Of a stretch of DNA of 64,000 bases, positions 1-64,000 are shown in pieces. Position 1 is the first letter of the stretch. Each line of letters starts with the position of its first letter. The notes below the pieces were generated by a model. It searched no databases and was not told the DNA's origin. It was given only the letters and a program-made list of their open reading frames with translations. Made by a program: the position numbers and the translations under genes. The DNA lies in the NCBI GenBank assembly GCA_028532985.1, contig JANCIK010000012.1, positions 1,488,001 through 1,552,000 of the forward strand, in the 5' to 3' direction. The stretch is from Stropharia rugosoannulata (taxonomy: Eukaryota > Basidiomycota > Agaricomycetes > Agaricales > Strophariaceae).

Positions 1-170
1 GCCCCTAACTCAGGTGGGATGGTAGTGGTAATAGATTAAGAGGCATCTACACTAGTACATGCTATATATACTACCAGAAGCGAACTAAGCTAAATGTGGA
101 GCGAACTAATTATAGTCCGCACTATCTAATCTTAACTGCTGATGGTGATGATTGCCTATGTAATCTAACA
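1..170 (-). repeat. Copia LTR, subtype A, cut by window edge
   Basis: This is the reverse complement of the first 170 bases of the subtype A copia LTR at 2729-2931. It ends with TCTAACA, the inverted form of the LTR start TGTTAGA. It is the 3' LTR of the minus-strand copia copy that follows. The remaining LTR bases lie outside the window. Confidence 0.85.
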
Positions 171-2728
171 CTCCCCCGTGACCAAAGCAGTCTCTATACT
201 ACAGTATATACAATATGGACGAACTCCCATATGAGAGCGACAGTAATCTACTTTCGCTGCTGAGAGCGGTTTGGTGAGAATGTCAGCTACCTGCTGTGTG
301 GTTGGTATAAATGAAGGTGTGATGATCTCGTTCTGTACAGCGTCGCGTAGCCAGTAAAAGCGAAGGTCAATGTGCTTCATGCGTCCGTGGTGCTCTGGGT
401 TCTTCGATACACTGATAGCAGACTGATTGTCAATGTGCAGTGTGGAGGGAACCGGAATCGTGAAGCCAAACTCGCGCAGAATGTTGTGCATCCAGGAGAT
501 CTCCTTGCCAGCCTCAACAGCAGCAACAAACTCAGCTTCAGTGGTAGAGAGCGTCACGATGCTCTGCAATTTGCTAGACCAGCTAATTGCACCACCAGCC
601 ATGAGAACGACGTATCCACCTGTAGAGCGTCTAGTGTCCTTGCAGTCGCCGTGTGCAGCATCACAGTAAGTTGTGAACAGATCTGTACCAAGCGAACCAG
701 AGTAAACCAACTTGTACTCAAGTGTTCCTTTCAGATACTTGAACAAGTGCTTGACTGCTGTCCAATGCTGCAGTCCAGGATTGCTGTTAAAGCGTGCGAG
801 GTAAGACACAGTGTGTGCGATGTCAGGGCGTGTCATTGTGGCGAGATACTGAAGGGAACCGATGGCGCTGAGGTAGGGAACGTTTCGCATGAACTCAATG
901 TCGTCAGAACTGCTAGGTGCCATTGCACGAGTGAGGACGGTGCCAGCTGACATGGGAGTGGTGACAGGAATTGCATCTTGCATACTGTAACGTTCAAGCA
1001 TGTCCAGAATGAACTGGTGCTGGTGAAGCGAAATCTTGCATTTGCTGCGATCCCTGGTAATGCCAACACCTAGTAGAAACTCTGTTGCACCGAGATCCCT
1101 GCATTTGAATCATTCACTGAGTTGCTTCACAGCACGGTCAATGGATGAAGTCGATTTGGATGCAAACATGATGTCGTCAATGTAGATGGGCACAAAAATG
1201 CAAACTGTGCCATCTGAGTAGATGTACACTGACCTGTCTGCTTCCACACGCTTGAAGCCCATATCAGTGAGAACTCAATGCAACTTTGTGTTCCACTGCC
1301 TAGCTGATTGCTTGAGACTGTAAAGCGATTTGTGCAGCTTGCAGACCTTGTTTGGTGCGCCTTCATGGAATCCCTCAGGTTGCAGCATATAGATGTCCTC
1401 ATCCAAGTCACCATTGGTGAATGCAGACGAAATGTCCACAGAGCGTAGTTCGAGGTCTTCTGTAGCTGCAATAGCCAGTATCATGCGCAAGGTTGCTGGG
1501 CGGAAGGTGGGAGCAAAGACTTCGGTGTAATCGACTCCAGGACGCTGACTGTAGCCCTTTGCGACGATACGAGCCTTGTAGCGCTCCACAGTGCCATCTG
1601 CATGACGCTTGACCTTGAAGACCCAACCAGAACCAATAGCCTTTGCACTAGGTGGTAAGTCAACGATTTCCCAAGTGTTGTTCTGCAGCAGTGTGTTGTA
1701 CTCTGCGTTTGCTGCATCTCGCCATCTGTCTGCATCGTCGCCCTTGAGTGCCTGCTTGTAGTTCTTGGGATCTGACACAGTAGCAGCACCAGCAAACTGA
1801 ACTTCTTCCAAGCCTTCGTCAACAGTGTAACTGTCAAGTTCGTCATTATCGAGGTCATCATTCTCAGAAGGCGGTGTAGACGGCGGTAGAGGTACAGCAG
1901 CAGGTTTGACTTTCCACCATTCACCAGGAGGTCGAGATTCACGTGTAGTGCGTCTCAGAGGCTCAGCAACGACCTTGGGTTCCACAGGAATGGGAGGTGC
2001 AACAGTACGAGGCGGTTTGGGCACGTTTGGAGCAGAATGCTGATCTCGTCGAGTTGAGCATGTTGGAGTTTTTGTTGATTGCAGAATGCGATGCAATGAC
2101 TCCAACTTGGGTGTGGTACTGTCAGACTCGTCTTTCGACACCCTATCCGATGGTACTTGACTCGACTTGCTAGGACCAGCAGTTGGACCGGAATGCGCAT
2201 GTGATTTCACAGAATGCGAATTGGGCTGAGTTGAGCACTTTGGTGAACTCGACGATTTCGCACTAGCTGTTGGTTTCTGCGAGTTGGGAGTAGGTGCATC
2301 GTGTTCGTCGTCAGACGACGAGTCAGATGGTGCTGGTCCCGCCGAAGGAGGTGCAGTTGGTGCGTCCGAGTCATCAGTGTCCAAGTCAGGCAAATAGGCA
2401 GCAGTTGAATCCCCCCCAGAATCTGGCACATCTGAGAAGTGTGAAGGCATGCCCTTTGGAAACAGGTTGATTGGTGAAGTGACCTTCAAACCAGGAAAGC
2501 TGTGTTCATCAAAGATAGCATGTTCCGAGATCACATACTACTTAGTGGACAGATTGTAGAACTGCCAGCCTTTGTAGCCTGTAGGATAACCGACGAAAAT
2601 GCACTTCTCAACGTGTGGTTGTAGTGACTTGCGTTTGTCTCTCTGCACAAAGACATACGCAGCACAACCAAAAACACGGAGATGGCTCATATCGGGTTTC
2701 TTGCCATGCCATGCAATGTAGGGCACAG
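171..2728 (-). pseudogene. Copia pol remnant (integrase C-terminus, linker, RT, RNase H)
   Basis: Read on the minus strand this matches the C-terminal two thirds of the intact copia polyprotein at 3700-8196 almost residue for residue. It has the end of integrase, the Ser/Pro-rich linker, the reverse transcriptase with YIDD, and RNase H ending VRPY. It starts abruptly at the LTR at 2729, so gag, protease and most of integrase are missing. At least three nonsense codons break it: a Lys codon turned TAG near 2538, a TGA after Lys-Leu-His near 1275, and an Arg CGA turned TGA near 1110. The last is a CpG transition. It is a dead copy. Confidence 0.9.
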
Positions 2729-2931
2729 TGTTAGATTACATAGGCAATCATCACCATCAGCAGTTAAGATTAGATAGTGCGGACTATAATTAGTTCGCTC
2801 CACATTTAGCTTAGTTCGCTTCTGGTAGTATATATAGCATGTACTAGTGTAGATGCCTCTTAATCTATTACCACTACCATCCCACCTGAGTTAGGGGCGC
2901 TCTCTGTGCCTATAAGCGTCCGCTTTTAACA
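2729..2931 (+). repeat. Copia 5' LTR, subtype A
   Basis: The LTR starts TGTTAGATTAC and ends CTTTTAACA, immediately before the primer-binding site. It is 203 bp. Its 5' edge abuts minus-strand integrase sequence of the neighbouring dead copy. The middle differs strongly from subtype B LTRs, while the start and the block containing GTACTAGTGTAGATGCC are shared. Confidence 0.9.
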
Positions 2932-2948
2932 GGTTATGAGCCCTGCGC
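2932..2948 (+). promoter_or_regulatory. Primer-binding site for initiator tRNA-Met half molecule
   Basis: GGTTATGAGCCCTGCGC follows the LTR directly. Its complement, GCGCAGGGCTCATAACC, has the CAU anticodon in context and matches the anticodon arm of eukaryotic initiator tRNA-Met rather than a tRNA 3' end. Priming by an internally cleaved initiator tRNA is known for copia-type elements. The same site recurs after the LTRs at 43029 and 59073, and in inverted form at 13369-13382 and 62777-62791. Confidence 0.8.
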
Positions 2949-3699
2949 TCTGAGCAGTCCCTACTCATTGCTACTCTCTCTTATTCTCACTCTCCTTTCA
3001 CCTGGGTGGCTTGGTACTTAACCTAACACTCATTCGCGCTCGTTTCGCCTCGTTGTTTCACGAGCAGGACCGCCACGTCACGACCGTCGTTCTGGTACCA
3101 CTCTCGTTCCGCCAGCTCAATCGGTCCTCGCACATTTCGCTCTTTTTCTTTACAGGTCCTCTGCACTCTCTTGGTTTCACCAGAGACTGCTTCAGCTTTG
3201 GGCTTCCCAGAGCTGTCCGCTCTTTTGCGCTTTTAGGGCTTCCCTGATCGTCGCCCCACTCCGTTCTTTCGAGGATCCACTCTCCATACGTCCCCCTCGC
3301 TGCCTGCCGACTGCCACGTCACTACGCTCCGTCGTTCTTCCGCAATCAACCGGTCTTCACCAGAGTGCTCAACTCCTCGAGTTAAGACCTCGAAATTTGT
3401 TGAGCTCACTGCGACCTCGCATCGACGTTGACTCCGTTGCAACTCCGCATGCCACTTCCTTTATCATCGATACATCGAGCCCCTAAGTCTCATCTCGATC
3501 AGTTGCATTGTTGTCGAGCAATTCACACTTTAGTACCCAAGTGCTCAACTCCTCGAGTTTGCAACTCCAATTTTGTCGTCGTCGCTGCGCCCCGAGTTCG
3601 TCGTCGTTACCCCTATAACTTGGCAGCCCTAGGTTTCGCGTGTTCGACTATCGGTCCACCCACTCTCACGTCGATCGCATCTCTCATCATTCCGCAATC
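2949..3699 (+). other. Copia 5' leader
   Basis: This is untranslated, pyrimidine-rich DNA between the primer site and the Gag start. It contains two copies of the phrase GTGCTCAACTCCTCGAGTT (near 3366 and 3541). The same leader recurs at 43030-43797 ahead of another copia gag. I see no gene in it. Confidence 0.7.
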
Positions 3700-6600
3700 A
3701 TGTCTTCTTCATCAACACCTCAATTCCCCAAACTGAACTCTGTCAACTATCCATCATGGTCTGCATCCATGAAGGCCTGGCTTCGTTCTCATGGTGTTTG
3801 GCGCATTGTTTCTGGTGAATCTACTAAACCCAGACTGTCCTCACCGCCTACTGCAGCTGAGGAGACTGTGCTTGAAGCATGGTTAACGAAATGGGACAAG
3901 GCAGCTGGTATCATCTTCCTGGCAGTGGAGAATGACCAAATGATACATCTTAACAATGATTCTGACAATCCAGTCAAGATGTGGTCTGCACTCGCATCTG
4001 TGCACCTCCAGAAGCGTCCTGGTACACGCTTCAATGCCTACGACGACCTGTTCTCTATCAGGAAGCAGGAAGACGAGACCTTGCAGTCCCTGATGAACAG
4101 AGTGGACACTGCCATTCGCAGGATCCAGGATTTGCGACCTGACAAGTACGACCTCACCAACTTGGATGAAGAACTCACCTGCATGACGCTTATCCGTGCA
4201 CTACCAGATGAGTACAGCGCATTTGCGTCGTCTCTGCTGCTTCGAGACACTCTCAACAAGACTGTGCTGCAGCAGGCCTTTGTGACAGAGGAAGCACAAC
4301 GTCGACATCGTGCTGCTGAAGCATCTGCTGTTGCACTTGCACTTGCTGCACGCCAGAAAGCGGTCTCTGACTCGCCTACTGGGCCATGCACGTTTTGCGG
4401 GTTAGATGGACACATGCAATCGACGTGCTTTCGATTTGAGCGTGCATGGAAGGATGCAAGGTCGTCTGCACAACAGGGCACATCGCAGAAGCAAGGGAAA
4501 TCGAGGGGAAGAGGGAAGGGCAAGCAGAAGGCAAATGCTGCGAAAGAAGAAAGCGAATCAACTGAAGAGTTTGCTGGTTCTGCAAGTGCTTGCTCTTCTA
4601 ATGACTCTGGCATTGACACTGACTATGAATGGCTTGCAGACACAGGTGCTACTAGCCATATGACGCCTCATCAAGAATGGATGTACGATTACAAGCCCCA
4701 CATTGTCCCCATTTGTCATGCAGACCATACTATAGTATACTCGGCCGGTATAGGGTCAGTTGTCATCCACCTGGTTATTAATGGGAAGGAAGCACCTTCT
4801 GTAGAGATATCTCGCGTTTTACATGTACCATTGCTTAAGAATAATCTACTTGCTTGTTTATACCTCACCAAACACAAAGGCATGATTATGGAAGTTGATG
4901 ACAGTACTATGCACTTCAAGCGAAATGGCAAGACTCTGTTCACTGCAACGATTACTGCATCTCACAGTGGTATCCTGAATGCGCTCACGGAGCCTGCTAC
5001 ACAGTCTGCAAATGCAACGTCGACTCTACCACTGAATGCTGAGCTATGGCATCGTCGTTGCGGACATCATAGCCATGCACACATCAACAAGCTGCTCTCG
5101 AAGGATCTGGTCACTGGCATGCTCATAACGTCGAAAGAGCAACCAGATCCAATTTGCGAACCATGCTTAGCTGGCAAGATGACGTCTGGTACATTTCCGA
5201 GCTCCACTCGCAAATCGACGCAACCACTTGAATTGGTACATTCTGACTTGCACGGCCCGCTCTCAGTGCCTACGCCTGAGGGACATCGCTACTGGATCAC
5301 ATTCATCGACGACTGCACTCACCTGCATGCTGTCATGTTCCTGAAGCGCAAGTCGGACGCATTTGATGCATTCAAGGTGTACAACGCATATGCAGAGAAC
5401 CAGCTAAACGCAAAAATCAAGGCAATGCAGGATGACAAGGCTGGTGAATACATGTCAAACGAGTTCATACGGTTTATGGAGCAATGCGGCATTCACAGGC
5501 GCCACAGCACACGCAATCGGCCTCAGCAAAATGGTGTTGCTGAACGCGCCAACCGCACTATTGCTGAGCACGTCACTGCAATGCTGATAGAGGCAAAGCT
5601 CCCACTCTCGTTTTGGCGACTTGCAGTCATGGCTTACATTCACGTGTGGAATAGGCTCCCTACGTCGTCTCTGACTGACTCTGTGCCCTACACTGAATGG
5701 CATGGCAAGAAACCTGATATGAGCCATCTCCGTGTTTTTGGTTGTGCTGCGTATGTCTTTGTGCAGAGAGACAAACGCAAGTCACTGCAACCACATGTTG
5801 AGAAATGCATCTTCGTTGGTTATCCTACAGGCTACAAAGGCTGGCAGTTCTACAATCCGTCCACTAAGAAGTATGTGATCTCGGAATGTGCTATCTTTGA
5901 TGAACGCAGTTTTCCTGGTTTGAAGGTCACTTCACCAATCAACCTGTTTCCAAAGGGCATGCCTTCACACTTCTCAGATGTGCCAGATTCTGGGGGGGAT
6001 TCAACTGCTGCCTATTTGCCTGACTTGGACACTGATGACTCGGACGCACCAACTGCACCTCCTTCGGCGGGACCAGCACCATCTGACTCGTCGTCTGACG
6101 ACGAACACGATGCACCTACTCCCAACTCGCAGAAACCAACAGCTAGTGCGAAATCGTCGAGTTCACCAAAGTGCTCAACTCAGCCCAATTCGCATTCTGT
6201 GAAATCACATGCGCATTCCGGTCCAACTGCTGGTCCTAGCAAGTCGAGTCAAGTACCATCGGATAGGGTGTCGAAAGACGAGTCTGACAGTACCACACCC
6301 AAGTTGGAGTCATTGCATCGCATTCTGCAATCAACAAAAACTCCAACATGCTCAACTCGACGAGATCAGCATTCTGCTCCAAACGTGCCCAAACCGCCTC
6401 GTACTGTTGCACCTCCCATTCCTGTGGAACCCAAGGTCGTTGCTGAGCCTCTGAGACGCACTACACGTGAATCTCGACCTCCTGGTGAATGGTGGAAAGT
6501 CAAACCTGCTGCTGTACATCTACCGCTGTCTACACCGCCTTCTGAGAATGATGACCTCGATAATGACGAACTTGACAGTTACACTGTTGACGAAGGCTTG

Positions 6601-8196
6601 GAAGAAGTTCAGTTTGCTGGTGCTGCTACTGTGTCAGATCCCAAGAACTACAAGCAGGCACTCAAGGGCGACGATGCAGACAGATGGCGAGATGCAGCAA
6701 ACGCAGAGTACAACACACTGCTGCAGAACAACACTTGGGAAATCGTTGACTTACCACCTAGTGCAAAGGCTATTGGTTCTGGTTGGGTCTTCAAGGTCAA
6801 GCGTCATGCAGATGGCACTGTGGAGCGCTACAAGGCTCGTATCGTCGCAAAGGGCTACAGTCAGCGTCCTGGAGTCGATTACACCGAAGTCTTTGCTCCC
6901 ACCTTCCGCCCAGCAACCTTGCGCATGATACTGGCTATTGCAGCTACAGAAGACCTCGAACTACGCTCTGTGGACATTTCGTCTGCATTCACCAATGGTG
7001 ACTTGGATGAGGACATCTATATGCTGCAACCTGAGGGATTCCATGAAGGCGCACCAAACAAGGTCTGCAAGTTGCGCAAGTCGCTTTACGGTCTCAAGCA
7101 ATCAGCTAGGCAGTGGAACACGAAGTTGCATTCAGTTCTCACTGATATGGGTTTCAAGCGTGTGGAAGCAGACAGGTCAGTGTACATCTACTCAGATGGC
7201 ACAGTTCGCATTTTCGTGCCCATCTACATTGACGACATCACGTTTGCGTCCAAATCGACTTCATCCATTCACCGTGCTGTGAAGCAACTCAGTGAACGAT
7301 TCAAATGCAGGGATCTCGGTGCAACAGAGTTTCTACTAGGTGTTGGCATTACCAGGGATCGCAGCAAACGCAAGATTTCGCTTCACCAGCGCCAGTTCAT
7401 TCTGGACATGCTTGAACGTTACAGTATGCAAGATGCAATTCCTGTCACCACTCCCATGTCAGCTGGCACCGTCCTCACTCGTGCAATGGCACCTAGCAGT
7501 TCTGACGACATTGAGTTCATGCGAAACGTTCCCTACCTCAGCGCCATCGGTTCCCTTCAGTATCTCGCCACAATGACACGCCCTGACATCGCACACACTG
7601 TGTCTTACCTCGCACGCTTTAACAGCAATCCTGGACTGCAGCATTGGACAGCAGTCAAGCACTTGTTCAAGTATCTGAAAGGAACACTTGAGTACAAGTT
7701 GGTTTACTCTGGTTCGCTTGGTACAGATCTGTTCACAACTTACTGTGATGCTGCACACGGCGACTGCAAGGACACTAGACGCTCTACAGGTGGATACGTC
7801 GTTCTCATGGCTGGTGGTGCAATTAGCTGGTCTAGCAAATTGCAGAGCATCGTGACGCTCTCTACTACTGAAGCTGAGTTTGTTGCTGCTGTTGAGGCTG
7901 GCAAGGAGATCTCCTGGATGCGCAACATTCTGCGCGAGTTTGGCTTCACGATTCCAGTTCCCTCCACACTGCACATTGACAACCAGTCTGCTATCAGTGT
8001 ATCGAAGAACCCAGAGCACCACGGACGCATGAAGCACCTCGACCTTCGTTTCTACTGGTTACGCGACGCTGTACAGAACAGAGTCATTACACCCTCGTTT
8101 ATACCCACAACACAACAGGTGGCTGACATTCTCACCAAACCGCTCTCTGCAGCGAAAGTAGATTACTGTCGCTCTCACATGGGAGTTCGACCATAG
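3700..8196 (+). CDS. Copia Gag-Pol polyprotein
   Basis: This 1498-residue polyprotein runs from ATG 3700. An in-frame ATG 60 bases upstream exists, but the shorter start matches the sister family at 62073, whose Gag begins in the same way. Domains in order: copia Gag; a CCHC knuckle near residue 230 (CTFCGLDGHMQSTC); aspartic protease with Asp-Thr-Gly (LADTGATSHM) near 310; GAG-pre-integrase with His and Cys pairs near 445; integrase with HSD, DDKAGEY and QQNGVAERANR; a long Ser/Asp/Pro-rich linker; reverse transcriptase with YIDD; and RNase H with TYCDAAHGD, STTEAEF and HIDNQSA. All expected catalytic acids are present and there is no stop or frameshift. It is a candidate active element. The protein would assemble virus-like particles in the cytoplasm and carry out reverse transcription and integration. 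Confidence 0.95.
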   Translation: MSSSSTPQFPKLNSVNYPSWSASMKAWLRSHGVWRIVSGESTKPRLSSPPTAAEETVLEAWLTKWDKAAGIIFLAVENDQMIHLNNDSDNPVKMWSALASVHLQKRPGTRFNAYDDLFSIRKQEDETLQSLMNRVDTAIRRIQDLRPDKYDLTNLDEELTCMTLIRALPDEYSAFASSLLLRDTLNKTVLQQAFVTEEAQRRHRAAEASAVALALAARQKAVSDSPTGPCTFCGLDGHMQSTCFRFERAWKDARSSAQQGTSQKQGKSRGRGKGKQKANAAKEESESTEEFAGSASACSSNDSGIDTDYEWLADTGATSHMTPHQEWMYDYKPHIVPICHADHTIVYSAGIGSVVIHLVINGKEAPSVEISRVLHVPLLKNNLLACLYLTKHKGMIMEVDDSTMHFKRNGKTLFTATITASHSGILNALTEPATQSANATSTLPLNAELWHRRCGHHSHAHINKLLSKDLVTGMLITSKEQPDPICEPCLAGKMTSGTFPSSTRKSTQPLELVHSDLHGPLSVPTPEGHRYWITFIDDCTHLHAVMFLKRKSDAFDAFKVYNAYAENQLNAKIKAMQDDKAGEYMSNEFIRFMEQCGIHRRHSTRNRPQQNGVAERANRTIAEHVTAMLIEAKLPLSFWRLAVMAYIHVWNRLPTSSLTDSVPYTEWHGKKPDMSHLRVFGCAAYVFVQRDKRKSLQPHVEKCIFVGYPTGYKGWQFYNPSTKKYVISECAIFDERSFPGLKVTSPINLFPKGMPSHFSDVPDSGGDSTAAYLPDLDTDDSDAPTAPPSAGPAPSDSSSDDEHDAPTPNSQKPTASAKSSSSPKCSTQPNSHSVKSHAHSGPTAGPSKSSQVPSDRVSKDESDSTTPKLESLHRILQSTKTPTCSTRRDQHSAPNVPKPPRTVAPPIPVEPKVVAEPLRRTTRESRPPGEWWKVKPAAVHLPLSTPPSENDDLDNDELDSYTVDEGLEEVQFAGAATVSDPKNYKQALKGDDADRWRDAANAEYNTLLQNNTWEIVDLPPSAKAIGSGWVFKVKRHADGTVERYKARIVAKGYSQRPGVDYTEVFAPTFRPATLRMILAIAATEDLELRSVDISSAFTNGDLDEDIYMLQPEGFHEGAPNKVCKLRKSLYGLKQSARQWNTKLHSVLTDMGFKRVEADRSVYIYSDGTVRIFVPIYIDDITFASKSTSSIHRAVKQLSERFKCRDLGATEFLLGVGITRDRSKRKISLHQRQFILDMLERYSMQDAIPVTTPMSAGTVLTRAMAPSSSDDIEFMRNVPYLSAIGSLQYLATMTRPDIAHTVSYLARFNSNPGLQHWTAVKHLFKYLKGTLEYKLVYSGSLGTDLFTTYCDAAHGDCKDTRRSTGGYVVLMAGGAISWSSKLQSIVTLSTTEAEFVAAVEAGKEISWMRNILREFGFTIPVPSTLHIDNQSAISVSKNPEHHGRMKHLDLRFYWLRDAVQNRVITPSFIPTTQQVADILTKPLSAAKVDYCRSHMGVRP

Positions 8197-8238
8197 TGTA
8201 TATACTGTAGTATAGAGACTGCCTTGGTCACGGGGGAG

Positions 8239-8443
8239 TGTTAGATTACATAGGATTGGACTTGACCATCAGCAGTAGATTAGATATCACGTACTATATT
8301 TAGTATGCTCCATATATAGTTAATCTCGCTTATGGTAGTATATAAGGCATGTACTAGTGTAGATGCCTCTTAATCTCTTACCACCACCATCTCTGTGTGA
8401 GTTAGGTTCGCTCTCTGCGCCTGTAAGCAGTCTGCTTTCAACA
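8239..8443 (+). repeat. Copia 3' LTR, subtype B
   Basis: It starts TGTTAGATTACATAGGATTGG and ends TGCTTTCAACA. It is 205 bp and follows the polypurine stretch ending at 8238. The copy at 9533-9737 is nearly its exact reverse complement, so the two face each other across 1.09 kb of copia internal DNA. Confidence 0.88.
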
Positions 8444-9532
8444 CAGCCATGAGAACGACGCATCCACCTGTAGAGCGTCCAGTGTCCTTGCAGTCGCCGT
8501 GTGCAGCATCACAGTAAGTTGTGAACAGATCTGTACCAAGCGAACCAGAGTAAACCAACTTGTACTCAAGTGTTCCTTTCAGATACTTGAACAAGTGCTT
8601 GACTGCTGTCCAATGCTGCAGTCCAGGATTGCTGTTAAAGCGAGCAAGGTAAGACACAGTGTGTGCGATGTCAGGACGTGTCATTGTGGCGAGATACTGA
8701 AGGGAACCGATGGCGCTGAGGTAGGGAACGTTTCGCATGAACTCAATGTCGTCAGAACTGCTAGGTGCCATTGCACGAGTGAGGACGGTGCCAGCTGACA
8801 TGGGAGTGGTGACAGGAATTGCATCTTGCATACTGTAACGTTCAAGCATGTCCAGAATGAACTGGTGCTGGTGAAGCGAAATCTTGCATTTGCTGCGATC
8901 CCTGGTAATGCCAACACCTAGTAGAAACTCCGTCGCACCAAGATCCCTGCATTTGAATCGTTCACTGAGTTGCTTCACAGCACGGTGAATGGATGAAGTC
9001 GATTTGGATGCAAACGTGATGTCGTCAATGTAGATAGGCACGAAAATGCGAACTGTGCCATCTGAGTAGATGTACACTGACCTGTCTGCTTCCACACGCT
9101 TGAAACCCATATCAGTGAGAACAGAGTGTAACTTCGTGTTCCACTGCCTAGCTGATTGCTTGAGACCGTAAAGCGACTTGCGCAGCTTGCAGACCTTGTT
9201 TGGTGCGTCTCAGAGGCTCATAAACAACCTTGGGTTCTACAAGAATGGGAGGTGCAACAGTACGAGGCGGTTTGGGCATGTTTGGAGCAGAATGCTGATC
9301 TCGTCGAGTTGAGCATGTTGGTGTTTTCGTCGATTGCGGGATGCGATGCGATGACTCCAACTTGGGTGTGGTACTGTCAGACTCGTCTTTCGACGCCCTA
9401 TCCGATGGTACTTGACTCGACTTGCTAGGACCAGTAGGTGGACCGGAATGCACATGCGATTTCCCAGAATGCAAATTAGGCAAAGTTGAGCACTTTGGTA
9501 AACTCGACGATTTTGCACCAGTGGTCGGTTTC
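8444..9532 (-). pseudogene. Copia internal fragment between facing LTRs
   Basis: On the minus strand this contains part of the linker (9532 to about 9210) joined directly to reverse transcriptase and part of RNase H (about 9200 to 8444). The linker-to-RT joint skips the start of the RT domain, so a large internal deletion occurred. Both ends abut the inner (CA) ends of LTRs. No primer-binding site, gag or integrase is present. It is dead. Confidence 0.8.
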
Positions 9533-9737
9533 TGTTGAAAGCAGACTGCTTACAGGCGCAGAGAGCGAACCTAACTCACACAGAGATGGTGGTGGTAAGA
9601 GATTAAGAGGCATCTACACTAGTACATGCCTTATATACTACCATAAGCGAGATTAACTATATATGGAGCATACTAAATATAGTACGCGATATCTAATCTA
9701 CTGCTGATGGTCAAGTCCAATCCTATGTAATCTAACA
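9533..9737 (-). repeat. Copia LTR, subtype B, inverted
   Basis: This is a 205-bp reverse complement of the LTR at 8239-8443. In minus orientation its 3' end joins linker sequence and its 5' end joins RT sequence at 9738. No primer site or polypurine stretch flanks it, and no target-site duplication is visible. Confidence 0.85.
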
Positions 9738-12047
9738 GATACGAGCCTTGTAACGCTCCACAGTGCCATCTGCATGACGTTTGACCTTGAAGACCCAACC
9801 AGAACCAATTGCCTTTGCACCAGGTGGCAAGTCGACGATCTCCCATGTGTTGTTCTGCAACAGTGTGTTGTACTCTGCATTTGCTGCATCTCGCCACCTG
9901 TCTGCATCGTCGCCCTTGAGTGCCTGCTTGTAGTTCTTGGGATCTGACACAGTAGCAGCACCAGCAAACTGAACCTCTTCCAAGCCTTCATCAACAGTGT
10001 AACTGTCGAGTTCGTCATTATCGAGGTCATCAGTCTCAGAAGGCGGCGTAGACGGTGGGAGGGCACAGCAGCAGGTTTGACTTTCCACCATTCGCCAGGA
10101 GGACGAGATTCACGTGTAGTGCGTCTCAGAGGCTCGGCAACGACTTTGGGTTCCACAGGAATGGGTGGTTTGGGCACGTTTGGGGCAGAATGCTGATCTC
10201 GTCGAGTTGAGCATGTTGGTGTTTTCGACGATTGCGGAATGCGATGCGATGACTCCAACTTGGGTGTGGTACTGTCAGACTCGTCTTTCGACGCCCTATC
10301 CGATGGTACTTGACTCGACTTGCTAGGACCAGCAGTTGGACCGAATGCACATGCGATTTCACAGAATGCGAATTGGGCAGAGTTGAGCACTTTGGTAAAC
10401 TCGATGATTTTGCACTAGTGGTCGGTTTCTGTGAGTTGGGAGTAGGTGCATCTTGTTCGTCGTCAGACGACGAGTCAGATGGTGCTGGTCCGGCCGAAGG
10501 AGGTGCAGTTGGTGTGTCTGAGTCATCAGTGTCCAAGTCAGGCAAATAGGCAGCAGTTGAATCCCCCCCAGAATCTGGCACATCTGAGAAGTGTGAAGGC
10601 ATGCCCTTTGGAAACAGGTTGATTGGTGAAGTGACCTTCAAACCAGGAAAGCTGCGTTCATCAAAGATAGCACGTTCTGAGATCACATACTTCTTAGTGG
10701 ACGGATTGTAGAACTGCCAACCTTTGTAGCCTGTAGGATAACCGACGAAGATGCATTTCTCAACGTGTGGTTGTAGTGACTTGCGTTTGTCTCTCTGCAC
10801 AAAGACGCACGCAGCACAACCAAAAACACGGAGATGGCTCATATCAGGTTTCTTGCCATGCCATGCAGTGTAGGGCACAGAGTCAGTCAGAGACGACGTA
10901 GGTAGCCTGTTCCACACGTGAATGTAAGCAAACACTGCAAGTCGCCAAAACGAGTGGGAGCTTTGCCTCTACAAGCATTGCAGTGATGTGCTCAGCAATA
11001 GTGCGATTGGCGCGTTCAGCAACACCATTCTGCTGGGGCGATTGCGTGTGCTGTGTCATCTGTGAATGCCGCATTGCTCCATAAACCGTATGAACTCGTT
11101 TGACATGTATTCACCAGCCTTGTCATCCTGCATTGCCTTGATTTTCGCATTCAGCTGATTCTCTGCATATGCCTTGTACACCTTGAATGCATCAAATGCG
11201 TCCGACTTGCACTTCAGGAACATGACAGCATGCAGGTGAGTGCAGTCGTCAATGAATGTGATCCAGTAGCGATGTCCCTCAGGTGTGGGCACTGAGAGCG
11301 GACCATGCAAGTCAGAATGCACCAATTCAAGCGGTTTCGTCGATTTGCAAGTTGAGCTCGGAAATGTACCAGACGTCATCTTGCCAGCTAAGCATGGTTC
11401 GCAAATTGGATCTGGTTGCTCTTTCGACGTTATGAGCATGCCAGTGACCAGACCCTTTGAGAGCAGCTTGTTGATGTGTGCATGGCTGTGATGTCCGCAA
11501 CGACGATGCCAGAGCTCTGCATTGAGGGGTAGAGTGGATGACGATGAAGCAGAGCATGCAGATTCGCAAATGGGACGTGTGAGGCCATCCAGAATGGCAG
11601 AGTGCGATGCATTGATAGTTGCAGTGAAGATGGTTTTGCCAGAGCAGTTGAAGTACATCTTCTTTGCATCGATCTCAATCAGGATGCCAGAGCGCTTGGT
11701 GAGGTACAGGCATGCAAGCAGGTTGTTGCACAACTTGGGGACATGCAGAACGTGTTTGATGACTACAGCATCTGCTTTCTTGCCATTGATGACTGGGTGG
11801 AACACCACATTGCCAACACCCTCAGAGTAGACAATAGAATCATCTGCGAGACGAATTGGGACACAGTGAGGTTTGTACTCCACAATCCAGTCTCGGTGAG
11901 GTGTCATATGGCTAGTTGCACCTGTATCTGCAAGCCAGTCGAAATCGTTGCCTTGTGCGTCACCCGTAGCAAGTGCAGATGCAAAACATGCATACTCGAC
12001 GATTTGCGATGTCTCCTCTGCTGGGGGTGAAGCAGAGTGTGCCATTT
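9738..12047 (-). pseudogene. Copia gag-pol remnant, downstream half (split by the LINE)
   Basis: Minus-strand copia sequence runs from protease (12045 downward, with LADTGATSHM) through pre-integrase, integrase and linker to the start of reverse transcriptase, where it is cut by the LTR at 9737. Frameshifts occur near 11056, 10935 and in the linker near 10126-10390. The missing N-terminal part continues at 39343-39920. The two halves were parted by the LINE insertion, which left GACCAACAGCTGCC at both edges. Confidence 0.85.
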
Positions 12048-12225
12048 GACCAACAGCTGCCTAGCGAAGGGGCCCCCACCGCATCTCTTGCCCGAGAATG
12101 ATAAAACAGGGAAAAGGAAAAGAAAGGGAGAGGATAACACATCAAGCACACTAAAACAACACTAACTTGGACCAATGCTAGGGGCTGCCAAGCTCCCACC
12201 TAATCTGGTAAGTCCTGCACGAAGG

Positions 12226-13170
12226 CTAAATGGCGAGTAAAGGATGGCCCGATGATTGAGCATAATGCGCATGATGGTGAAACTCGTCATTGTCTGAGCT
12301 TGATTCTTGTTCCTGGGAATCGTTGTAGGCACGTTGGACTGCCTGCTTACAAGCACCTTGAAGAACAAGATCCTTGATGGCTGTAGGCATGTCACGAACA
12401 CAAAGACGGGAGATGTGACCATCACATCCACAACGATGGCAGCTGTTACCATTGTCCTTGTTGCACCAGGTGAACTTGCCTTCCTGAAAACCGTCAGTTG
12501 CAGGTTCTTGACGCAGTTTGGAACCCTCGGCTCCAGATCCCCCACCAAATCTCCCACCAGATCGGGTAGCTAGTGCGACGTCAGTTGGTTCAGCTTTGAC
12601 ATACTCCGAAACGCTGCTAGCTGAGCCAAGAAGGATGGTTTTGATGGTGTCAAGGGTAGGTTCGTCCCTTTGAGAGAGAATGGAGGTGCGGACAGGGTGA
12701 TAGGAGGAGTGGAGATGACAAAGGATGTGGTCACCAATTGCAGTGTCGGAGACAGTCTCGCCAAGGTTCTTGAGGGAGTCGAAGGCAGCAGTGACAGCAT
12801 GGATGTAGAACTCCATGGGGCGGGTGATATCATGCTGAATGGCATCAATGGCATCCCGGGCTGCAATGCAGCAGCCCATGGTAGATCGGGTAAAGTGCTT
12901 CTTGAGTGCAGACCAGGCCTCAGTAGCGGATTTGATCCCCTGGATGCAATAGTGTTGATCTGGCTCCATAGCTCCATAGATGTAGGCCACCAGGACCTTG
13001 TCCTTCTGTTCCTGGTCCTTTCCAACTGCTGCCCCAGAGGTCACCCATGATGCATCAGCTCCCACAAAAAACATCTCCATATTGGAGGACCATTCAGTCT
13101 AGTTGGAGTCAGAGAGCTTCATCTCACTGAGGAGGGCAAGGAGGGCTGAGGGAATGCCTAGGGATGACAT
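12226..13170 (-). pseudogene. Copia-type gag-only remnant, antisense in the LINE 5' region
   Basis: On the minus strand a Gag begins MSSLGIPSALLALL and continues through a copia Gag fold with a CCHC knuckle (CHRCGCDGHISRLC) to a Ser/Asp/His-rich tail. It reads about 315 codons, broken once by TAG at 13099-13101, where the family expects Tyr before Thr-Glu-Trp. Upstream in this orientation lies an initiator-tRNA primer site (13369-13382) next to TAACA, so an LTR should start at 13383. I cannot find its partner at the other end, where the sequence stops at a GGGGGCCCC stretch near 12075. No protease or pol follows, so it resembles the gag-only element at 58899-60378. Confidence 0.7.
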
Positions 13171-13382
13171 GGTGAGGCTTGGAATGAGTTTGTTGACAGT
13201 AATGAGTTGCCTGAGTGTTGTGGTGAAGTGGGGAGAGGAAAGGAGAGTGATGATGTGGCAAGAATTGGAGGTTACTGGGTGTGATGTGGCAAGATCCCAG
13301 GCTCCAAACATAGACTTGACATCATGAGAGAATGGCTAGAAAAAGAAAAAAAGGAAGCAGAGAAGGTCCAGGGCTCATAACC

Positions 13383-13605
13383 TGTTAGAAACAGCTCGTC
13401 ACTGTTGCTGAGATAGGGGCCTGGAAAGGGGGTGTACGGCACACTGCTGGTGTTGCAGGTGCAAGGGGTCGTCCAAACAGATCGACTAACCGGCCATCCT
13501 GGTGTGGGAATGGACACAAAGCACCTGGGCTCGGGCGTGCGAGGGAAGAATGTGTGTATTCTGGTCAAGGTCTAATTTAGGATACATCGTGATGGTAAGC
13601 TTTGT
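13383..13605. other. Possible LTR remnant and LINE 5' leader
   Basis: This is non-coding DNA between the inverted primer site and LINE ORF1. The left edge reads TGTTAGAAACAG, a plausible inverted LTR end. I could not set a right edge or separate it from LINE leader sequence. Confidence 0.35.
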
Positions 13606-14853
13606 ATGTACGTGTTAGCACCAGAAGTCCATGAACATGTGATATTCAACAGGCCCTCCAGGCCCGTCCGCCTGTATCAGCAGCCTCCCATGCTGCCGGC
13701 CATTAACCTCGCAACTAAGCCATGTAAGTCCTACTCGGCTGCGGCCAGGTCGCATCCCCCCCCCACCAACATTGGCAAAGGCCCGGCTGGGCTTGTACAG
13801 CTTGCTCAGGCCCTTCCCAACATTCCTGCTCGCCAGATCATTGAGATCCAGCAGCAAGCCTCTGGCTCTCAACCCAAGCGTAAGCGAGGGATTCCTTCCT
13901 ACACTGCTGCCGGTCCTACCCGAAAGCAGGCTTTTCTCACGTTTGCGGATCTGTCTAAGGGCCTGCAATCGCATAATCTTAGCCTTGACCTGCTTGTCTC
14001 GGCGGCCAACACAGTCTTCATCGCCGAGAAGTCTAGATTCCGGGTCCTTTCTGCCTCTGTCGCGTACGAAGGCTGGTCCCTTGCTACAAACGAGGTCCCC
14101 AATGCTCATACGTTGGACGCCTTGTATTGGAGTTTTGAACCCATGTTTCGTAACTCGCCCTGGGCGGGTATGAAATATGTGGTTGACCTTCCCCAGTCAT
14201 GGTCTTACCTTAAGATTGTCGACGTCCCTACCTTTGCTTTGCCTTTTACAATGGTGAAGGTTACCCCCGACGAGGTTGATAACGCCATGAAGGCTTCTCC
14301 CCTCGCCCCTGATTTCAAACTCCGGTCATCTGTCCGACTTGACAGGGTCTCCAAAGCCAGTTCTAACTCAACTGCATACTTCGAGGTCTGGGACTCCCAA
14401 CAGGGCACCTGCGCGAAGCGCCTTATCGGGCGCACCATTATGATCAAAGGCCGCTCCTGCCGCATCATGGCAGCGAGGGCCCGCGTCGGCGTCTCACTTT
14501 GCACTCGTTGCTATAGGTGGGGCCACCCTACATCGGCTTGCCACGCGTTCCACGTGCGCTGCCCTCACTGCAGCGGCCCGCATGATGCAGCTTCGCACTG
14601 TCAGCTCTGCGGCCCCTGCAAAGGGAACCCCAAGGCTAACCCCCCTGTCGCGCCCACCCCAAAAGGCGAAGACTGTCCACATGCGCCAAGGTGCCCCAAT
14701 TGCAAGGGGGACCACAGCGCCACTGACAGAAGGCACTGTCCCTTCTGGCGCCACTGCTATGATCCTGAGTGGATCACTGCTAAATATGCCCAGGTACGCA
14801 CCCCAAATGCAAGCCAGTGTAACAATTCTAACTCCCCCCGTCCAGCTCAATGA
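13606..14853 (+). CDS. LINE ORF1, zinc-knuckle nucleic-acid-binding protein
   Basis: This is a 415-residue ORF1-type protein. The N-terminal third is Pro/Ser/Ala-rich and basic. The middle (residues 120-290) is a folded domain of the kind seen before the knuckles in fungal LINE ORF1 proteins. The C-terminus has a Cys/His-rich array: CTRCYRWGHPTSAC near 298, then CPHCSGPHDAASHC and further Cys/His groups. ORF1 proteins coat LINE RNA in the ribonucleoprotein particle. The stop codon overlaps the ORF2 start as ATGA, which suggests termination-reinitiation. No internal damage is seen. Confidence 0.85.
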   Translation: MYVLAPEVHEHVIFNRPSRPVRLYQQPPMLPAINLATKPCKSYSAAARSHPPPTNIGKGPAGLVQLAQALPNIPARQIIEIQQQASGSQPKRKRGIPSYTAAGPTRKQAFLTFADLSKGLQSHNLSLDLLVSAANTVFIAEKSRFRVLSASVAYEGWSLATNEVPNAHTLDALYWSFEPMFRNSPWAGMKYVVDLPQSWSYLKIVDVPTFALPFTMVKVTPDEVDNAMKASPLAPDFKLRSSVRLDRVSKASSNSTAYFEVWDSQQGTCAKRLIGRTIMIKGRSCRIMAARARVGVSLCTRCYRWGHPTSACHAFHVRCPHCSGPHDAASHCQLCGPCKGNPKANPPVAPTPKGEDCPHAPRCPNCKGDHSATDRRHCPFWRHCYDPEWITAKYAQVRTPNASQCNNSNSPRPAQ

Positions 14854-17489
14854 GAGGGCCGGAGAGTCTTAGGGTTTTATCTTTCAATGTTGCGAAGAAT
14901 TATTTGCTTATTGATGTACTTCTAAATCTATGCCATAACAAGTATGATTTAATATTTATACAAGAACCTGCCTGGCAGACTGTAAGATCCGCTCCATCAA
15001 TGTCTAACCCGGACGGCAATGATGTTACTGGTGCACTGCATAACCCTAACTGGGTGCCTATGGTATGCCCCCCTGACAGTGACGGCCCGCCTCGGGTCAT
15101 GGCCTATATCGCTAGCCGATTGTCCACACTGCGTCCCACCATGAGATCTGACTTGATCAATCATTGTGATCTACTCCTTATCTCCCTCTTCCATCAGGGA
15201 GCATCCTTTAATTTGCTCAACATTTACAATGATGAGCGCCATTCTGCGGTTCGTCTTCTAGACGACCTGAATCTTCCCATCGACCTGTGTTACATGGGCG
15301 GGGATTTTAACTGTCACTCTTGTGAATGGGATCCTAACGTGACCCATCACAGGAGTGCGGCCGACCGGCTGCTCGACATGGCTGCCACCTCTACACTCAG
15401 CTTGGGTCGCTTCCGCAACCCAGGACCTACTTTTGTTTCGTGCAATGCGAAGCTTACCCCATCAGTCATTGATCTGATGTTCATCCCCACTTCCGATTCA
15501 CTCACGTGCCTTGTGGAGCGAGTCGAAGACCTCAAACTGGCCTCTGATCACTGCCCTTTAGCAGTGTCATTGTCCCTCTCTCTCACTATATCTGACCCCA
15601 TCAGAAAGTCTCTCAAACCTGGGTCGGAGGCCAAAGAGGCCTTCCTCACAGACATTATGGAATCAATAAGCGTACTTAGCTGCACTATTGATACTCCGGC
15701 TCAGGTGGACGCATGTGCTTCGGCTATTGCTGATGCCTTCTCCACAGCATGGAACAAACATGCTGTCGAGGCCCGCATTGTACCTCACTCTAAACCCTGG
15801 TGGGATTGGGGCTGCCAAGATGCTCTCGATTTGTACAAAGCTGATCACTCTGCTACAAATTGGAAAAAGTTTCGTGCTAATACCAGGTGTGCTAAACGTC
15901 TTTTCTTTGATGCGAGCATCAAAGAAATCTCTGAATCCAAGAAACGCCCGTGGGATCTCATGAATTGGATCCAACAGCGCAAAAACCCTCCCTGTGAGTC
16001 TATTCTCTACAATGGCTCCCCTTGTCACGACCTCCCAGACCTCTGGGATGCACTCCACAACACATACAACGCGGCATCCGACCGTGTTTGTGATGTGTCT
16101 ATTCTTGAAGAAATGGACCAGGTCCCCGTGAGGGAATGGATCAACTTCTCTCAGCTAGAATTGACTGACGCACTAGCGTCTTGTTCTAACAATTCATCTC
16201 CTGGGCCTGACCATGTCACATGGCGGCACTTAAAAAGGATCATTTGCAACGACTCCTGTCGAAGCGTGATCCTAGCATTGGCTAACGGGTGCATTCGTGC
16301 TTCCCATTGGCCTAAACACTTCAAGGAATCGGTTTCTGGGGTTATCCCTAAACCCAATAAACCCTCCTACACAACACCAAAGGACTTCAGGCCGATCGTC
16401 CTGCTGAATACCCTTGGCAAACTTCTCGAAAAGCTTCTCGCCAATTGCTTCCAGTTTGATATGATCAAACTCGATCTTGTTCACCCGAACCAGTTTGGCG
16501 GCATTCGCCAGCGTTCTACTGAAGATGCAGGAGTCTACCTCACCCATCTTGTTCGCGCAGGATGGGCCAGGGGGCTCAAGACTAGTGTGGTGGCTTTTGA
16601 CATCGCACAGTTTTTTCCGTCGCTCAACCATGACTTCTTGTTGGCGACCCTTGCAAGGCTTGGCTTTCCTCACATTGTGACGAAATTCTTTGCCTCTTAC
16701 CTTGTGGACAGAGTTACATCATACCTCTGGAACAATTATTCCTCTGGCCCTAAACAGGTGGATGTTGGGTGCGGCCAAGGCTCCGCCCTCTCCCCTGTTT
16801 TATCCTCCATCTATATATCTCCTATTATGAAGATATATGACTTACGAGCAGTGAATGTTGACACAACGCTCCTATCCTTCGTTGATGACAGTACCCTTGT
16901 TACTCAATCGGGTAATCTAGGCACCAACAACGTCATTCTCAAGGCCGGCTATGCCTATCTTGTGGACTTATTTACCGCTGCTGGACTTTGTATGGAACAT
17001 AACAAGTCCGAGCTCTTTCACTTCTCTCGTTCTAGAGACGGCTTCAATCCTCTGCTGGACACTGGGTTCGCCCCGTTCACCGGAAATACCCCACTCACCC
17101 CTAAGCCCATCTGGCACTATTTGGGATTCTTCTTCGATCGTGAGCTTAGATTTCACGAACATGTCTGCTTTTATGCCACCAAGGCATTGACCACAGTGAA
17201 AGCCATGGGCATGCTTGGTAACTCTGCCAGAGGCTTGTCTCCTAAACAGAGACGCCTCCTCTACCGGTCGTGTGTCCTACCTATTGCGACATACGGCTAT
17301 AAGCTTTGGTATTACAAGTCTGCCCCCATGGAGGGCATCTTGAAAAACCTTACTAGCATGCAGCGCAGAGCAGCTGTATGGATCACAGGTGCTTTTCGCA
17401 CCTTGCCTACTGGCGGTGTTCAGGCCATAGCTGGCCTCATGCCAATTCACCTCCACCTTCGTAAACTGAGACTCCGGTCTGTTTACCGC
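14850..17489 (+). CDS. LINE ORF2, 5' part: AP endonuclease and reverse transcriptase
   Basis: The first 880 codons of ORF2. Residues 1-240 form an exonuclease-endonuclease-phosphatase fold (LSFNVAKN at the start, FIQEPAW, GGDFNCHS, SVIDLMF, SDHCPL), the nickase that primes reverse transcription. The RT spans about 440-700 with SSPGPD, FRPIVLLNTLGKLLEK, AFDIAQFFPS, GQGSALSP and the catalytic FVDD near 676. A helical region follows. The frame is cut after codon 880 by the gypsy LTR, where TGA of the LTR end serves as a chance stop. The frame resumes without loss at 37610, giving about 1303 residues across both parts. Confidence 0.9.
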
Positions 17490-18684
17490 TGACAGGGCTG
17501 CTTTTTGGCTACGGGTGTAAACAGTCAGAAGGTTCATTAGTGGGACAGCTGCGCGCAGGAAAACACAGAGGGACTAGAGTGGAGCCTGACTCATAGTCTA
17601 TAGCTATCAGCGCGCTTTATGACTATAAGCGCCTGCGCGCACCGTATTGCGAGAGAGATCGGTCAGCGAGCTGCACAGCCTAAAGTGCATAGTCTGGTCA
17701 TCTGTGCAAGCGATCGGAGAGGCGCAGAATGATTAAGCACCAGCAAAGTGTGGTGTGAGTACAGCTGAGCGAGTACCAAGGGCGGTGTGAAGGGCTGTGC
17801 ATGCATTGCAAAGGCAGAATTTGCCTAAGTCCACACATCATGTGACCGTGGCGGCGCGCATCAAAAGACGCGCAAAAGCCCGAGGGAACGAACGACATGC
17901 GCGCAGCGAATGCCAAGGGGCTGGGACACTAGAGGGAAGCCCGGATGCGATGCGCGGACCTTTGGCCGCGCATTGCTAGTATTTACTTCACCATATCATT
18001 AGTACACATGCACGCATTGCATATAAACCTGTATCCTTGTCTATAGTAATTAAGCAATTGTCTACCCACTAGATCTGTGTGCTGGGTTCCGTCCCAGGCC
18101 GTCAGCGGGCTGTGTTTAGCTTTTGTTAGGGTTTTAACTGTGAAGTGTTTGTGAATCATAGGAGTTTTGGATAGCTTCTGGCCACCGGGTCATTTGGAGA
18201 GCTCAGTGAGGAGTCAGTACAACCGTGTACAGAAACTCGCACTGTAGTGTTTAGACTGTGAGACTGCACCGCCGGGTGAAAGACTTTGGAGAGTCTTGGG
18301 ATTGTTGGACTTTGGAGAGTCCGCGCATCGCACGAGGTCACCGGACCCGGAAGTGCGCGCAGCGAAGCCGTTCGCTAAAACAACTTATTTCATTCATCAT
18401 TTTGCCTAGCGCACGCCACTAGCAACCGGGCTCTATCCGAGATTTACTAGAATTAAACCCCTCCTTACAAACGAACTTGCAGGCACTACTTGCTGTTACA
18501 AAGACTAGAGGACACGAGGTGCGCGCATCGCACGCCCAGAACGGGAACCAGAGCAGAGCATAGATTATACTAGCCATTTAGTTGAGGGCGTTCGCTCGAT
18601 CTAAGGGATAGGATCTCGCTCCGCTGGGTGTGTGTGTGTGTTGTGTTTCGCGATTTCGAGTCTAGCTATGCAGTAGACCTCTCA
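17490..18684 (+). repeat. Gypsy 5' LTR
   Basis: This 1195-bp direct repeat of 36396-37605 begins TGACAGGGCTGC and ends AGACCTCTCA. It contains many GCGCGC palindromes and a GT microsatellite near 18631. At 18687 TGGAGCCCACCGCGAGG follows, which starts with TGG as a tRNA 3'-end primer site should. I could not assign the tRNA. Confidence 0.9.
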
Positions 18685-18868
18685 TCTGGAGCCCACCGCG
18701 AGGGGAAGGTTCAGAAATCTCATTTAGTGTTTCGGGAACTACGGCTTGCACCTATTACAATAAATTACAAAAATTTCAAATAAAACAGGGACGAGTAACA
18801 AGCGAGGCAAATTTCCTGCGCCTTCATCGCTCGCCGAGCCAGAAGAAGCCAGACCATCCTTTGGAACG

Positions 18869-20821
18869 GTGCCTTCACGCGAGAGAACCACGAGGAGCAA
18901 GAAAAACGCTGAGCTGGTAGAGCCGTTGGTAATTACACCGACACGAGACAGAAAAGCAAAGAAAAGAGCGAGGGAGGAAGCGCAGTTGCAGATCGAGACT
19001 CAGGGATTAGCGCAGCGCATCCCAGGTGCGCTCACCGAAAGCGACTCGGAATTAAGAGTAGGGACTAGTGGATTTTGGGGACCACCATCTGGCATTGAAT
19101 CAGAAGACCAATTAGTGGACGGTGATATTACACTTGAAACCGCACCATTCGGTACTTCTGATAGCCAAGCTACCCAAGACACCCCTCCTCCATTTTCGGA
19201 AGTATTTGGAACTGCTAAGACGTCCGTGCAGCGCACGGCGGAAAATAGCGAAAGTGAAGCAGAGCGTGTAGCGAGAGATATATTTGAAGGAGACTTGTCA
19301 GATCTCTCAGAAAGCGAACGAAATTCACCCCCTCGAGAACCAGAAACTATGCCTAAGGATATGTCCATGCCAGTACGCGGTGCGCGCGGCGCGCCAAGCT
19401 TCGATCCTGCTGCAGAGCGCGATGAGCTGCCGCGGTACTTCGAGGACCTGGAGGATTGGTTTAAGCGCGCGGAGGTGACGGAGGATGATGAGAAGAGAGG
19501 ATATGTAATCAAATATGTACCCATGCAGACGGCGGAGGAGTGGAAGAATTTACCAGGTTATGATACCAAGGGGTACGCAGAGCTCAAGAAAATGATTCTC
19601 AACGAGTACCCGGAGGTGATCAGCATTCAGACAGGGTCCATTGCGCGGCTCAAGAAGCTCTGCAAGGAGAATCAGCGCATCTTGGAGGAAGACCTCCAGG
19701 TGTTGCTGGACTTCAAGCGCGCGTTCTTGGCCGAGGCCGCTAAGCTCACGAAGGCGCCTACCTTGCTCGCGAATCATACCTTGGTGACTTACTTCACTAA
19801 TAGTCTCACTGCGGGGTTCAGGGATCGATTGTTTAATAAACTGGACATTGATTACACAACGCGCGCATTGTTCGACAAGTTCTTGACTGAGCGCAATATA
19901 CAGTTCACTGCACCTACTGGGGTGACGGTAGAAGCGCGCACCGAGGACATGTACCCTCTCAAACAAGTGGCTGAGATGGCGGAACAAATGGCCCGCACCA
20001 AGAACCCAAGCACTACGCTGAGCCTAGGGCGTGATAGCACTGATGGACTTATGCCGGTGCCCGCCATCAAGACTGAGGCTGCGGATGTTGGTTCGCTGCG
20101 CGGAGAGATTGAGGACCTGAAAGGGTTCGTCGCCTCCTTCAAGGATACCTTGTCGTTAGTGGAGAAGACAGTGGCGAAGTCGAAGGAGTCGAGTAAGAAG
20201 GAGTTGGAGGACATTATTCGCAATGTCATGGCTGCGCGCACCGCACCGATGTCGGTGCCTGTGCAACCAGTAGCCCCCATGATGCCCATGAGTGCACCGA
20301 GTTTTGGAGGACTGCCGCCTAGGCCCTTCCAATACCAACAACGCCCGGAGCCTCGCTGCTTCTACTGCAAGCAGACGGGACATGTGGTTGCTGAGTGCAT
20401 TGTAAGGCAGCAAGACTTGTCAGCGGGGAGGATTGTCATCACAGAGGCGGGGCGCTTACAGCTACCTGACGGGTCATCGATACCTTGGGACCCTTCGCGC
20501 GCGATTAAAGAGCGCGTCGACGAATGGCATAAGAAGAACGGGCAGCCCACGCAGCAAGCGTATATGGCACCCGTCCATCCCTCGTACATGGGTATGCCTC
20601 CTAGTATGGTATACTCGCAGATGTACCAACCGGCCAGTTCCTTGGATGAGGCCTATGAGGAGCAGATATGCGCACTTCAGCAAGAGCTGGAGAGTAAGAA
20701 GGCGTTCCTGAAGGAGCGTGCATCGGCGAAGACGCCTGAGGAGGTGATAGAGGAACAGCGTCAGTTAATAGCGACTATGAAAGCCGAACGCGACGCTGCG
20801 CTCAGTCAGGGTTTCGATTGA
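18869..20821 (+). CDS. Gypsy Gag with CCHC knuckle
   Basis: The open frame encodes 650 residues, but its first codon here is GTG. The first in-frame ATG is at 19349 (MPKDMSMPVRG), which would give about 490 residues. The upstream part is Lys/Arg/Glu-rich and looks coding, so it may be joined to an upstream ATG by splicing or start elsewhere. After the ATG comes a retrotransposon Gag domain (LPRYFEDLEDWFKRA), then a knuckle CFYCKQTGHVVAEC near frame residue 497, then a Gln/Glu-rich coiled tail. It would form the particle shell and bind RNA. The next ORF overlaps in the -1 frame, so protease would need frameshifting or reinitiation. Confidence 0.82.
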   Translation: MPSRERTTRSKKNAELVEPLVITPTRDRKAKKRAREEAQLQIETQGLAQRIPGALTESDSELRVGTSGFWGPPSGIESEDQLVDGDITLETAPFGTSDSQATQDTPPPFSEVFGTAKTSVQRTAENSESEAERVARDIFEGDLSDLSESERNSPPREPETMPKDMSMPVRGARGAPSFDPAAERDELPRYFEDLEDWFKRAEVTEDDEKRGYVIKYVPMQTAEEWKNLPGYDTKGYAELKKMILNEYPEVISIQTGSIARLKKLCKENQRILEEDLQVLLDFKRAFLAEAAKLTKAPTLLANHTLVTYFTNSLTAGFRDRLFNKLDIDYTTRALFDKFLTERNIQFTAPTGVTVEARTEDMYPLKQVAEMAEQMARTKNPSTTLSLGRDSTDGLMPVPAIKTEAADVGSLRGEIEDLKGFVASFKDTLSLVEKTVAKSKESSKKELEDIIRNVMAARTAPMSVPVQPVAPMMPMSAPSFGGLPPRPFQYQQRPEPRCFYCKQTGHVVAECIVRQQDLSAGRIVITEAGRLQLPDGSSIPWDPSRAIKERVDEWHKKNGQPTQQAYMAPVHPSYMGMPPSMVYSQMYQPASSLDEAYEEQICALQQELESKKAFLKERASAKTPEEVIEEQRQLIATMKAERDAALSQGFD

Positions 20822-20826
20822 GTCTG

Positions 20827-21972
20827 ATGAAGGGAAACGCGGGCAGAGTTATGCGTAGCGGCTCTGATAAACCCAAGAACCCGGAGGGCGCAAACAAGAA
20901 GTTACCAATCAAGAATATACCCAGAGCATCAGTTGAGGACGTGAGTGATGAGGAGGAAGATGAGTTGCAAGAAGTAGTGGAGGAGCAAGGTGCGCGCAGC
21001 GCACCAGTAAAGAAGAAAGTAGTGTTTGAGGTTCCTGCAAAAGCTGGGCCTAGTGCACGACCTGCAGCAGTGCCATATGTAATGGTACCCCCGCTGCGCA
21101 TACCTGAGAAAATAAAACCTAAGGTTAGGGAAGAACCCATACCTGTAGTAGAGAAGAGGAAACCAGCCTATAAGCTGCGCGCACCTATCGAAGATGAAGC
21201 GCAGGCTGACGCAGTCCTCAAGCACTTAGAAAATCAGAAAATTGAGATCACGCAGGGCCAGTTGTTAGGCATATCGACTGCAGGTTTCAGAAGGAAGTTC
21301 GTTGAGCGCATAGTACCGAGAAAGGTACCATTGGATCTGAATACGATGCGCGTACTACAATTAGATTATGATGAGGAAGAGCGCGAAGTAGATGAAGCTA
21401 TCGCGCGGTTAGCAGAAGAAGAAGAGGAAGAGGAGTTTATGCAGATGGACGAGCTACCAGTGGCCACTTTCCTTACTTGCTCAGATGAGCGCAGTGGACT
21501 GCAACCGGGGACCATCATCATGGAAGACCCGTACGAGCAGTATGTCTCGACTCTGCAGCCAGGCAAAAAGCCTAAGGGGCTTATTGTGGCGCGCGAATCG
21601 CACCATCTGAAGGCGGTATTTCCGCTCATCAACGGCAAGGGACACTCGGAGACGTTGCTCGACAGTGGGTCGCAGATTGTGTCAATGGCACAAGACACCG
21701 CTGAGCGCTTAGGACTTAGTTGGGACCCGGACTTCACTATACGGATGCAGAGCGCGAATAAGCAGGTGGAATCCACCAAGGGCTTAGCGTGCAACGTACC
21801 ATTTGTGTTCAACGGACTGACGGTGTACTTACAAGTGCATGTCATCAGCGCAGCGGCTTACGAGGTGCTCTTGGGCCGGCTGTTCGAGATCCTCACGGAG
21901 AGCAATGTGAAGACGCGCGGCGATGGAACGGTTGAGCTTACGCTCACCGATCCCAACACACAGCGCAAGCTG
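20827..21972 (+). pseudogene. Gypsy pol fragment: aspartic protease, cut by KDZ-1
   Basis: The first ATG of this frame is at 20827, six bases beyond the Gag stop at 20819-20821; the frame itself overlaps Gag. The N-terminal 200 residues are charged. A retroviral-type protease follows with LLDSGSQIVSM at about 21657-21690 and the second-strand motif YEVLLGR near 21858-21880. The frame ends inside the KDZ-1 terminal repeat after Gln-Arg-Lys-Leu. Family pols would continue into reverse transcriptase, but the far side of KDZ-1 has no such reading frame, so pol is lost rather than merely split. Confidence 0.82.
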
Positions 21973-22440
21973 CACATAGGACAGTGCCTGGGTACCGTAA
22001 TCTATAGTGCTACAGTGAACTATTATTATACCGTAGATCACGGAGTTATTTTGAGCCATTGCAGAACTAGTATACTACCGTGTCACACGGGACTAATAGC
22101 TTTCTAGTATATTACCGTGTTTTACGGGGCCATTGTCGACAAATGGTGATGGTCGTCAGGGCAAGATCAACCGGCAGTTCTCTATGTCGAGCGGCGGTGT
22201 CAAATGGCAGATGGGCTGTGCTAGACCGGTGATTTCGATCGTTGACCGGCGCTATTCAAATTCAATATACTACTATTTTTCAGGGGACCAGTGTGAGGCT
22301 AGTATATTACCGTGGTTCATGGCTGATTTTGAACAAATGATTGTATGAAAACTGGCGGTGCATGATGAGAATCGCCGGTCTGGAATAATAAATGGTATGG
22401 GACCATAAATTAATATACTACTATACATCACGGGACTATT
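21973..22440 (+). repeat. KDZ-1 left terminal inverted repeat
   Basis: It pairs with the right end at 32880-33351. The outer 80 bases are shared with KDZ-2. Inside are about six spaced repeats of the type TAGTATAYTACCGTG followed a few bases later by CACGGGACTA. Such subterminal repeats are typical transposase-binding sites. Confidence 0.85.
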
Positions 22441-22502
22441 GTAAATTATTCTAAATTTGTCTATCGAGACCGCCGGTATGCACAAGGCAAGATGTGGAAG
22501 AC

Positions 22503-23802
22503 ATGAATTTTCCTGTGGCCCGTTCATTGACACCTTTCTTCTCAACCACCATGCAACCCACTTCTGACAATAGTCCTATTGATCTGACAGCCTCTGTATC
22601 CTCATTCATACAGACATCTGTCCGTTGCCGCATTAATCAGACTAAAATTAATTCCCCCCCATCGTCATGGGCTGCACAATTAATATGGGAATGTAATGAT
22701 ATTGTTGATACACTAGTTATGGCATATCAAAACCAATGTGAGCCTGGACTTACCTGTGTTTTAAAGGACATTACTGATATATGCTAGATTCAACTATATG
22801 GAATGTACATGACTACATTCAGAGCTTGACAAATAAACAGACTGGCAAGAATGAGGCTGTTGAGAAAAAAATGTTGAAGAAGTTTCCGCCTATATTTATG
22901 GAGGAGAGATACATTAAGACACCGTGCATTGTAACAGATAGGGATGGGAATATTTTGGTATGGTATCTACCTAATGCCATGATGTCGTATATGCAGGTAG
23001 GTGATGACAATTGTTGCACACAATGAGGTCTGACCGTCTGACTGCCGGCCAGTACGGTCTATGGGAGAATTTAGATCAACTGACCCCATTAATGAAGACC
23101 ACAAGAAATAATTCAGACTGGAGAGGTGGCCTGGCCAATTATCATCAGAAGGCAGCCTGGAGGAAGCCAGGAAATGTGAGTCTTGCCTTAGCATGGTTTG
23201 AAATGGGCTATGGGGTAGGTCTATCTATAATTGTAAATACAAGAGTTGATGAATGTGTCCAGATGTCGTTACCGCCAGTTGTCAGCAAAAATATCCGTAA
23301 GGCCGCCAGTGTTACATGGCTTCAACAACAACATATGTTCTTTGCCCTTGTGGGTGGTCTACTAAGTGTGGTTAATCCTAGCCAATATGCCGCCGGTCTC
23401 AGGATGCTGACATGGCTAGGTGAACACCCGGACCAGGTTCGGCATGGACAAGAGCTGAAGAGTCTATTGGAACACTGGAATGTGCCTTTTGGCATGCTCA
23501 CAGTGATCAACAACAGAGACTCACCACCACATCGTGACACCGGCGGCAGTCACTCGATGTTCGACATTGTCATCAGTTTGGGGACTTATAAGAAGGGGAC
23601 AATGTCACTGCCTGGATTGGGCTTGGATCTTCATTATTGGCCCGGAACAATAGTTGCCCTATCGAGCAGGGTAGTTGTTCACAGTGCATACTGTAAAGGG
23701 GATCGGACTTGTCTTGTCTTTCACTCAAAGTCTACAATGGCAGACTATACAAATACTCATAGCACTTGGCCTAATGTGAATATGTTTAAAAGCATAAAAT
23801 GA
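22503..23802 (+). CDS. TET/JBP-like 2-oxoglutarate/Fe(II) dioxygenase
   Basis: Three exons (22503-22737, 22788-22996, 23053-23802) with GT..AG introns of 50 and 56 bases keep one frame of 397 codons. The C-terminal 250 residues show the TET/JBP double-stranded beta-helix: HRDTGG (His308 and Asp310 as iron ligands), a LPGLGLDL strand, WPGTIVALSSRVVVHSA (His358), and DRTCLVFH with Arg366 as the likely 2-oxoglutarate contact. TET and JBP enzymes oxidise 5-methylcytosine or thymine methyl groups in DNA. Fungal expansions of this family are known to accompany KDZ transposons. The N-terminal 150 residues are unassigned. The gene opens toward the left terminus and is absent from KDZ-2. No inactivating change is visible. 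Exon 1 start is the least certain point. Confidence 0.83.
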
Positions 23803-23978
23803 TTAAATTGTATTTGTACATAACAAAAATTGGGCAAACGGGGAAATACAAAAAACTAATTAACAAGAAGACGAGATGATGATACAACATGAAGAAGGGG
23901 ACCGGCGGTGCAATGGATCGAAAATGGGATGTTGCCTGCCTAGACGTCTGAGTCTGGTTCCCCATCTGCATCTGCATC

Positions 23979-26018
23979 CTAATCATCATCATCAGAAGTA
24001 GAGGAGTCTGAGTTGGGGCTCCAGGTAGAAGGAAGTGATGTGCATACCGAGCTATTGTCCGAGTCATCGTCATCGGTGTGGACATCTAAATGCCGCCGGC
24101 CACACCGCCGGTTGTTAGTACAGCTCGAATCTGTCATAAATATTAAGACTTACACATCGGTGGTGAATCTTCATCCCCACTCTCATTTTGCAGGAGATGA
24201 AGTGTATCATCTCCTGGTGCGGGAACCTCCATGGGGGCCTCATCATCCTCATCAATCTGTTCAAGCGCTTTATGACCGGCAGCGACAATTGTTGAAATCG
24301 AGGGCTCATCTTCCCCATCACTGATTTCCATGGGCGTCCCTGCCTCTTCATTGTCATCGGCCGTCAAATCGATGGGTTGATGCGGGGTATTGCTGTCAGG
24401 CATCCCATCTCCAAGTTGTGGCCTTTGCCCAATGAGACCGGCGGCCTGCAAATCAAGCTCCCTCTGGATCGGGAGTGTTGTGTCGACCAATTGTGGAGTG
24501 GGTGTCCTCCGCATTGGGGGTCGTCTCCCCTCCAGGCTAGCCCGGTAAGCCTCCATTTCTATGGCAGAGGCCCGTCCAGGTTTGGTGACATTGCATTTGG
24601 GGAGGGGTCTCGCAGGCAAGACCACCTTGTCCGCCGGTACGTCCATCGGGGGTTCATCTTCATCATCGGTCTCCTCACCATCTGTCGTGCACGCAGATTC
24701 ATGTTCATCTGCTTCGTTGTCCCCTTCATCCTCTTCGGTTCCTTCACCTTCATCATCCACGTCCTCTGCGACTGGGACCTCCATTGGCGGCTCGTCTTCA
24801 TCCAAGTCTGGCTGGATATTTGATGGACCGGCGATGTCACCACCGGCGGTCGTTGGCTCATTCATGATTGTCGCAATGGTGATTTCTCGCCCCTTCCCTT
24901 TGCCAATGTGGGTATCCGCGACAGGCCTTTGCTGCACTGGGTCATTGATTATTAATCTGCCATTGGCGAATGGCTTCCCGGCAATGTATGCAGCCAGCTC
25001 TTCGACAGAGGCCACGCCTGAACGAAGTTGGAATGTGCGTGGGGCTGTCGTAGGACCGGTGGGTGAATTCGAGAATTCATCCGACATCGTGGAGCTTCCC
25101 TGAGATGATGACCCAACCGAGGGACTAGCACTGCTGTCTTCTGGCAGTGGGCTGATGAATCGCGGCAAGAGACAGTTGCGTCCTGCGATTCCGGGGAGAG
25201 GTTCCTGGGGGGGATAGGTGTAGGTGTTCTTGCCCGGCGGTCGAAGGTTCTCCCATATGCTCTCCCTGGGCTCTTGAGGCCCACCTTGCTGTCCCCGTTC
25301 GAACTCGCCCTTCAACATCTTGAAATAAAATTCAAGCCATTCTAACTTTTCATCCTTCTTCAAGCAGGATTCACAAACTTGATCGAGTGTTGGGTTGGAC
25401 CCTGCCGGCCTTGCTGCGAGTCCTGGAATCTCGACCCATGGCACTGGACTGCCAGGGAGATCTGGCATTTGGTGCATGTTGTCGTGGAAATCTATCATGA
25501 AAGTTAGAAGTATCTCGAAGTGGTGGCAGATGGAATCGGCGGTGACTTGGTAGTCCTCGATATCATCCACCGGTGCGAGCCACCAAATAGGTGTTGTCTC
25601 CGTCATTGACATTAGCAGGACATCTTCTTTTCTCATGAACTCCGGGTTGTAGGCCGGCGGAATCAGAATGCCATTTGGCCGGCGGGCGATGCCGTAACCG
25701 TTGATGGCCAACTGATCTAGTAGATACGGCTGCCTCATTCGGTATCCTTTCATTACACATGTTGAAATGTGAATCAATGTGAATTCCTGAATAGAACTGT
25801 TAACTGTGAAGCAATAATCAATAGATAAAACTCACTATTTCCTTCATAAACAGGCGGGCATAGGGGTTATCATGGCGAAGCTTGCCACCAGTGATCGAGT
25901 ATCTGAGGCCACAGCGGATGCGAAACATGCAGAGGTAAAGAAGCAGGTTGCACTGCACATGATCGATGTGGGCGTCTTCATCGAGGATCGGCATGGGGTT
26001 GGTGTTTGAAGAAGACAT
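23979..26018 (-). CDS. Element protein with acidic PPMEVP-type repeats
   Basis: Exons 26018-25836, 25786-24154 and 24085-23979 give 640 codons in phase. I do not recognise the N-terminal 230 residues. They are helical, rich in Trp and Tyr, with a Cys pair (VCESCLKKDEK) near residue 200. The C-terminal half is disordered and acidic and repeats Asp/Glu-rich (E/D)PPM(E/D)VP units about five times. The last exon is Asp/Ser-rich. The same three-exon layout and the repeats occur in KDZ-2 (55653-58792), so the gene belongs to the element family. It has no visible enzyme motif. Its role is unknown; a protein-docking function for the repeats is only a guess. Confidence 0.75.
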
Positions 26019-26117
26019 TGTGATGAGAAGGAGTTTGAGTAGCCGTGGAGGTAAAAATGAAAGACAAGATCAACAGTGCAGAGATGGTTGATTGATAAGG
26101 TCACATGTATTCATTCC

Positions 26118-27122
26118 TCAGGCCACATGATACCAGTGGCTTATATAATGTACATGTGCCTTACTAAATCTAGCATCTGCTACCCTACCTAATTCATTCC
26201 ATAAGTTGATCTGTGCCTGTGCATAAGCCTGGAAACCTAGTGGGTGAGCGTTGAATTGGCTGGCAGCGTCATTTGATGGGTTTTGAATGGCGGTTACTGC
26301 ATCTGCCCAGACATTCCGCCGGTCTTTCCACATATTTGCCATATGCACATAGAACCGGACTGTCCAGTCCATTTCATGCTGACATAGAACAACCTCTTCC
26401 TCCCAGCGCATTTTCTGTGCTCTTGCTCATAGCCAATGAATTCAATAGACTACAATTGTATTTAGGCACAGCTTGATGAATATCAATAAAACTTACAATC
26501 ATTGATTCTTTCGCAATTGAGATTTCCTGCGACCGGCGGATTATCATCCGGCGGATCCATATTATGTTCTATTCTCCATATCCAAGCCATTCGAGAACTG
26601 CTACCCCCCCTTGCATTCGGTTCAGTTATTGATGCACTAGTATTTGTATCAGCTTTTGACATGATGGGGAATTGTTGTTCTCTGACCAGCCATTCTCTAA
26701 GAAAATCGTTTTGCGACTGCACAATTTAATATATGCAGTGTGCAATTCATGTGGGTGATATAACATACCTTGCCTCTGTATACTGGTAAATCCAAGTTTT
26801 GTAGGTTTTCGATAACCTGATCCTCAGTTATATCTCCAGCATAGTCTAGACAGTCAGGTACTTCCTGTGGTTCAAAGCCTGGTGGAACATCTGGAATAGC
26901 AGGAATAGCAGGAATAGTCGGTGCTACATTCTCTGCAATGGGTTCCCCACCACGTTTGCGCTTCTTTGTAATGACCTTTCCTCTATGGTCCCGCTCTTCT
27001 ATCTGGATGCCACCAGCTTGATTTGGAACATTGTGCTGGGTTATACGGACACGGCGCATTGGGAGTAGACAGTTGCGTGTGCATTCAGTGTTCGACCTTA
27101 TATTAAGAAACCAATGGCACAT
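26118..27122 (-). CDS. Small protein ending in KDZ transposase C-terminal domain
   Basis: Three exons (27122-26769, 26716-26497, 26425-26118) yield 293 residues in phase. Residues 119-293 match the tail of KDZ (Kyakuja-Dileera-Zisupton) transposases as I know them: a segment before MAWIWRIEHN, then SRAQKMRWEEEVVLCQHEM, then GFQAYAQAQINLW and SKAHVHYISHW. The RNase H-fold core with the catalytic acids is missing. The first 118 residues are unrelated, basic (KKRKRGG) and Pro-rich. Either the core was deleted and a new 5' exon acquired, or this is a domesticated accessory protein. Its start lies 95 bases from the divergent pseudogene at 27218, so the gap may hold a shared promoter. Confidence 0.68.
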
Positions 27123-27217
27123 GTGTTCTGCCTCATGTCGTTATCAATAAATGTATCTATTTTAATCTACTTATAAGCAGGAATGCATCGGTCTATTTTT
27201 TCATCCCTTTCCCCATA

Positions 27218-29569
27218 ATGCCTACACCAGAAGAAACCCCGGCCTCTACACAGATATGGACAGCGAAGGAGTTGGAGATTTTGAGGGATCATGTCGAGGG
27301 ATATCGTGCACAGGTCAAAGAGCGGAAGGGCACTTTCCTCGCTGAAAAGGTCATCAAAATGATCAAAGCATTGTGGGGATCATGATACAAAAAAAGTAAT
27401 CCCAATTTTGATGAAAAGATGCAAGAGGAATGGAAGAAGAAAAAAAGGGTATGCCCCAAGCAATGTATGCAATGTAACGCCTAATGCTGTAACAGTCAAT
27501 ATGCAATTGGTTCAAGAATAATGCTAAGATGTCGAGGCGCATGAAAATTAAAGGTTTTAACATGGATGTTACCTTTGACTCTGTTGTCATTGCACGTAAA
27601 GGCAAGGAGATTGAAGAGGAAGCAAAGCGCCGTGCACGGAAGGCACTGGGCGGGAGTGATCAGGAATCTGATGGTGATGACGACAGGGTCGCGGATGATG
27701 AGGCCGGCGGTGGGGCCGGCGGTTACAGTAGCCGTTCCTGGATCAAATATTATGCAGGGGCAAAGAAGTATATTAAGGAGATGCTGACAGATGAGGAACA
27801 AGATGCAATCAAAATGGAGGTGATGGAATGGAAAGCGAAGGGTGTGCCACCAGAGGTTCAAGCCAAGTCAGTTTTTAATTACACCGCCGGTCCATTACTA
27901 AGAGACTATATAGACAAGCTGTGAAGCACTGTTCAGACATTTGTCGTGAAGTGGATAGGAAAATGTTTGAGAACATGGGTGTGAGATCACTCTGGATCAC
28001 AACTTTTGATAAACCAGATGGACATGCTACATTCACAATGTGAGCATCTCTGCAGTTGACATGAATGTTCCTGACCGCCGGTCAGCTACGATACCCAGGT
28101 AGTGCAGCCTAATGCGCCAATGAATTTTCCCAGCTTTCAAGAATTTGATCCGAATAGCTACACAGCAATTAGGACCAGTTACATAAAATACATTGAGCAC
28201 ATCACTGCTCTCAAGCGTGGCGAGGCCGCCGGTGCCGAATCTGTAGAACACCAGGCCAGCTCTCATCCATCAGGGATGCCCTGGATGCCTGCCTATAATC
28301 CAAAGGAACGCAAAGAAAGTCTCAGGGTCATGCAGGGGATGATCCGCAAGTACTACGGATTGCACTTCGGTATGTGTATATGTTTTCAACGTAATTTGAC
28401 AATTAATGTATGTACCTGATTGAGTAGCACTAGCAACGAAATCATCCAGGGGCCCACCGTACACATCAATCAAAAACAAGCACAATTGGCAGGACTTCGT
28501 CGACCCTCTCTACATGCCTCATGGCATCTCATTTCGGGACCCTTCATCATATAACAGGTCAACAGCATTTGATATTCTCAATCTCATCCGCCGGCGCCAA
28601 GCGGCAAATGAAATTCCCTTCAAATTTCATGCCATTCCTAATGGCGCTGTTGAACCGGTGCCTCAGATGTACCCTGAAGAGTTATTCACATCATTTGCTA
28701 TACCAGACCCAGACCTCGGGATGAATAGAGAGGATGATATCAGTTTGGCTGACCTTCAACAAATGGCAGAAGTCTACACTGATGACTCTATCACCACAAA
28801 GTTGCAGGATAGTGATGCACCGCCGGTCATGATTCTCGATCGGCGGCCATCAGATGATGACAATATGTCAGGAAGTCCAGCACCCCTGACGAGACTCAAG
28901 CACAAGGAGTCATCCATATCTGAAGACAATGTGGACTGCCGGCCTAGACAAATAACTAATAGGATTAGATCCAGGTCAAGATTCATTGCAAAAAAGTTTA
29001 TTCTCAAGAATCGTAAGGGTAAGAAGAAAGAATCAGTTTCGGAACATGATTCAGATGTGGAGGACCAGTCAGACAAGGTGGAAGAATTAAGAGACCGGCA
29101 GTTAACATCTGCATCAGGATCAGATGACGACCGCCGGTCTGACAGCAAAGATGAAGGACCCAGCAGAAGAAATACATTCTGTGCCCAGAAAGGCAGACCC
29201 CCTGGACTGCGGGATATATCGAATACAAGGGATAGAAATCAGTCAAGGGTAAGAATTGTCGAACCTGATGCAAAGGAAGGAGGAACAAAGCAGACAAAAC
29301 ACAAGACTGTTTCCAGAGGACGCTCACACAGCAAGAATGGAGATGGAGAAAGTGAACGCCGGTCTTCCAGACGAATTGCTTCAAGACCGGCGGTCTCGGA
29401 TATCAAGAATGTGGTTGAAGTCAAGAGGCACCGAGGACGACCAAAGTTAAGGGAACATGTTGACAATGCTCACGGCATGCGCCATTCAGTAGCCTCGTGC
29501 CGACCAGCCTCGACTGACCACAACAGTGGCCACAAAAAATCTTCAACAAATAGACGATCGGGGAAATAA
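27218..29569 (+). pseudogene. Multi-exon AT-hook protein, decayed
   Basis: The frame begins MPTPEETPAS with a Trp/Leu-rich helix (27218-27448), then continues from 27496 (WFKNNAKM), through SWIKYYAGAKKYIKEML, a segment near 28102-28368 and a last exon 28430-29569. TGA at 27383-27385 interrupts exon 1 and a one-base shift occurs near 27915. The layout recalls a common basidiomycete family of unknown function with a WF motif and long helical body. The C-terminus is Ser/Arg-rich and carries KRHRGRPKLREH, whose RGRP core is an AT-hook. The gene lies inside KDZ-1 and is missing from KDZ-2. Confidence 0.65.
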
Positions 29570-29922
29570 TGAAACTGCCGGTCTCACCGCCGGTCTCACA
29601 TGTCACAATCAGTCGAAAATGTACATAAAGTTACCTAGGGATAGATATATTGTGATACATTTAAATTAACTTCTAACCTGACATGACGCCGCCGGCCACA
29701 ATTTGCAACTTCGCATATTAAGGACTTCACACATTTTGCATCAATGTATATTTTTACCTGACTTCACTCAGACTGATGTTTACAAGCAAATGTCAAAAAA
29801 TTAACTTTACTTTGACTTCTGAAGTCAAAGTTTCAAGATATACTGATACATTAAATTGCCCTTGATTTAACTTCAAGGGGCGGTATATACAGACAAAAAA
29901 AAATCGAGACGCAAGGAGGATG
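29570..29922. other. Non-coding spacer in KDZ-1
   Basis: This AT-rich stretch lies between convergent genes. It has three copies of the CCGCCGG motif near its left half and an A-rich run at 29895-29903. I see no reading frame. Confidence 0.6.
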
Positions 29923-32185
29923 TCACCGGCGGCCTTTGGTGCGAGTGCACTTCGCCGGTGGCTCCTCGTTCTCCTCACCCTCATTCCCTCGCTTGGCACC
30001 GGCGGTCATCCCTGCTGTCTTGCTCTTTCCTCCACCCTTCCCCCTCTGACTCCTCGTCTTCTTCACAGGCGCCTCAACCTGCGACACCGAGTCCAGCTCA
30101 TCCTCCTCGCTGGCGCCCTCGTCATTGTCTCCCCCCTCAGCCTTCCCATCCCCCTGCTCGGTGGGCGACTCTGCAGCCATGACCATAGGCGTGTCGCTGT
30201 CAGTGCCCACGTTCTCCTCGTCTTCTTCTTTGTGTTCTGGGGACTCAGGAGGCGGTGTGCGCACCTCGATGAGATCTTGGGCGGAGGGGGCAGGTGGGCG
30301 AGAAGGGACAGGCGAAGGGGAATGGGCAGGGGATGGAGACGGGGCAGGTGGACGGTGCAGGACCGGTGAAGGCGATAAAGGAGGGGGAGTGGGGGCCGGT
30401 GGTCCTGATGTGGCTGGCGGTCCAGTCGACACCGGCGGTGGCGTCTTCCGAGGTACTTGGATGTCGAACAGCGTCATCGACCTTGATTTCGGCCGTGACG
30501 TCTGTGCGACGACCTGCTCCAGCAGGCTCCTCAGAGCCCGCTGTCCCTCCATCAACTCTGTCAGGGCTTGCCCATGCCCCTCAACCACCACCTTCAACTC
30601 CTGGACCTTGTCTGTCAGGTCCTGCGCATCAGCCCGTATCGTCGTCAGTTCCTCGACCGCCTCCGTTGTCTTCTCGAGCGTCTTCGAGAGCTCCTGGTTC
30701 TGGCGCTGAAGCGCCCGAACGTCTGTTGTCGCGTCGTCGAATCCGCGCTCGACGTTGCAGGTGATCACTCGCGTTTGCTCCAACGTCATCATAATGACGT
30801 CCCCGACGTTCTCGGCGTCCGCGAAGACTTTCTTGCGGTCCTCGTCGACGTAGCGACTCAGGTGGTGGTCCCAGGGGGCGACTTTGTCGGCCAGTGTCAT
30901 GGCGCCCGGCGTCTTGAGGCAGGGCTTCTTGTACATGTATTGACATGTACTACAAGCCCTGACGGGGTTCTCCTGCATTTCCTTCTCATGCTCCGGGGAC
31001 TCGACGTAGCAGGGTGTGCCGCGATTGATACAAGACCAACAAGGCGTCTTGGTCTTGTAGCAATCGGCGGGCATCCGCCCCTTAGACGCGGTAGATCGCG
31101 CGCGTGCCTTCCCCTTGCCCTTGGCCGCCGGTTTCCCATCGGACTTGCTGTCATCGTCCACTTGCCTCGATTTCCTCGACGCCGCTGTCCTCGCCTCTGG
31201 CTCGCTCTGGGTCGCCTTGCCCTTGCCCTTCTTCGTGGGATGCTGTACCTCTTCCTCCTCGTCCTCGTCGTCCTCGTATTCGCTTTCATCGTCCGTGTCC
31301 ACGACGAATTCATGCGATTTTGTTGCCGCCGGTTGTCTAGACGGGCCAGCCACCGGCGGCCTGGTGGCTGGCCCCTTCGCATTCTTGGCCTTGGGCTTGA
31401 CAGTGGCCTCCTTCTCGCTGGCCTTGACACCGGCGGTCGCCTTTGCCTTCTTCTGCTTCAGCACCTTCTGCAAAGGCAGCGCCACGACGACCTCAACAAC
31501 GTCTTTGAATGCTGCTGGGTGTGCGCCCGTGGGGGACGGTGTCTTCTCCCGTGTCGCGATTTTCGATGACTTCGCCTTGGCGGCGACAGGGGCAGGTGGT
31601 GTGGGAGGGGGAGAGGCAGGCGCAGGGGGGGGTGGGGAGGCCTTCTTCGCCTCTGTTGCTTTGGCCGCCGGTGCAGCCTTGACCGGCAGTGCAGGCTTCA
31701 CCCCGACAGTCGCCGGTCGATTGACTAAGAATGTGTCAGAAATGAACAAAAGGTTATAATATTTATTACTCACCAATGATAGGCATGCTGCCTATATCCA
31801 CTTCCACCTTCCCCTGCTCCTGCCTCCGTAGGACGTATAGCCCTGTCTCCACCATCTCCTTGAATGCGTCCCAGCGCACGTTGTCTGCGTCTCGGCCATC
31901 GGAATTCGCGTCCTTGGACAACAGCTTGCGCACATAGTTGTAGAGCATGAGCCCTACAGTGCGCCCAGCAGCCGACTGCTTGCGGACTTGAAGTTCAACC
32001 TATTGTTAATGAATGGTCAGTAAACTAAACATAGAACATGTAACAAAAAAACTCACCAAGGACTTCCAAAGTCTGGACCTCTCCTTCAAAAACAGTTGGC
32101 TCCCTCCCTCCCAAATTCGCACACAGTCGTGATGGAATGCGACGATTGCGTCTCGGATTTCAAGGTTGCTGTGAGACGAAGCCAT
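29923..32185 (-). CDS. Zn2Cys6-like cysteine-cluster protein with coiled coil
   Basis: Exons 32185-32057, 31999-31774 and 31724-29923 give 718 residues in phase. Residues 1-118 form a helical domain (MASSHSNLEIRDAIVAF). A Pro/Ala/Lys-rich linker follows. Near residues 340-395 lies CWSCINRGTPC, an 18-residue loop, then CSTCQYMYKKPC. The spacing C-x2-C-x6-C-x18-C-x2-C-x7-C is that of fungal Gal4-type binuclear zinc clusters except for the longer loop. A heptad-rich coiled coil (about 430-520) comes next, as in many dimeric zinc-cluster factors, then a Pro-rich tail. The KDZ-2 copy keeps the same exon lengths (129 and 226 bases), so it is under constraint. I infer DNA binding, perhaps to the element's CCGGCGG sites. 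The exact function is unknown. Confidence 0.72.
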
Positions 32186-32879
32186 GAAGAAAGGTAAAGG
32201 GAATTATTGAGAAGAAGAGGACGCGGGGTGTGGGAGAGAAGAGAAATGTTCCGTTGATGGCTGTGCGCTATTATAAAGTTCAACCATCTACAAATAATAG
32301 TCAACATTCCCACGCAAAGCAATCAACAGACTTCAGCTTTTCAAAACCAAAGGCAACATCTGGACATCGCCGGTGCATATCAATAATGTGCATTTTTATA
32401 AAAAATTTGTCACTGGTGTGGGCTACCATAGCATAATAATTAGGTATATACCTTTAGCCAAAACACATCGCCGGTCTCAGTTAGACCGGCGGTGCATAAT
32501 ATTGTTGTACGATAATCTGGGCAGGTATGGCCTCAATTGTAATGGTCTATAATATTGTTATTATGCTGGCTAATAGTCATATACTACACTTGCAACGGTC
32601 CCATTATGCATAGTAGTATATTCATTTCATGAGTATGAACATTGATCACCTGAGACCGGCGATGTATACAACACCTCTGGTTTCCAATTTCCAACAATCA
32701 TATGTGCAACATGAGCCCATATACCATTGTAATATACCAGACTCACAGATGTATAGGAGTATCTTAATTTATGGTCCCAGACCATTCATTATCCCAGACC
32801 GGCGATTCTCAGCGTCCACCGCCGGTTTTCATACAATCATTAGTTCAAAATCAGCCATGAACCACAGTAATATAATAGC
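32186..32879. other. KDZ-1 right subterminal non-coding region
   Basis: AT-rich DNA with several CGCCGGT sites and TAGTATATTAA-type repeats. A unit of 148 bases starting AATTTATGGTCCCA at 32766 is repeated at 32914, so part of the terminal repeat is duplicated in tandem here. I see no gene. Confidence 0.65.
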
Positions 32880-33351
32880 CTCACACTGGTCCCGTGATGT
32901 ATAGTAGTATATTAATTTATGGTCCCATACCATTTATTATTCCAGACCGGCGATTCTCATCATGCACCGCCAGTTTTCATACAATCATTTGTTCAAAATC
33001 AGCCATGAACCACGGTAATATACTAGCCTCACACTGGTCCCCTGAAAAATAGTAGTATATTGAATTTGAATAGCGCCGGTCAACGATCGAAATCACCGGT
33101 CTAGCACAGCCCATCTGCCATTTGACACCGCCGCTCGACATAGAGAACCGCCGGTTGATCTTGCCCTGACGACCATCACCATTTGTCGACAATGGCCCTG
33201 TAAAACACGGTAATATACTAGAAAGCTATTAGTCCCGTGTGACACGGTAGTATACTAGTTCTGCAATGGCTCAAAATAACTCCGTGATCTATGGTATAAT
33301 AATAGTTCACTGTAGCACTATAGATTACGGTACCCAGGCACTGTCCTATGT
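32880..33351 (-). repeat. KDZ-1 right terminal inverted repeat
   Basis: This is the inverse of 21973-22440, ending CACTGTCCTATGT. It includes the same TAGTATAYTACCGTG subterminal units. The sequence beyond it (GCGAGCTCCGC) does not continue the gypsy pol frame. Confidence 0.85.
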
Positions 33352-33837
33352 GCGAGCTCCGCATGAATGGCGAGTTGCCTCAATAGCACGGTAAATTGGC
33401 GAGCAACAGCAGTGCGCTGATATCGGAGAGCCATAGCAGAGAGCAAAGAAACTCTCAACTGGGGACAGTTGAATTTATAGTGGGGGGGAGAGATGGCCTA
33501 GCCAAGCAGGGATAAATCTAGGAGCTTAAGGAGATAGGACAGAGAGATCAGGAGCTCAAGATGGGAGCGGAAGCTGTTGGGCACATACCTGCAAGTGCGC
33601 GCCTGGTCATATGCGCGCATCGCACTTGTACTCGTGCAAAAGAAAACTGGCTGTTTTTGAGAAGAAACAAGGTGCTTAGGATCACACAGGAGGAAGATAA
33701 AAAGAGAATTGTAATTCCAAAGCATATAATACTAGACAAAGCTATTCTACATATGCTAGATAGAATAGTAAGGGAGGGCACAAGAAAGAAAGATAAAAAG
33801 AAAAACAGGCGCCAAAATGCGCGTCCCACAGCAAGAC
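33352..33837 (+). other. Gypsy internal remnant with polypurine-like tract
   Basis: No pol domain is readable. At about 33459-33492 the phrase GGGGACAGTTGAATTTATAG followed by TGGGGGGGAGAG closely resembles the true 3' polypurine region at 36366-36395. The antisense gene therefore lies between two polypurine-like tracts. Confidence 0.55.
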
Positions 33838-35851
33838 TCAAGTCTCCATAATATCGCCCTCGTTAACAGCGTCTTCATCAGCAGAAGCCTCTGGGCTTGA
33901 GTCGTCGACAACGACGGGAGAAGACTTGTACGACCGAACAGGCGCCTTGCCTTTGCCTTTACCCTTGCCTTTGCTTTTAGGAACCGATGCGCGGACCTTG
34001 GAAGCTTTAGAAGGCTGAGGGGCGGGGATGAAAGATGAGGGGTCTTGACGAGGGTGCGCGGGATCGAAAAAGGAGGAAGAAGGAAGGGCGTCGATGGGGT
34101 GTTCAGGATCCAAAGGCTGACACAGAGCATCGTAGGACGCGCAGAGAGCCGAGAGATCCATATGATGCAAGGCGTCAAAAGTCTCGCAATTGGTGAAATG
34201 CACGCCTATCACGACGTTCGTAGGGAGGGTCGCAGCCATGGCCTGCGCAAGCTGGACGAGCTGGATCAGCTCGGCGAAGTACAGGCGCTGAAGGCCTCGG
34301 CGGGACTCTTCCGCGGCGCGCGCCTGCTGACCATAGGCCTCGAGACAAGCAAAAGAAGCTTGAAGCTCTGAAAAGAAGAGAAGTTAACAAAAGGGAAGGA
34401 AAAGTAAGATAAAGGATGCGCGCATACCACGGGGAGAAGTCCGATGCCAGCCAGAAGTCCCCTCAAGGGCACTGTCGAGTTCGGTACTGGTCATCGTATG
34501 AAGACAAGGGCCCTGATTGCCCAAGCGACAACTCGCACATTTCCTGCCAGGGCCGCGCAGGAGACAAAACGTCTTGTGAGAAGCGGTGTCGGAAGACTCG
34601 TCCTGAGGACGCCCGCAAAGGGAGCAAGAAAACCCGGGCTAGGGTTGGGAAAGAGTTAGTTAGATGAATACAAATTTTAAAAGGGACACGAGACGTACGA
34701 TTATGGCAGCGTTCAGCTGCTCCTCGGAAGGCAGTTGGCGCATCTGAATGGCGTCAGGCAAGGGCTTGCCCGCCAAGGCAAGCGACGCGGAATAGACACC
34801 GGGGAGGAGATTATAGATGGGATAGGTAGACTGGTAGGCAACTTTTGAGTTGTCCATGCCTACCAGACGAGGAAGCTCGGGGAGGCCACTGGGGACCACC
34901 TCCAAAGGCACCACCTTAGTGTGCGACGCGCGTTTCTTGGAAGAGGGGGCAGAAGTGCGCGCACGAGACGGACCGGCTACGGCCTCTTGGATTACTAGAA
35001 AAGCATCAAGAAGGAAGAAAAGGCCAGTGATTAAGGAAACGTTACCAGGAGTCTCGGGGGCGGAGCGCGTACGCTTAGCTAATGGAAGGTCGGGGATTGG
35101 CAGGGATGAAAGGGGGACAGGAACAGTGTGTTTGTGCTTGGCAGGCGCAGTGGGGGCAGGCACAGTAGGAACTGGTGAGGTGCGCGCAGAAGGCACCGGG
35201 TCTGGGGAAGGGGGCGGTGGAGTGGACGATGCGCGCGTTTGATCGGGCGGGGGCGCGGCTGTTGTCCCGACAGTGCCAGAGGCCTCCGTTTCTGGCGCAG
35301 CCATTTCTATGTCGGATGGCGCAAGAGGGAGGTACTGCAGGCGGGGCTCGGGCTCGACCCCAGGCGACCAGGACGAAGGGAATGCGCTGGTGAAAGCGCG
35401 TTTGTAAGAAGTCAACTATAGAGGGTGGTCAGCGCATGTCTTTAAAAATAAAAATAAAAATAAAGAAGCAGAAGGGACTTACAGGCTCCAGCGCGGGCTT
35501 GGAAAACCATATGACGCGCTTGGTGATATCTTCTGAGTCCCATCCAAAGACGGGATCGTCATCTCCGGAGGCCAGGATAGAGAGTAGGAGACATAGCTCA
35601 TGCGTTCCCGCATGATGAGTCCCATCCACGGGAAATGCGCGCACATGACGCTCGACGGCGAGCCCGAATTGTTCGCGAAGGGAGACGAAATGGGCAAGGT
35701 CTTCGGGGCCCAGTTTGTCACGGGCTCCCATGTCCTCGAAAGCGTCGTACTGTGCTAACATGGGACGGAGACGGTGGAAGTGGTCTGAGCGGTCGAGGGC
35801 GCGCTCGTCTTTTTGAAGCTGGAGTAACTTGTTAACTCCGCGGAACGCCAT
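33838..35851 (-). CDS. Antisense gypsy gene with cysteine cluster
   Basis: Five exons (35851-35483, 35415-35046, 34994-34699, 34638-34428, 34367-33838) join in phase to 591 residues, all with GT..AG introns of 61-70 bases or fewer. The first exon is a helical domain (MAFRGVNKLLQLQKDERAL), the second and third contain Pro-rich and KKRASHTKVV segments. Exon 4 has CSLC, then a Cys, then CASCRLGNQGPC, spacing C-x2-C-x16-C-x8-C-x2-C-x6-C, a probable zinc cluster. Exon 5 starts with a coiled coil and ends in Ser/Pro/Lys-rich tail. The position antisense before the 3' LTR and the organisation parallel the KDZ-1 gene at 29923-32185. I know similar antisense hypothetical proteins from basidiomycete genomes, but no function. 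Confidence 0.68.
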
Positions 35852-36395
35852 GAAGCTTGATGGTTCAGGGAAAGAGAAAAGTAAGGGAAGCAGTAAGGGT
35901 GCAGAGAGGGAAGCGAGAGAAAGAAAGAACGAGAGGGACAAGGAGGACTTGTTATATACGCAGGAGAGAATAGCGAAGGAAAATTCTGGAGTATGGGAGA
36001 AGCGGACGGCGATGAGCGCATGTCGAATAAACTTACCGGCAATATGCTAGGACAGCGGGATGCAAAAAGAAGGTCCAGCAAGGTCCAGAAAGGAAAAGAA
36101 AAGGCCTGACTAGGAAAAATGACCCAAGGAATTCAGCGGGAGGTGCGGTGCGCGTATGAGCGCGGTGGCGGTTGTCTAGAATAAGCTAGTCGAGAAAGGT
36201 CGGGTAGGGATACCCAAAGAGGAAACCAGGAGGCTGGGTAGAGATAGTGACTCAGACGGAAGCGCCATATTAACCACATAAGTCAGTAGCTGAGCCGTAA
36301 TGCAGGACAACGGGGTACGGGTGAACTGTTATCAAGGAAGCGATGCGCGCATCTGAAGTTGACTGAGGACAGTCAAGATTTTAGTGGGGGGGAGA
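35852..36395. other. Upstream of antisense gene, ending in 3' polypurine tract
   Basis: This is non-coding DNA. It would contain the promoter of the antisense gene near its left part. At 36384-36395 AGTGGGGGGGAGA lies directly before the 3' LTR and serves as plus-strand primer site. Confidence 0.65.
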
Positions 36396-37605
36396 TGACA
36401 GGGCTGCTTTTTGGCTACAGGTGTAAACAGTCAGAAGGTTCATTAGTGGGACAGCTGCGCGCGGGAAAACACAGAGGGACTAGAGTGGAGCCTGACTCAT
36501 AGTCTATAGCTATCAGCGCGCTTTATGACTATAAGCGCCTGCGCGCACCGTATTGCGAGAGAGATCGGTCAGCGAGCTGCACAGCCTAAAGTGCATAGTC
36601 TGGTCATCTGTGCAAGCGATCGGAGAGGCGTAGAACGGTTAAGCACCAGCGAAGTGCGGTGTGAGTACAGCTGAGCAAGTACCAAGGGCGGTGTGAAGGG
36701 CTGTGCGCGCATCTCATGTGCGCGCATCGCAAAGGCAGAATTTGCCTAAGTCCACACATCATGTGACCGTGGCGGCGCGCATCAAAAGACGCGCAAAAGC
36801 CCGAGGGAACGAACGACATGCGCGCAGCGAATGCCAAGGGGCTGGGACACTAGAGGGAAGCCCGGATGCGATGCGCGGACCTTTGGCCGCGCATTGCTAG
36901 TATTTACTTCACCATATCATTAGTACACATGCACGCATTGCATATAAACCTGTATCCTTGTCTATAGTAATTAAGCAATTGTCTACCCACTAGATCTGTG
37001 TGCTGGGTTCCGTCCCAGGCCGTCAGCGGGCTGTGTTTAGCTTTTGTTAGGGTTTTAACTGTGAAGTGTTTGTGAATCATAGGAGTTTTGGATAGCTTCT
37101 GGCCACCGGGTCATTTGGAGAGCTCAGTAAGGAGTCAGTACAACCGTGTACGGAAACTCGCACTGTAGTGTTTAGACTGTGAGACTGCACCGCCGGGTGA
37201 AAGACTTTGGAGAGTCTTGGGATTGTTGGACTTTGGAGAGTCCGCGCATCACACGAGGTCACCGGACCCGGAAGTGCGCGCAGCGAAGCCGTTCACTAAA
37301 ACAACTTATTTCATTCATCATTTTGCCTAGCGCACGCCACTAGCAACCGGGCTCTATCCGAGATTTACTAGAATTAAACCCCTCCTTACAAACGAACTTG
37401 CAGGCACTACTTGCTGTTACAAAGACTAGAGGACACGAGGTGTGCGCATCGCACGCCCAGAATGGGAACCAGAGCAGAGCATAGATTATACTAGCCATTT
37501 AGTTGAGGGCGTTCGCTCGATCTAAGGGATAGGATCTCGCTCCGCTGGGTGTGTGTGTGTGTTGTGTTTTGCGATTTCGAGTCTAGCTACGCAGTAGACC
37601 TCTCA
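36396..37605 (+). repeat. Gypsy 3' LTR
   Basis: This 1210-bp copy of the 5' LTR differs mainly by C/T and G/A transitions and by a 15-base longer GCGCGCATC repeat near 36710. CCGC follows, matching the base pairs before the 5' LTR. Confidence 0.9.
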
Positions 37606-38881
37606 CCGCGTGGCAACATTGTCGGACACTCATCCCACAAGATCCTTATTGTCGGATCCATATGCCAAGCGTAGCGATCCTCACTACCATGCCTTATTTT
37701 GCATCCCTGAACGTGTTTGCGAGAAGCTCAGGGGCAGCATCCCTGATATTCAAATCGACCTTCCTTTCATGACTGAGACTTTCTCTCCGTGCATGGATGA
37801 GGCTCAGCCAGGGAAGCAGCTCTTGGATTTATTTCCTAACCGCATACATTTCCGTCCTAGGTCTGAGTATGTCCCTGTTGAACACAAGGACGTCTCTGAC
37901 TTCGACAGTGACCTTGTCGCGTACCACGAGTGGATTCGTCTCCACATCGAAAATGTGCGTCACAAACATTATAACTCCATCCGCAAGAAAGCGGAGGAGA
38001 TCCAAGACGCAATCTTGATTGGCACGGACGCCTCTGTCCCTGCCAGCAAGCTGCACCAAGCCCTCGCGGGTGCGGTGCTATATCAAAATGGTGTACGTAT
38101 TGATGATGTCAAGTACGTCGCTGGAAAAGTCCTCGCTCCTGATGCAGAGCTTGCGGCTATTCGCTATGCTATTGTCCGTGCACTACAACGAGACAACTGC
38201 ACTAACATTCATTTGTTTACGGACTCTCTCTCTTCTGCTAGGAGAGCCCTGGACCCATCCATCCACTCCGGCCAAGGTCACTCCTTGGCTGTCTGCCGCG
38301 TCTTAGACGAATGGTTCTCTAAGGACCCTTCGCACTCCATTACATTCGTCGATGTCCCATCCAAATCGGAGTGGGGCATTCATCATGAAGCTCACCTTTT
38401 ATTAAAGGCCCAACCCCGGGTACTTGGCAGGTACCAGGATTCTTCCTTGGACAGCTGCCGCAAAGCGGTAGCTGATCAACAATTACGGGCCTGGCGTCAA
38501 CTGTTCTTTCAAGATACAGATCACGCAGGACATAACTTCCTCCAACTCGACTCTATCGATGGAGAACACTGTATCAAGCCATCATACACCAAGGGTGGAT
38601 CTTGGCTCTCATCTTGTGGGGATTCAATTTCGCTCACATTGCACATGACCCGTTGCCTACTAGGGCATGCGCCTATCGGCGCTTACTTTAAGCGGTTTAA
38701 TATTGATGAAAAGTACTCCTGTGACTGCAGGGTTCTCCTCCAGACCAGGCAACATCTGTTTGAGTGTCCCTTACTCAAGCACTTGTACAACAGTGTTCCG
38801 ACTTACCTCCCTACACTTCTCAAATTCTTGCGAGACAACCCTACTGTCTTTGCTAACTCTCCCCCTGCCGGGGTTGGATAA
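37606..38881 (+). CDS. LINE ORF2, 3' part: RNase H and terminal Cys-His motif
   Basis: After the CCGC duplication (37606-37609) the ORF2 frame resumes at 37610 as Val-Ala-Thr-Leu-Ser, continuing Val-Tyr-Arg from 17489. It encodes 423 residues. An RNase H domain shows GTDASVPASK, a Glu in DAELAAIRY and LFTDSLSSARR. A terminal CDCRVLLQTRQHLFEC gives the Cys-Cys-His-Cys motif usual at the end of such LINE proteins. No other stop or frameshift is present, so ORF2 was intact before the gypsy insertion. Confidence 0.88.
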
Positions 38882-39328
38882 CAGCTTTGGAGGCCTTGCA
38901 GTGATTGTGATGATCGCCAGCCACGGCCAGCTTCAGTGTTAATGGCGTGCACCCCATCAGCCTGATCCCTGTCCTTAAATGGTGCATGATGAGTGACTGT
39001 TGGGGCTTTCCAGGTCTCATCACCAGAAGGGTTTCAGACAAAGCCTTTAGGTGCGGTGCATGGTGAACCATGACTGGGTGCTTCGGCCATCACAGAGTAA
39101 GGAGCCTCCACTAGCTTTTCCGACATGACACGCCATTTGGCATGTCTGGTCCTTGTCTGATGCATTACCTGCTTTGCCTTGTTCCATGCGTTGCATTTCA
39201 CCTGGGGTGTATGTTTCCCCTTCTACTGTAGGTAGTATTCTGTGATGTATTTCGCAGCACGGACTGTGTTCGGACACCGCATAATAAATTGGCGCAAGCC
39301 ATGATTACAAAAAAAAAAAAAAAAAAAA
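38882..39328 (+). other. LINE 3' UTR and poly(A) tail
   Basis: Non-coding sequence ends in 20 consecutive A residues (39309-39328), directly before the second copy of the 14-bp target duplication. This is the signature of target-primed reverse transcription. Confidence 0.85.
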
Positions 39329-39342
39329 GACCAACAGCTGCC

Positions 39343-39920
39343 AGAGTTGACCACATGCTAACTGGGTCATGCAGAATGAGAGCCAAGTGTGATTTCAGCT
39401 CGTTCTGAACATGACTGTGGATGTACCCAGCAGCAGCAGTCGACTTGCTTGTCCATATGTCGTGTTCCTCGATGTCAGCCATAGACGGCATGAGAGAGAG
39501 CACAGGATGCTTGCATTCACCTGTAACCAAATGCCATAGCTCCTGAGAGCGTAACCATGCTTTCATGTTGCAAGACCAGAGTTGGTAGTTGGCAGTGCTC
39601 AGTTTGTCAAACTGAGGTGTTACAATGAAACTCATAGTTGCAGGTGAAGCGAAGTGGTCAACAACATGATGTGGTATGAGGTGGTAGCTGAGAATGGTGC
39701 AAACAATGTGGCAAAGTTGTGAGACGAGCTGGGCTGAAATGCACGAGCAGCGGGCAGAACACTTGCAGTATCACAATTAGGCTGAGTTGAGCACTTGCAG
39801 TAAAATGTCGATTGCACGAGCAGCAGTGAACCGATTGACATGAGACTGTGCAAGGTGGTAGTTCAAAGATGCAGAACATGTGTGATCGAGTTGTGCAAAC
39901 GACAGTGACGATGTGCTAGT
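39343..39920 (-). pseudogene. Copia gag N-terminus and leader, parted from 9738-12047
   Basis: On the minus strand, ATG near 39635 starts MSFIVTPQFDKLSTANYQLW, matching the Gag at 62073. The frame runs to the LINE edge and would continue at 12047. Leader sequence fills 39636-39920 and then breaks off at plus-strand copia DNA, so the LTR is missing. The Gag lacks part of its C-terminus relative to the intact element: protease follows closely after STLAAVGQMAHS. Confidence 0.8.
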
Positions 39921-42681
39921 TGCATGTCCCCAAGTTGTGCAACAATCTGCTTGCATGCCTGTACCTCACCAAGCACTCTGGCATCCTGATTGAGATTGAT
40001 GCAAAGAAGATATACTTCAACCACTCTGGCATAACCATCTTCACTGCAACCATCAATACATTGCACTCTGGCATTCTGGATGGTCTCACTTGTCCCATTT
40101 GCGAATCTGCATGCTCTGCTTCATTGTCATCCACTCTACCCCTCAATGCAGAGCTCTGGCATCGTCGTTGCGCACATCACAGCCATGCACACATCAACAA
40201 GCTGCTTTCGAAGGACCTGGTCACTGGCATGCTCGTAACATCGAAAGAGCAACCAGATCCAATTTGCGAACCATGCTTAGCTGGCAAGATGACATCTGGC
40301 ACATTTCCCAGCTCAACTCGCAAATCGACCAAACCACTTGAATTGGTGCATTCTGACTTGCATGGTCTGCTCTCAGTGCCCACGCCTGAGGGACATCGCT
40401 ACTGGATCACATTCATCGACGACTGCACTCACCTGCATGCTGTCATGTTCCTAAAGTGCAAGTTGGACGCATTCGATGCATTCAAGGTGTACAAGGCATA
40501 TGCAGAGAATCAGCTAAACGCGAAAATCAAGGCTATGCAGGATGACAAGGCTGGTGAATACATGTCAAACAAGTTTATCAGGTTTATGGAGCAATGCGGC
40601 ATTCATAGGCGCCACAGCACATGCAATCGGCCTCAGCAGAATGGTGTTGCTGAACGCGCCAATCGCACTATTGCTGAGCACGTCACTGCAATGCTGGTAG
40701 AGGCAAAGCTCCCACTCTCATTTTGGCGACTTGCAGTGTTTGCTTACATTCACGTGTGGAACAGGCTTTGGTTGTGCTGCGTATGTCTTTGTGCAGAGAG
40801 ACAAACACAAGTCACTGCAACCACATGTTGAGAAATGCATCTTCGTTGGTTATCCTACAGGCTACAATGGCTGGCAGTTCTACAATCCGTCCACTAAGAA
40901 GTATGTGATCTCGGAACGTGCTATCTTTGACAAACACAGCTTTCCTGGTTTGAAGGTCACTTCACCAATCAACCTGTTTCCAAAGGGCATGCCTTCACAC
41001 TTCTCAGATGTGCCAGATTCTGGGGGGGATTCAACTGCTGCCTATTTGCCTGACTTGGACAGTGATGACTCGGACGCACCAACTGCACCTCCTTCGGCGG
41101 GACCAGCACCATCTGACTCGTCATCTGACGACGAACAAGCAGGCACTCAAGGGCAACAACGCAGACAGATGGCAAGATGCAGCAAATGCAGAGTACAACA
41201 CACTGTTGCAGAACAACACTTGGGAAATCGTGGACTTGCCACCTGGTGCAAAGGCTATTGGTTCTGGTTGGGTCTTCAAGGTCAAACGTCACGCAGATGG
41301 CACTGTGGAGCGTTACAAGGCTCGTATCGTCGCAAAGGGCTATAGTCAACGTCCTGGAGTCGATTACACTGAAGTCTTTGCTCCCACCTTCCGTCCAGCA
41401 ACCTTGCGCATGATACTGGCTATTGCAGCTGCAGAGGACCTTGAGCTACGTTCTGTGGACATCTCGTCTGCATTCACCAATGGTGACTTGGATGAGGACA
41501 TCTATATGCTGCAACCTGAGGGATTTCACGAAGGCACACCAAACAAGGTCTGCAAGCTGCACAAATTGCTTTACAGTCTCAAGCAATCAGCTAGGCAGTG
41601 GAACACAAAGTTGCATTCAGTTCTCACTGATATGGGCTTCAAGCGTGTGGAAGCAGACAGGTCAGTGTACATCTACTCAGATGGCACAGTTTGCATTTTT
41701 GTGCCCATCTACATTGACGACATCATGTTTGCATCCAAATCGACTTCATCCATTGACCGTGCTGTGAAGCAACTCAGTGAACGATTCAAATGCAGGGATC
41801 TTGGTGCAACGGAGTTTCTACTAGGTGTTGGCATTACCAGGGATCGCAGCAAACGCAAGATTTCGCTTCACCAGCGCCAGTTCATTCTGGACATGCTTGA
41901 ACATTACAGTATGCAAGATGCAATTCCTGTCACCACTCCCATGTCAGCTGGCACTGTCCTCACTCGTGCAATGGCACCTAGCAGTTCTGACGACATCGAG
42001 TTCATGCAAAACGTTCCCTACCTCAGCGCCATCGGTTCCCTTCAGTATCTCGCCACAATGACACGCCCTGACATCGCACACACTGTGTCTTACCTCGCAC
42101 GCTTTAACAGCAATCCTGGACCGCAGCATTGGACAGCAGTCAAGCACTTGTTCAAGTATCTGAAAGGAACACTTGAGTACAAGTTGGTTTACTCTGGTTC
42201 GCTTGGTACAGACCTATTCACAACTTACTGTGATGCTGCACACGGCGACTGCAAGGACACTAGACGCTCTACAGGTGGATACGTCGTTCTCATGGCTGGT
42301 GGTGCAATTAGCTGGTCTAGCAAATTGCAGAGCATTGTGACGCTCTCTACCACTGAAGCTGAGTTTGTGGCTGCGGTTGAGGCTGGCAAGGAGATCTCCT
42401 GGATGTGCAACATACTGCGGGAGTTTGGCTTCACGATTCCAGTTCCCTCCACACTGCACATTGACAACCAGTCTGCTATCAGTGTATCGAAGAACCCAGA
42501 GCACCACGGACGCATGAAGCACCTCGACCTTCGTTTCTACTGGTTACGCGACGCTGTACAGAACAGAGTCATTACACCCTCGTTTATACCCACAACACAA
42601 CAGGTGGCTGACATTCTCACCAAACCGCTCTCTGCAGCGAAAGTAGATTACTGTCGCTCTCACATGGGAGTTCGACCATAG
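39921..42681 (+). pseudogene. Copia pol remnant, plus strand
   Basis: It begins mid-protease (HVPKLCNNLLACLYL), continues through pre-integrase and integrase to about 40770, where a deletion removes the segment between WNRL and the VFG motif and shifts frame. A second deletion in the linker near 41138 joins DDEQ to the RT upstream region and restores a frame of about 500 residues through YIDD and RNase H to VRP at 42681. The 5' LTR, gag and half of protease are gone. Confidence 0.85.
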
Positions 42682-42723
42682 TGTATATACTGTAGTATAG
42701 AGACTGCCTTGGTCACGGGGGAG

Positions 42724-42927
42724 TGTTAGATTACATAGGATTGGACTGACCATCAGCAGTAGATTAGATATCACGTACTATAATTAGTACACTCCATATA
42801 TAGTTAATCTCGCTTATGGTAGTATATAAGGCATGTACTAGTGTAGATGCCTTATAATCTCTTACCACCACCATCTCTGTGTGAGTTAGGTTTGCTCTCT
42901 GTGCCTGTAAGGAGTTTGCTTTCAACA
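42724..42927 (+). repeat. Copia 3' LTR, subtype B
   Basis: It is 204 bp, starts TGTTAGATTACATAGG after GGGGGAG and ends GCTTTCAACA. It terminates the preceding remnant. Confidence 0.88.
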
Positions 42928-43029
42928 GATATCTAATCTACTGCTGATGGTCAAGTCCAAAATCCTGTGTAATCTAACACCACCTGAGTTAGGGGCGCTC
43001 TCTGTGCCTATAAGTGTCTGCTTTTAACA
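42928..43029. repeat. Joined LTR fragments
   Basis: 42928-42979 is the inverted first 52 bases of a subtype B LTR. 42980-43029 is the last 50 bases of a subtype A LTR in plus orientation, followed by the primer site at 43030. This is a recombination scar that stands in for the missing 5' LTR of the next gag. Confidence 0.8.
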
Positions 43030-44867
43030 GGTTATGAGCCCTGTGCTCTGAGCAGTCCCTACTCATTGCTACTCTCTCTTATTCTCAGTCTCCTTTCACC
43101 TGGGTGGCTTGGTACTTAACCTAACACTCATTCGTGCTCGTTTCGCCTTGTTGTTTCACGAGCAGGACCGCCATGTCACGACCGTCGTTCTGGTACCACT
43201 CTCGTTCTGCCAGCTCAATCGGTCCTCGCGCAATTTGCTCTTTTTCTTTACAGGTCCTCTGCACTCTCTTGGTTTCACCAGAGACTGCTTCAGCTTTGGG
43301 CTTCCCAGAGCTGTCCGCTCTTTTGCGCATTTAGGGCTTCCCTGATCGTTGCCCCACTCTGTTCTTTCGAGGATCCACCCTTCATACGATCCCCTCGCTA
43401 CCTGCCAACTGCCACGTCACTACGCTCTGTCGTTCATCTGCAATCGACCGGTCTTCACCAGAGTGCTCAACTCCTCGAGTTAGGACCTCAAAATTTGTTC
43501 AGCTCACTGCGACCTCGCATCGACGTCGACTCCGTTGCAACTCAGCATACCATTTCCTTCATCATCGATACATCGAGCCCCCAACTCTCATCTCGATCAG
43601 TTGCATCGTTGTCGAGCAATTCACACTTTAGTACCCAAGTGCTCAACTCCTCAAGTTTGCAACTCCAATTTTGTCATCGTTGCTGCGCCCCGAGTTCGTC
43701 ATTGTTACCCCTATAACTTGGCAGTCCTAGGTTTTGCGTGTTCGACTATCGGTCCACCCACTCTCACGTCGATCACATCTCTCATCATTCCGCAATCATG
43801 TCTTCTTCATCAACACCTCAATTCCCCAAACTGAACTCTGTTAACTATCCATCATGGTCTGCATCCATGAAGGCCTGGCTTCGTTCTCATGGTGTTTGGT
43901 GCATTGTTTCTGGTGAATCTACCAAACCCAGACTGTCCTCACCGCCTACTGCAGCTGAGGAGACTGCACTTGAAGCATGGTTAACGAAATGGGACAAGGC
44001 AGCTGGTATCATCTTCCTGGCAGTGGAGAATGACCAAATGATACATCTTAACAATGATTCTGACGATCCAGTCAAGATGGGGTCTGCACTCGCATCTGTG
44101 CACCTCCAGAAGCGTCCTGGTACACGCTTCAATGCCTACAACGACCTGTTTTCTATCAGGAAGCAGGAAGACGAGACCTTGCAGTCTTTGATGAACAGAG
44201 TGGACACTGCCATTTGCAGGATCCAGGATTTGCGACCTGACAAGTATGACCTCACTAACTTGGATGAAGAACTCACCTGCATGACGCTTATCCGTGCACT
44301 ACCTGATGAGTACAGCGCATTTGCATCGTCTCTGTTGCTTCGAGACACTCTCAACAAGACTGTGCTGCAGCAGGCCTTTGTGACAGAGGAAGCACAACAA
44401 CGACATCGTGCTGCTGAAGCATCTGCTGTTGCACTTGCACTTGCTGCATGCCAGAAAGCAGTCTCTGACTCGCCTACTGGGCCATGCACGTTTTGCGGGT
44501 TAGACGGACACATGCAATCGACATGCTTTCGATTTGAGCGTGCACGGAAGGATGTAAGGTCGTCTGCACAACAGGGTGCATTGCAGAAGCAAGGGAAATC
44601 GAGGGGTAGAGGGAAGGGCAAGCAGAAGGCAAATGCTGCAAAGGAAGAAAGCGAATCAACTGAAGAGTTTGCTGGTTCTGCAAGTGCTCGCTCCTCTAAT
44701 GACTCTGGCATTGACACTGACTATGAATGGCTTGCAGACACGGGCGCTACTAGCCATATGACGTCTCATCGAGAATGGATGTACAATTACAAGCCTCACA
44801 TCATTCCCATTTGTCTTGCAGACCATACTATAGTATACTCGGCCGGTATAGGGTCAGTTGTCATCCA
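43030..44867 (+). pseudogene. Copia leader and gag-protease fragment
   Basis: Primer site and leader (43030-43797) resemble 2932-3699. Gag starts at ATG 43798 and stays open through a CCHC knuckle (CTFCGLDGHMQSTC) and protease LADTGATSHM to Val-Val-Ile-His, where the 1.05-kb TIR element begins at 44868. Many Arg codons have become Cys or His compared with the intact copy, the pattern of CpG transitions. Integrase sequence found beyond the insert does not continue this break point. Confidence 0.82.
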
Positions 44868-45921
44868 CATCAGGAAAAAGACTTTTTTCAAAAAAGTCTT
44901 TTAAATTTTTAAAAAGACTTAAAAAGACTTAAAAAGACCCCAGGAGACCTGGGTCTCTAGGAGACTTTTAAAGCAAAGTCTCCAGGTATCAAACTTTTAA
45001 AGACTTTTTTATGTCTCTGGAAGTCTCTTTAATGTCTTTTTATGTGTTCATAATGTCTCTAGATGTCTCTAAATGTCTTTTAATATTACATTTTTGCTTG
45101 ATAAAAATATTAAAAATATGACCTCATCTTAGCCAAATCACTACTACATAAATTAGATTGTATTTGTAAGTGTATTTGTAAGTAAGTAATTAGGTATATT
45201 TAAATGTACTCAAGATTTGTCATGAAGTAACTATATTAGTCAGCACATTACATAGACATACAATGGCAAATAAACCATCACATTAACTTGGGTACAATGG
45301 GAAGGGGAACTTATGTTGTGGAAATAATTTGCATTTGCCAGGAATTGAACCAACAGCTTCATGCATCACTTAAAACCAGCATACTTCCCCCTACACCATA
45401 TGCCTGTGTATATAGACTCACTGCAGGTCAAATATGATGGTAAAGCTCTAGACTACATTAATTTATTACATCACAAGTCATTGAATTTAGTTATGTTCAG
45501 ATGTATTTTATATAAGATTTACAATGTAGATTACAAATAATAGTTGACAATAGCTATTCATAAGTCAATTTTTTCCCAGGTTTTAATGTCTTTAAATGTC
45601 TTTTTGAGTCTTTTTGTAGCTTTTTAATACACTTTATGAGACATTTTTAATATCTTTTAGAGACATAAAAAGATTTATACAATTACATCAATACATTTAA
45701 ATACCTAAAAAAATTGAAAGACTTTAAAAGACATAAAAAGACCTAAAAAGACATTGGAAGAATTACATATTTCCCTAAAGTCTCTAGGAGACCTTTAAAA
45801 GTATAAAAAAGACAAAAAATTCACCAAAAGACATATTGATGTCTCAAAAAGACACTAAATTTCCCAAGAGACACATAGATGTCTCAAAAAGTCTCTTTTC
45901 CAAAAAGTGGTTTTCCTGATG
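44868..45921 (+). mobile_element. AT-rich 1.05-kb TIR element, copy 1
   Basis: It begins CATCAGGAAAAAGAC and ends GTGGTTTTCCTGATG. AAAAAGAC and its inverse GTCTTTTT are repeated dozens of times through both flanks. The middle holds a tRNA-like block. No reading frame is present, so it is non-autonomous. Copy 2 (50285-51335) is its near-identical inverse. The superfamily is unassigned; copy 2 shows a 2-bp duplication AG. Confidence 0.7.
45331..45403 (-). repeat. tRNA-like block in TIR element, copy 1
   Basis: The minus strand has a perfect B box, GGTTCAATTCC, and ends that can pair as an acceptor-like stem at 6 of 7 positions (GCATATG with CAAATGC). The D and anticodon arms pair poorly, so this is tRNA-derived at most and not a working tRNA gene. 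Confidence 0.4.
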
Positions 45922-46853
45922 CTGGATGGTCTCACACATCCCATTTGCGAATCTGCATGCTCTGCTTTGTTGTTGTCCACACTACCCCTCAATGCTGAAC
46001 TCTGGCATCGTCATTGCGGACATCACAGCCATGCACACATCAACAAGCTGCTTTCCAAGGGTCTGGTCACTGGCATGTTCATAACATCAAAAGAGCAACC
46101 AGATCCAATTTATGAAGCATGCTTAGCAGGCAAGATGACATCTGGTACATTTCCGAGCTCAACTCACAAATCGACGCAACCACTTGAATTGGTGCATTCT
46201 GACTTGCATGGTCTGCTCTCAGTGCCTACACCAGAGGGACATTGCTATTGGATCACATTCATCGACGACTGCACTCACCTGCATGCTGTCATGTTCCTTT
46301 CAATGCATTCAAGCTGTACAAGGCATATGCAGAGAATCAGTTAAACACAAAAATCAAGGCAATGCAGGATGACAAGGCTGGTGAATACATGTCAAACGAG
46401 TTCATATGGTTTATGGAGCAATGCAGCATTCACAGATGACACAGCACACGCAATCGGCCTCAGCAGAATGGTCTTGCTGAACACGCCAATCGCACTATTG
46501 CTGAGCATGTCACTGCAATGCTTGTAGAGGCAAAGCTCCCACTTTTGTTTTGGTGACTTGCAGTCATGGCTTACATTCATGTGTGGAATAGGCTCCCTAT
46601 GTCATCTCTAACTGACTCTGTGCCCTACACTGAGTGGCATGGCAAGAAACCCGATATGAGCCATCTCTGTGTCTTTGGTTGTGCTGCATACGTCTTTGTG
46701 CAGAGAGACAAATGCAAGTCACTGCAACCACACATTGAGAAGTGCATCTTTGTTGGTTATCCTACAGGCTACAAAGGCTGGCAGTTCTATAATCTGTCCA
46801 CTAAGAAGTATGTGATCTCGGAACGTGCTATCTTTGATGAATGCAGTTTTCCT
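45922..46853 (+). pseudogene. Copia integrase fragment
   Basis: Pre-integrase and integrase sequence, with stops and a deletion near 46300 (FLSMHSS). It is the near-identical inverse of 49354-50284, and with the TIR element forms the left arm of a palindrome of about 2 kb. It ends at a truncated LTR. Confidence 0.8.
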
Positions 46854-47031
46854 CAGAGAGCGCCCCTAACTCAGGTGGGATGGCAGTGGTAATCGATAAA
46901 GAGGCATCTACACTAGTACATGCTATATATACTACCAGAAGCGAACTAAGCTAAATGTAGAGCAAACTAATTATAGTCCGCACTATCTAATCTTAACTGC
47001 TGATGGTGATGATTGCCTATGTAATCTAACA
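46854..47031 (-). repeat. Copia LTR, subtype A, truncated, inverted
   Basis: Inverse of the subtype A LTR, lacking about 25 bases at its inner (3') end. It begins CAGAGAGCGCCCC and ends TCTAACA. It is the 3' LTR of the minus-strand copia that follows. Confidence 0.85.
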
Positions 47032-47073
47032 CTCCCCTGTGACTGAAGCAGTCTCTATACTACAGTATATACA

Positions 47074-50000
47074 CTATGGTCGAACTCCCATATGAGAGCA
47101 ACAGTAATCTACTTTAACAGCAGAGAGCAGTTTGGTGAGAATGTCAGTTACCTGCTGTGCAGTTGGTATAAACGAAGGTGTGATGATCCTGTTCTGTACA
47201 GCATCATGTAGCCAGTAAAAACAAAGGTCGAGGTGCTTCATGCAGCCATGGTGCTCTGGGTTCTTCGATACACTAATGGCAGACTGGTTGTCAATGTGCA
47301 GTGTGGAGGGAACCGGAATAGTGAAGCCAAACTTGCACAGTATGTTGCACATCCAGGAGATCTCCTTGCCAGCCTCAACTGCAGCCACAAACTCAGCTTC
47401 AGTGGTAGAGAGCATCACAATGCTCTGCAACTTGCTAGACCAGCTAATTGCACCACCAGCCATGAGAACGATGTATCCACCTGTAGAGCGCCCAGTGTCC
47501 TTGCAGTTGCCATGTGCAGCATCACAGTAAGTTGTGAACAGATCTGTACCAAGTGAACCAGAGTAAACCAACTTGTACTCGAGTGTTCCTTTCAGATACT
47601 TGAACAAGTGCTTGACTGCTGTCCAGTGCTGTGGTCCAGGATTGCTGTTAAAGCATGCGAGATAGGACACAGTGTGTGCAATGTCAGGACATGTCATTGT
47701 GGCGAGATACTGGAGAGAACCAATGGTGCTGAGGTAGGGAATGTTTTGCATGAACTCAATGTCGTCAGAGCAGCTAGGTGCCATTGCACGAGTTAGCACA
47801 GTGCCAGCTGACATGGGAGTGGTGACAGGAATTGCATCTTGCATACTGTAACGTTCAAGCATGTCCAGAATGAACTGGCACTGGTGAAGGAAAATCTTGT
47901 GTTTGCTGCAATCCCTGGTTATGCCAACACCTAGTAGAAACTCCGTCGCACCAAGATCCCTGCATTTGAAGTGTGCACTGAGTTGCTTCACAGCACGGTC
48001 AATGGATGAAGTCGATTTGGATGCAAACGTGATGTCGTCAATGTAGATGGGCACAAAAATGTGAACTGTGTCATCTGAGTAGATGTACACTGACCTGTCT
48101 GCTTCCACTCGCTTAAAACCCATATCAGTGAGAACAGAGTGTAACTTCGTGTTCCATTGCCTAGCTGACTGCTTGAGACCATAAAGCGATTTGCACAGCT
48201 TACAGACCTTGTTTGGTGCACCCTCATGGAATCCCTCAGGTTGCAGCATGTAGATGTCCTCATCCAAGTCACCATTGGTGAATGCAGATGAAATGTCCAC
48301 AGAACGTAGCTCAAGGTCCTCTGCAGCTGCAATAGCCAGTATCATGTGCAAGGTTGCTGGATGGAAGGTGGGAGCAAAGACTTCAGTGTAATCGACTCCA
48401 GGACGCTGACTGTAGCCCTTTGCGATGATACGAGCCTTATAATGCACCACAGTGCCATCTGCATGACACTTGACCTTGAAGACCCAACCAGAACCAATTG
48501 CCTTTGCACCAGGTGGCAAGTCGACAATTTCCCAAGTGTTGTTCTGTAGTAGTGTGTTGTACTCCACATTTGCTGCATCTCACCACCTGTCTGCATTGTC
48601 GCCCTTGAGTGCCTGCTTGTAGTTCTTGGGATCTGACACAGTAGCAGCACCAGCAAACTGAACCTCTTCCAAACCTTCGTCAATAGTGTAACTGTCAAGT
48701 TCGTCATTATTGAGGTTGTCTGTCTCAGAAGGCAGTGTAGACGGTGGGAGGGGCACAGCTGCAGGTTTGACTTTCCACCATTCGCCAGGAGGTCGAGATT
48801 CACGTGTAGTGCGTCTCAGAGCCTCTGCAATGACTTTGGGTTCCACAGGAATGGGAGGTGCAACAGTACGGGGCAGTTGGGACACGTTTGGAGCAGAATG
48901 CTAATCTTGTCGAGTTGAGCATGTTGGTGTTTTCATCAATTGCAGAATGTGATGTGATGACTCCAACTTGACTGTGGTACTCTCAGACTTGCCTTTCAAT
49001 GCCCTATCTGATGCTACTTGACTCGACTTGCTGGGACCAGCAGTTGGCCCAGAATGCACATGCAATTTCCCAGAATGCAGATTAGGCTGAGTTGAGCACT
49101 TTGGTAAACTTGATGATTTCGCACCAGTAGTCGGTTCCTGCAATTTGGGAGTAGGTGCATCATGTTCGTCGTCAGATGATGAGTCAGATGGTGCTGGTCC
49201 CGCTGAAGCAGGTGCAGTTGGCGCGTCCGAGTCATCAGTGTCCAAGTCAGGCAAATAGGCAGCAGTTGAATCCCCCCCAGAATCTGGCACATCTGAGAAG
49301 TGTGAAGGCATGCCCTTTGGAAACAGGTTAATTGGTGAAGTGACTTTCAAACCAGGAAAGCTGCATTCGTCAAAGATAGCACGTTCCGAGATCACATACT
49401 TCTTAGTGGACGGATTGTAGAACTGCCAGCCTTTGTAGCCTGTAGGGTAACCGACAAAGATGCACTTCTCAACATGTGGTTGCAGTGACTTGCATTTGTC
49501 TCTCTGCACAAAGACGTATGCAGCACAACCAAAGACACAGAGATGGCTCATATCGGGTTTCTTGCCATGCCACTCAGTGTAGGGCACAGAGTCAGTTAGA
49601 GATGACATAGGGAGCCTATTCCACACATGAATGTAAGCCATGACTGCAAGTCACCAAAACAAAAGTGGGAGCTTTGCCTCTACAAGCATTGCAGTGACAT
49701 GCTCAGCAATAGTGCGATTGGCGTGTTCAGCAAGACCATTCTGCTGAGGCCGATTGCGTGTGCTGTGTCATCTGTGAATGCTGCATTGCTCCATAAACCA
49801 TATGAACTCGTTTGACATGTATTCACCAGCCTTGTCATCCTGCATTGCCTTGATTTTTGTGTTTAACTGATTCTCTGCATATGCCTTGTACAGCTTGAAT
49901 GCATTGAAAGGAACATGACAGCATGCAGGTGAGTGCAGTCGTCGATGAATGTGATCCAATAGCAATGTCCCTCTGGTGTAGGCACTGAGAGCAGACCATG

Positions 50001-50284
50001 CAAGTCAGAATGCACCAATTCAAGTGGTTGCGTCGATTTGTGAGTTGAGCTCGGAAATGTACCAGATGTCATCTTGCCTGCTAAGCATGCTTCATAAATT
50101 GGATCTGGTTGCTCTTTTGATGTTATGAACATGCCAGTGACCAGACCCTTGAAAGCAGCTTGTTGATGTGTGCATGGCTGTGATGTCCGCAATGACGATG
50201 CCAGAGTTCAGCATTGAGGGGTAGTGTGGACAACAACAAAGCAGAGCATGCAGATTCGCAAATGGGATGTGTGAGACCATCCAG
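47074..50284 (-). pseudogene. Copia pol, minus strand (integrase to RNase H)
   Basis: The long frame 48567-47074 holds RT (YIDD) and RNase H and ends VRP. A separate frame 49641-48901 holds end of integrase and linker, and stops separate them near 48590 and 48900. Integrase remnants reach 50284, where the second TIR element interrupts. The rest of the same copia lies at 51336-51528 and, beyond KDZ-2, at 61511-62995. Numerous CpG-to-TpG/CpA changes distinguish it from the intact copy. Confidence 0.85.
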
Positions 50285-51335
50285 CATCAGGAAAACCACT
50301 TTTTGGAAAAGAGACTTTTTGAGACATCTATGTGTCTCTTGGGAAATTTAGTGTCTTTTTGAGACATCAATATGTCTTTTGGTGAATTTTTTGTCTTTTT
50401 TATACTTTTAAAGGTCTCCTAGAGACTTTAGGGAAATATGTAATTCTTCCAATGTCTTTTTAGGTCTTTTTATGTCTTTTAAAGTCTTTCAATTTTTAGG
50501 TATTTAAATGTATTGATGTAATTGTATAAATCTTTTATGTCTCTAAAAGATATTAAAAATGTCTCATAAAGTGTATTAAAAAGCTACAAAAAGACTCAAA
50601 AAGACATTTAAAGACATTAAAACCTGGGAAAAAATTGACTTATGAATAGCTATTGTCAACTATTATTTGTAATCTACATTGTAAATCTTATATAAAATAC
50701 ATCTGAACATAACTAAATTCAATGACTTGTGATGTAATAAATTAATGTAGTCTAGAGCTTTACCATCATATTTGACCTGCAGTGAGTCTATATACACAGG
50801 CATATGGTGTAGGGGGAAGTATGCTGGTTTTAAGTGATGCATGAAGCTGTTGGTTCAATTCCTGGCAAATGCAAATTATTTCCACAACATAAGTTCCCCT
50901 TCCCATTGTACCCAAGTTAATGTGATGGTTTATTTGCCATTGTATGTCTATGTAATGTGCTGACTAATATAGTTACTTCATGACAAATCTTGAGTACATT
51001 TAAATATACCTAATTACTTACTTACAAATACACTTACAAATACAATCTAATTTATGTAGTAGTGATTTGGCTAAGATGAGGTCATATTTTTAATATTTTT
51101 ATCAAGCAAAAATGTAATATTAAAAGACATTTAGAGACATCTAGAGACATTATGAACACATAAAAAGACATTAAAGAGACTTCCAGAGACATAAAAAAGT
51201 CTTTAAAAGTTTGATACCTGGAGACTTTGCTTTAAAAGTCTCCTAGAGACCCAGGTCTCCTGGGGTCTTTTTAAGTCTTTTTAAGTCTTTTTAAAAATTT
51301 AAAAGACTTTTTTCAAAAAAGTCTTTTTCCTGATG
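50285..51335 (-). mobile_element. AT-rich 1.05-kb TIR element, copy 2
   Basis: Inverse of 44868-45921 with very few differences. Here the flanks are contiguous copia gag-pre-integrase sequence, so this is the original insertion. AG on both sides is the only possible target duplication. Confidence 0.72.
50800..50872 (+). repeat. tRNA-like block in TIR element, copy 2
   Basis: It has the same 73 bases as copy 1 in the opposite orientation, with the B box GGTTCAATTCC. Confidence 0.4.
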
Positions 51336-51528
51336 AGAATAGCAGAGTGTGAGGCATTGATGGTTGCAGTGAAGATGGTCTTGCCAGAGTGGTTGAAGTA
51401 CATCTTCTTTGCATCAATCTCAATCAGGATGCCAGAGTGCTTGGTGAGGTACAGACATGCGAGCAGGTTGTTGCACAACTTGGGGACATGCAGAACATGT
51501 TTGATGACTACAGCATCTGCTTTCTTGC
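51336..51528 (-). pseudogene. Copia protease fragment between two insertions
   Basis: Encodes INGKKADAVVIKHVLHVPK and following residues of the minus-strand copia. It is cut on the right by KDZ-2 and on the left by the TIR element. CATTGAT at its right end begins the KDZ-2 target duplication. Confidence 0.85.
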
Positions 51529-51536
51529 CATTGATA

Positions 51537-52420
51537 CACATAGGACAGTGGCTGGGTACCGTGATCTATAGTAGTACAGTGAACTATTATTATACCGTGG
51601 ATCACAGAGTTATTTTGAGCTAATGAAAACCTAGTATATTACCGTGCTACACAGGACTAATGGGAAGCTAGTATTTGACTGTGAATTACGGGGCCATTTT
51701 CAACAAATGGAATTGCCACTGGGGAGAACAACGACCGGCAATTGAAGGACATAACTGCCGGTTTGTTCCACTAAATGTCAGATTTTGAACCGGCGACTGA
51801 TCAAGATTTTGTTGTAATATTACAAAATTGTATCCATTGGCCGGTGAATGTCATTTAGGCCGGCAGTGTCATGTTCAGTACCCGGCTGCCTGTTGGATAT
51901 TCCATTTGAAACCGGCAATCCATTTAATAGTATGATTCTTGACCGGCGATTTTCAGATATGCAGCCGGCATCATTAGTCGTCAGCTCCGGCTGCCTGGTA
52001 CAAATATGGCCGGCTGTTGTAAGCACAAATGCATCAGTGAATCACATGATCTGCTATGTGTATGATGGATTTGCCGGGGTTCTAAAAGAATGTAGACTGG
52101 CAGTGAGACCGGTGGTTCTGCCTCATCGACTAGTGTTCATGTTTGGTATGTCATGCTGCATACAGTGACATAACTAGTATTTTATTCACGCAAAGATACA
52201 GTCTGAACTGGTCTGAACAAATAGTGTTTAAATCTACAATATGGCCGGCAGTTGCACATTACAGAGTCGGATTACCTGGTTTACATTATATATACACTGT
52301 CACATATTGGGGTACATCTGAAATACTTGAGCAAATCAAATGACTTACCTTCTACAGTCTGACTAAAGGAGTATCCTGAGACCGCCGGTGGGTTGCCGTT
52401 TTCATTTGATCATTTTGTCT
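51537..52420 (+). repeat. KDZ-2 left terminal inverted repeat
   Basis: It pairs imperfectly with 60630-61502. Matching blocks include the outer 80 bases, the TTTATTCACGCAAAGATACAG block near 52180 (inverse near 60850) and the block with GAGACCGCCGGTGG near 52380. Confidence 0.8.
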
Positions 52421-52700
52421 ACTTGGAGACTTTGTCTGAACTAGTCTAACCAAGCGGTCTTTACATGAAACACAAGTTGTGGCTACTTGAGGCTGGCGGA
52501 AAAAGCCGGCTGCCTTCAAACTTTACATGGCAAGGATCCTTGTTGAATGGCGGCATGAGAATGTTGACCGTTATTTGTACAATGTTCATTTTTATAATAC
52601 CAACCATCCATCAACGGAACTTTTCATCTCTCCCACACCTCCGTACCCTCTTTGAAAACATGCTCACCCCATCCACTCCCTTTCTAATCACTTCCAAACT
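52421..52700. other. Promoter-side spacer of Zn-cluster gene
   Basis: Non-coding. The last 120 bases resemble the region upstream of the KDZ-1 homologue (near 32190-32290), including CCATCAACGGAAC, and probably hold its promoter. Confidence 0.5.
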
Positions 52701-54735
52701 ATGGCCTCATCACACAGCAACCTCAACATCTGCGCGGCACTTGTCGCCTTTCACCATGACTGTGTCAAGGTCTGGCAAGGAGGTAGCCAGTCATTCTTGA
52801 AGGAGAAGACAAGGATTTGGAAATCATTGGTAAGTCTAGTTCTTTTTATTGAAGTATTACTTTCTTATTTCTTTGATAGGTTGAACTTCATGCAAGGAAA
52901 CAGACCCCTGCAGGCCGTGCAGTGGGTCTCACTCTTTACAACTACATACACAAGTTGCTGCCGAAGGATGCGAACACGGACAGAAGGGATGCAGAGAATG
53001 TCAAGTGGGAATTGTTCAAGGAAATGGTGGAGACCGGGTTGTATGTGCTCCGGCGGCAGGAGCAGAGCACGGTGGAGGTGGACACGAAATCCATGCTAAT
53101 CATAAGTGAGTGACAAAAATATCTTCACCAATGTCTACTGAACTTTGTATAGCTGAGTGCCCAGCCGCGGTTGGCATCACACCAGCGGCGTCATCATCGA
53201 AGGCTGCACCCGCCCCGCCTGTCGCCGCCCCTGCCCCTCCCCCTGCACCATCACCGGCCCCCATCCCTGCCATCAATCCTGCACCTGTGCCCGCCCCTGC
53301 ACCTGCACCTGCCACCAAAGTGGCAAAGAAAAATACAAAGCTGGCAACGAGGGAGAAGACGCCCTCCCCCACAGGCGCGCACCCGGCGGCTTTCAGGGAC
53401 ATCACAGAGGTTGTCATTGCCGTGCCACCCTCAAAAGTGCCAAAGATCAACAGGGCAAAGTCAAGACTTGAGGACAGCGAGATCGAGATCATGGAGAAGC
53501 CGGCAGTCCAGGCACCGGCGGCGAAGAAAAACATCACCAAGCATGTGCCTGTCAAGGCCGCACATGGGCCTGTTGCCAAGCCGCCGGTGGCGGGCCCATC
53601 AAAGCACAGGGTGGTTGCAAAGTCCCGTGAATATGTCATCGACAGCAAGGACAAGGAGAGCGAGTACGACGATGAGGAAGACAATGAAGAGCCCCGGACA
53701 CGGCGCAAGGCAGTGAAGGGGGAGGGTGTCCAAAGCAAGCCCGAGGCAAGGCGGAAGGCAACGAGGATGGCACACAAACGCGAAGACAAGAGCAAGTTGG
53801 ACGTCAAACCGGCGGCCAAGGGGAAGGGAAAGGCGTGTGCAAAGTCAAATAATGCCAAGTCCTGCCTCCCCGCCGGTTGCTATGCGACCAAGACCCCCTG
53901 TTGGTCTTGTATCAACAGGGGGACGGAATGCCTGGTTGAGTCACCGGAACACGAAGAAGAAATGCACATCAACCCCGTATGCGCTTGTAGTACATGTCAA
54001 CACATGTACAAGAAGCCGTGTCTGAAGACACCCGGCGCGATGATGCTGAACGACAAGGTCGCGCCCTGGGCCCACCACCTGAACAGGTATGTGGATGAAG
54101 ACCGAAAGAAGATCTTCACCAACCCAGAGAATGTGGGCAATGTGCTTGCCATGACTTTGGAGGAGACAAGGGCGCTGACTTGCAATGTGGAGCAGGCGTT
54201 CGATGACGCCGCCAGCCAGCTGGAAGGCCTTCAATGCCAGAATACAGAGCTTGCAAAGACACTGAAGACGACGACAGAGGCCGTGCAGGAGCTCACCGAG
54301 GTACAGGCAGAGGCACGTGACCTTGGCGAAAAGGTCGATCAACTGTCGTTGGTCGTTGCAAGGCACGGAATTGTGCTGACAGAGGTCGTCGAGGGACAGC
54401 AGGATCTCAGGACCCTGCTGGAGAAGGTCCTAGAGAAGGTGAGTAGGGCACTGCCGGTCGAGACTCAATCGCCGGCCTCGGGCCACCCCCGACAAAAGAT
54501 GGCACTGTCGGCTGAAGAGACGACCGTGGGCTGGGGACTTCCTGCCATGCCCCTCAAGCCTGTCAGCCATGCTGCCCCCGTCCCCGCCCCCTCACTGCCT
54601 GTTGCACCATGGGCAGAAACTCCCACAGTGCTGTCTCCCTCGCCCCCTCCACCCCCAGCCAAAGAAATCGAGTTGGGCAGTGAAGAGGACAGTGAGGGTG
54701 ATCTGCCACTTGAGGGGTGCATCGGCCCAGGATAA
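52701..54735 (+). CDS. Zn2Cys6-like cysteine-cluster protein, KDZ-2 copy
   Basis: Exons 52701-52829, 52880-53105 and 53153-54735 give 645 residues in phase. Exon 1 and 2 lengths equal those of the KDZ-1 homologue. The helical N-terminus, Pro/Ala linker, CWSCINRGTEC and CSTCQHMYKKPC clusters and coiled coil are all kept. The cluster spacing is identical. The C-terminal tail ends early, at a point where the next gene's exon begins only 22 bases later, so a deletion has removed the original tail and the intergenic region. The frame is otherwise open and could be expressed. Confidence 0.72.
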
Positions 54736-54757
54736 ATCTGTTCTCTGCCGGTTACAG

Positions 54758-55551
54758 AAAACAGAGCTGAAGATTAGGAGAGCTCATGCTGATGATTTAT
54801 TAGAATCCATTCGTGGAGAAATCATTCAGAAATCTTGGCTATATGCATTTGATGTCAGGAGAACAGATGGTGCCCACCACACTCGAGCACAAGATCGTGT
54901 TTTGCTACTCATGCAGGCAACTAGTACACACCGGTGGAAATATAATGAGAACAGATTGTCAATGCTTTGTCTTGCCCGGCGTGAAGATGACCGGGCTAAC
55001 ATTGAAGCACAGTTTCCAGCCATGTCAAAAGCTGATACAAATACTAGTTCGTCCATTACAGACCCTAATACTCGAGGGGGCAGCAGTGCAAGAATGTCCT
55101 GGATTTGGCAGGTGGAGCATAACATTGCGCCGGCAGTCGATGGAAATCTGAACCAGGAAAGAATTAATGATTGTGAGTATCATATTTATTTATACAACAT
55201 TTAACCAATACAAATGTAGTCTATTGTATTCATTGGCTACGTGCCTGTGCACAGAAGATGTGTTGGGAAGAGGAGGTCCTACTCTGCCAACATGAAATGG
55301 ACCAGACAGTCCGCTTCTATGTGCATATGGCTAATATGTGGAAGCTCCGCCGGTCTGTATGGGATGAGGCAGCCGGCCACATTGATCACACATCAAATGA
55401 TGCCGCCAGCCAACTCCTATGCCACCCACTTGGCTTCCAAGCATACGCCCAAGCACAGATCAATTTATGGAACAAATTAGGCAGGGTGGCAGATGCCAGA
55501 TTCAGTAAAGCACATGTAAATTATATAAGCCATTGGTATCATGTGGCCTGA
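54758..55551 (+). pseudogene. KDZ transposase C-terminal fragment
   Basis: One exon (about 54758-55172) starts KTELKIRRAHADDLLESIRG and includes SWLYAFDVRRTDGAHHTRAQ, the segment preceding the tail in KDZ transposases, which is lacking in KDZ-1. It continues to MSWIWQVEHN. A last exon encodes MCWEEEVLLCQHEM to HYISHWYHVA (stop at 55549-55551). The acceptor used in KDZ-1 (TGAG) reads CGTG here, so in-phase splicing seems lost. The catalytic core is missing. Confidence 0.7.
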
Positions 55552-55652
55552 CCAATACATGTGACCTTATCAATCTACCATCATCCCATCTGCAGTGATC
55601 TTGCTCTTCATTTTTACCCCCTTGACAACCAAATTACCGCTTCAAAAGTACC

Positions 55653-58600
55653 ATGTCCTCCCTCGCCAGCTCCATCCCCATGCTCAGTGAAGATGCACGT
55701 ATTGAAAGTGTGCAGTGCAATGTATTGCTTTATCTGTGCATGTTCCGCATCCGCTGCGGATTGCAGTACTCTATTGAAGGGAGGGAGCTTCGCCACAGCA
55801 ATCCATATGCCCGCCTTCTAATGAAGGAGATTGTAAGCTTTAATTAATCCATTCATTGATACTATTAACATTTTGTATACAGGAATTCACATTGATACAC
55901 ATCTTGATGTGAGTCATGAAAGGTTACCGGCTGTGCCAACCCTATCTTCTGGACGAACTTGCCTCCAATGGGTATGGCATCGCCTGGTGGTTTGATGGGA
56001 TCATGCTACCGGCGGGATACGATCCCGAATTTTTGCACCGTGAAGATGAACTGCTTCTGTCGATGACAGAAACAATGCCAGTCTGGTGGTTAGCACTGGC
56101 TGACGAAATGCTCGACTACAACAACACTGCTGCGTCAATTCGCCATCACTTTGTCATCCTGTTGACGTTCATGCTCGATTTCTATGATGCTACAAACCTG
56201 ATGCCAGATCTGCCAGGAAGTCCAGTCCCATATGTGGAGATACCTGGATTGGCACGACAACCGGCAGGCAACAACCCAACTATCGAGCAGAGGTGCGAAC
56301 CATGCGCACACAAAGACAAAAAAACTTGCATGGCTACATTTTTATTTCGAACTGCTGAAGGCTGAATTCGAGAGGGGACAGGATGGTGGGCCTCAAGAGC
56401 CCAGAGAGATGGTTTGGGAGAGGCTGGGCCTGCCACTGGCATCGACATTTGTTTACCCCCTGCTGGCCCCCAACCCTAATGTCTTGGGGAGAAATTGTCT
56501 TTTCCCACATTACATTAGCCCACTGCCAGAAGAGCCGATCTTGCTACAATCGAGCAGCACCTCGTCGTCGTCAGACACTGCCGGTCCATCGGATCAACCC
56601 AGGACATTCATCCTTCAACATGGCACAGCATCTGTTGACGAGCTGATGAAATATCTGCGTGGCCGAAAAGCAAAATACGGCAGCTGGCATAGAGTGCAAA
56701 GAAAGGGCTCAGGCTGCCGATCCCCCTATGGCCGAGGGTGAGGACATTGAGGACAAAGATGATGCACCCATGGAGGTGCCTGAAGGGGAAGCATTGGCAC
56801 AGAAGTCCAATGCACCAATGGAGGTGCAGCAGGGGAACGAACTTGAAGATGAGGACGATGCACCAATGGAGGTGCCAGCAGACGATGCGGACGAAGAAGA
56901 GGACGAGCTGCTGATGACTGTTCTGCCAGCCACTGACATCCTTACTGCACAGCCACCAGTAAGCAACACACCAGAAGATGTCACATCAGATGAGGACGAC
57001 CCCCCAATGAATGTACCTGCAAGTCAGGCAACAGTGATCACCGGCAAGGATGACAAGGATGAAGATGAGCCGCTGATGTCAGTGGCTGCCGATCCCATTA
57101 TTGAGATCAGCAGTGATGATGAAGATGACCCCCCCATGAATGTGCCGGCTGCGCCCCTCATGGGTCATTATCGCACACAAGATGACAGCGATGATGCTGA
57201 CTCGCCACCAATGAGTAAGTGCCTTGATCCACAGCGACCTGTAGTTTTGACCAATATTATTAGACATTGAGAGGTCTGCCGCAGGGCTAGACTCGAATCA
57301 CAAGAAACACAACACACACAACCCCAGCAGAGCGAGATCCTATCCCCTAGATCAAGTGATGCTCTTCAGCTATGTGGGTTATAGATGTCTATGCTTCTCC
57401 TGGTACCTCTCCGCTGACCGGACTGTGATGTTTAAGGGTCTCATAAGTTCAGTCCAGATGTCTGCTGTACAGTGCCTGCAAGTTTGTTTTTAAGGAGGGG
57501 TTCAATTCTAGAAGTCACAGATTAATGTCTGGGCGACCTCCGCTGAGTGCAGGGTATCAATAGTAATGTATAGTTTTGATGGTGGCTCTGCAGGGCTTAT
57601 TCTGCTGAGTGGGTTTGAGGTCCGGTGACCAATGCAGATGCTCACACAAGCTGGTATTCCCAATTGTGCCTCACTCTGCTGACTATCCAAAGTCGTTCTG
57701 CTGGGACTGTCCAAAGTCCTATTCTGCTGATGCTATCCAGAACCTTGTTCACCTGGTGGTGCAGTCTCGATTCACAAAACACTACAGCGCAAGTTTTCGT
57801 ACACGGTTGCACTGACTCCCTGCTGAGCTCTCCAAATGACCTGGTGGCCTGAAGCTATCCAAAACTTCTATAATTCACAATACACTTCACAGTTAAAACC
57901 CTAACAAAAGCTAAACACAGCCTGCTGACGGTCTGGGACGAAGCCCAACACATAGATCTAGTGGGTAGACAATTGCTTGATTTCTGTAGTTACAATTACA
58001 AGTTTATATAGACAGGCCCTGTGTACTAATTTAGGTGGAGAGTCCATACTAGAAATGCCGGACCAAAGGTCTGCTGAGCGCATGTGCCTCCGCTGGGTGT
58101 TTTGATGACTACTCTGCTGAGCATGACCTGGGCCTGTTGTGTTGCCAGACTCCATCGAGAGACATTGTTAAACTCCGCTGGGCAGTTCCTTCTTGGTCAT
58201 CGAGGCCTGGCTACCGCTGCCAAAGTTCCCCAGCAGAGTCCGTGCTGTGTGCATTGTTTATTCCCTCGGGCATCACATGCTCCAGTGCACGCGCCACGGT
58301 CACCTGACGAGTGGACTTAGGCAAATTTCGCCTTCGTGATGTGTTCTGCTGAGCCCCCTTTGAGATGCTGTCTACACACAGTCCTGCTCATCACCTTTGA
58401 TATTTTCTGCTCAGCTGTACTCCTGCCGTCCGCTGGGGAGACAGTAACTGTTATGTACTCTGCTGACAGCTATTCCGGGTGCTTCAACTGTGTACTTATG
58501 ACCTGTACAGTCCGCTGAACCCCACGCAACCGTCCGCTGAGCACATGCGTGAAAGATTTGTGATACACATGCTGAGCACTGAGGCGGCTGACCAGGCTAG

Positions 58601-58792
58601 TCACTGCTCTGCTGTACCCTGGCACACCAGCCCAAAACGCCTGCTGTGGCTACATTACAGCTTTGGTGTAAACGCAGGCCTGTCAACGTCCCCATTGATT
58701 TCGACAACGACAACGCCAGTTCAGTAGGCACTTCTCTTCCTTCCACCTGGAGCCCCAACTCAAGCTCCAATTCTGATGATTATGATGACTAG
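55653..58792 (+). pseudogene. Acidic PPMEVP-repeat protein, KDZ-2 copy, interrupted
   Basis: Exon 1 (55653-55832) matches the KDZ-1 gene. Exon 2 from 55883 meets TGA at 55910-55912, then resumes as MKGYRLCQPYLLDE and shifts frame at an A run near 56326 and again near 56660-56740. The repeats (DDAPMEVP, DDPPMNVP, DEPLMSV) are more numerous, about seven or eight. The last intron and exon are split by the solo LTR 57268-58685. The final exon begins at 58686 and ends at TAG 58790-58792 with the same SLPSTWSPNS tail as KDZ-1. Confidence 0.75.
57268..58685 (-). repeat. Gypsy solo LTR with variant motif
   Basis: A 1418-bp inverted LTR runs from TGAGAGGTCT to GCCTGTCA, homologous along its length to the gypsy LTR at 17490-18684. 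Flanks ACAT and ACGT fit a 4-bp duplication ACGT with one CpG transition. Instead of GCGCGC palindromes it carries some 15-20 copies of TCYGCTGRG. No internal gypsy DNA remains. Confidence 0.83.
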
Positions 58793-58898
58793 GACGCCGA
58801 TGCAGATGGGGAAGTGGACTCGCAGGTCTGAGCATCTTGCTGACCAAATTTGTCCCATCGCATTGCACCGCCGGTCGTCCTTCGTCATCTTGTGTCTT
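58793..58898. other. KDZ-2 DNA downstream of the repeat protein
   Basis: Non-coding and alignable to 23880-23978 of KDZ-1, including the shared GCACCGCCGGTC motif. Confidence 0.6.
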
Positions 58899-60378
58899 TG
58901 TTGGAGTTGGCCAAGCCAGCATCGGTGATGGAGCTCATTAATTGGAATGGACATTAGTAATTAGATTACTAATCTACCTACATACAGAATTTTCTAGTAA
59001 ATATTCCGTAGTGTATTTAAGCGCTCATAGGGCAACCCAATAAACAACCTTTTATTCGTCTATCTTTCCAATAGGTTATGAGCCCTGACACTCAGTAACT
59101 GACTCGCCCTCTCTTACTGAACACTGCGCACCCGTTGTTCTATTTTTGTCACCATGATGTCACTCTCTGATTGCATTATCTCTGGCGTCACCAAACTCGA
59201 TGGGACCAATTACCACGACTGGAAATTCGCTGTCAGTATTGTACTTCGATCACGTGGTTGCTGGGAGGTTGTTTCTGGCATGACGAAGAAGCCGAGCAAT
59301 GTGAAGGAGTTGGAGGATTGGATGAAGAAGGCCGAGGATGGACTTATGATTATTGGACTCACCGTGCAGCCGAGCCAATACATCTACATCCGAGACGCTG
59401 CCGATGGTGCTGCAGCATGGGAATTGCTTCGATCCGTGCACGAGAAGAACAGCCGAGCAACTCGCATCTCACTCAAGCAGCAGTTCTATGGCTTCGAGCA
59501 TGACCCCACTATGCCAATGCAGTCATATGTCAACAGCATCACGGACTTGGCTGGCAAGCTGAAGGCAATTGGCATCACCCTGACTGATGAAGAAGTCACC
59601 GATGTTTTGATCTTCAATTTGAATGCTGATTACACAAGCATCGCATCTACTCTCACGGCTTCAAAGGCAGACTTATCAATTTCTGACGTCACAGGTGCAT
59701 TATTGGAGGAGGAACGCAGGCGAGGCGGACCACTTGAGACCGAGTCTGCAAATACAGGACTTTATTCAGATGGTCGAGGCCCTCCTGGACGGAATGGACC
59801 TTACCGAGATCGAAGGGATGGACTGGCCAACAACCAGACATGTTACCGCTGCTGCCGCACTGGTCACATTGCCAAATTCTGTCATGCAACGACGTATGCC
59901 GACGGGAGCAAGATTCTGGCTGAACCGGAGAAAGCCGAGGACAGGTCATCTTTTGCTCAAACAGTGAATGAGACACTGAACGACATTATCACCTATTGAG
60001 TCAGATTTATGGGAAGGATATTTAGGTTGCAGATGCTGTGTGTCTGCATAAGTACATTTTGGTTTGTCGATGCTGTGTGCCGACATGTGTGGGATTATCT
60101 TGATACCAGATGCTAAGTGCCTGGGAATTTCGGAGCGGATGCTGTGTGCCTGCAAACTTTGATGAACAGTGAAGAAGATACCAAATGCTGGCTTGAGGGG
60201 GAGTGTTGGAGTTGGCCAAGCCAGCATCGGTGATGGAGCTCATTAATTGGAATGGACATTAGTAATTAGATTACTAATCTACCTATGTACAGAATTTTCT
60301 AGTAAATATTCTGTAGTGTATTTAAGCGCTCATAGGGCAACCCAATAAACAACCTTTTATTCGTCTATCTTTCCAATA
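58899..60378 (+). mobile_element. Gag-only copia element with both LTRs
   Basis: Two 175-bp LTRs (58899-59073 and 60204-60378, about three differences), TGTTGG to CCAATA, are flanked by a perfect 5-bp duplication GTCTT (58894-58898, 60379-60383). The initiator-tRNA primer site GGTTATGAGCCCTG follows the 5' LTR and GAGGGGGAG precedes the 3' LTR. The only gene is a 281-codon Gag. It is a complete, non-autonomous element of the kind described in plants as terminal-repeat retrotransposons with a GAG domain. It must borrow pol from another copia. Confidence 0.88.
59154..59999 (+). CDS. Copia-type Gag of gag-only element
   Basis: 281 residues with the copia Gag start (LDGTNYHDWKFAVSIVLRS), helical core with FEHDPTMPMQSYV, and a CCHC knuckle CYRCCRTGHIAKFC near residue 230. 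It stops at TGA 59997-59999 with no protease or pol downstream; the next 200 bases hold four short repeats of the type GATGCTGTGTGCCTG before the polypurine tract. The frame is open, consistent with recent mobilisation. The 5' LTR supplies its promoter. Confidence 0.87.
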   Translation: MMSLSDCIISGVTKLDGTNYHDWKFAVSIVLRSRGCWEVVSGMTKKPSNVKELEDWMKKAEDGLMIIGLTVQPSQYIYIRDAADGAAAWELLRSVHEKNSRATRISLKQQFYGFEHDPTMPMQSYVNSITDLAGKLKAIGITLTDEEVTDVLIFNLNADYTSIASTLTASKADLSISDVTGALLEEERRRGGPLETESANTGLYSDGRGPPGRNGPYRDRRDGLANNQTCYRCCRTGHIAKFCHATTYADGSKILAEPEKAEDRSSFAQTVNETLNDIITY

Positions 60379-60383
60379 GTCTT

Positions 60384-60629
60384 TTGTTTTGTTTTTTTTG
60401 CTCCATTTATGCAGTTGTGTATTCATATGTACTTGCATGATTAATTTCATTGAATCTTTTTGAACATGTTTATATTACCCCAAGCAGGTTTTCAGTCAGT
60501 TACATCTGCAAATGTAGATTTTCTGCAAAAAACTAAGCATAACCACCACTTGGTTAGTCAAGGTTAATGGGCTAGGAATTAGCCTGTATCCATTTGGCCT
60601 TGATGTCTTAGAGCCTTATATGCTTGAAG
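60384..60629. other. KDZ-2 spacer where the dioxygenase would lie
   Basis: AT-rich and non-coding. In KDZ-1 the corresponding interval, between the repeat-protein gene and the terminal repeat, holds the TET/JBP gene. No trace of it is visible here. Confidence 0.6.
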
Positions 60630-61502
60630 ACAAAATGATCGGATGAAACTGGCGGCCACACCGGCAGTCTCAGCATACTCTGTTAGTCATTTGATTTGCA
60701 CAAGTCTTTTAAATGTACCCTAATATGTGACAGTGTATATTTACTGGAAAGCAGGTAATCCGACTTTGTAATGGGAAACCACTGGCCTCACTGCCGGCCT
60801 TATACCACATTTAAAGACTTTGTTTAGACCAGCTCAGACTGTATCTTTGCGTGAATAAAACACTAGTTATATAACTGTATGCAGCCTGGCCTACCAAACA
60901 TGAACACTAGTTGATGAGGCAGAACTGCCAGTCTGATTGCCGGTGTACATTCTTTTAGAACCCCGACAAATCCATCACAAGCATAGAAGATCATGTGACT
61001 CCCTGTTGAATTTGTGCTTACGACAGCCGGCCAGATTTGTACCAGGCAGCCGGAGCTGATGCCCAATGATGCCGGCTGTGTATCTGCCAATTGCCGGCCA
61101 ATCATAATAAAATTAATTGGATTGCCGGTCTCAAATTGAATATCAAACAGGCAGCCGGGTACTGAACATGAAACCACTGGCCTAAATGACATTTGCTGGC
61201 CAATGGATACAATTTTGTAATATTACGATAAAATCTTGATCAGTTGCCGGTTTGAAATCCAACATTTAGTGGAACAAACCGGCGGTTATGTCCTTCAATT
61301 GCCGGTTGTTGTTCTCCCCAGTGGCAATTCCATTTGTTGAAAATGGCCCTGTAATTCACAGTCAAATACTAGCTTCCCATTAGTCCTGTGTAGCACGGTA
61401 ATATACTAGGTTTTCATTAGCTCAAAATAACTCTGTGATCCACGGTATAATAATAGTTCACTGTACTACTATAGATCACGGTACCCAGCCACTGTCCTAT
61501 GT
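60630..61502 (-). repeat. KDZ-2 right terminal inverted repeat
   Basis: Inverse partner of 51537-52420, ending CACTGTCCTATGT before the CATTGATA duplication. It contains many GCCGGY sites. Confidence 0.8.
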
Positions 61503-61510
61503 CATTGATA

Positions 61511-62073
61511 ACTGGATGAAACACCACATTGCCAACACCCTCAGAATAGACGATAGAATCATCTGCAAGACAAATTGGGACAGAGTGAGGTTTGTACTCC
61601 ACAATCCAGTCTTGATGAGGCGTCATATGGCTAGTTGCACCTGTATCTGCAAGCCAGTCGAAATCGTTGCCTTGTGCATCACCTGTAGCAAGTGCAGATG
61701 CAAAACCTGCATACTCGACAATTTGCGATGTCTCCTCTGCTGGGGGCAAAGCAGAGTGTGCCATTTGACCAACAGCTGCCAGAGTTGACCACATGCTAAC
61801 TGGGTCATGCAGAATGTGAGCCAAGTGTGATTTAAGCTTGTTCTGAACATGACTGTGGATGTAGCCAGCAGCAGCCATTGACTTGCTTGTCCACATGTCA
61901 TGTGCCTTGATCTCAGCCATAGACGGCGTGAGAGAGAGCAGAGGACGCTTGCATTCACCTGTAACCAGATGCCATAGCTCCTGAGAGTGTAACCATGCTT
62001 TCATGTTGCAAGACCAGAGTTGGTAGTTGGTAGTGCTCAGTTTGTCAAACTGAGGTGTTGCAAAGAAACTCAT
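61511..62073 (-). pseudogene. Copia gag N-terminus, parted by KDZ-2
   Basis: Starts MSFFATPQFDKLSTTNYQLW and runs open through protease LADTGATSHM to HPVIND at the KDZ-2 edge. The sequence would continue at 51528 across the CATTGATA duplication. Gag and protease are intact here, but downstream pol is broken, so the element is dead. Confidence 0.85.
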
Positions 62074-62791
62074 GGTTGCAGGTGAAGCAAAATGGTGAAC
62101 AACGTGATGTGGTATGAAGTGGTAGCTGAGAATGGCGCAAACGATGTGGCAAAGTTGCGAGACAAGCTGGGCTGAAATGCACGAGCAGTTGGCAGAACAC
62201 TTGCAGTATCACAATTGGGCCAAGTTGAGCACTTGCAGTAAAACGTCGATTGCACGAGCAGCACTAAACCGATTGACACAAGATTGAACCAAGGTATAGT
62301 TCAACGATGCAGAACATGTGTGATTGAGTTGTGCGAGCGACAGTGACAATGTGCTAGTGCAGTGAGCAAAACTGTTTCAGAGTGTCAATTGGATGGAGTT
62401 GAGCACTCTGGTGAAGAACAGTGAATTGCGAGTGAACAGCTGATTGTGATAACCTGTGAGTGGGCAAGTGACGAGAGGCACATGTAACAATGAGGTCCTC
62501 GAAAGAACCACATGTTTCGACAATCAGAGGAGCCTGGGGAGCGAAGTCTCTGGTGAACACCAAGAGAGTTCTATTGACCTAAAACCAAAAGAAGCAGATT
62601 CCTCGATAACTGTGCAAGCTGGTGGAACGCAGGTGGTACCAGAATGACAGTCATGACATGGCAGTCATGCTCACGAAAAAACAAGGCAAAACAAACAATG
62701 ATAAGTGTTAGGTTGAATACCAAGCCACTCAGTGGAGAAAGGACAGTAGAGAAGTGATGAGTAGGATGCTCAGAGTGCAGGGCTCATAACC
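62074..62791 (-). other. Copia leader and primer site, minus strand
   Basis: Non-coding leader comparable with 39636-39920, with GTTGAGCACT phrases. The inverted initiator-tRNA primer site lies at 62777-62791. Confidence 0.7.
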
Positions 62792-62995
62792 TGTTGAAAG
62801 CAGACTGCTTACAGGCGCAGAGAGCAAACCTAACTCACACAGAGATAGTGGTGGTAAGAGATTAAGAGGCATCTACACTAGTACATGCCTTATATACTAC
62901 CATAAGCAAGATTAACTATATATGGAGCATACTAATTATAGTACACAATATCTAATCTACTGCTGATGGTCAAGTCCAATCCATGTAATCTAACA
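62792..62995 (-). repeat. Copia 5' LTR, subtype B, inverted
   Basis: A 204-bp LTR starting (in plus orientation) TGTTGAAAGC and ending TCTAACA. It is the 5' LTR of the minus-strand copia whose 3' LTR at 46854-47031 is subtype A. Confidence 0.88.
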
Positions 62996-64000
62996 TTTTA
63001 GTGAGTGGAAACAGTGCCTTTGTTCTGAAGCAACTGGCCCTGAATGGCTCTATGGTTTTATTAGTAAAGATGCATATATATATAGATAGAGCAAAGGGCG
63101 TACTTTAAAATTAGAAAGATGTAGCTTGACCTCCCAATCCATTTTTTTATGAATGAAAAACTGAAGATCAGAGACTTTGATATACTACTAGAGTTAGTAA
63201 GAGCCCAATGAAATATTGTTCAAACTCACTCTTTGTTCATCTAATGCTTGCTGATCAGCACCACATAGTGAATTAGGTCTTATAGTCGTGTTGAAGATAA
63301 GAACAATAGCCAAGATTGTTTCAAAGGCTTGAATACATACTGCAGAAGATGTGACAGTTGTACTGAGTATATGCAAGATGATGAGCAAGATTTCATAGTG
63401 GCTGCAAGCTAGTTTGGGATTTTGGACATGAGACAATTTAAAATCAAATGTCACTGGAATTTCATTTTAGCATGAGGTAGCAAATTTCTGATGTATTGAA
63501 ACTTATGTTGCTGGATCTGATCCGCTAGTTTGTGCAACCTGCCTCCAGTTCCAAAAAAGATGAATGCACATTTATTGCCAGAGTTGTCGTGCATATACTG
63601 CATGACTAGGGTAACAAATATGGAATACCAAGATATAAGTGTCAATGCCTTGATTTGGGCATATCCTTTCCTTGGTTGTGCATATTTGACCTAGAAAAGC
63701 AGTTAGTAATTCATCTATAAAGAGAGGATGAATCACACCAAGGTAAAGAAGAACCCATGCATGCATTTTTGTACAACATTTTCAGACCATATTTCGGCCA
63801 GTTGCAGTTGCTGGCCAAGAAGGGCACACACATAGTCTTGCCACTCTCCAGCAATGTGCTCACGCTTGAGAATGGTAGAAGTTGACAAGGATGATTTAAT
63901 GTTTTCTGCTGCTTGTATAGCTTCATTCTCAAGCTGCAGGTGGCCTTTGGGTGTACTAACAATGTCATTTACGATGGTCTGAAAGCATGGCATTTGGGGC
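62996..64000 (-). pseudogene. Unrecognised spliced gene or remnant, runs off the window
   Basis: Minus-strand frames near 63993-63733, 63766-63572, 63645-63451 and 63454-63194 look like successive short exons: charged helical segments (STSTILKREHIAGEWQDYV), then hydrophobic Leu/Ile-rich ones. The base composition is AT-rich and unlike the retrotransposons. I do not recognise a family and could not fix exon borders. It could be a host gene or an old element. The 5' end lies beyond 64000. Confidence 0.35.

Follow-up and report, generated by a model that had tools for sequence, protein, structure and literature searches.

Transposons of the VANDAL type in Arabidopsis carry a short, dense motif that is private to a family and varies between subgroups, and the VANC protein they encode changes along with these targets (PMC5735166, PMC10398659). 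In Agaricomycetes, TET-bearing Kyakuja transposons combine a KDZ transposase and a TET/JBP gene with CA..TG termini, and the article describing them speculates that the mushroom TET acts without target specificity (Kojima 2025, PMC12730594). That article has the VANC paper among its references, but its text contains no instance of ‘zinc’, ‘VANC’ or ‘coiled’, and its accessible sections describe no dispersed word; nor was a paper on a dispersed word or a Cys6 reader in KDZ elements among the best matches in the open-licence literature. Fungal Zn2Cys6 proteins, for their part, form coiled-coil dimers that typically recognize two CGG triplets in inverted, direct or everted arrangement (PMC5559640).

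The stretch of Stropharia rugosoannulata DNA analyzed here (64,000 nt; ‘the window’) harbors a member of a KDZ clade that resembles VANDAL/VANC in three respects: a family-private motif, CCGGCGG, at high density in self copies, subgroup-specific variants of this motif, and a protein, encoded by the element itself, that varies along with its targets. The two systems differ in that the KDZ word bears CpGs and also lies within ORFs and on both strands, whereas the VANDAL motif, as described in the accessible literature, mainly forms non-coding tandem repeats in the same orientation. They further differ in host (a mushroom), transposase (KDZ) and candidate reader (a predicted Cys6 protein). The comparison bears on why fungal transposons carry many TET/JBP genes and on how these would find self DNA.

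Inverted repeats, termini of the CA..TG type (CACATAGG..CCTATGTG), a TET/JBP ORF whose translation contains the HRD triplet, and near-identity to KDZ-bearing copies assign the window element to the Kyakuja-type KDZ transposons (Table 1). KDZ transposase, TET/JBP gene, CA..TG ends and, in a copy of subfamily C, a 7-bp duplication are shared with the Kyakuja elements described previously, two Laccaria families of which lack terminal repeats, unlike the window element (PMC12730594). The duplication flanking the C copy is perfect (GACAAAC), while the sequences flanking the window copy (CAAGCTG/CGAGCTC) agree at 5/7 positions. The original prediction of a TET/JBP-bearing KDZ element was right about the dioxygenase (PF12851) and the family, but the KDZ domain itself, which full-length representatives of A, B and C possess, has been deleted from the window copy, into which none of the 123 PF18758 matches fall. 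Around the junction, this copy is 98.7–99.5% identical to five KDZ-bearing A copies (98.4–99.5% to the full copies that reveal the deletion), the size of the deletion being read against the copy on C2. As the transposase domain is missing while TET, gene 3 and gene 4 are kept, the window copy is a recent and presumably non-autonomous derivative. Its host is a gypsy-like LTR retroelement (17490–21972 and 33353–37605) with 97% identical LTRs.

Table 1. Features of the two KDZ elements in the window, with intact CCGGCGG sites (either strand) per feature; ORFs are stop-to-stop frames, not exon models
Feature	Position	Strand	CCGGCGG sites	Evidence or remarks
Internally deleted Kyakuja-type KDZ transposon of subfamily A, nested in LTR retroelement	21973..33352	.	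37	Inverted arms, ends, identity to A copies
Left terminal inverted repeat	21973..22442	+		Inverted arms 21972-22442/32883-33353, 471 nt, 99% identical
Right terminal inverted repeat	32883..33352	-	1	As above
TET/JBP dioxygenase ORF, 264 aa	23008..23802	+	2	PF12851, E 6e-16, residues 107-239
562-aa ORF, inferred 3' part of KDZ transposase gene	24143..25831	-	6	Collinear and co-oriented with its homologous frames of copies A and C; matches E weakly
KDZ remnant			3
Deletion junction	26680..26681	.		About 2.76 kb including KDZ domain gone, vs. full A copies
Gene 3 ORF	28424..29569	+	4	N-terminal ~100 aa recurs in several KDZ families (46 matches)
Gene 4 ORF, 622 aa, candidate motif reader	29923..31791	-	8	Cys6 cluster and coiled coil (predicted helix); near motif-rich KDZ loci
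Cys6 cluster within gene 4 ORF	30901..31071	-		CWSCINRGTPC-x18-CSTCQYMYKKPC
Introns, spacers, small exons			13
Second, decayed KDZ element, subfamily C	51537..61502	.	11	Pieces 82.9-97.7% identical to C1 copy; inverted ends 51538-52420/60628-61502
Gene 4 homologue of second element, 541 aa, frame still open	53110..54735	+		Cys6 at 53869-54039

The dense occurrence of CCGGCGG in the window element is confirmed: the earlier estimate of about 36 copies became 37 by count (18 on the plus and 19 on the minus strand) in 11.4 kb, i.e. one every 200 to 300 bases, the element’s own genes included. Shuffling the element with a first-order (dinucleotide) Markov model yielded a mean of 0.73 and a maximum of 3 sites (100 shuffles), and even a third-order null, which already contains the motif’s own tetramers, gave a mean of 5.3 and a maximum of 13 (60 shuffles). 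The gaps between sites have a coefficient of variation of 0.79–0.92, close to random placement, and sites do not cluster toward the ends. The base preceding the core is A at 28/37 sites, and T or C follows it at 30/37. While introns, spacers and ORFs carry the word as originally proposed, the terminal repeats, named in the same claim, hold one intact site. Likewise, the word had been thought nearly absent from the surrounding DNA, and indeed only two sites are left in ~42.7 kb; however, 11 of the 13 sites outside the element lie in a second decayed element that had been overlooked.

Could this density be an artefact of base composition or codon usage in GC-rich coding DNA? A GC content of 0.60–0.62 in the gene 4 stretch speaks for it. 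A null in which synonymous codons were permuted within ORFs (300 permutations) was exceeded at its maximum by nine of 12 ORFs, e.g. those for the A transposase (12 vs. 1.1 sites), A gene 4 (10 vs. 2.2) and C gene 4 (13 vs. 2.5). Two ORFs tied the maximum (A TET with three sites, a C KDZ piece with four) and one short frame had no site; in single frames such as A TET, this C KDZ piece and the D-family frames at locus L071, an artefact may still apply. Against an artefact in general, the word occurs on both strands, in all frames and also outside ORFs, and the control word GGCGGCC occurs only 0–2 times per locus in all 63 loci fetched. The dinucleotide, third-order and codon nulls rule out this explanation for A and C overall, and we regard it as very improbable altogether; the shuffle comparison suggested at the outset thus came out in favor of the motif.

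Genome-wide, ACCGGCGG shows no excess (1406 occurrences in 47.97 Mb vs. 1393 for the reversed control). Of the 100 ACCGGCGG places listed, all of which are on C1, 43 sit in three element stretches totalling ~35 kb. In subfamilies A, B and C of the same genome, the word reaches 3–5 per kb. Two near-complete copies carry 62 sites in 14.0 kb (A, L064+L065, strand split 35/27, right end outside the fetched stretch) and 66 sites in 13.3 kb (C, L066+L067, 30/36, several in each terminal repeat), with none in the flanking DNA fetched along with them (1.46 kb on the left side of A, 0.54 and 0.92 kb around C). The proposal that the motif marks an element family, and its presence in other near-complete copies, are thereby borne out. 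In a first set of 63 loci, compared over 3.4–3.7 kb each, 14 clade KDZ loci had 12–21 sites and 13 clade TET loci 9–15, as opposed to none in 15 non-clade KDZ loci and 0–2 in 11 non-clade TET loci; seven decayed clade loci had 0–3. The word is genuine and private to the clade.

Which element gene goes with the word? Gene 3 homologues extend to families without it, some matches lying beside KDZ/TET loci devoid of CCGGCGG. In the fetched KDZ loci it is gene 4, encoding the Cys6/coiled-coil protein, whose presence coincides with that of the motif. In the 30 loci compared, drawn from 123 PF18758 matches, 14 had gene 4 within 20 kb and 12–21 sites, and 15 had neither gene 4 nor a single site; the sole exception (agreement 29/30; Fisher P 2e-7) is L031, a degraded locus with gene 4 but two sites. 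This comparison used 29/39 gene 4 matches, the ten omitted being second pieces of listed places except for C1:2276665, which lies >50 kb away from even the nearest of the 30. Within this set, the word is restricted to loci with gene 4 nearby.

Gene 4 carries six cysteines spaced C-x2-C-x6-C-x18-C-x2-C-x6/7-C, and this cluster is conserved in A, B, C and the second window element. Behind the cysteines, a long coiled coil is predicted (helix at residues 79–193 of the folded piece, mostly with pLDDT above 90). Zn2Cys6 domains have the spacing C-x2-C-x6-C-x5-12-C-x2-C-x6-8-C. Across the A, B, C, J, D, C8 and C9 elements, all six cysteines are present with an inter-lobe loop of 13–18 residues, although the C9 frame has a stop inside the loop. 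No protein passed the Pfam Zn_clus cut-off (J scored 16.9 bits vs. 21; D gave no match, nor did A gene 4 at E up to 1). The model of the Cys6 region is of low confidence (pLDDT 54.8); its top Foldseek matches are to Pho7 (E 2.2 and 3.4), VIA-align found no match and a sequence search of solved structures nothing meaningful. No gene 4 homologue was found in the protein database and no relative in viral_contigs; KDZ relatives beyond this genome were found as proteins only (best 71%; nearest named, Flammula alnicola, 52%). Gene 4 resembles the Gal4/Leu3/Pho7 factors in its spaced cysteines, ensuing coiled coil and putative CGG-bearing site (PMC5559640), but differs from them by a longer loop, the lack of a Pfam match above cut-off or a significant fold match, its location on a transposon and the spread of sites all over the element.

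With a probability of roughly 55%, we interpret CCGGCGG as the private word of one Kyakuja clade, most likely bound by the gene 4 protein and likely serving to counteract silencing. Judging from sequence, gene 4 binding would best explain the word, and VANC-like anti-silencing would be its most likely purpose. The zinc-cluster protein would coat the element via CCGGCGG and so recognize self copies, its Cys6 cluster presumably binding zinc and, as a coiled-coil dimer, DNA at the near-palindrome [A/G]CCG-S-CGG[T/C]. Less certain are the following steps: binding may open chromatin in a VANC-like way, and TET/JBP may act as an optional helper rather than an obligate effector. If correct, marking at the DNA level would constrain the protein-coding sequences of an entire mobile element.

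In favor of this reading are, besides the co-occurrence with gene 4 and the cysteine spacing, several details of the sites from sequence comparison between subfamilies. Between A and C, sites survive more often than control 7-mers in gene 4 (5/9 vs. 0.06–0.07), gene 3 (2/4 vs. 0.09–0.10), the KDZ half (18/22 vs. 0.39–0.49) and the KDZ locus (17/20 vs. 0.44–0.55), while in the A–B transposase core they survive no better (16/21 vs. 0.71–0.77; 11/21 vs. 0.48–0.70). At its center the word has G or C; the forms with A or T (CCGACGG/CCGTCGG) were found once in A and never in B or C, vs. 62, 40 and 66 sites of the word. Same-strand pairs 12 bp apart are overrepresented in A (4 vs. 0.14 expected) and C (3 vs. 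0.12). Outside the transposase core, a purine precedes and a pyrimidine follows the sites in the right half of A (26/26 and 25/26), more loosely in its left part (17/19 and 13/19), and in C (47/50 and 42/50). B sites, in contrast, are preceded by T or G (24/28) and followed by A (21/28 vs. 10/95 for A and C sites). Inside the core, flanks are mixed in all three subfamilies. The flank preference thus differs along with gene 4 divergence (A/C vs. B). A and B (L064+L065 vs. L010) diverge in TET (69% DNA identity), the region leading up to and into gene 3 (69% DNA identity) and gene 4 (~40% protein identity), but share a 94.5% identical transposase core. Such a core between diverged flanks points to a likely cassette exchange between the two subfamilies.

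These flanks weigh on two further explanations. The words could be binding sites of the KDZ/CxC2 transposase for cut-and-paste, spread over the whole element; the transposase is indeed constant in autonomous copies, and the C terminal repeats hold several words each. As the words run throughout the element rather than clustering at its ends, and as flank preference outside the core differs between A and B despite their near-identical cores, we consider this unlikely. Alternatively, the word might recruit a host factor (a chromatin boundary protein, a methyl-CpG reader or a host zinc-cluster activator), different families exploiting different words. In line with this, the gypsy-like element hosting the window copy has a dense CpG palindrome of its own, TGCGCGCA, present 19 times in its 8.7 kb, nowhere else in the window, and 2784 times genome-wide vs. 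633 for the reversed word. The tight co-occurrence with the element-encoded gene 4 and the flank shift alongside its divergence, however, render a host factor improbable, too, and slightly more so than transposase sites.

The original prediction had gone further and cast the dioxygenase as effector, the motif marking methylated CpGs for the element’s own TET/JBP and thereby confining oxidation to self DNA. TET/JBP ORFs do exist in A and B (65% identical), and over ten copy comparisons C-to-T changes were in excess at CpG (537/2484 vs. 322/11570 at other C), which is consistent with the mark expected of CpG methylation. Yet subfamily C, with the densest motif, retains only a 30-residue C-terminal stub of TET/JBP (C element 12288–12377), no TET/JBP Pfam match was found within 60 kb of J and D transposases, and two TET-bearing F loci lack a clear word over 3.4 kb per locus. 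Moreover, in decayed copies, motif CpGs changed from C to T like other CpGs (122/536 vs. 415/1948; Fisher P 0.48), i.e. no protection was seen there, young active copies being beyond the reach of such a comparison. Subfamilies C, J and D exclude TET as an obligate partner of the word, and the effector role was not supported; the marking model as a whole strikes us as the least plausible of the biological alternatives. The C terminal repeats are 98% identical. Given this and the loss of TET bar the stub, subfamily C has probably transposed in recent times, with no TET in cis.

In decayed copies (such as L031, L050, L051, L055, L060, L062, L063 and 51537–61502), C-to-T decay is strongest at NCGY, and the commonest decayed form of the word is CCGGCAG. 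An apparent strand asymmetry of motif decay mostly reflected this NCGY context and was discarded; as a weak residue, mutation of the motif’s CCGC cytosine on the minus strand is somewhat above context expectation (64/134 vs. 35/108; P 0.018).

Other KDZ families use other words. J and D encode analogous Cys6 proteins upstream of the transposase, and such frames are combined with dense TCGGCG or TCGGCC in J and D as well as in the C8 and C9 elements. In J, TCGGCG occurs 16–19 times per 3.8 kb, and 28 times (vs. 3.2) in a new 6.6-kb stretch but not in the next 1.4 kb; in D, TCGGCC occurs 11–13 times per 3.7 kb and 33 times (vs. 6.2) in a new 7.9 kb. The codon null was passed by the J frames of L018, L030 and two of L070 and by the D frame of L022, whereas the D frame of L028 tied and three of L071 failed. 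A search with the D protein at E up to 0.1 gave 20 matches, which fall at 18 places; 14 of these have a KDZ match within 10 kb. As forecast before fetching, TCGGCC ranks first among the words of the C8 element (34 vs. 5.8), whose Cys6 protein is D-like, and a CGG word is strong in the C9 element (32 vs. 3.9). Against the forecast of a different word, the C9 core is TCGGCG, the same as in J, accompanied by 22 TCGGCC. Both outcomes argue for a code per lineage, in which some cores are common to lineages and flanks partly differ.

More tentatively than the reading for the CCGGCGG clade, we entertain a general self-address code, in which each lineage would spread a CGG word of its own over coding as well as non-coding DNA and pair it with a fast-diverging Zn2Cys6-like reader for anti-silencing of self, TET/JBP being an interchangeable effector that could be lost and supplied in trans. 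The putative targets are [A/G]CCGGCGG[T/C] for A/C, CCGGCGGA for B, TCGGCG for J and TCGGCCA for D. Such a code would constitute an independent fungal invention of VANC-like targeting and constrain protein sequences. A dense word per lineage and a co-travelling Cys6 gene make self-targeting testable with a few purified domains.

De novo searches found no convincing word in H, F, L004–L006, L033 and L053. L032 contains GCCGC 22 times (vs. 6.6), TTGCCGC 10 times and TTCGCCG seven times, L007 only a GACGACGA triplet run, and E has 13 TCGGCG (vs. 3.4), the E and G words being weak. Finally, AT-rich arrays at 44.9–45.9 kb and 50.3–51.3 kb of the window are built around AAAAAGACAT/GTCTTTTT repeats, words that also rank top at three other loci (L001, L031 and L055).
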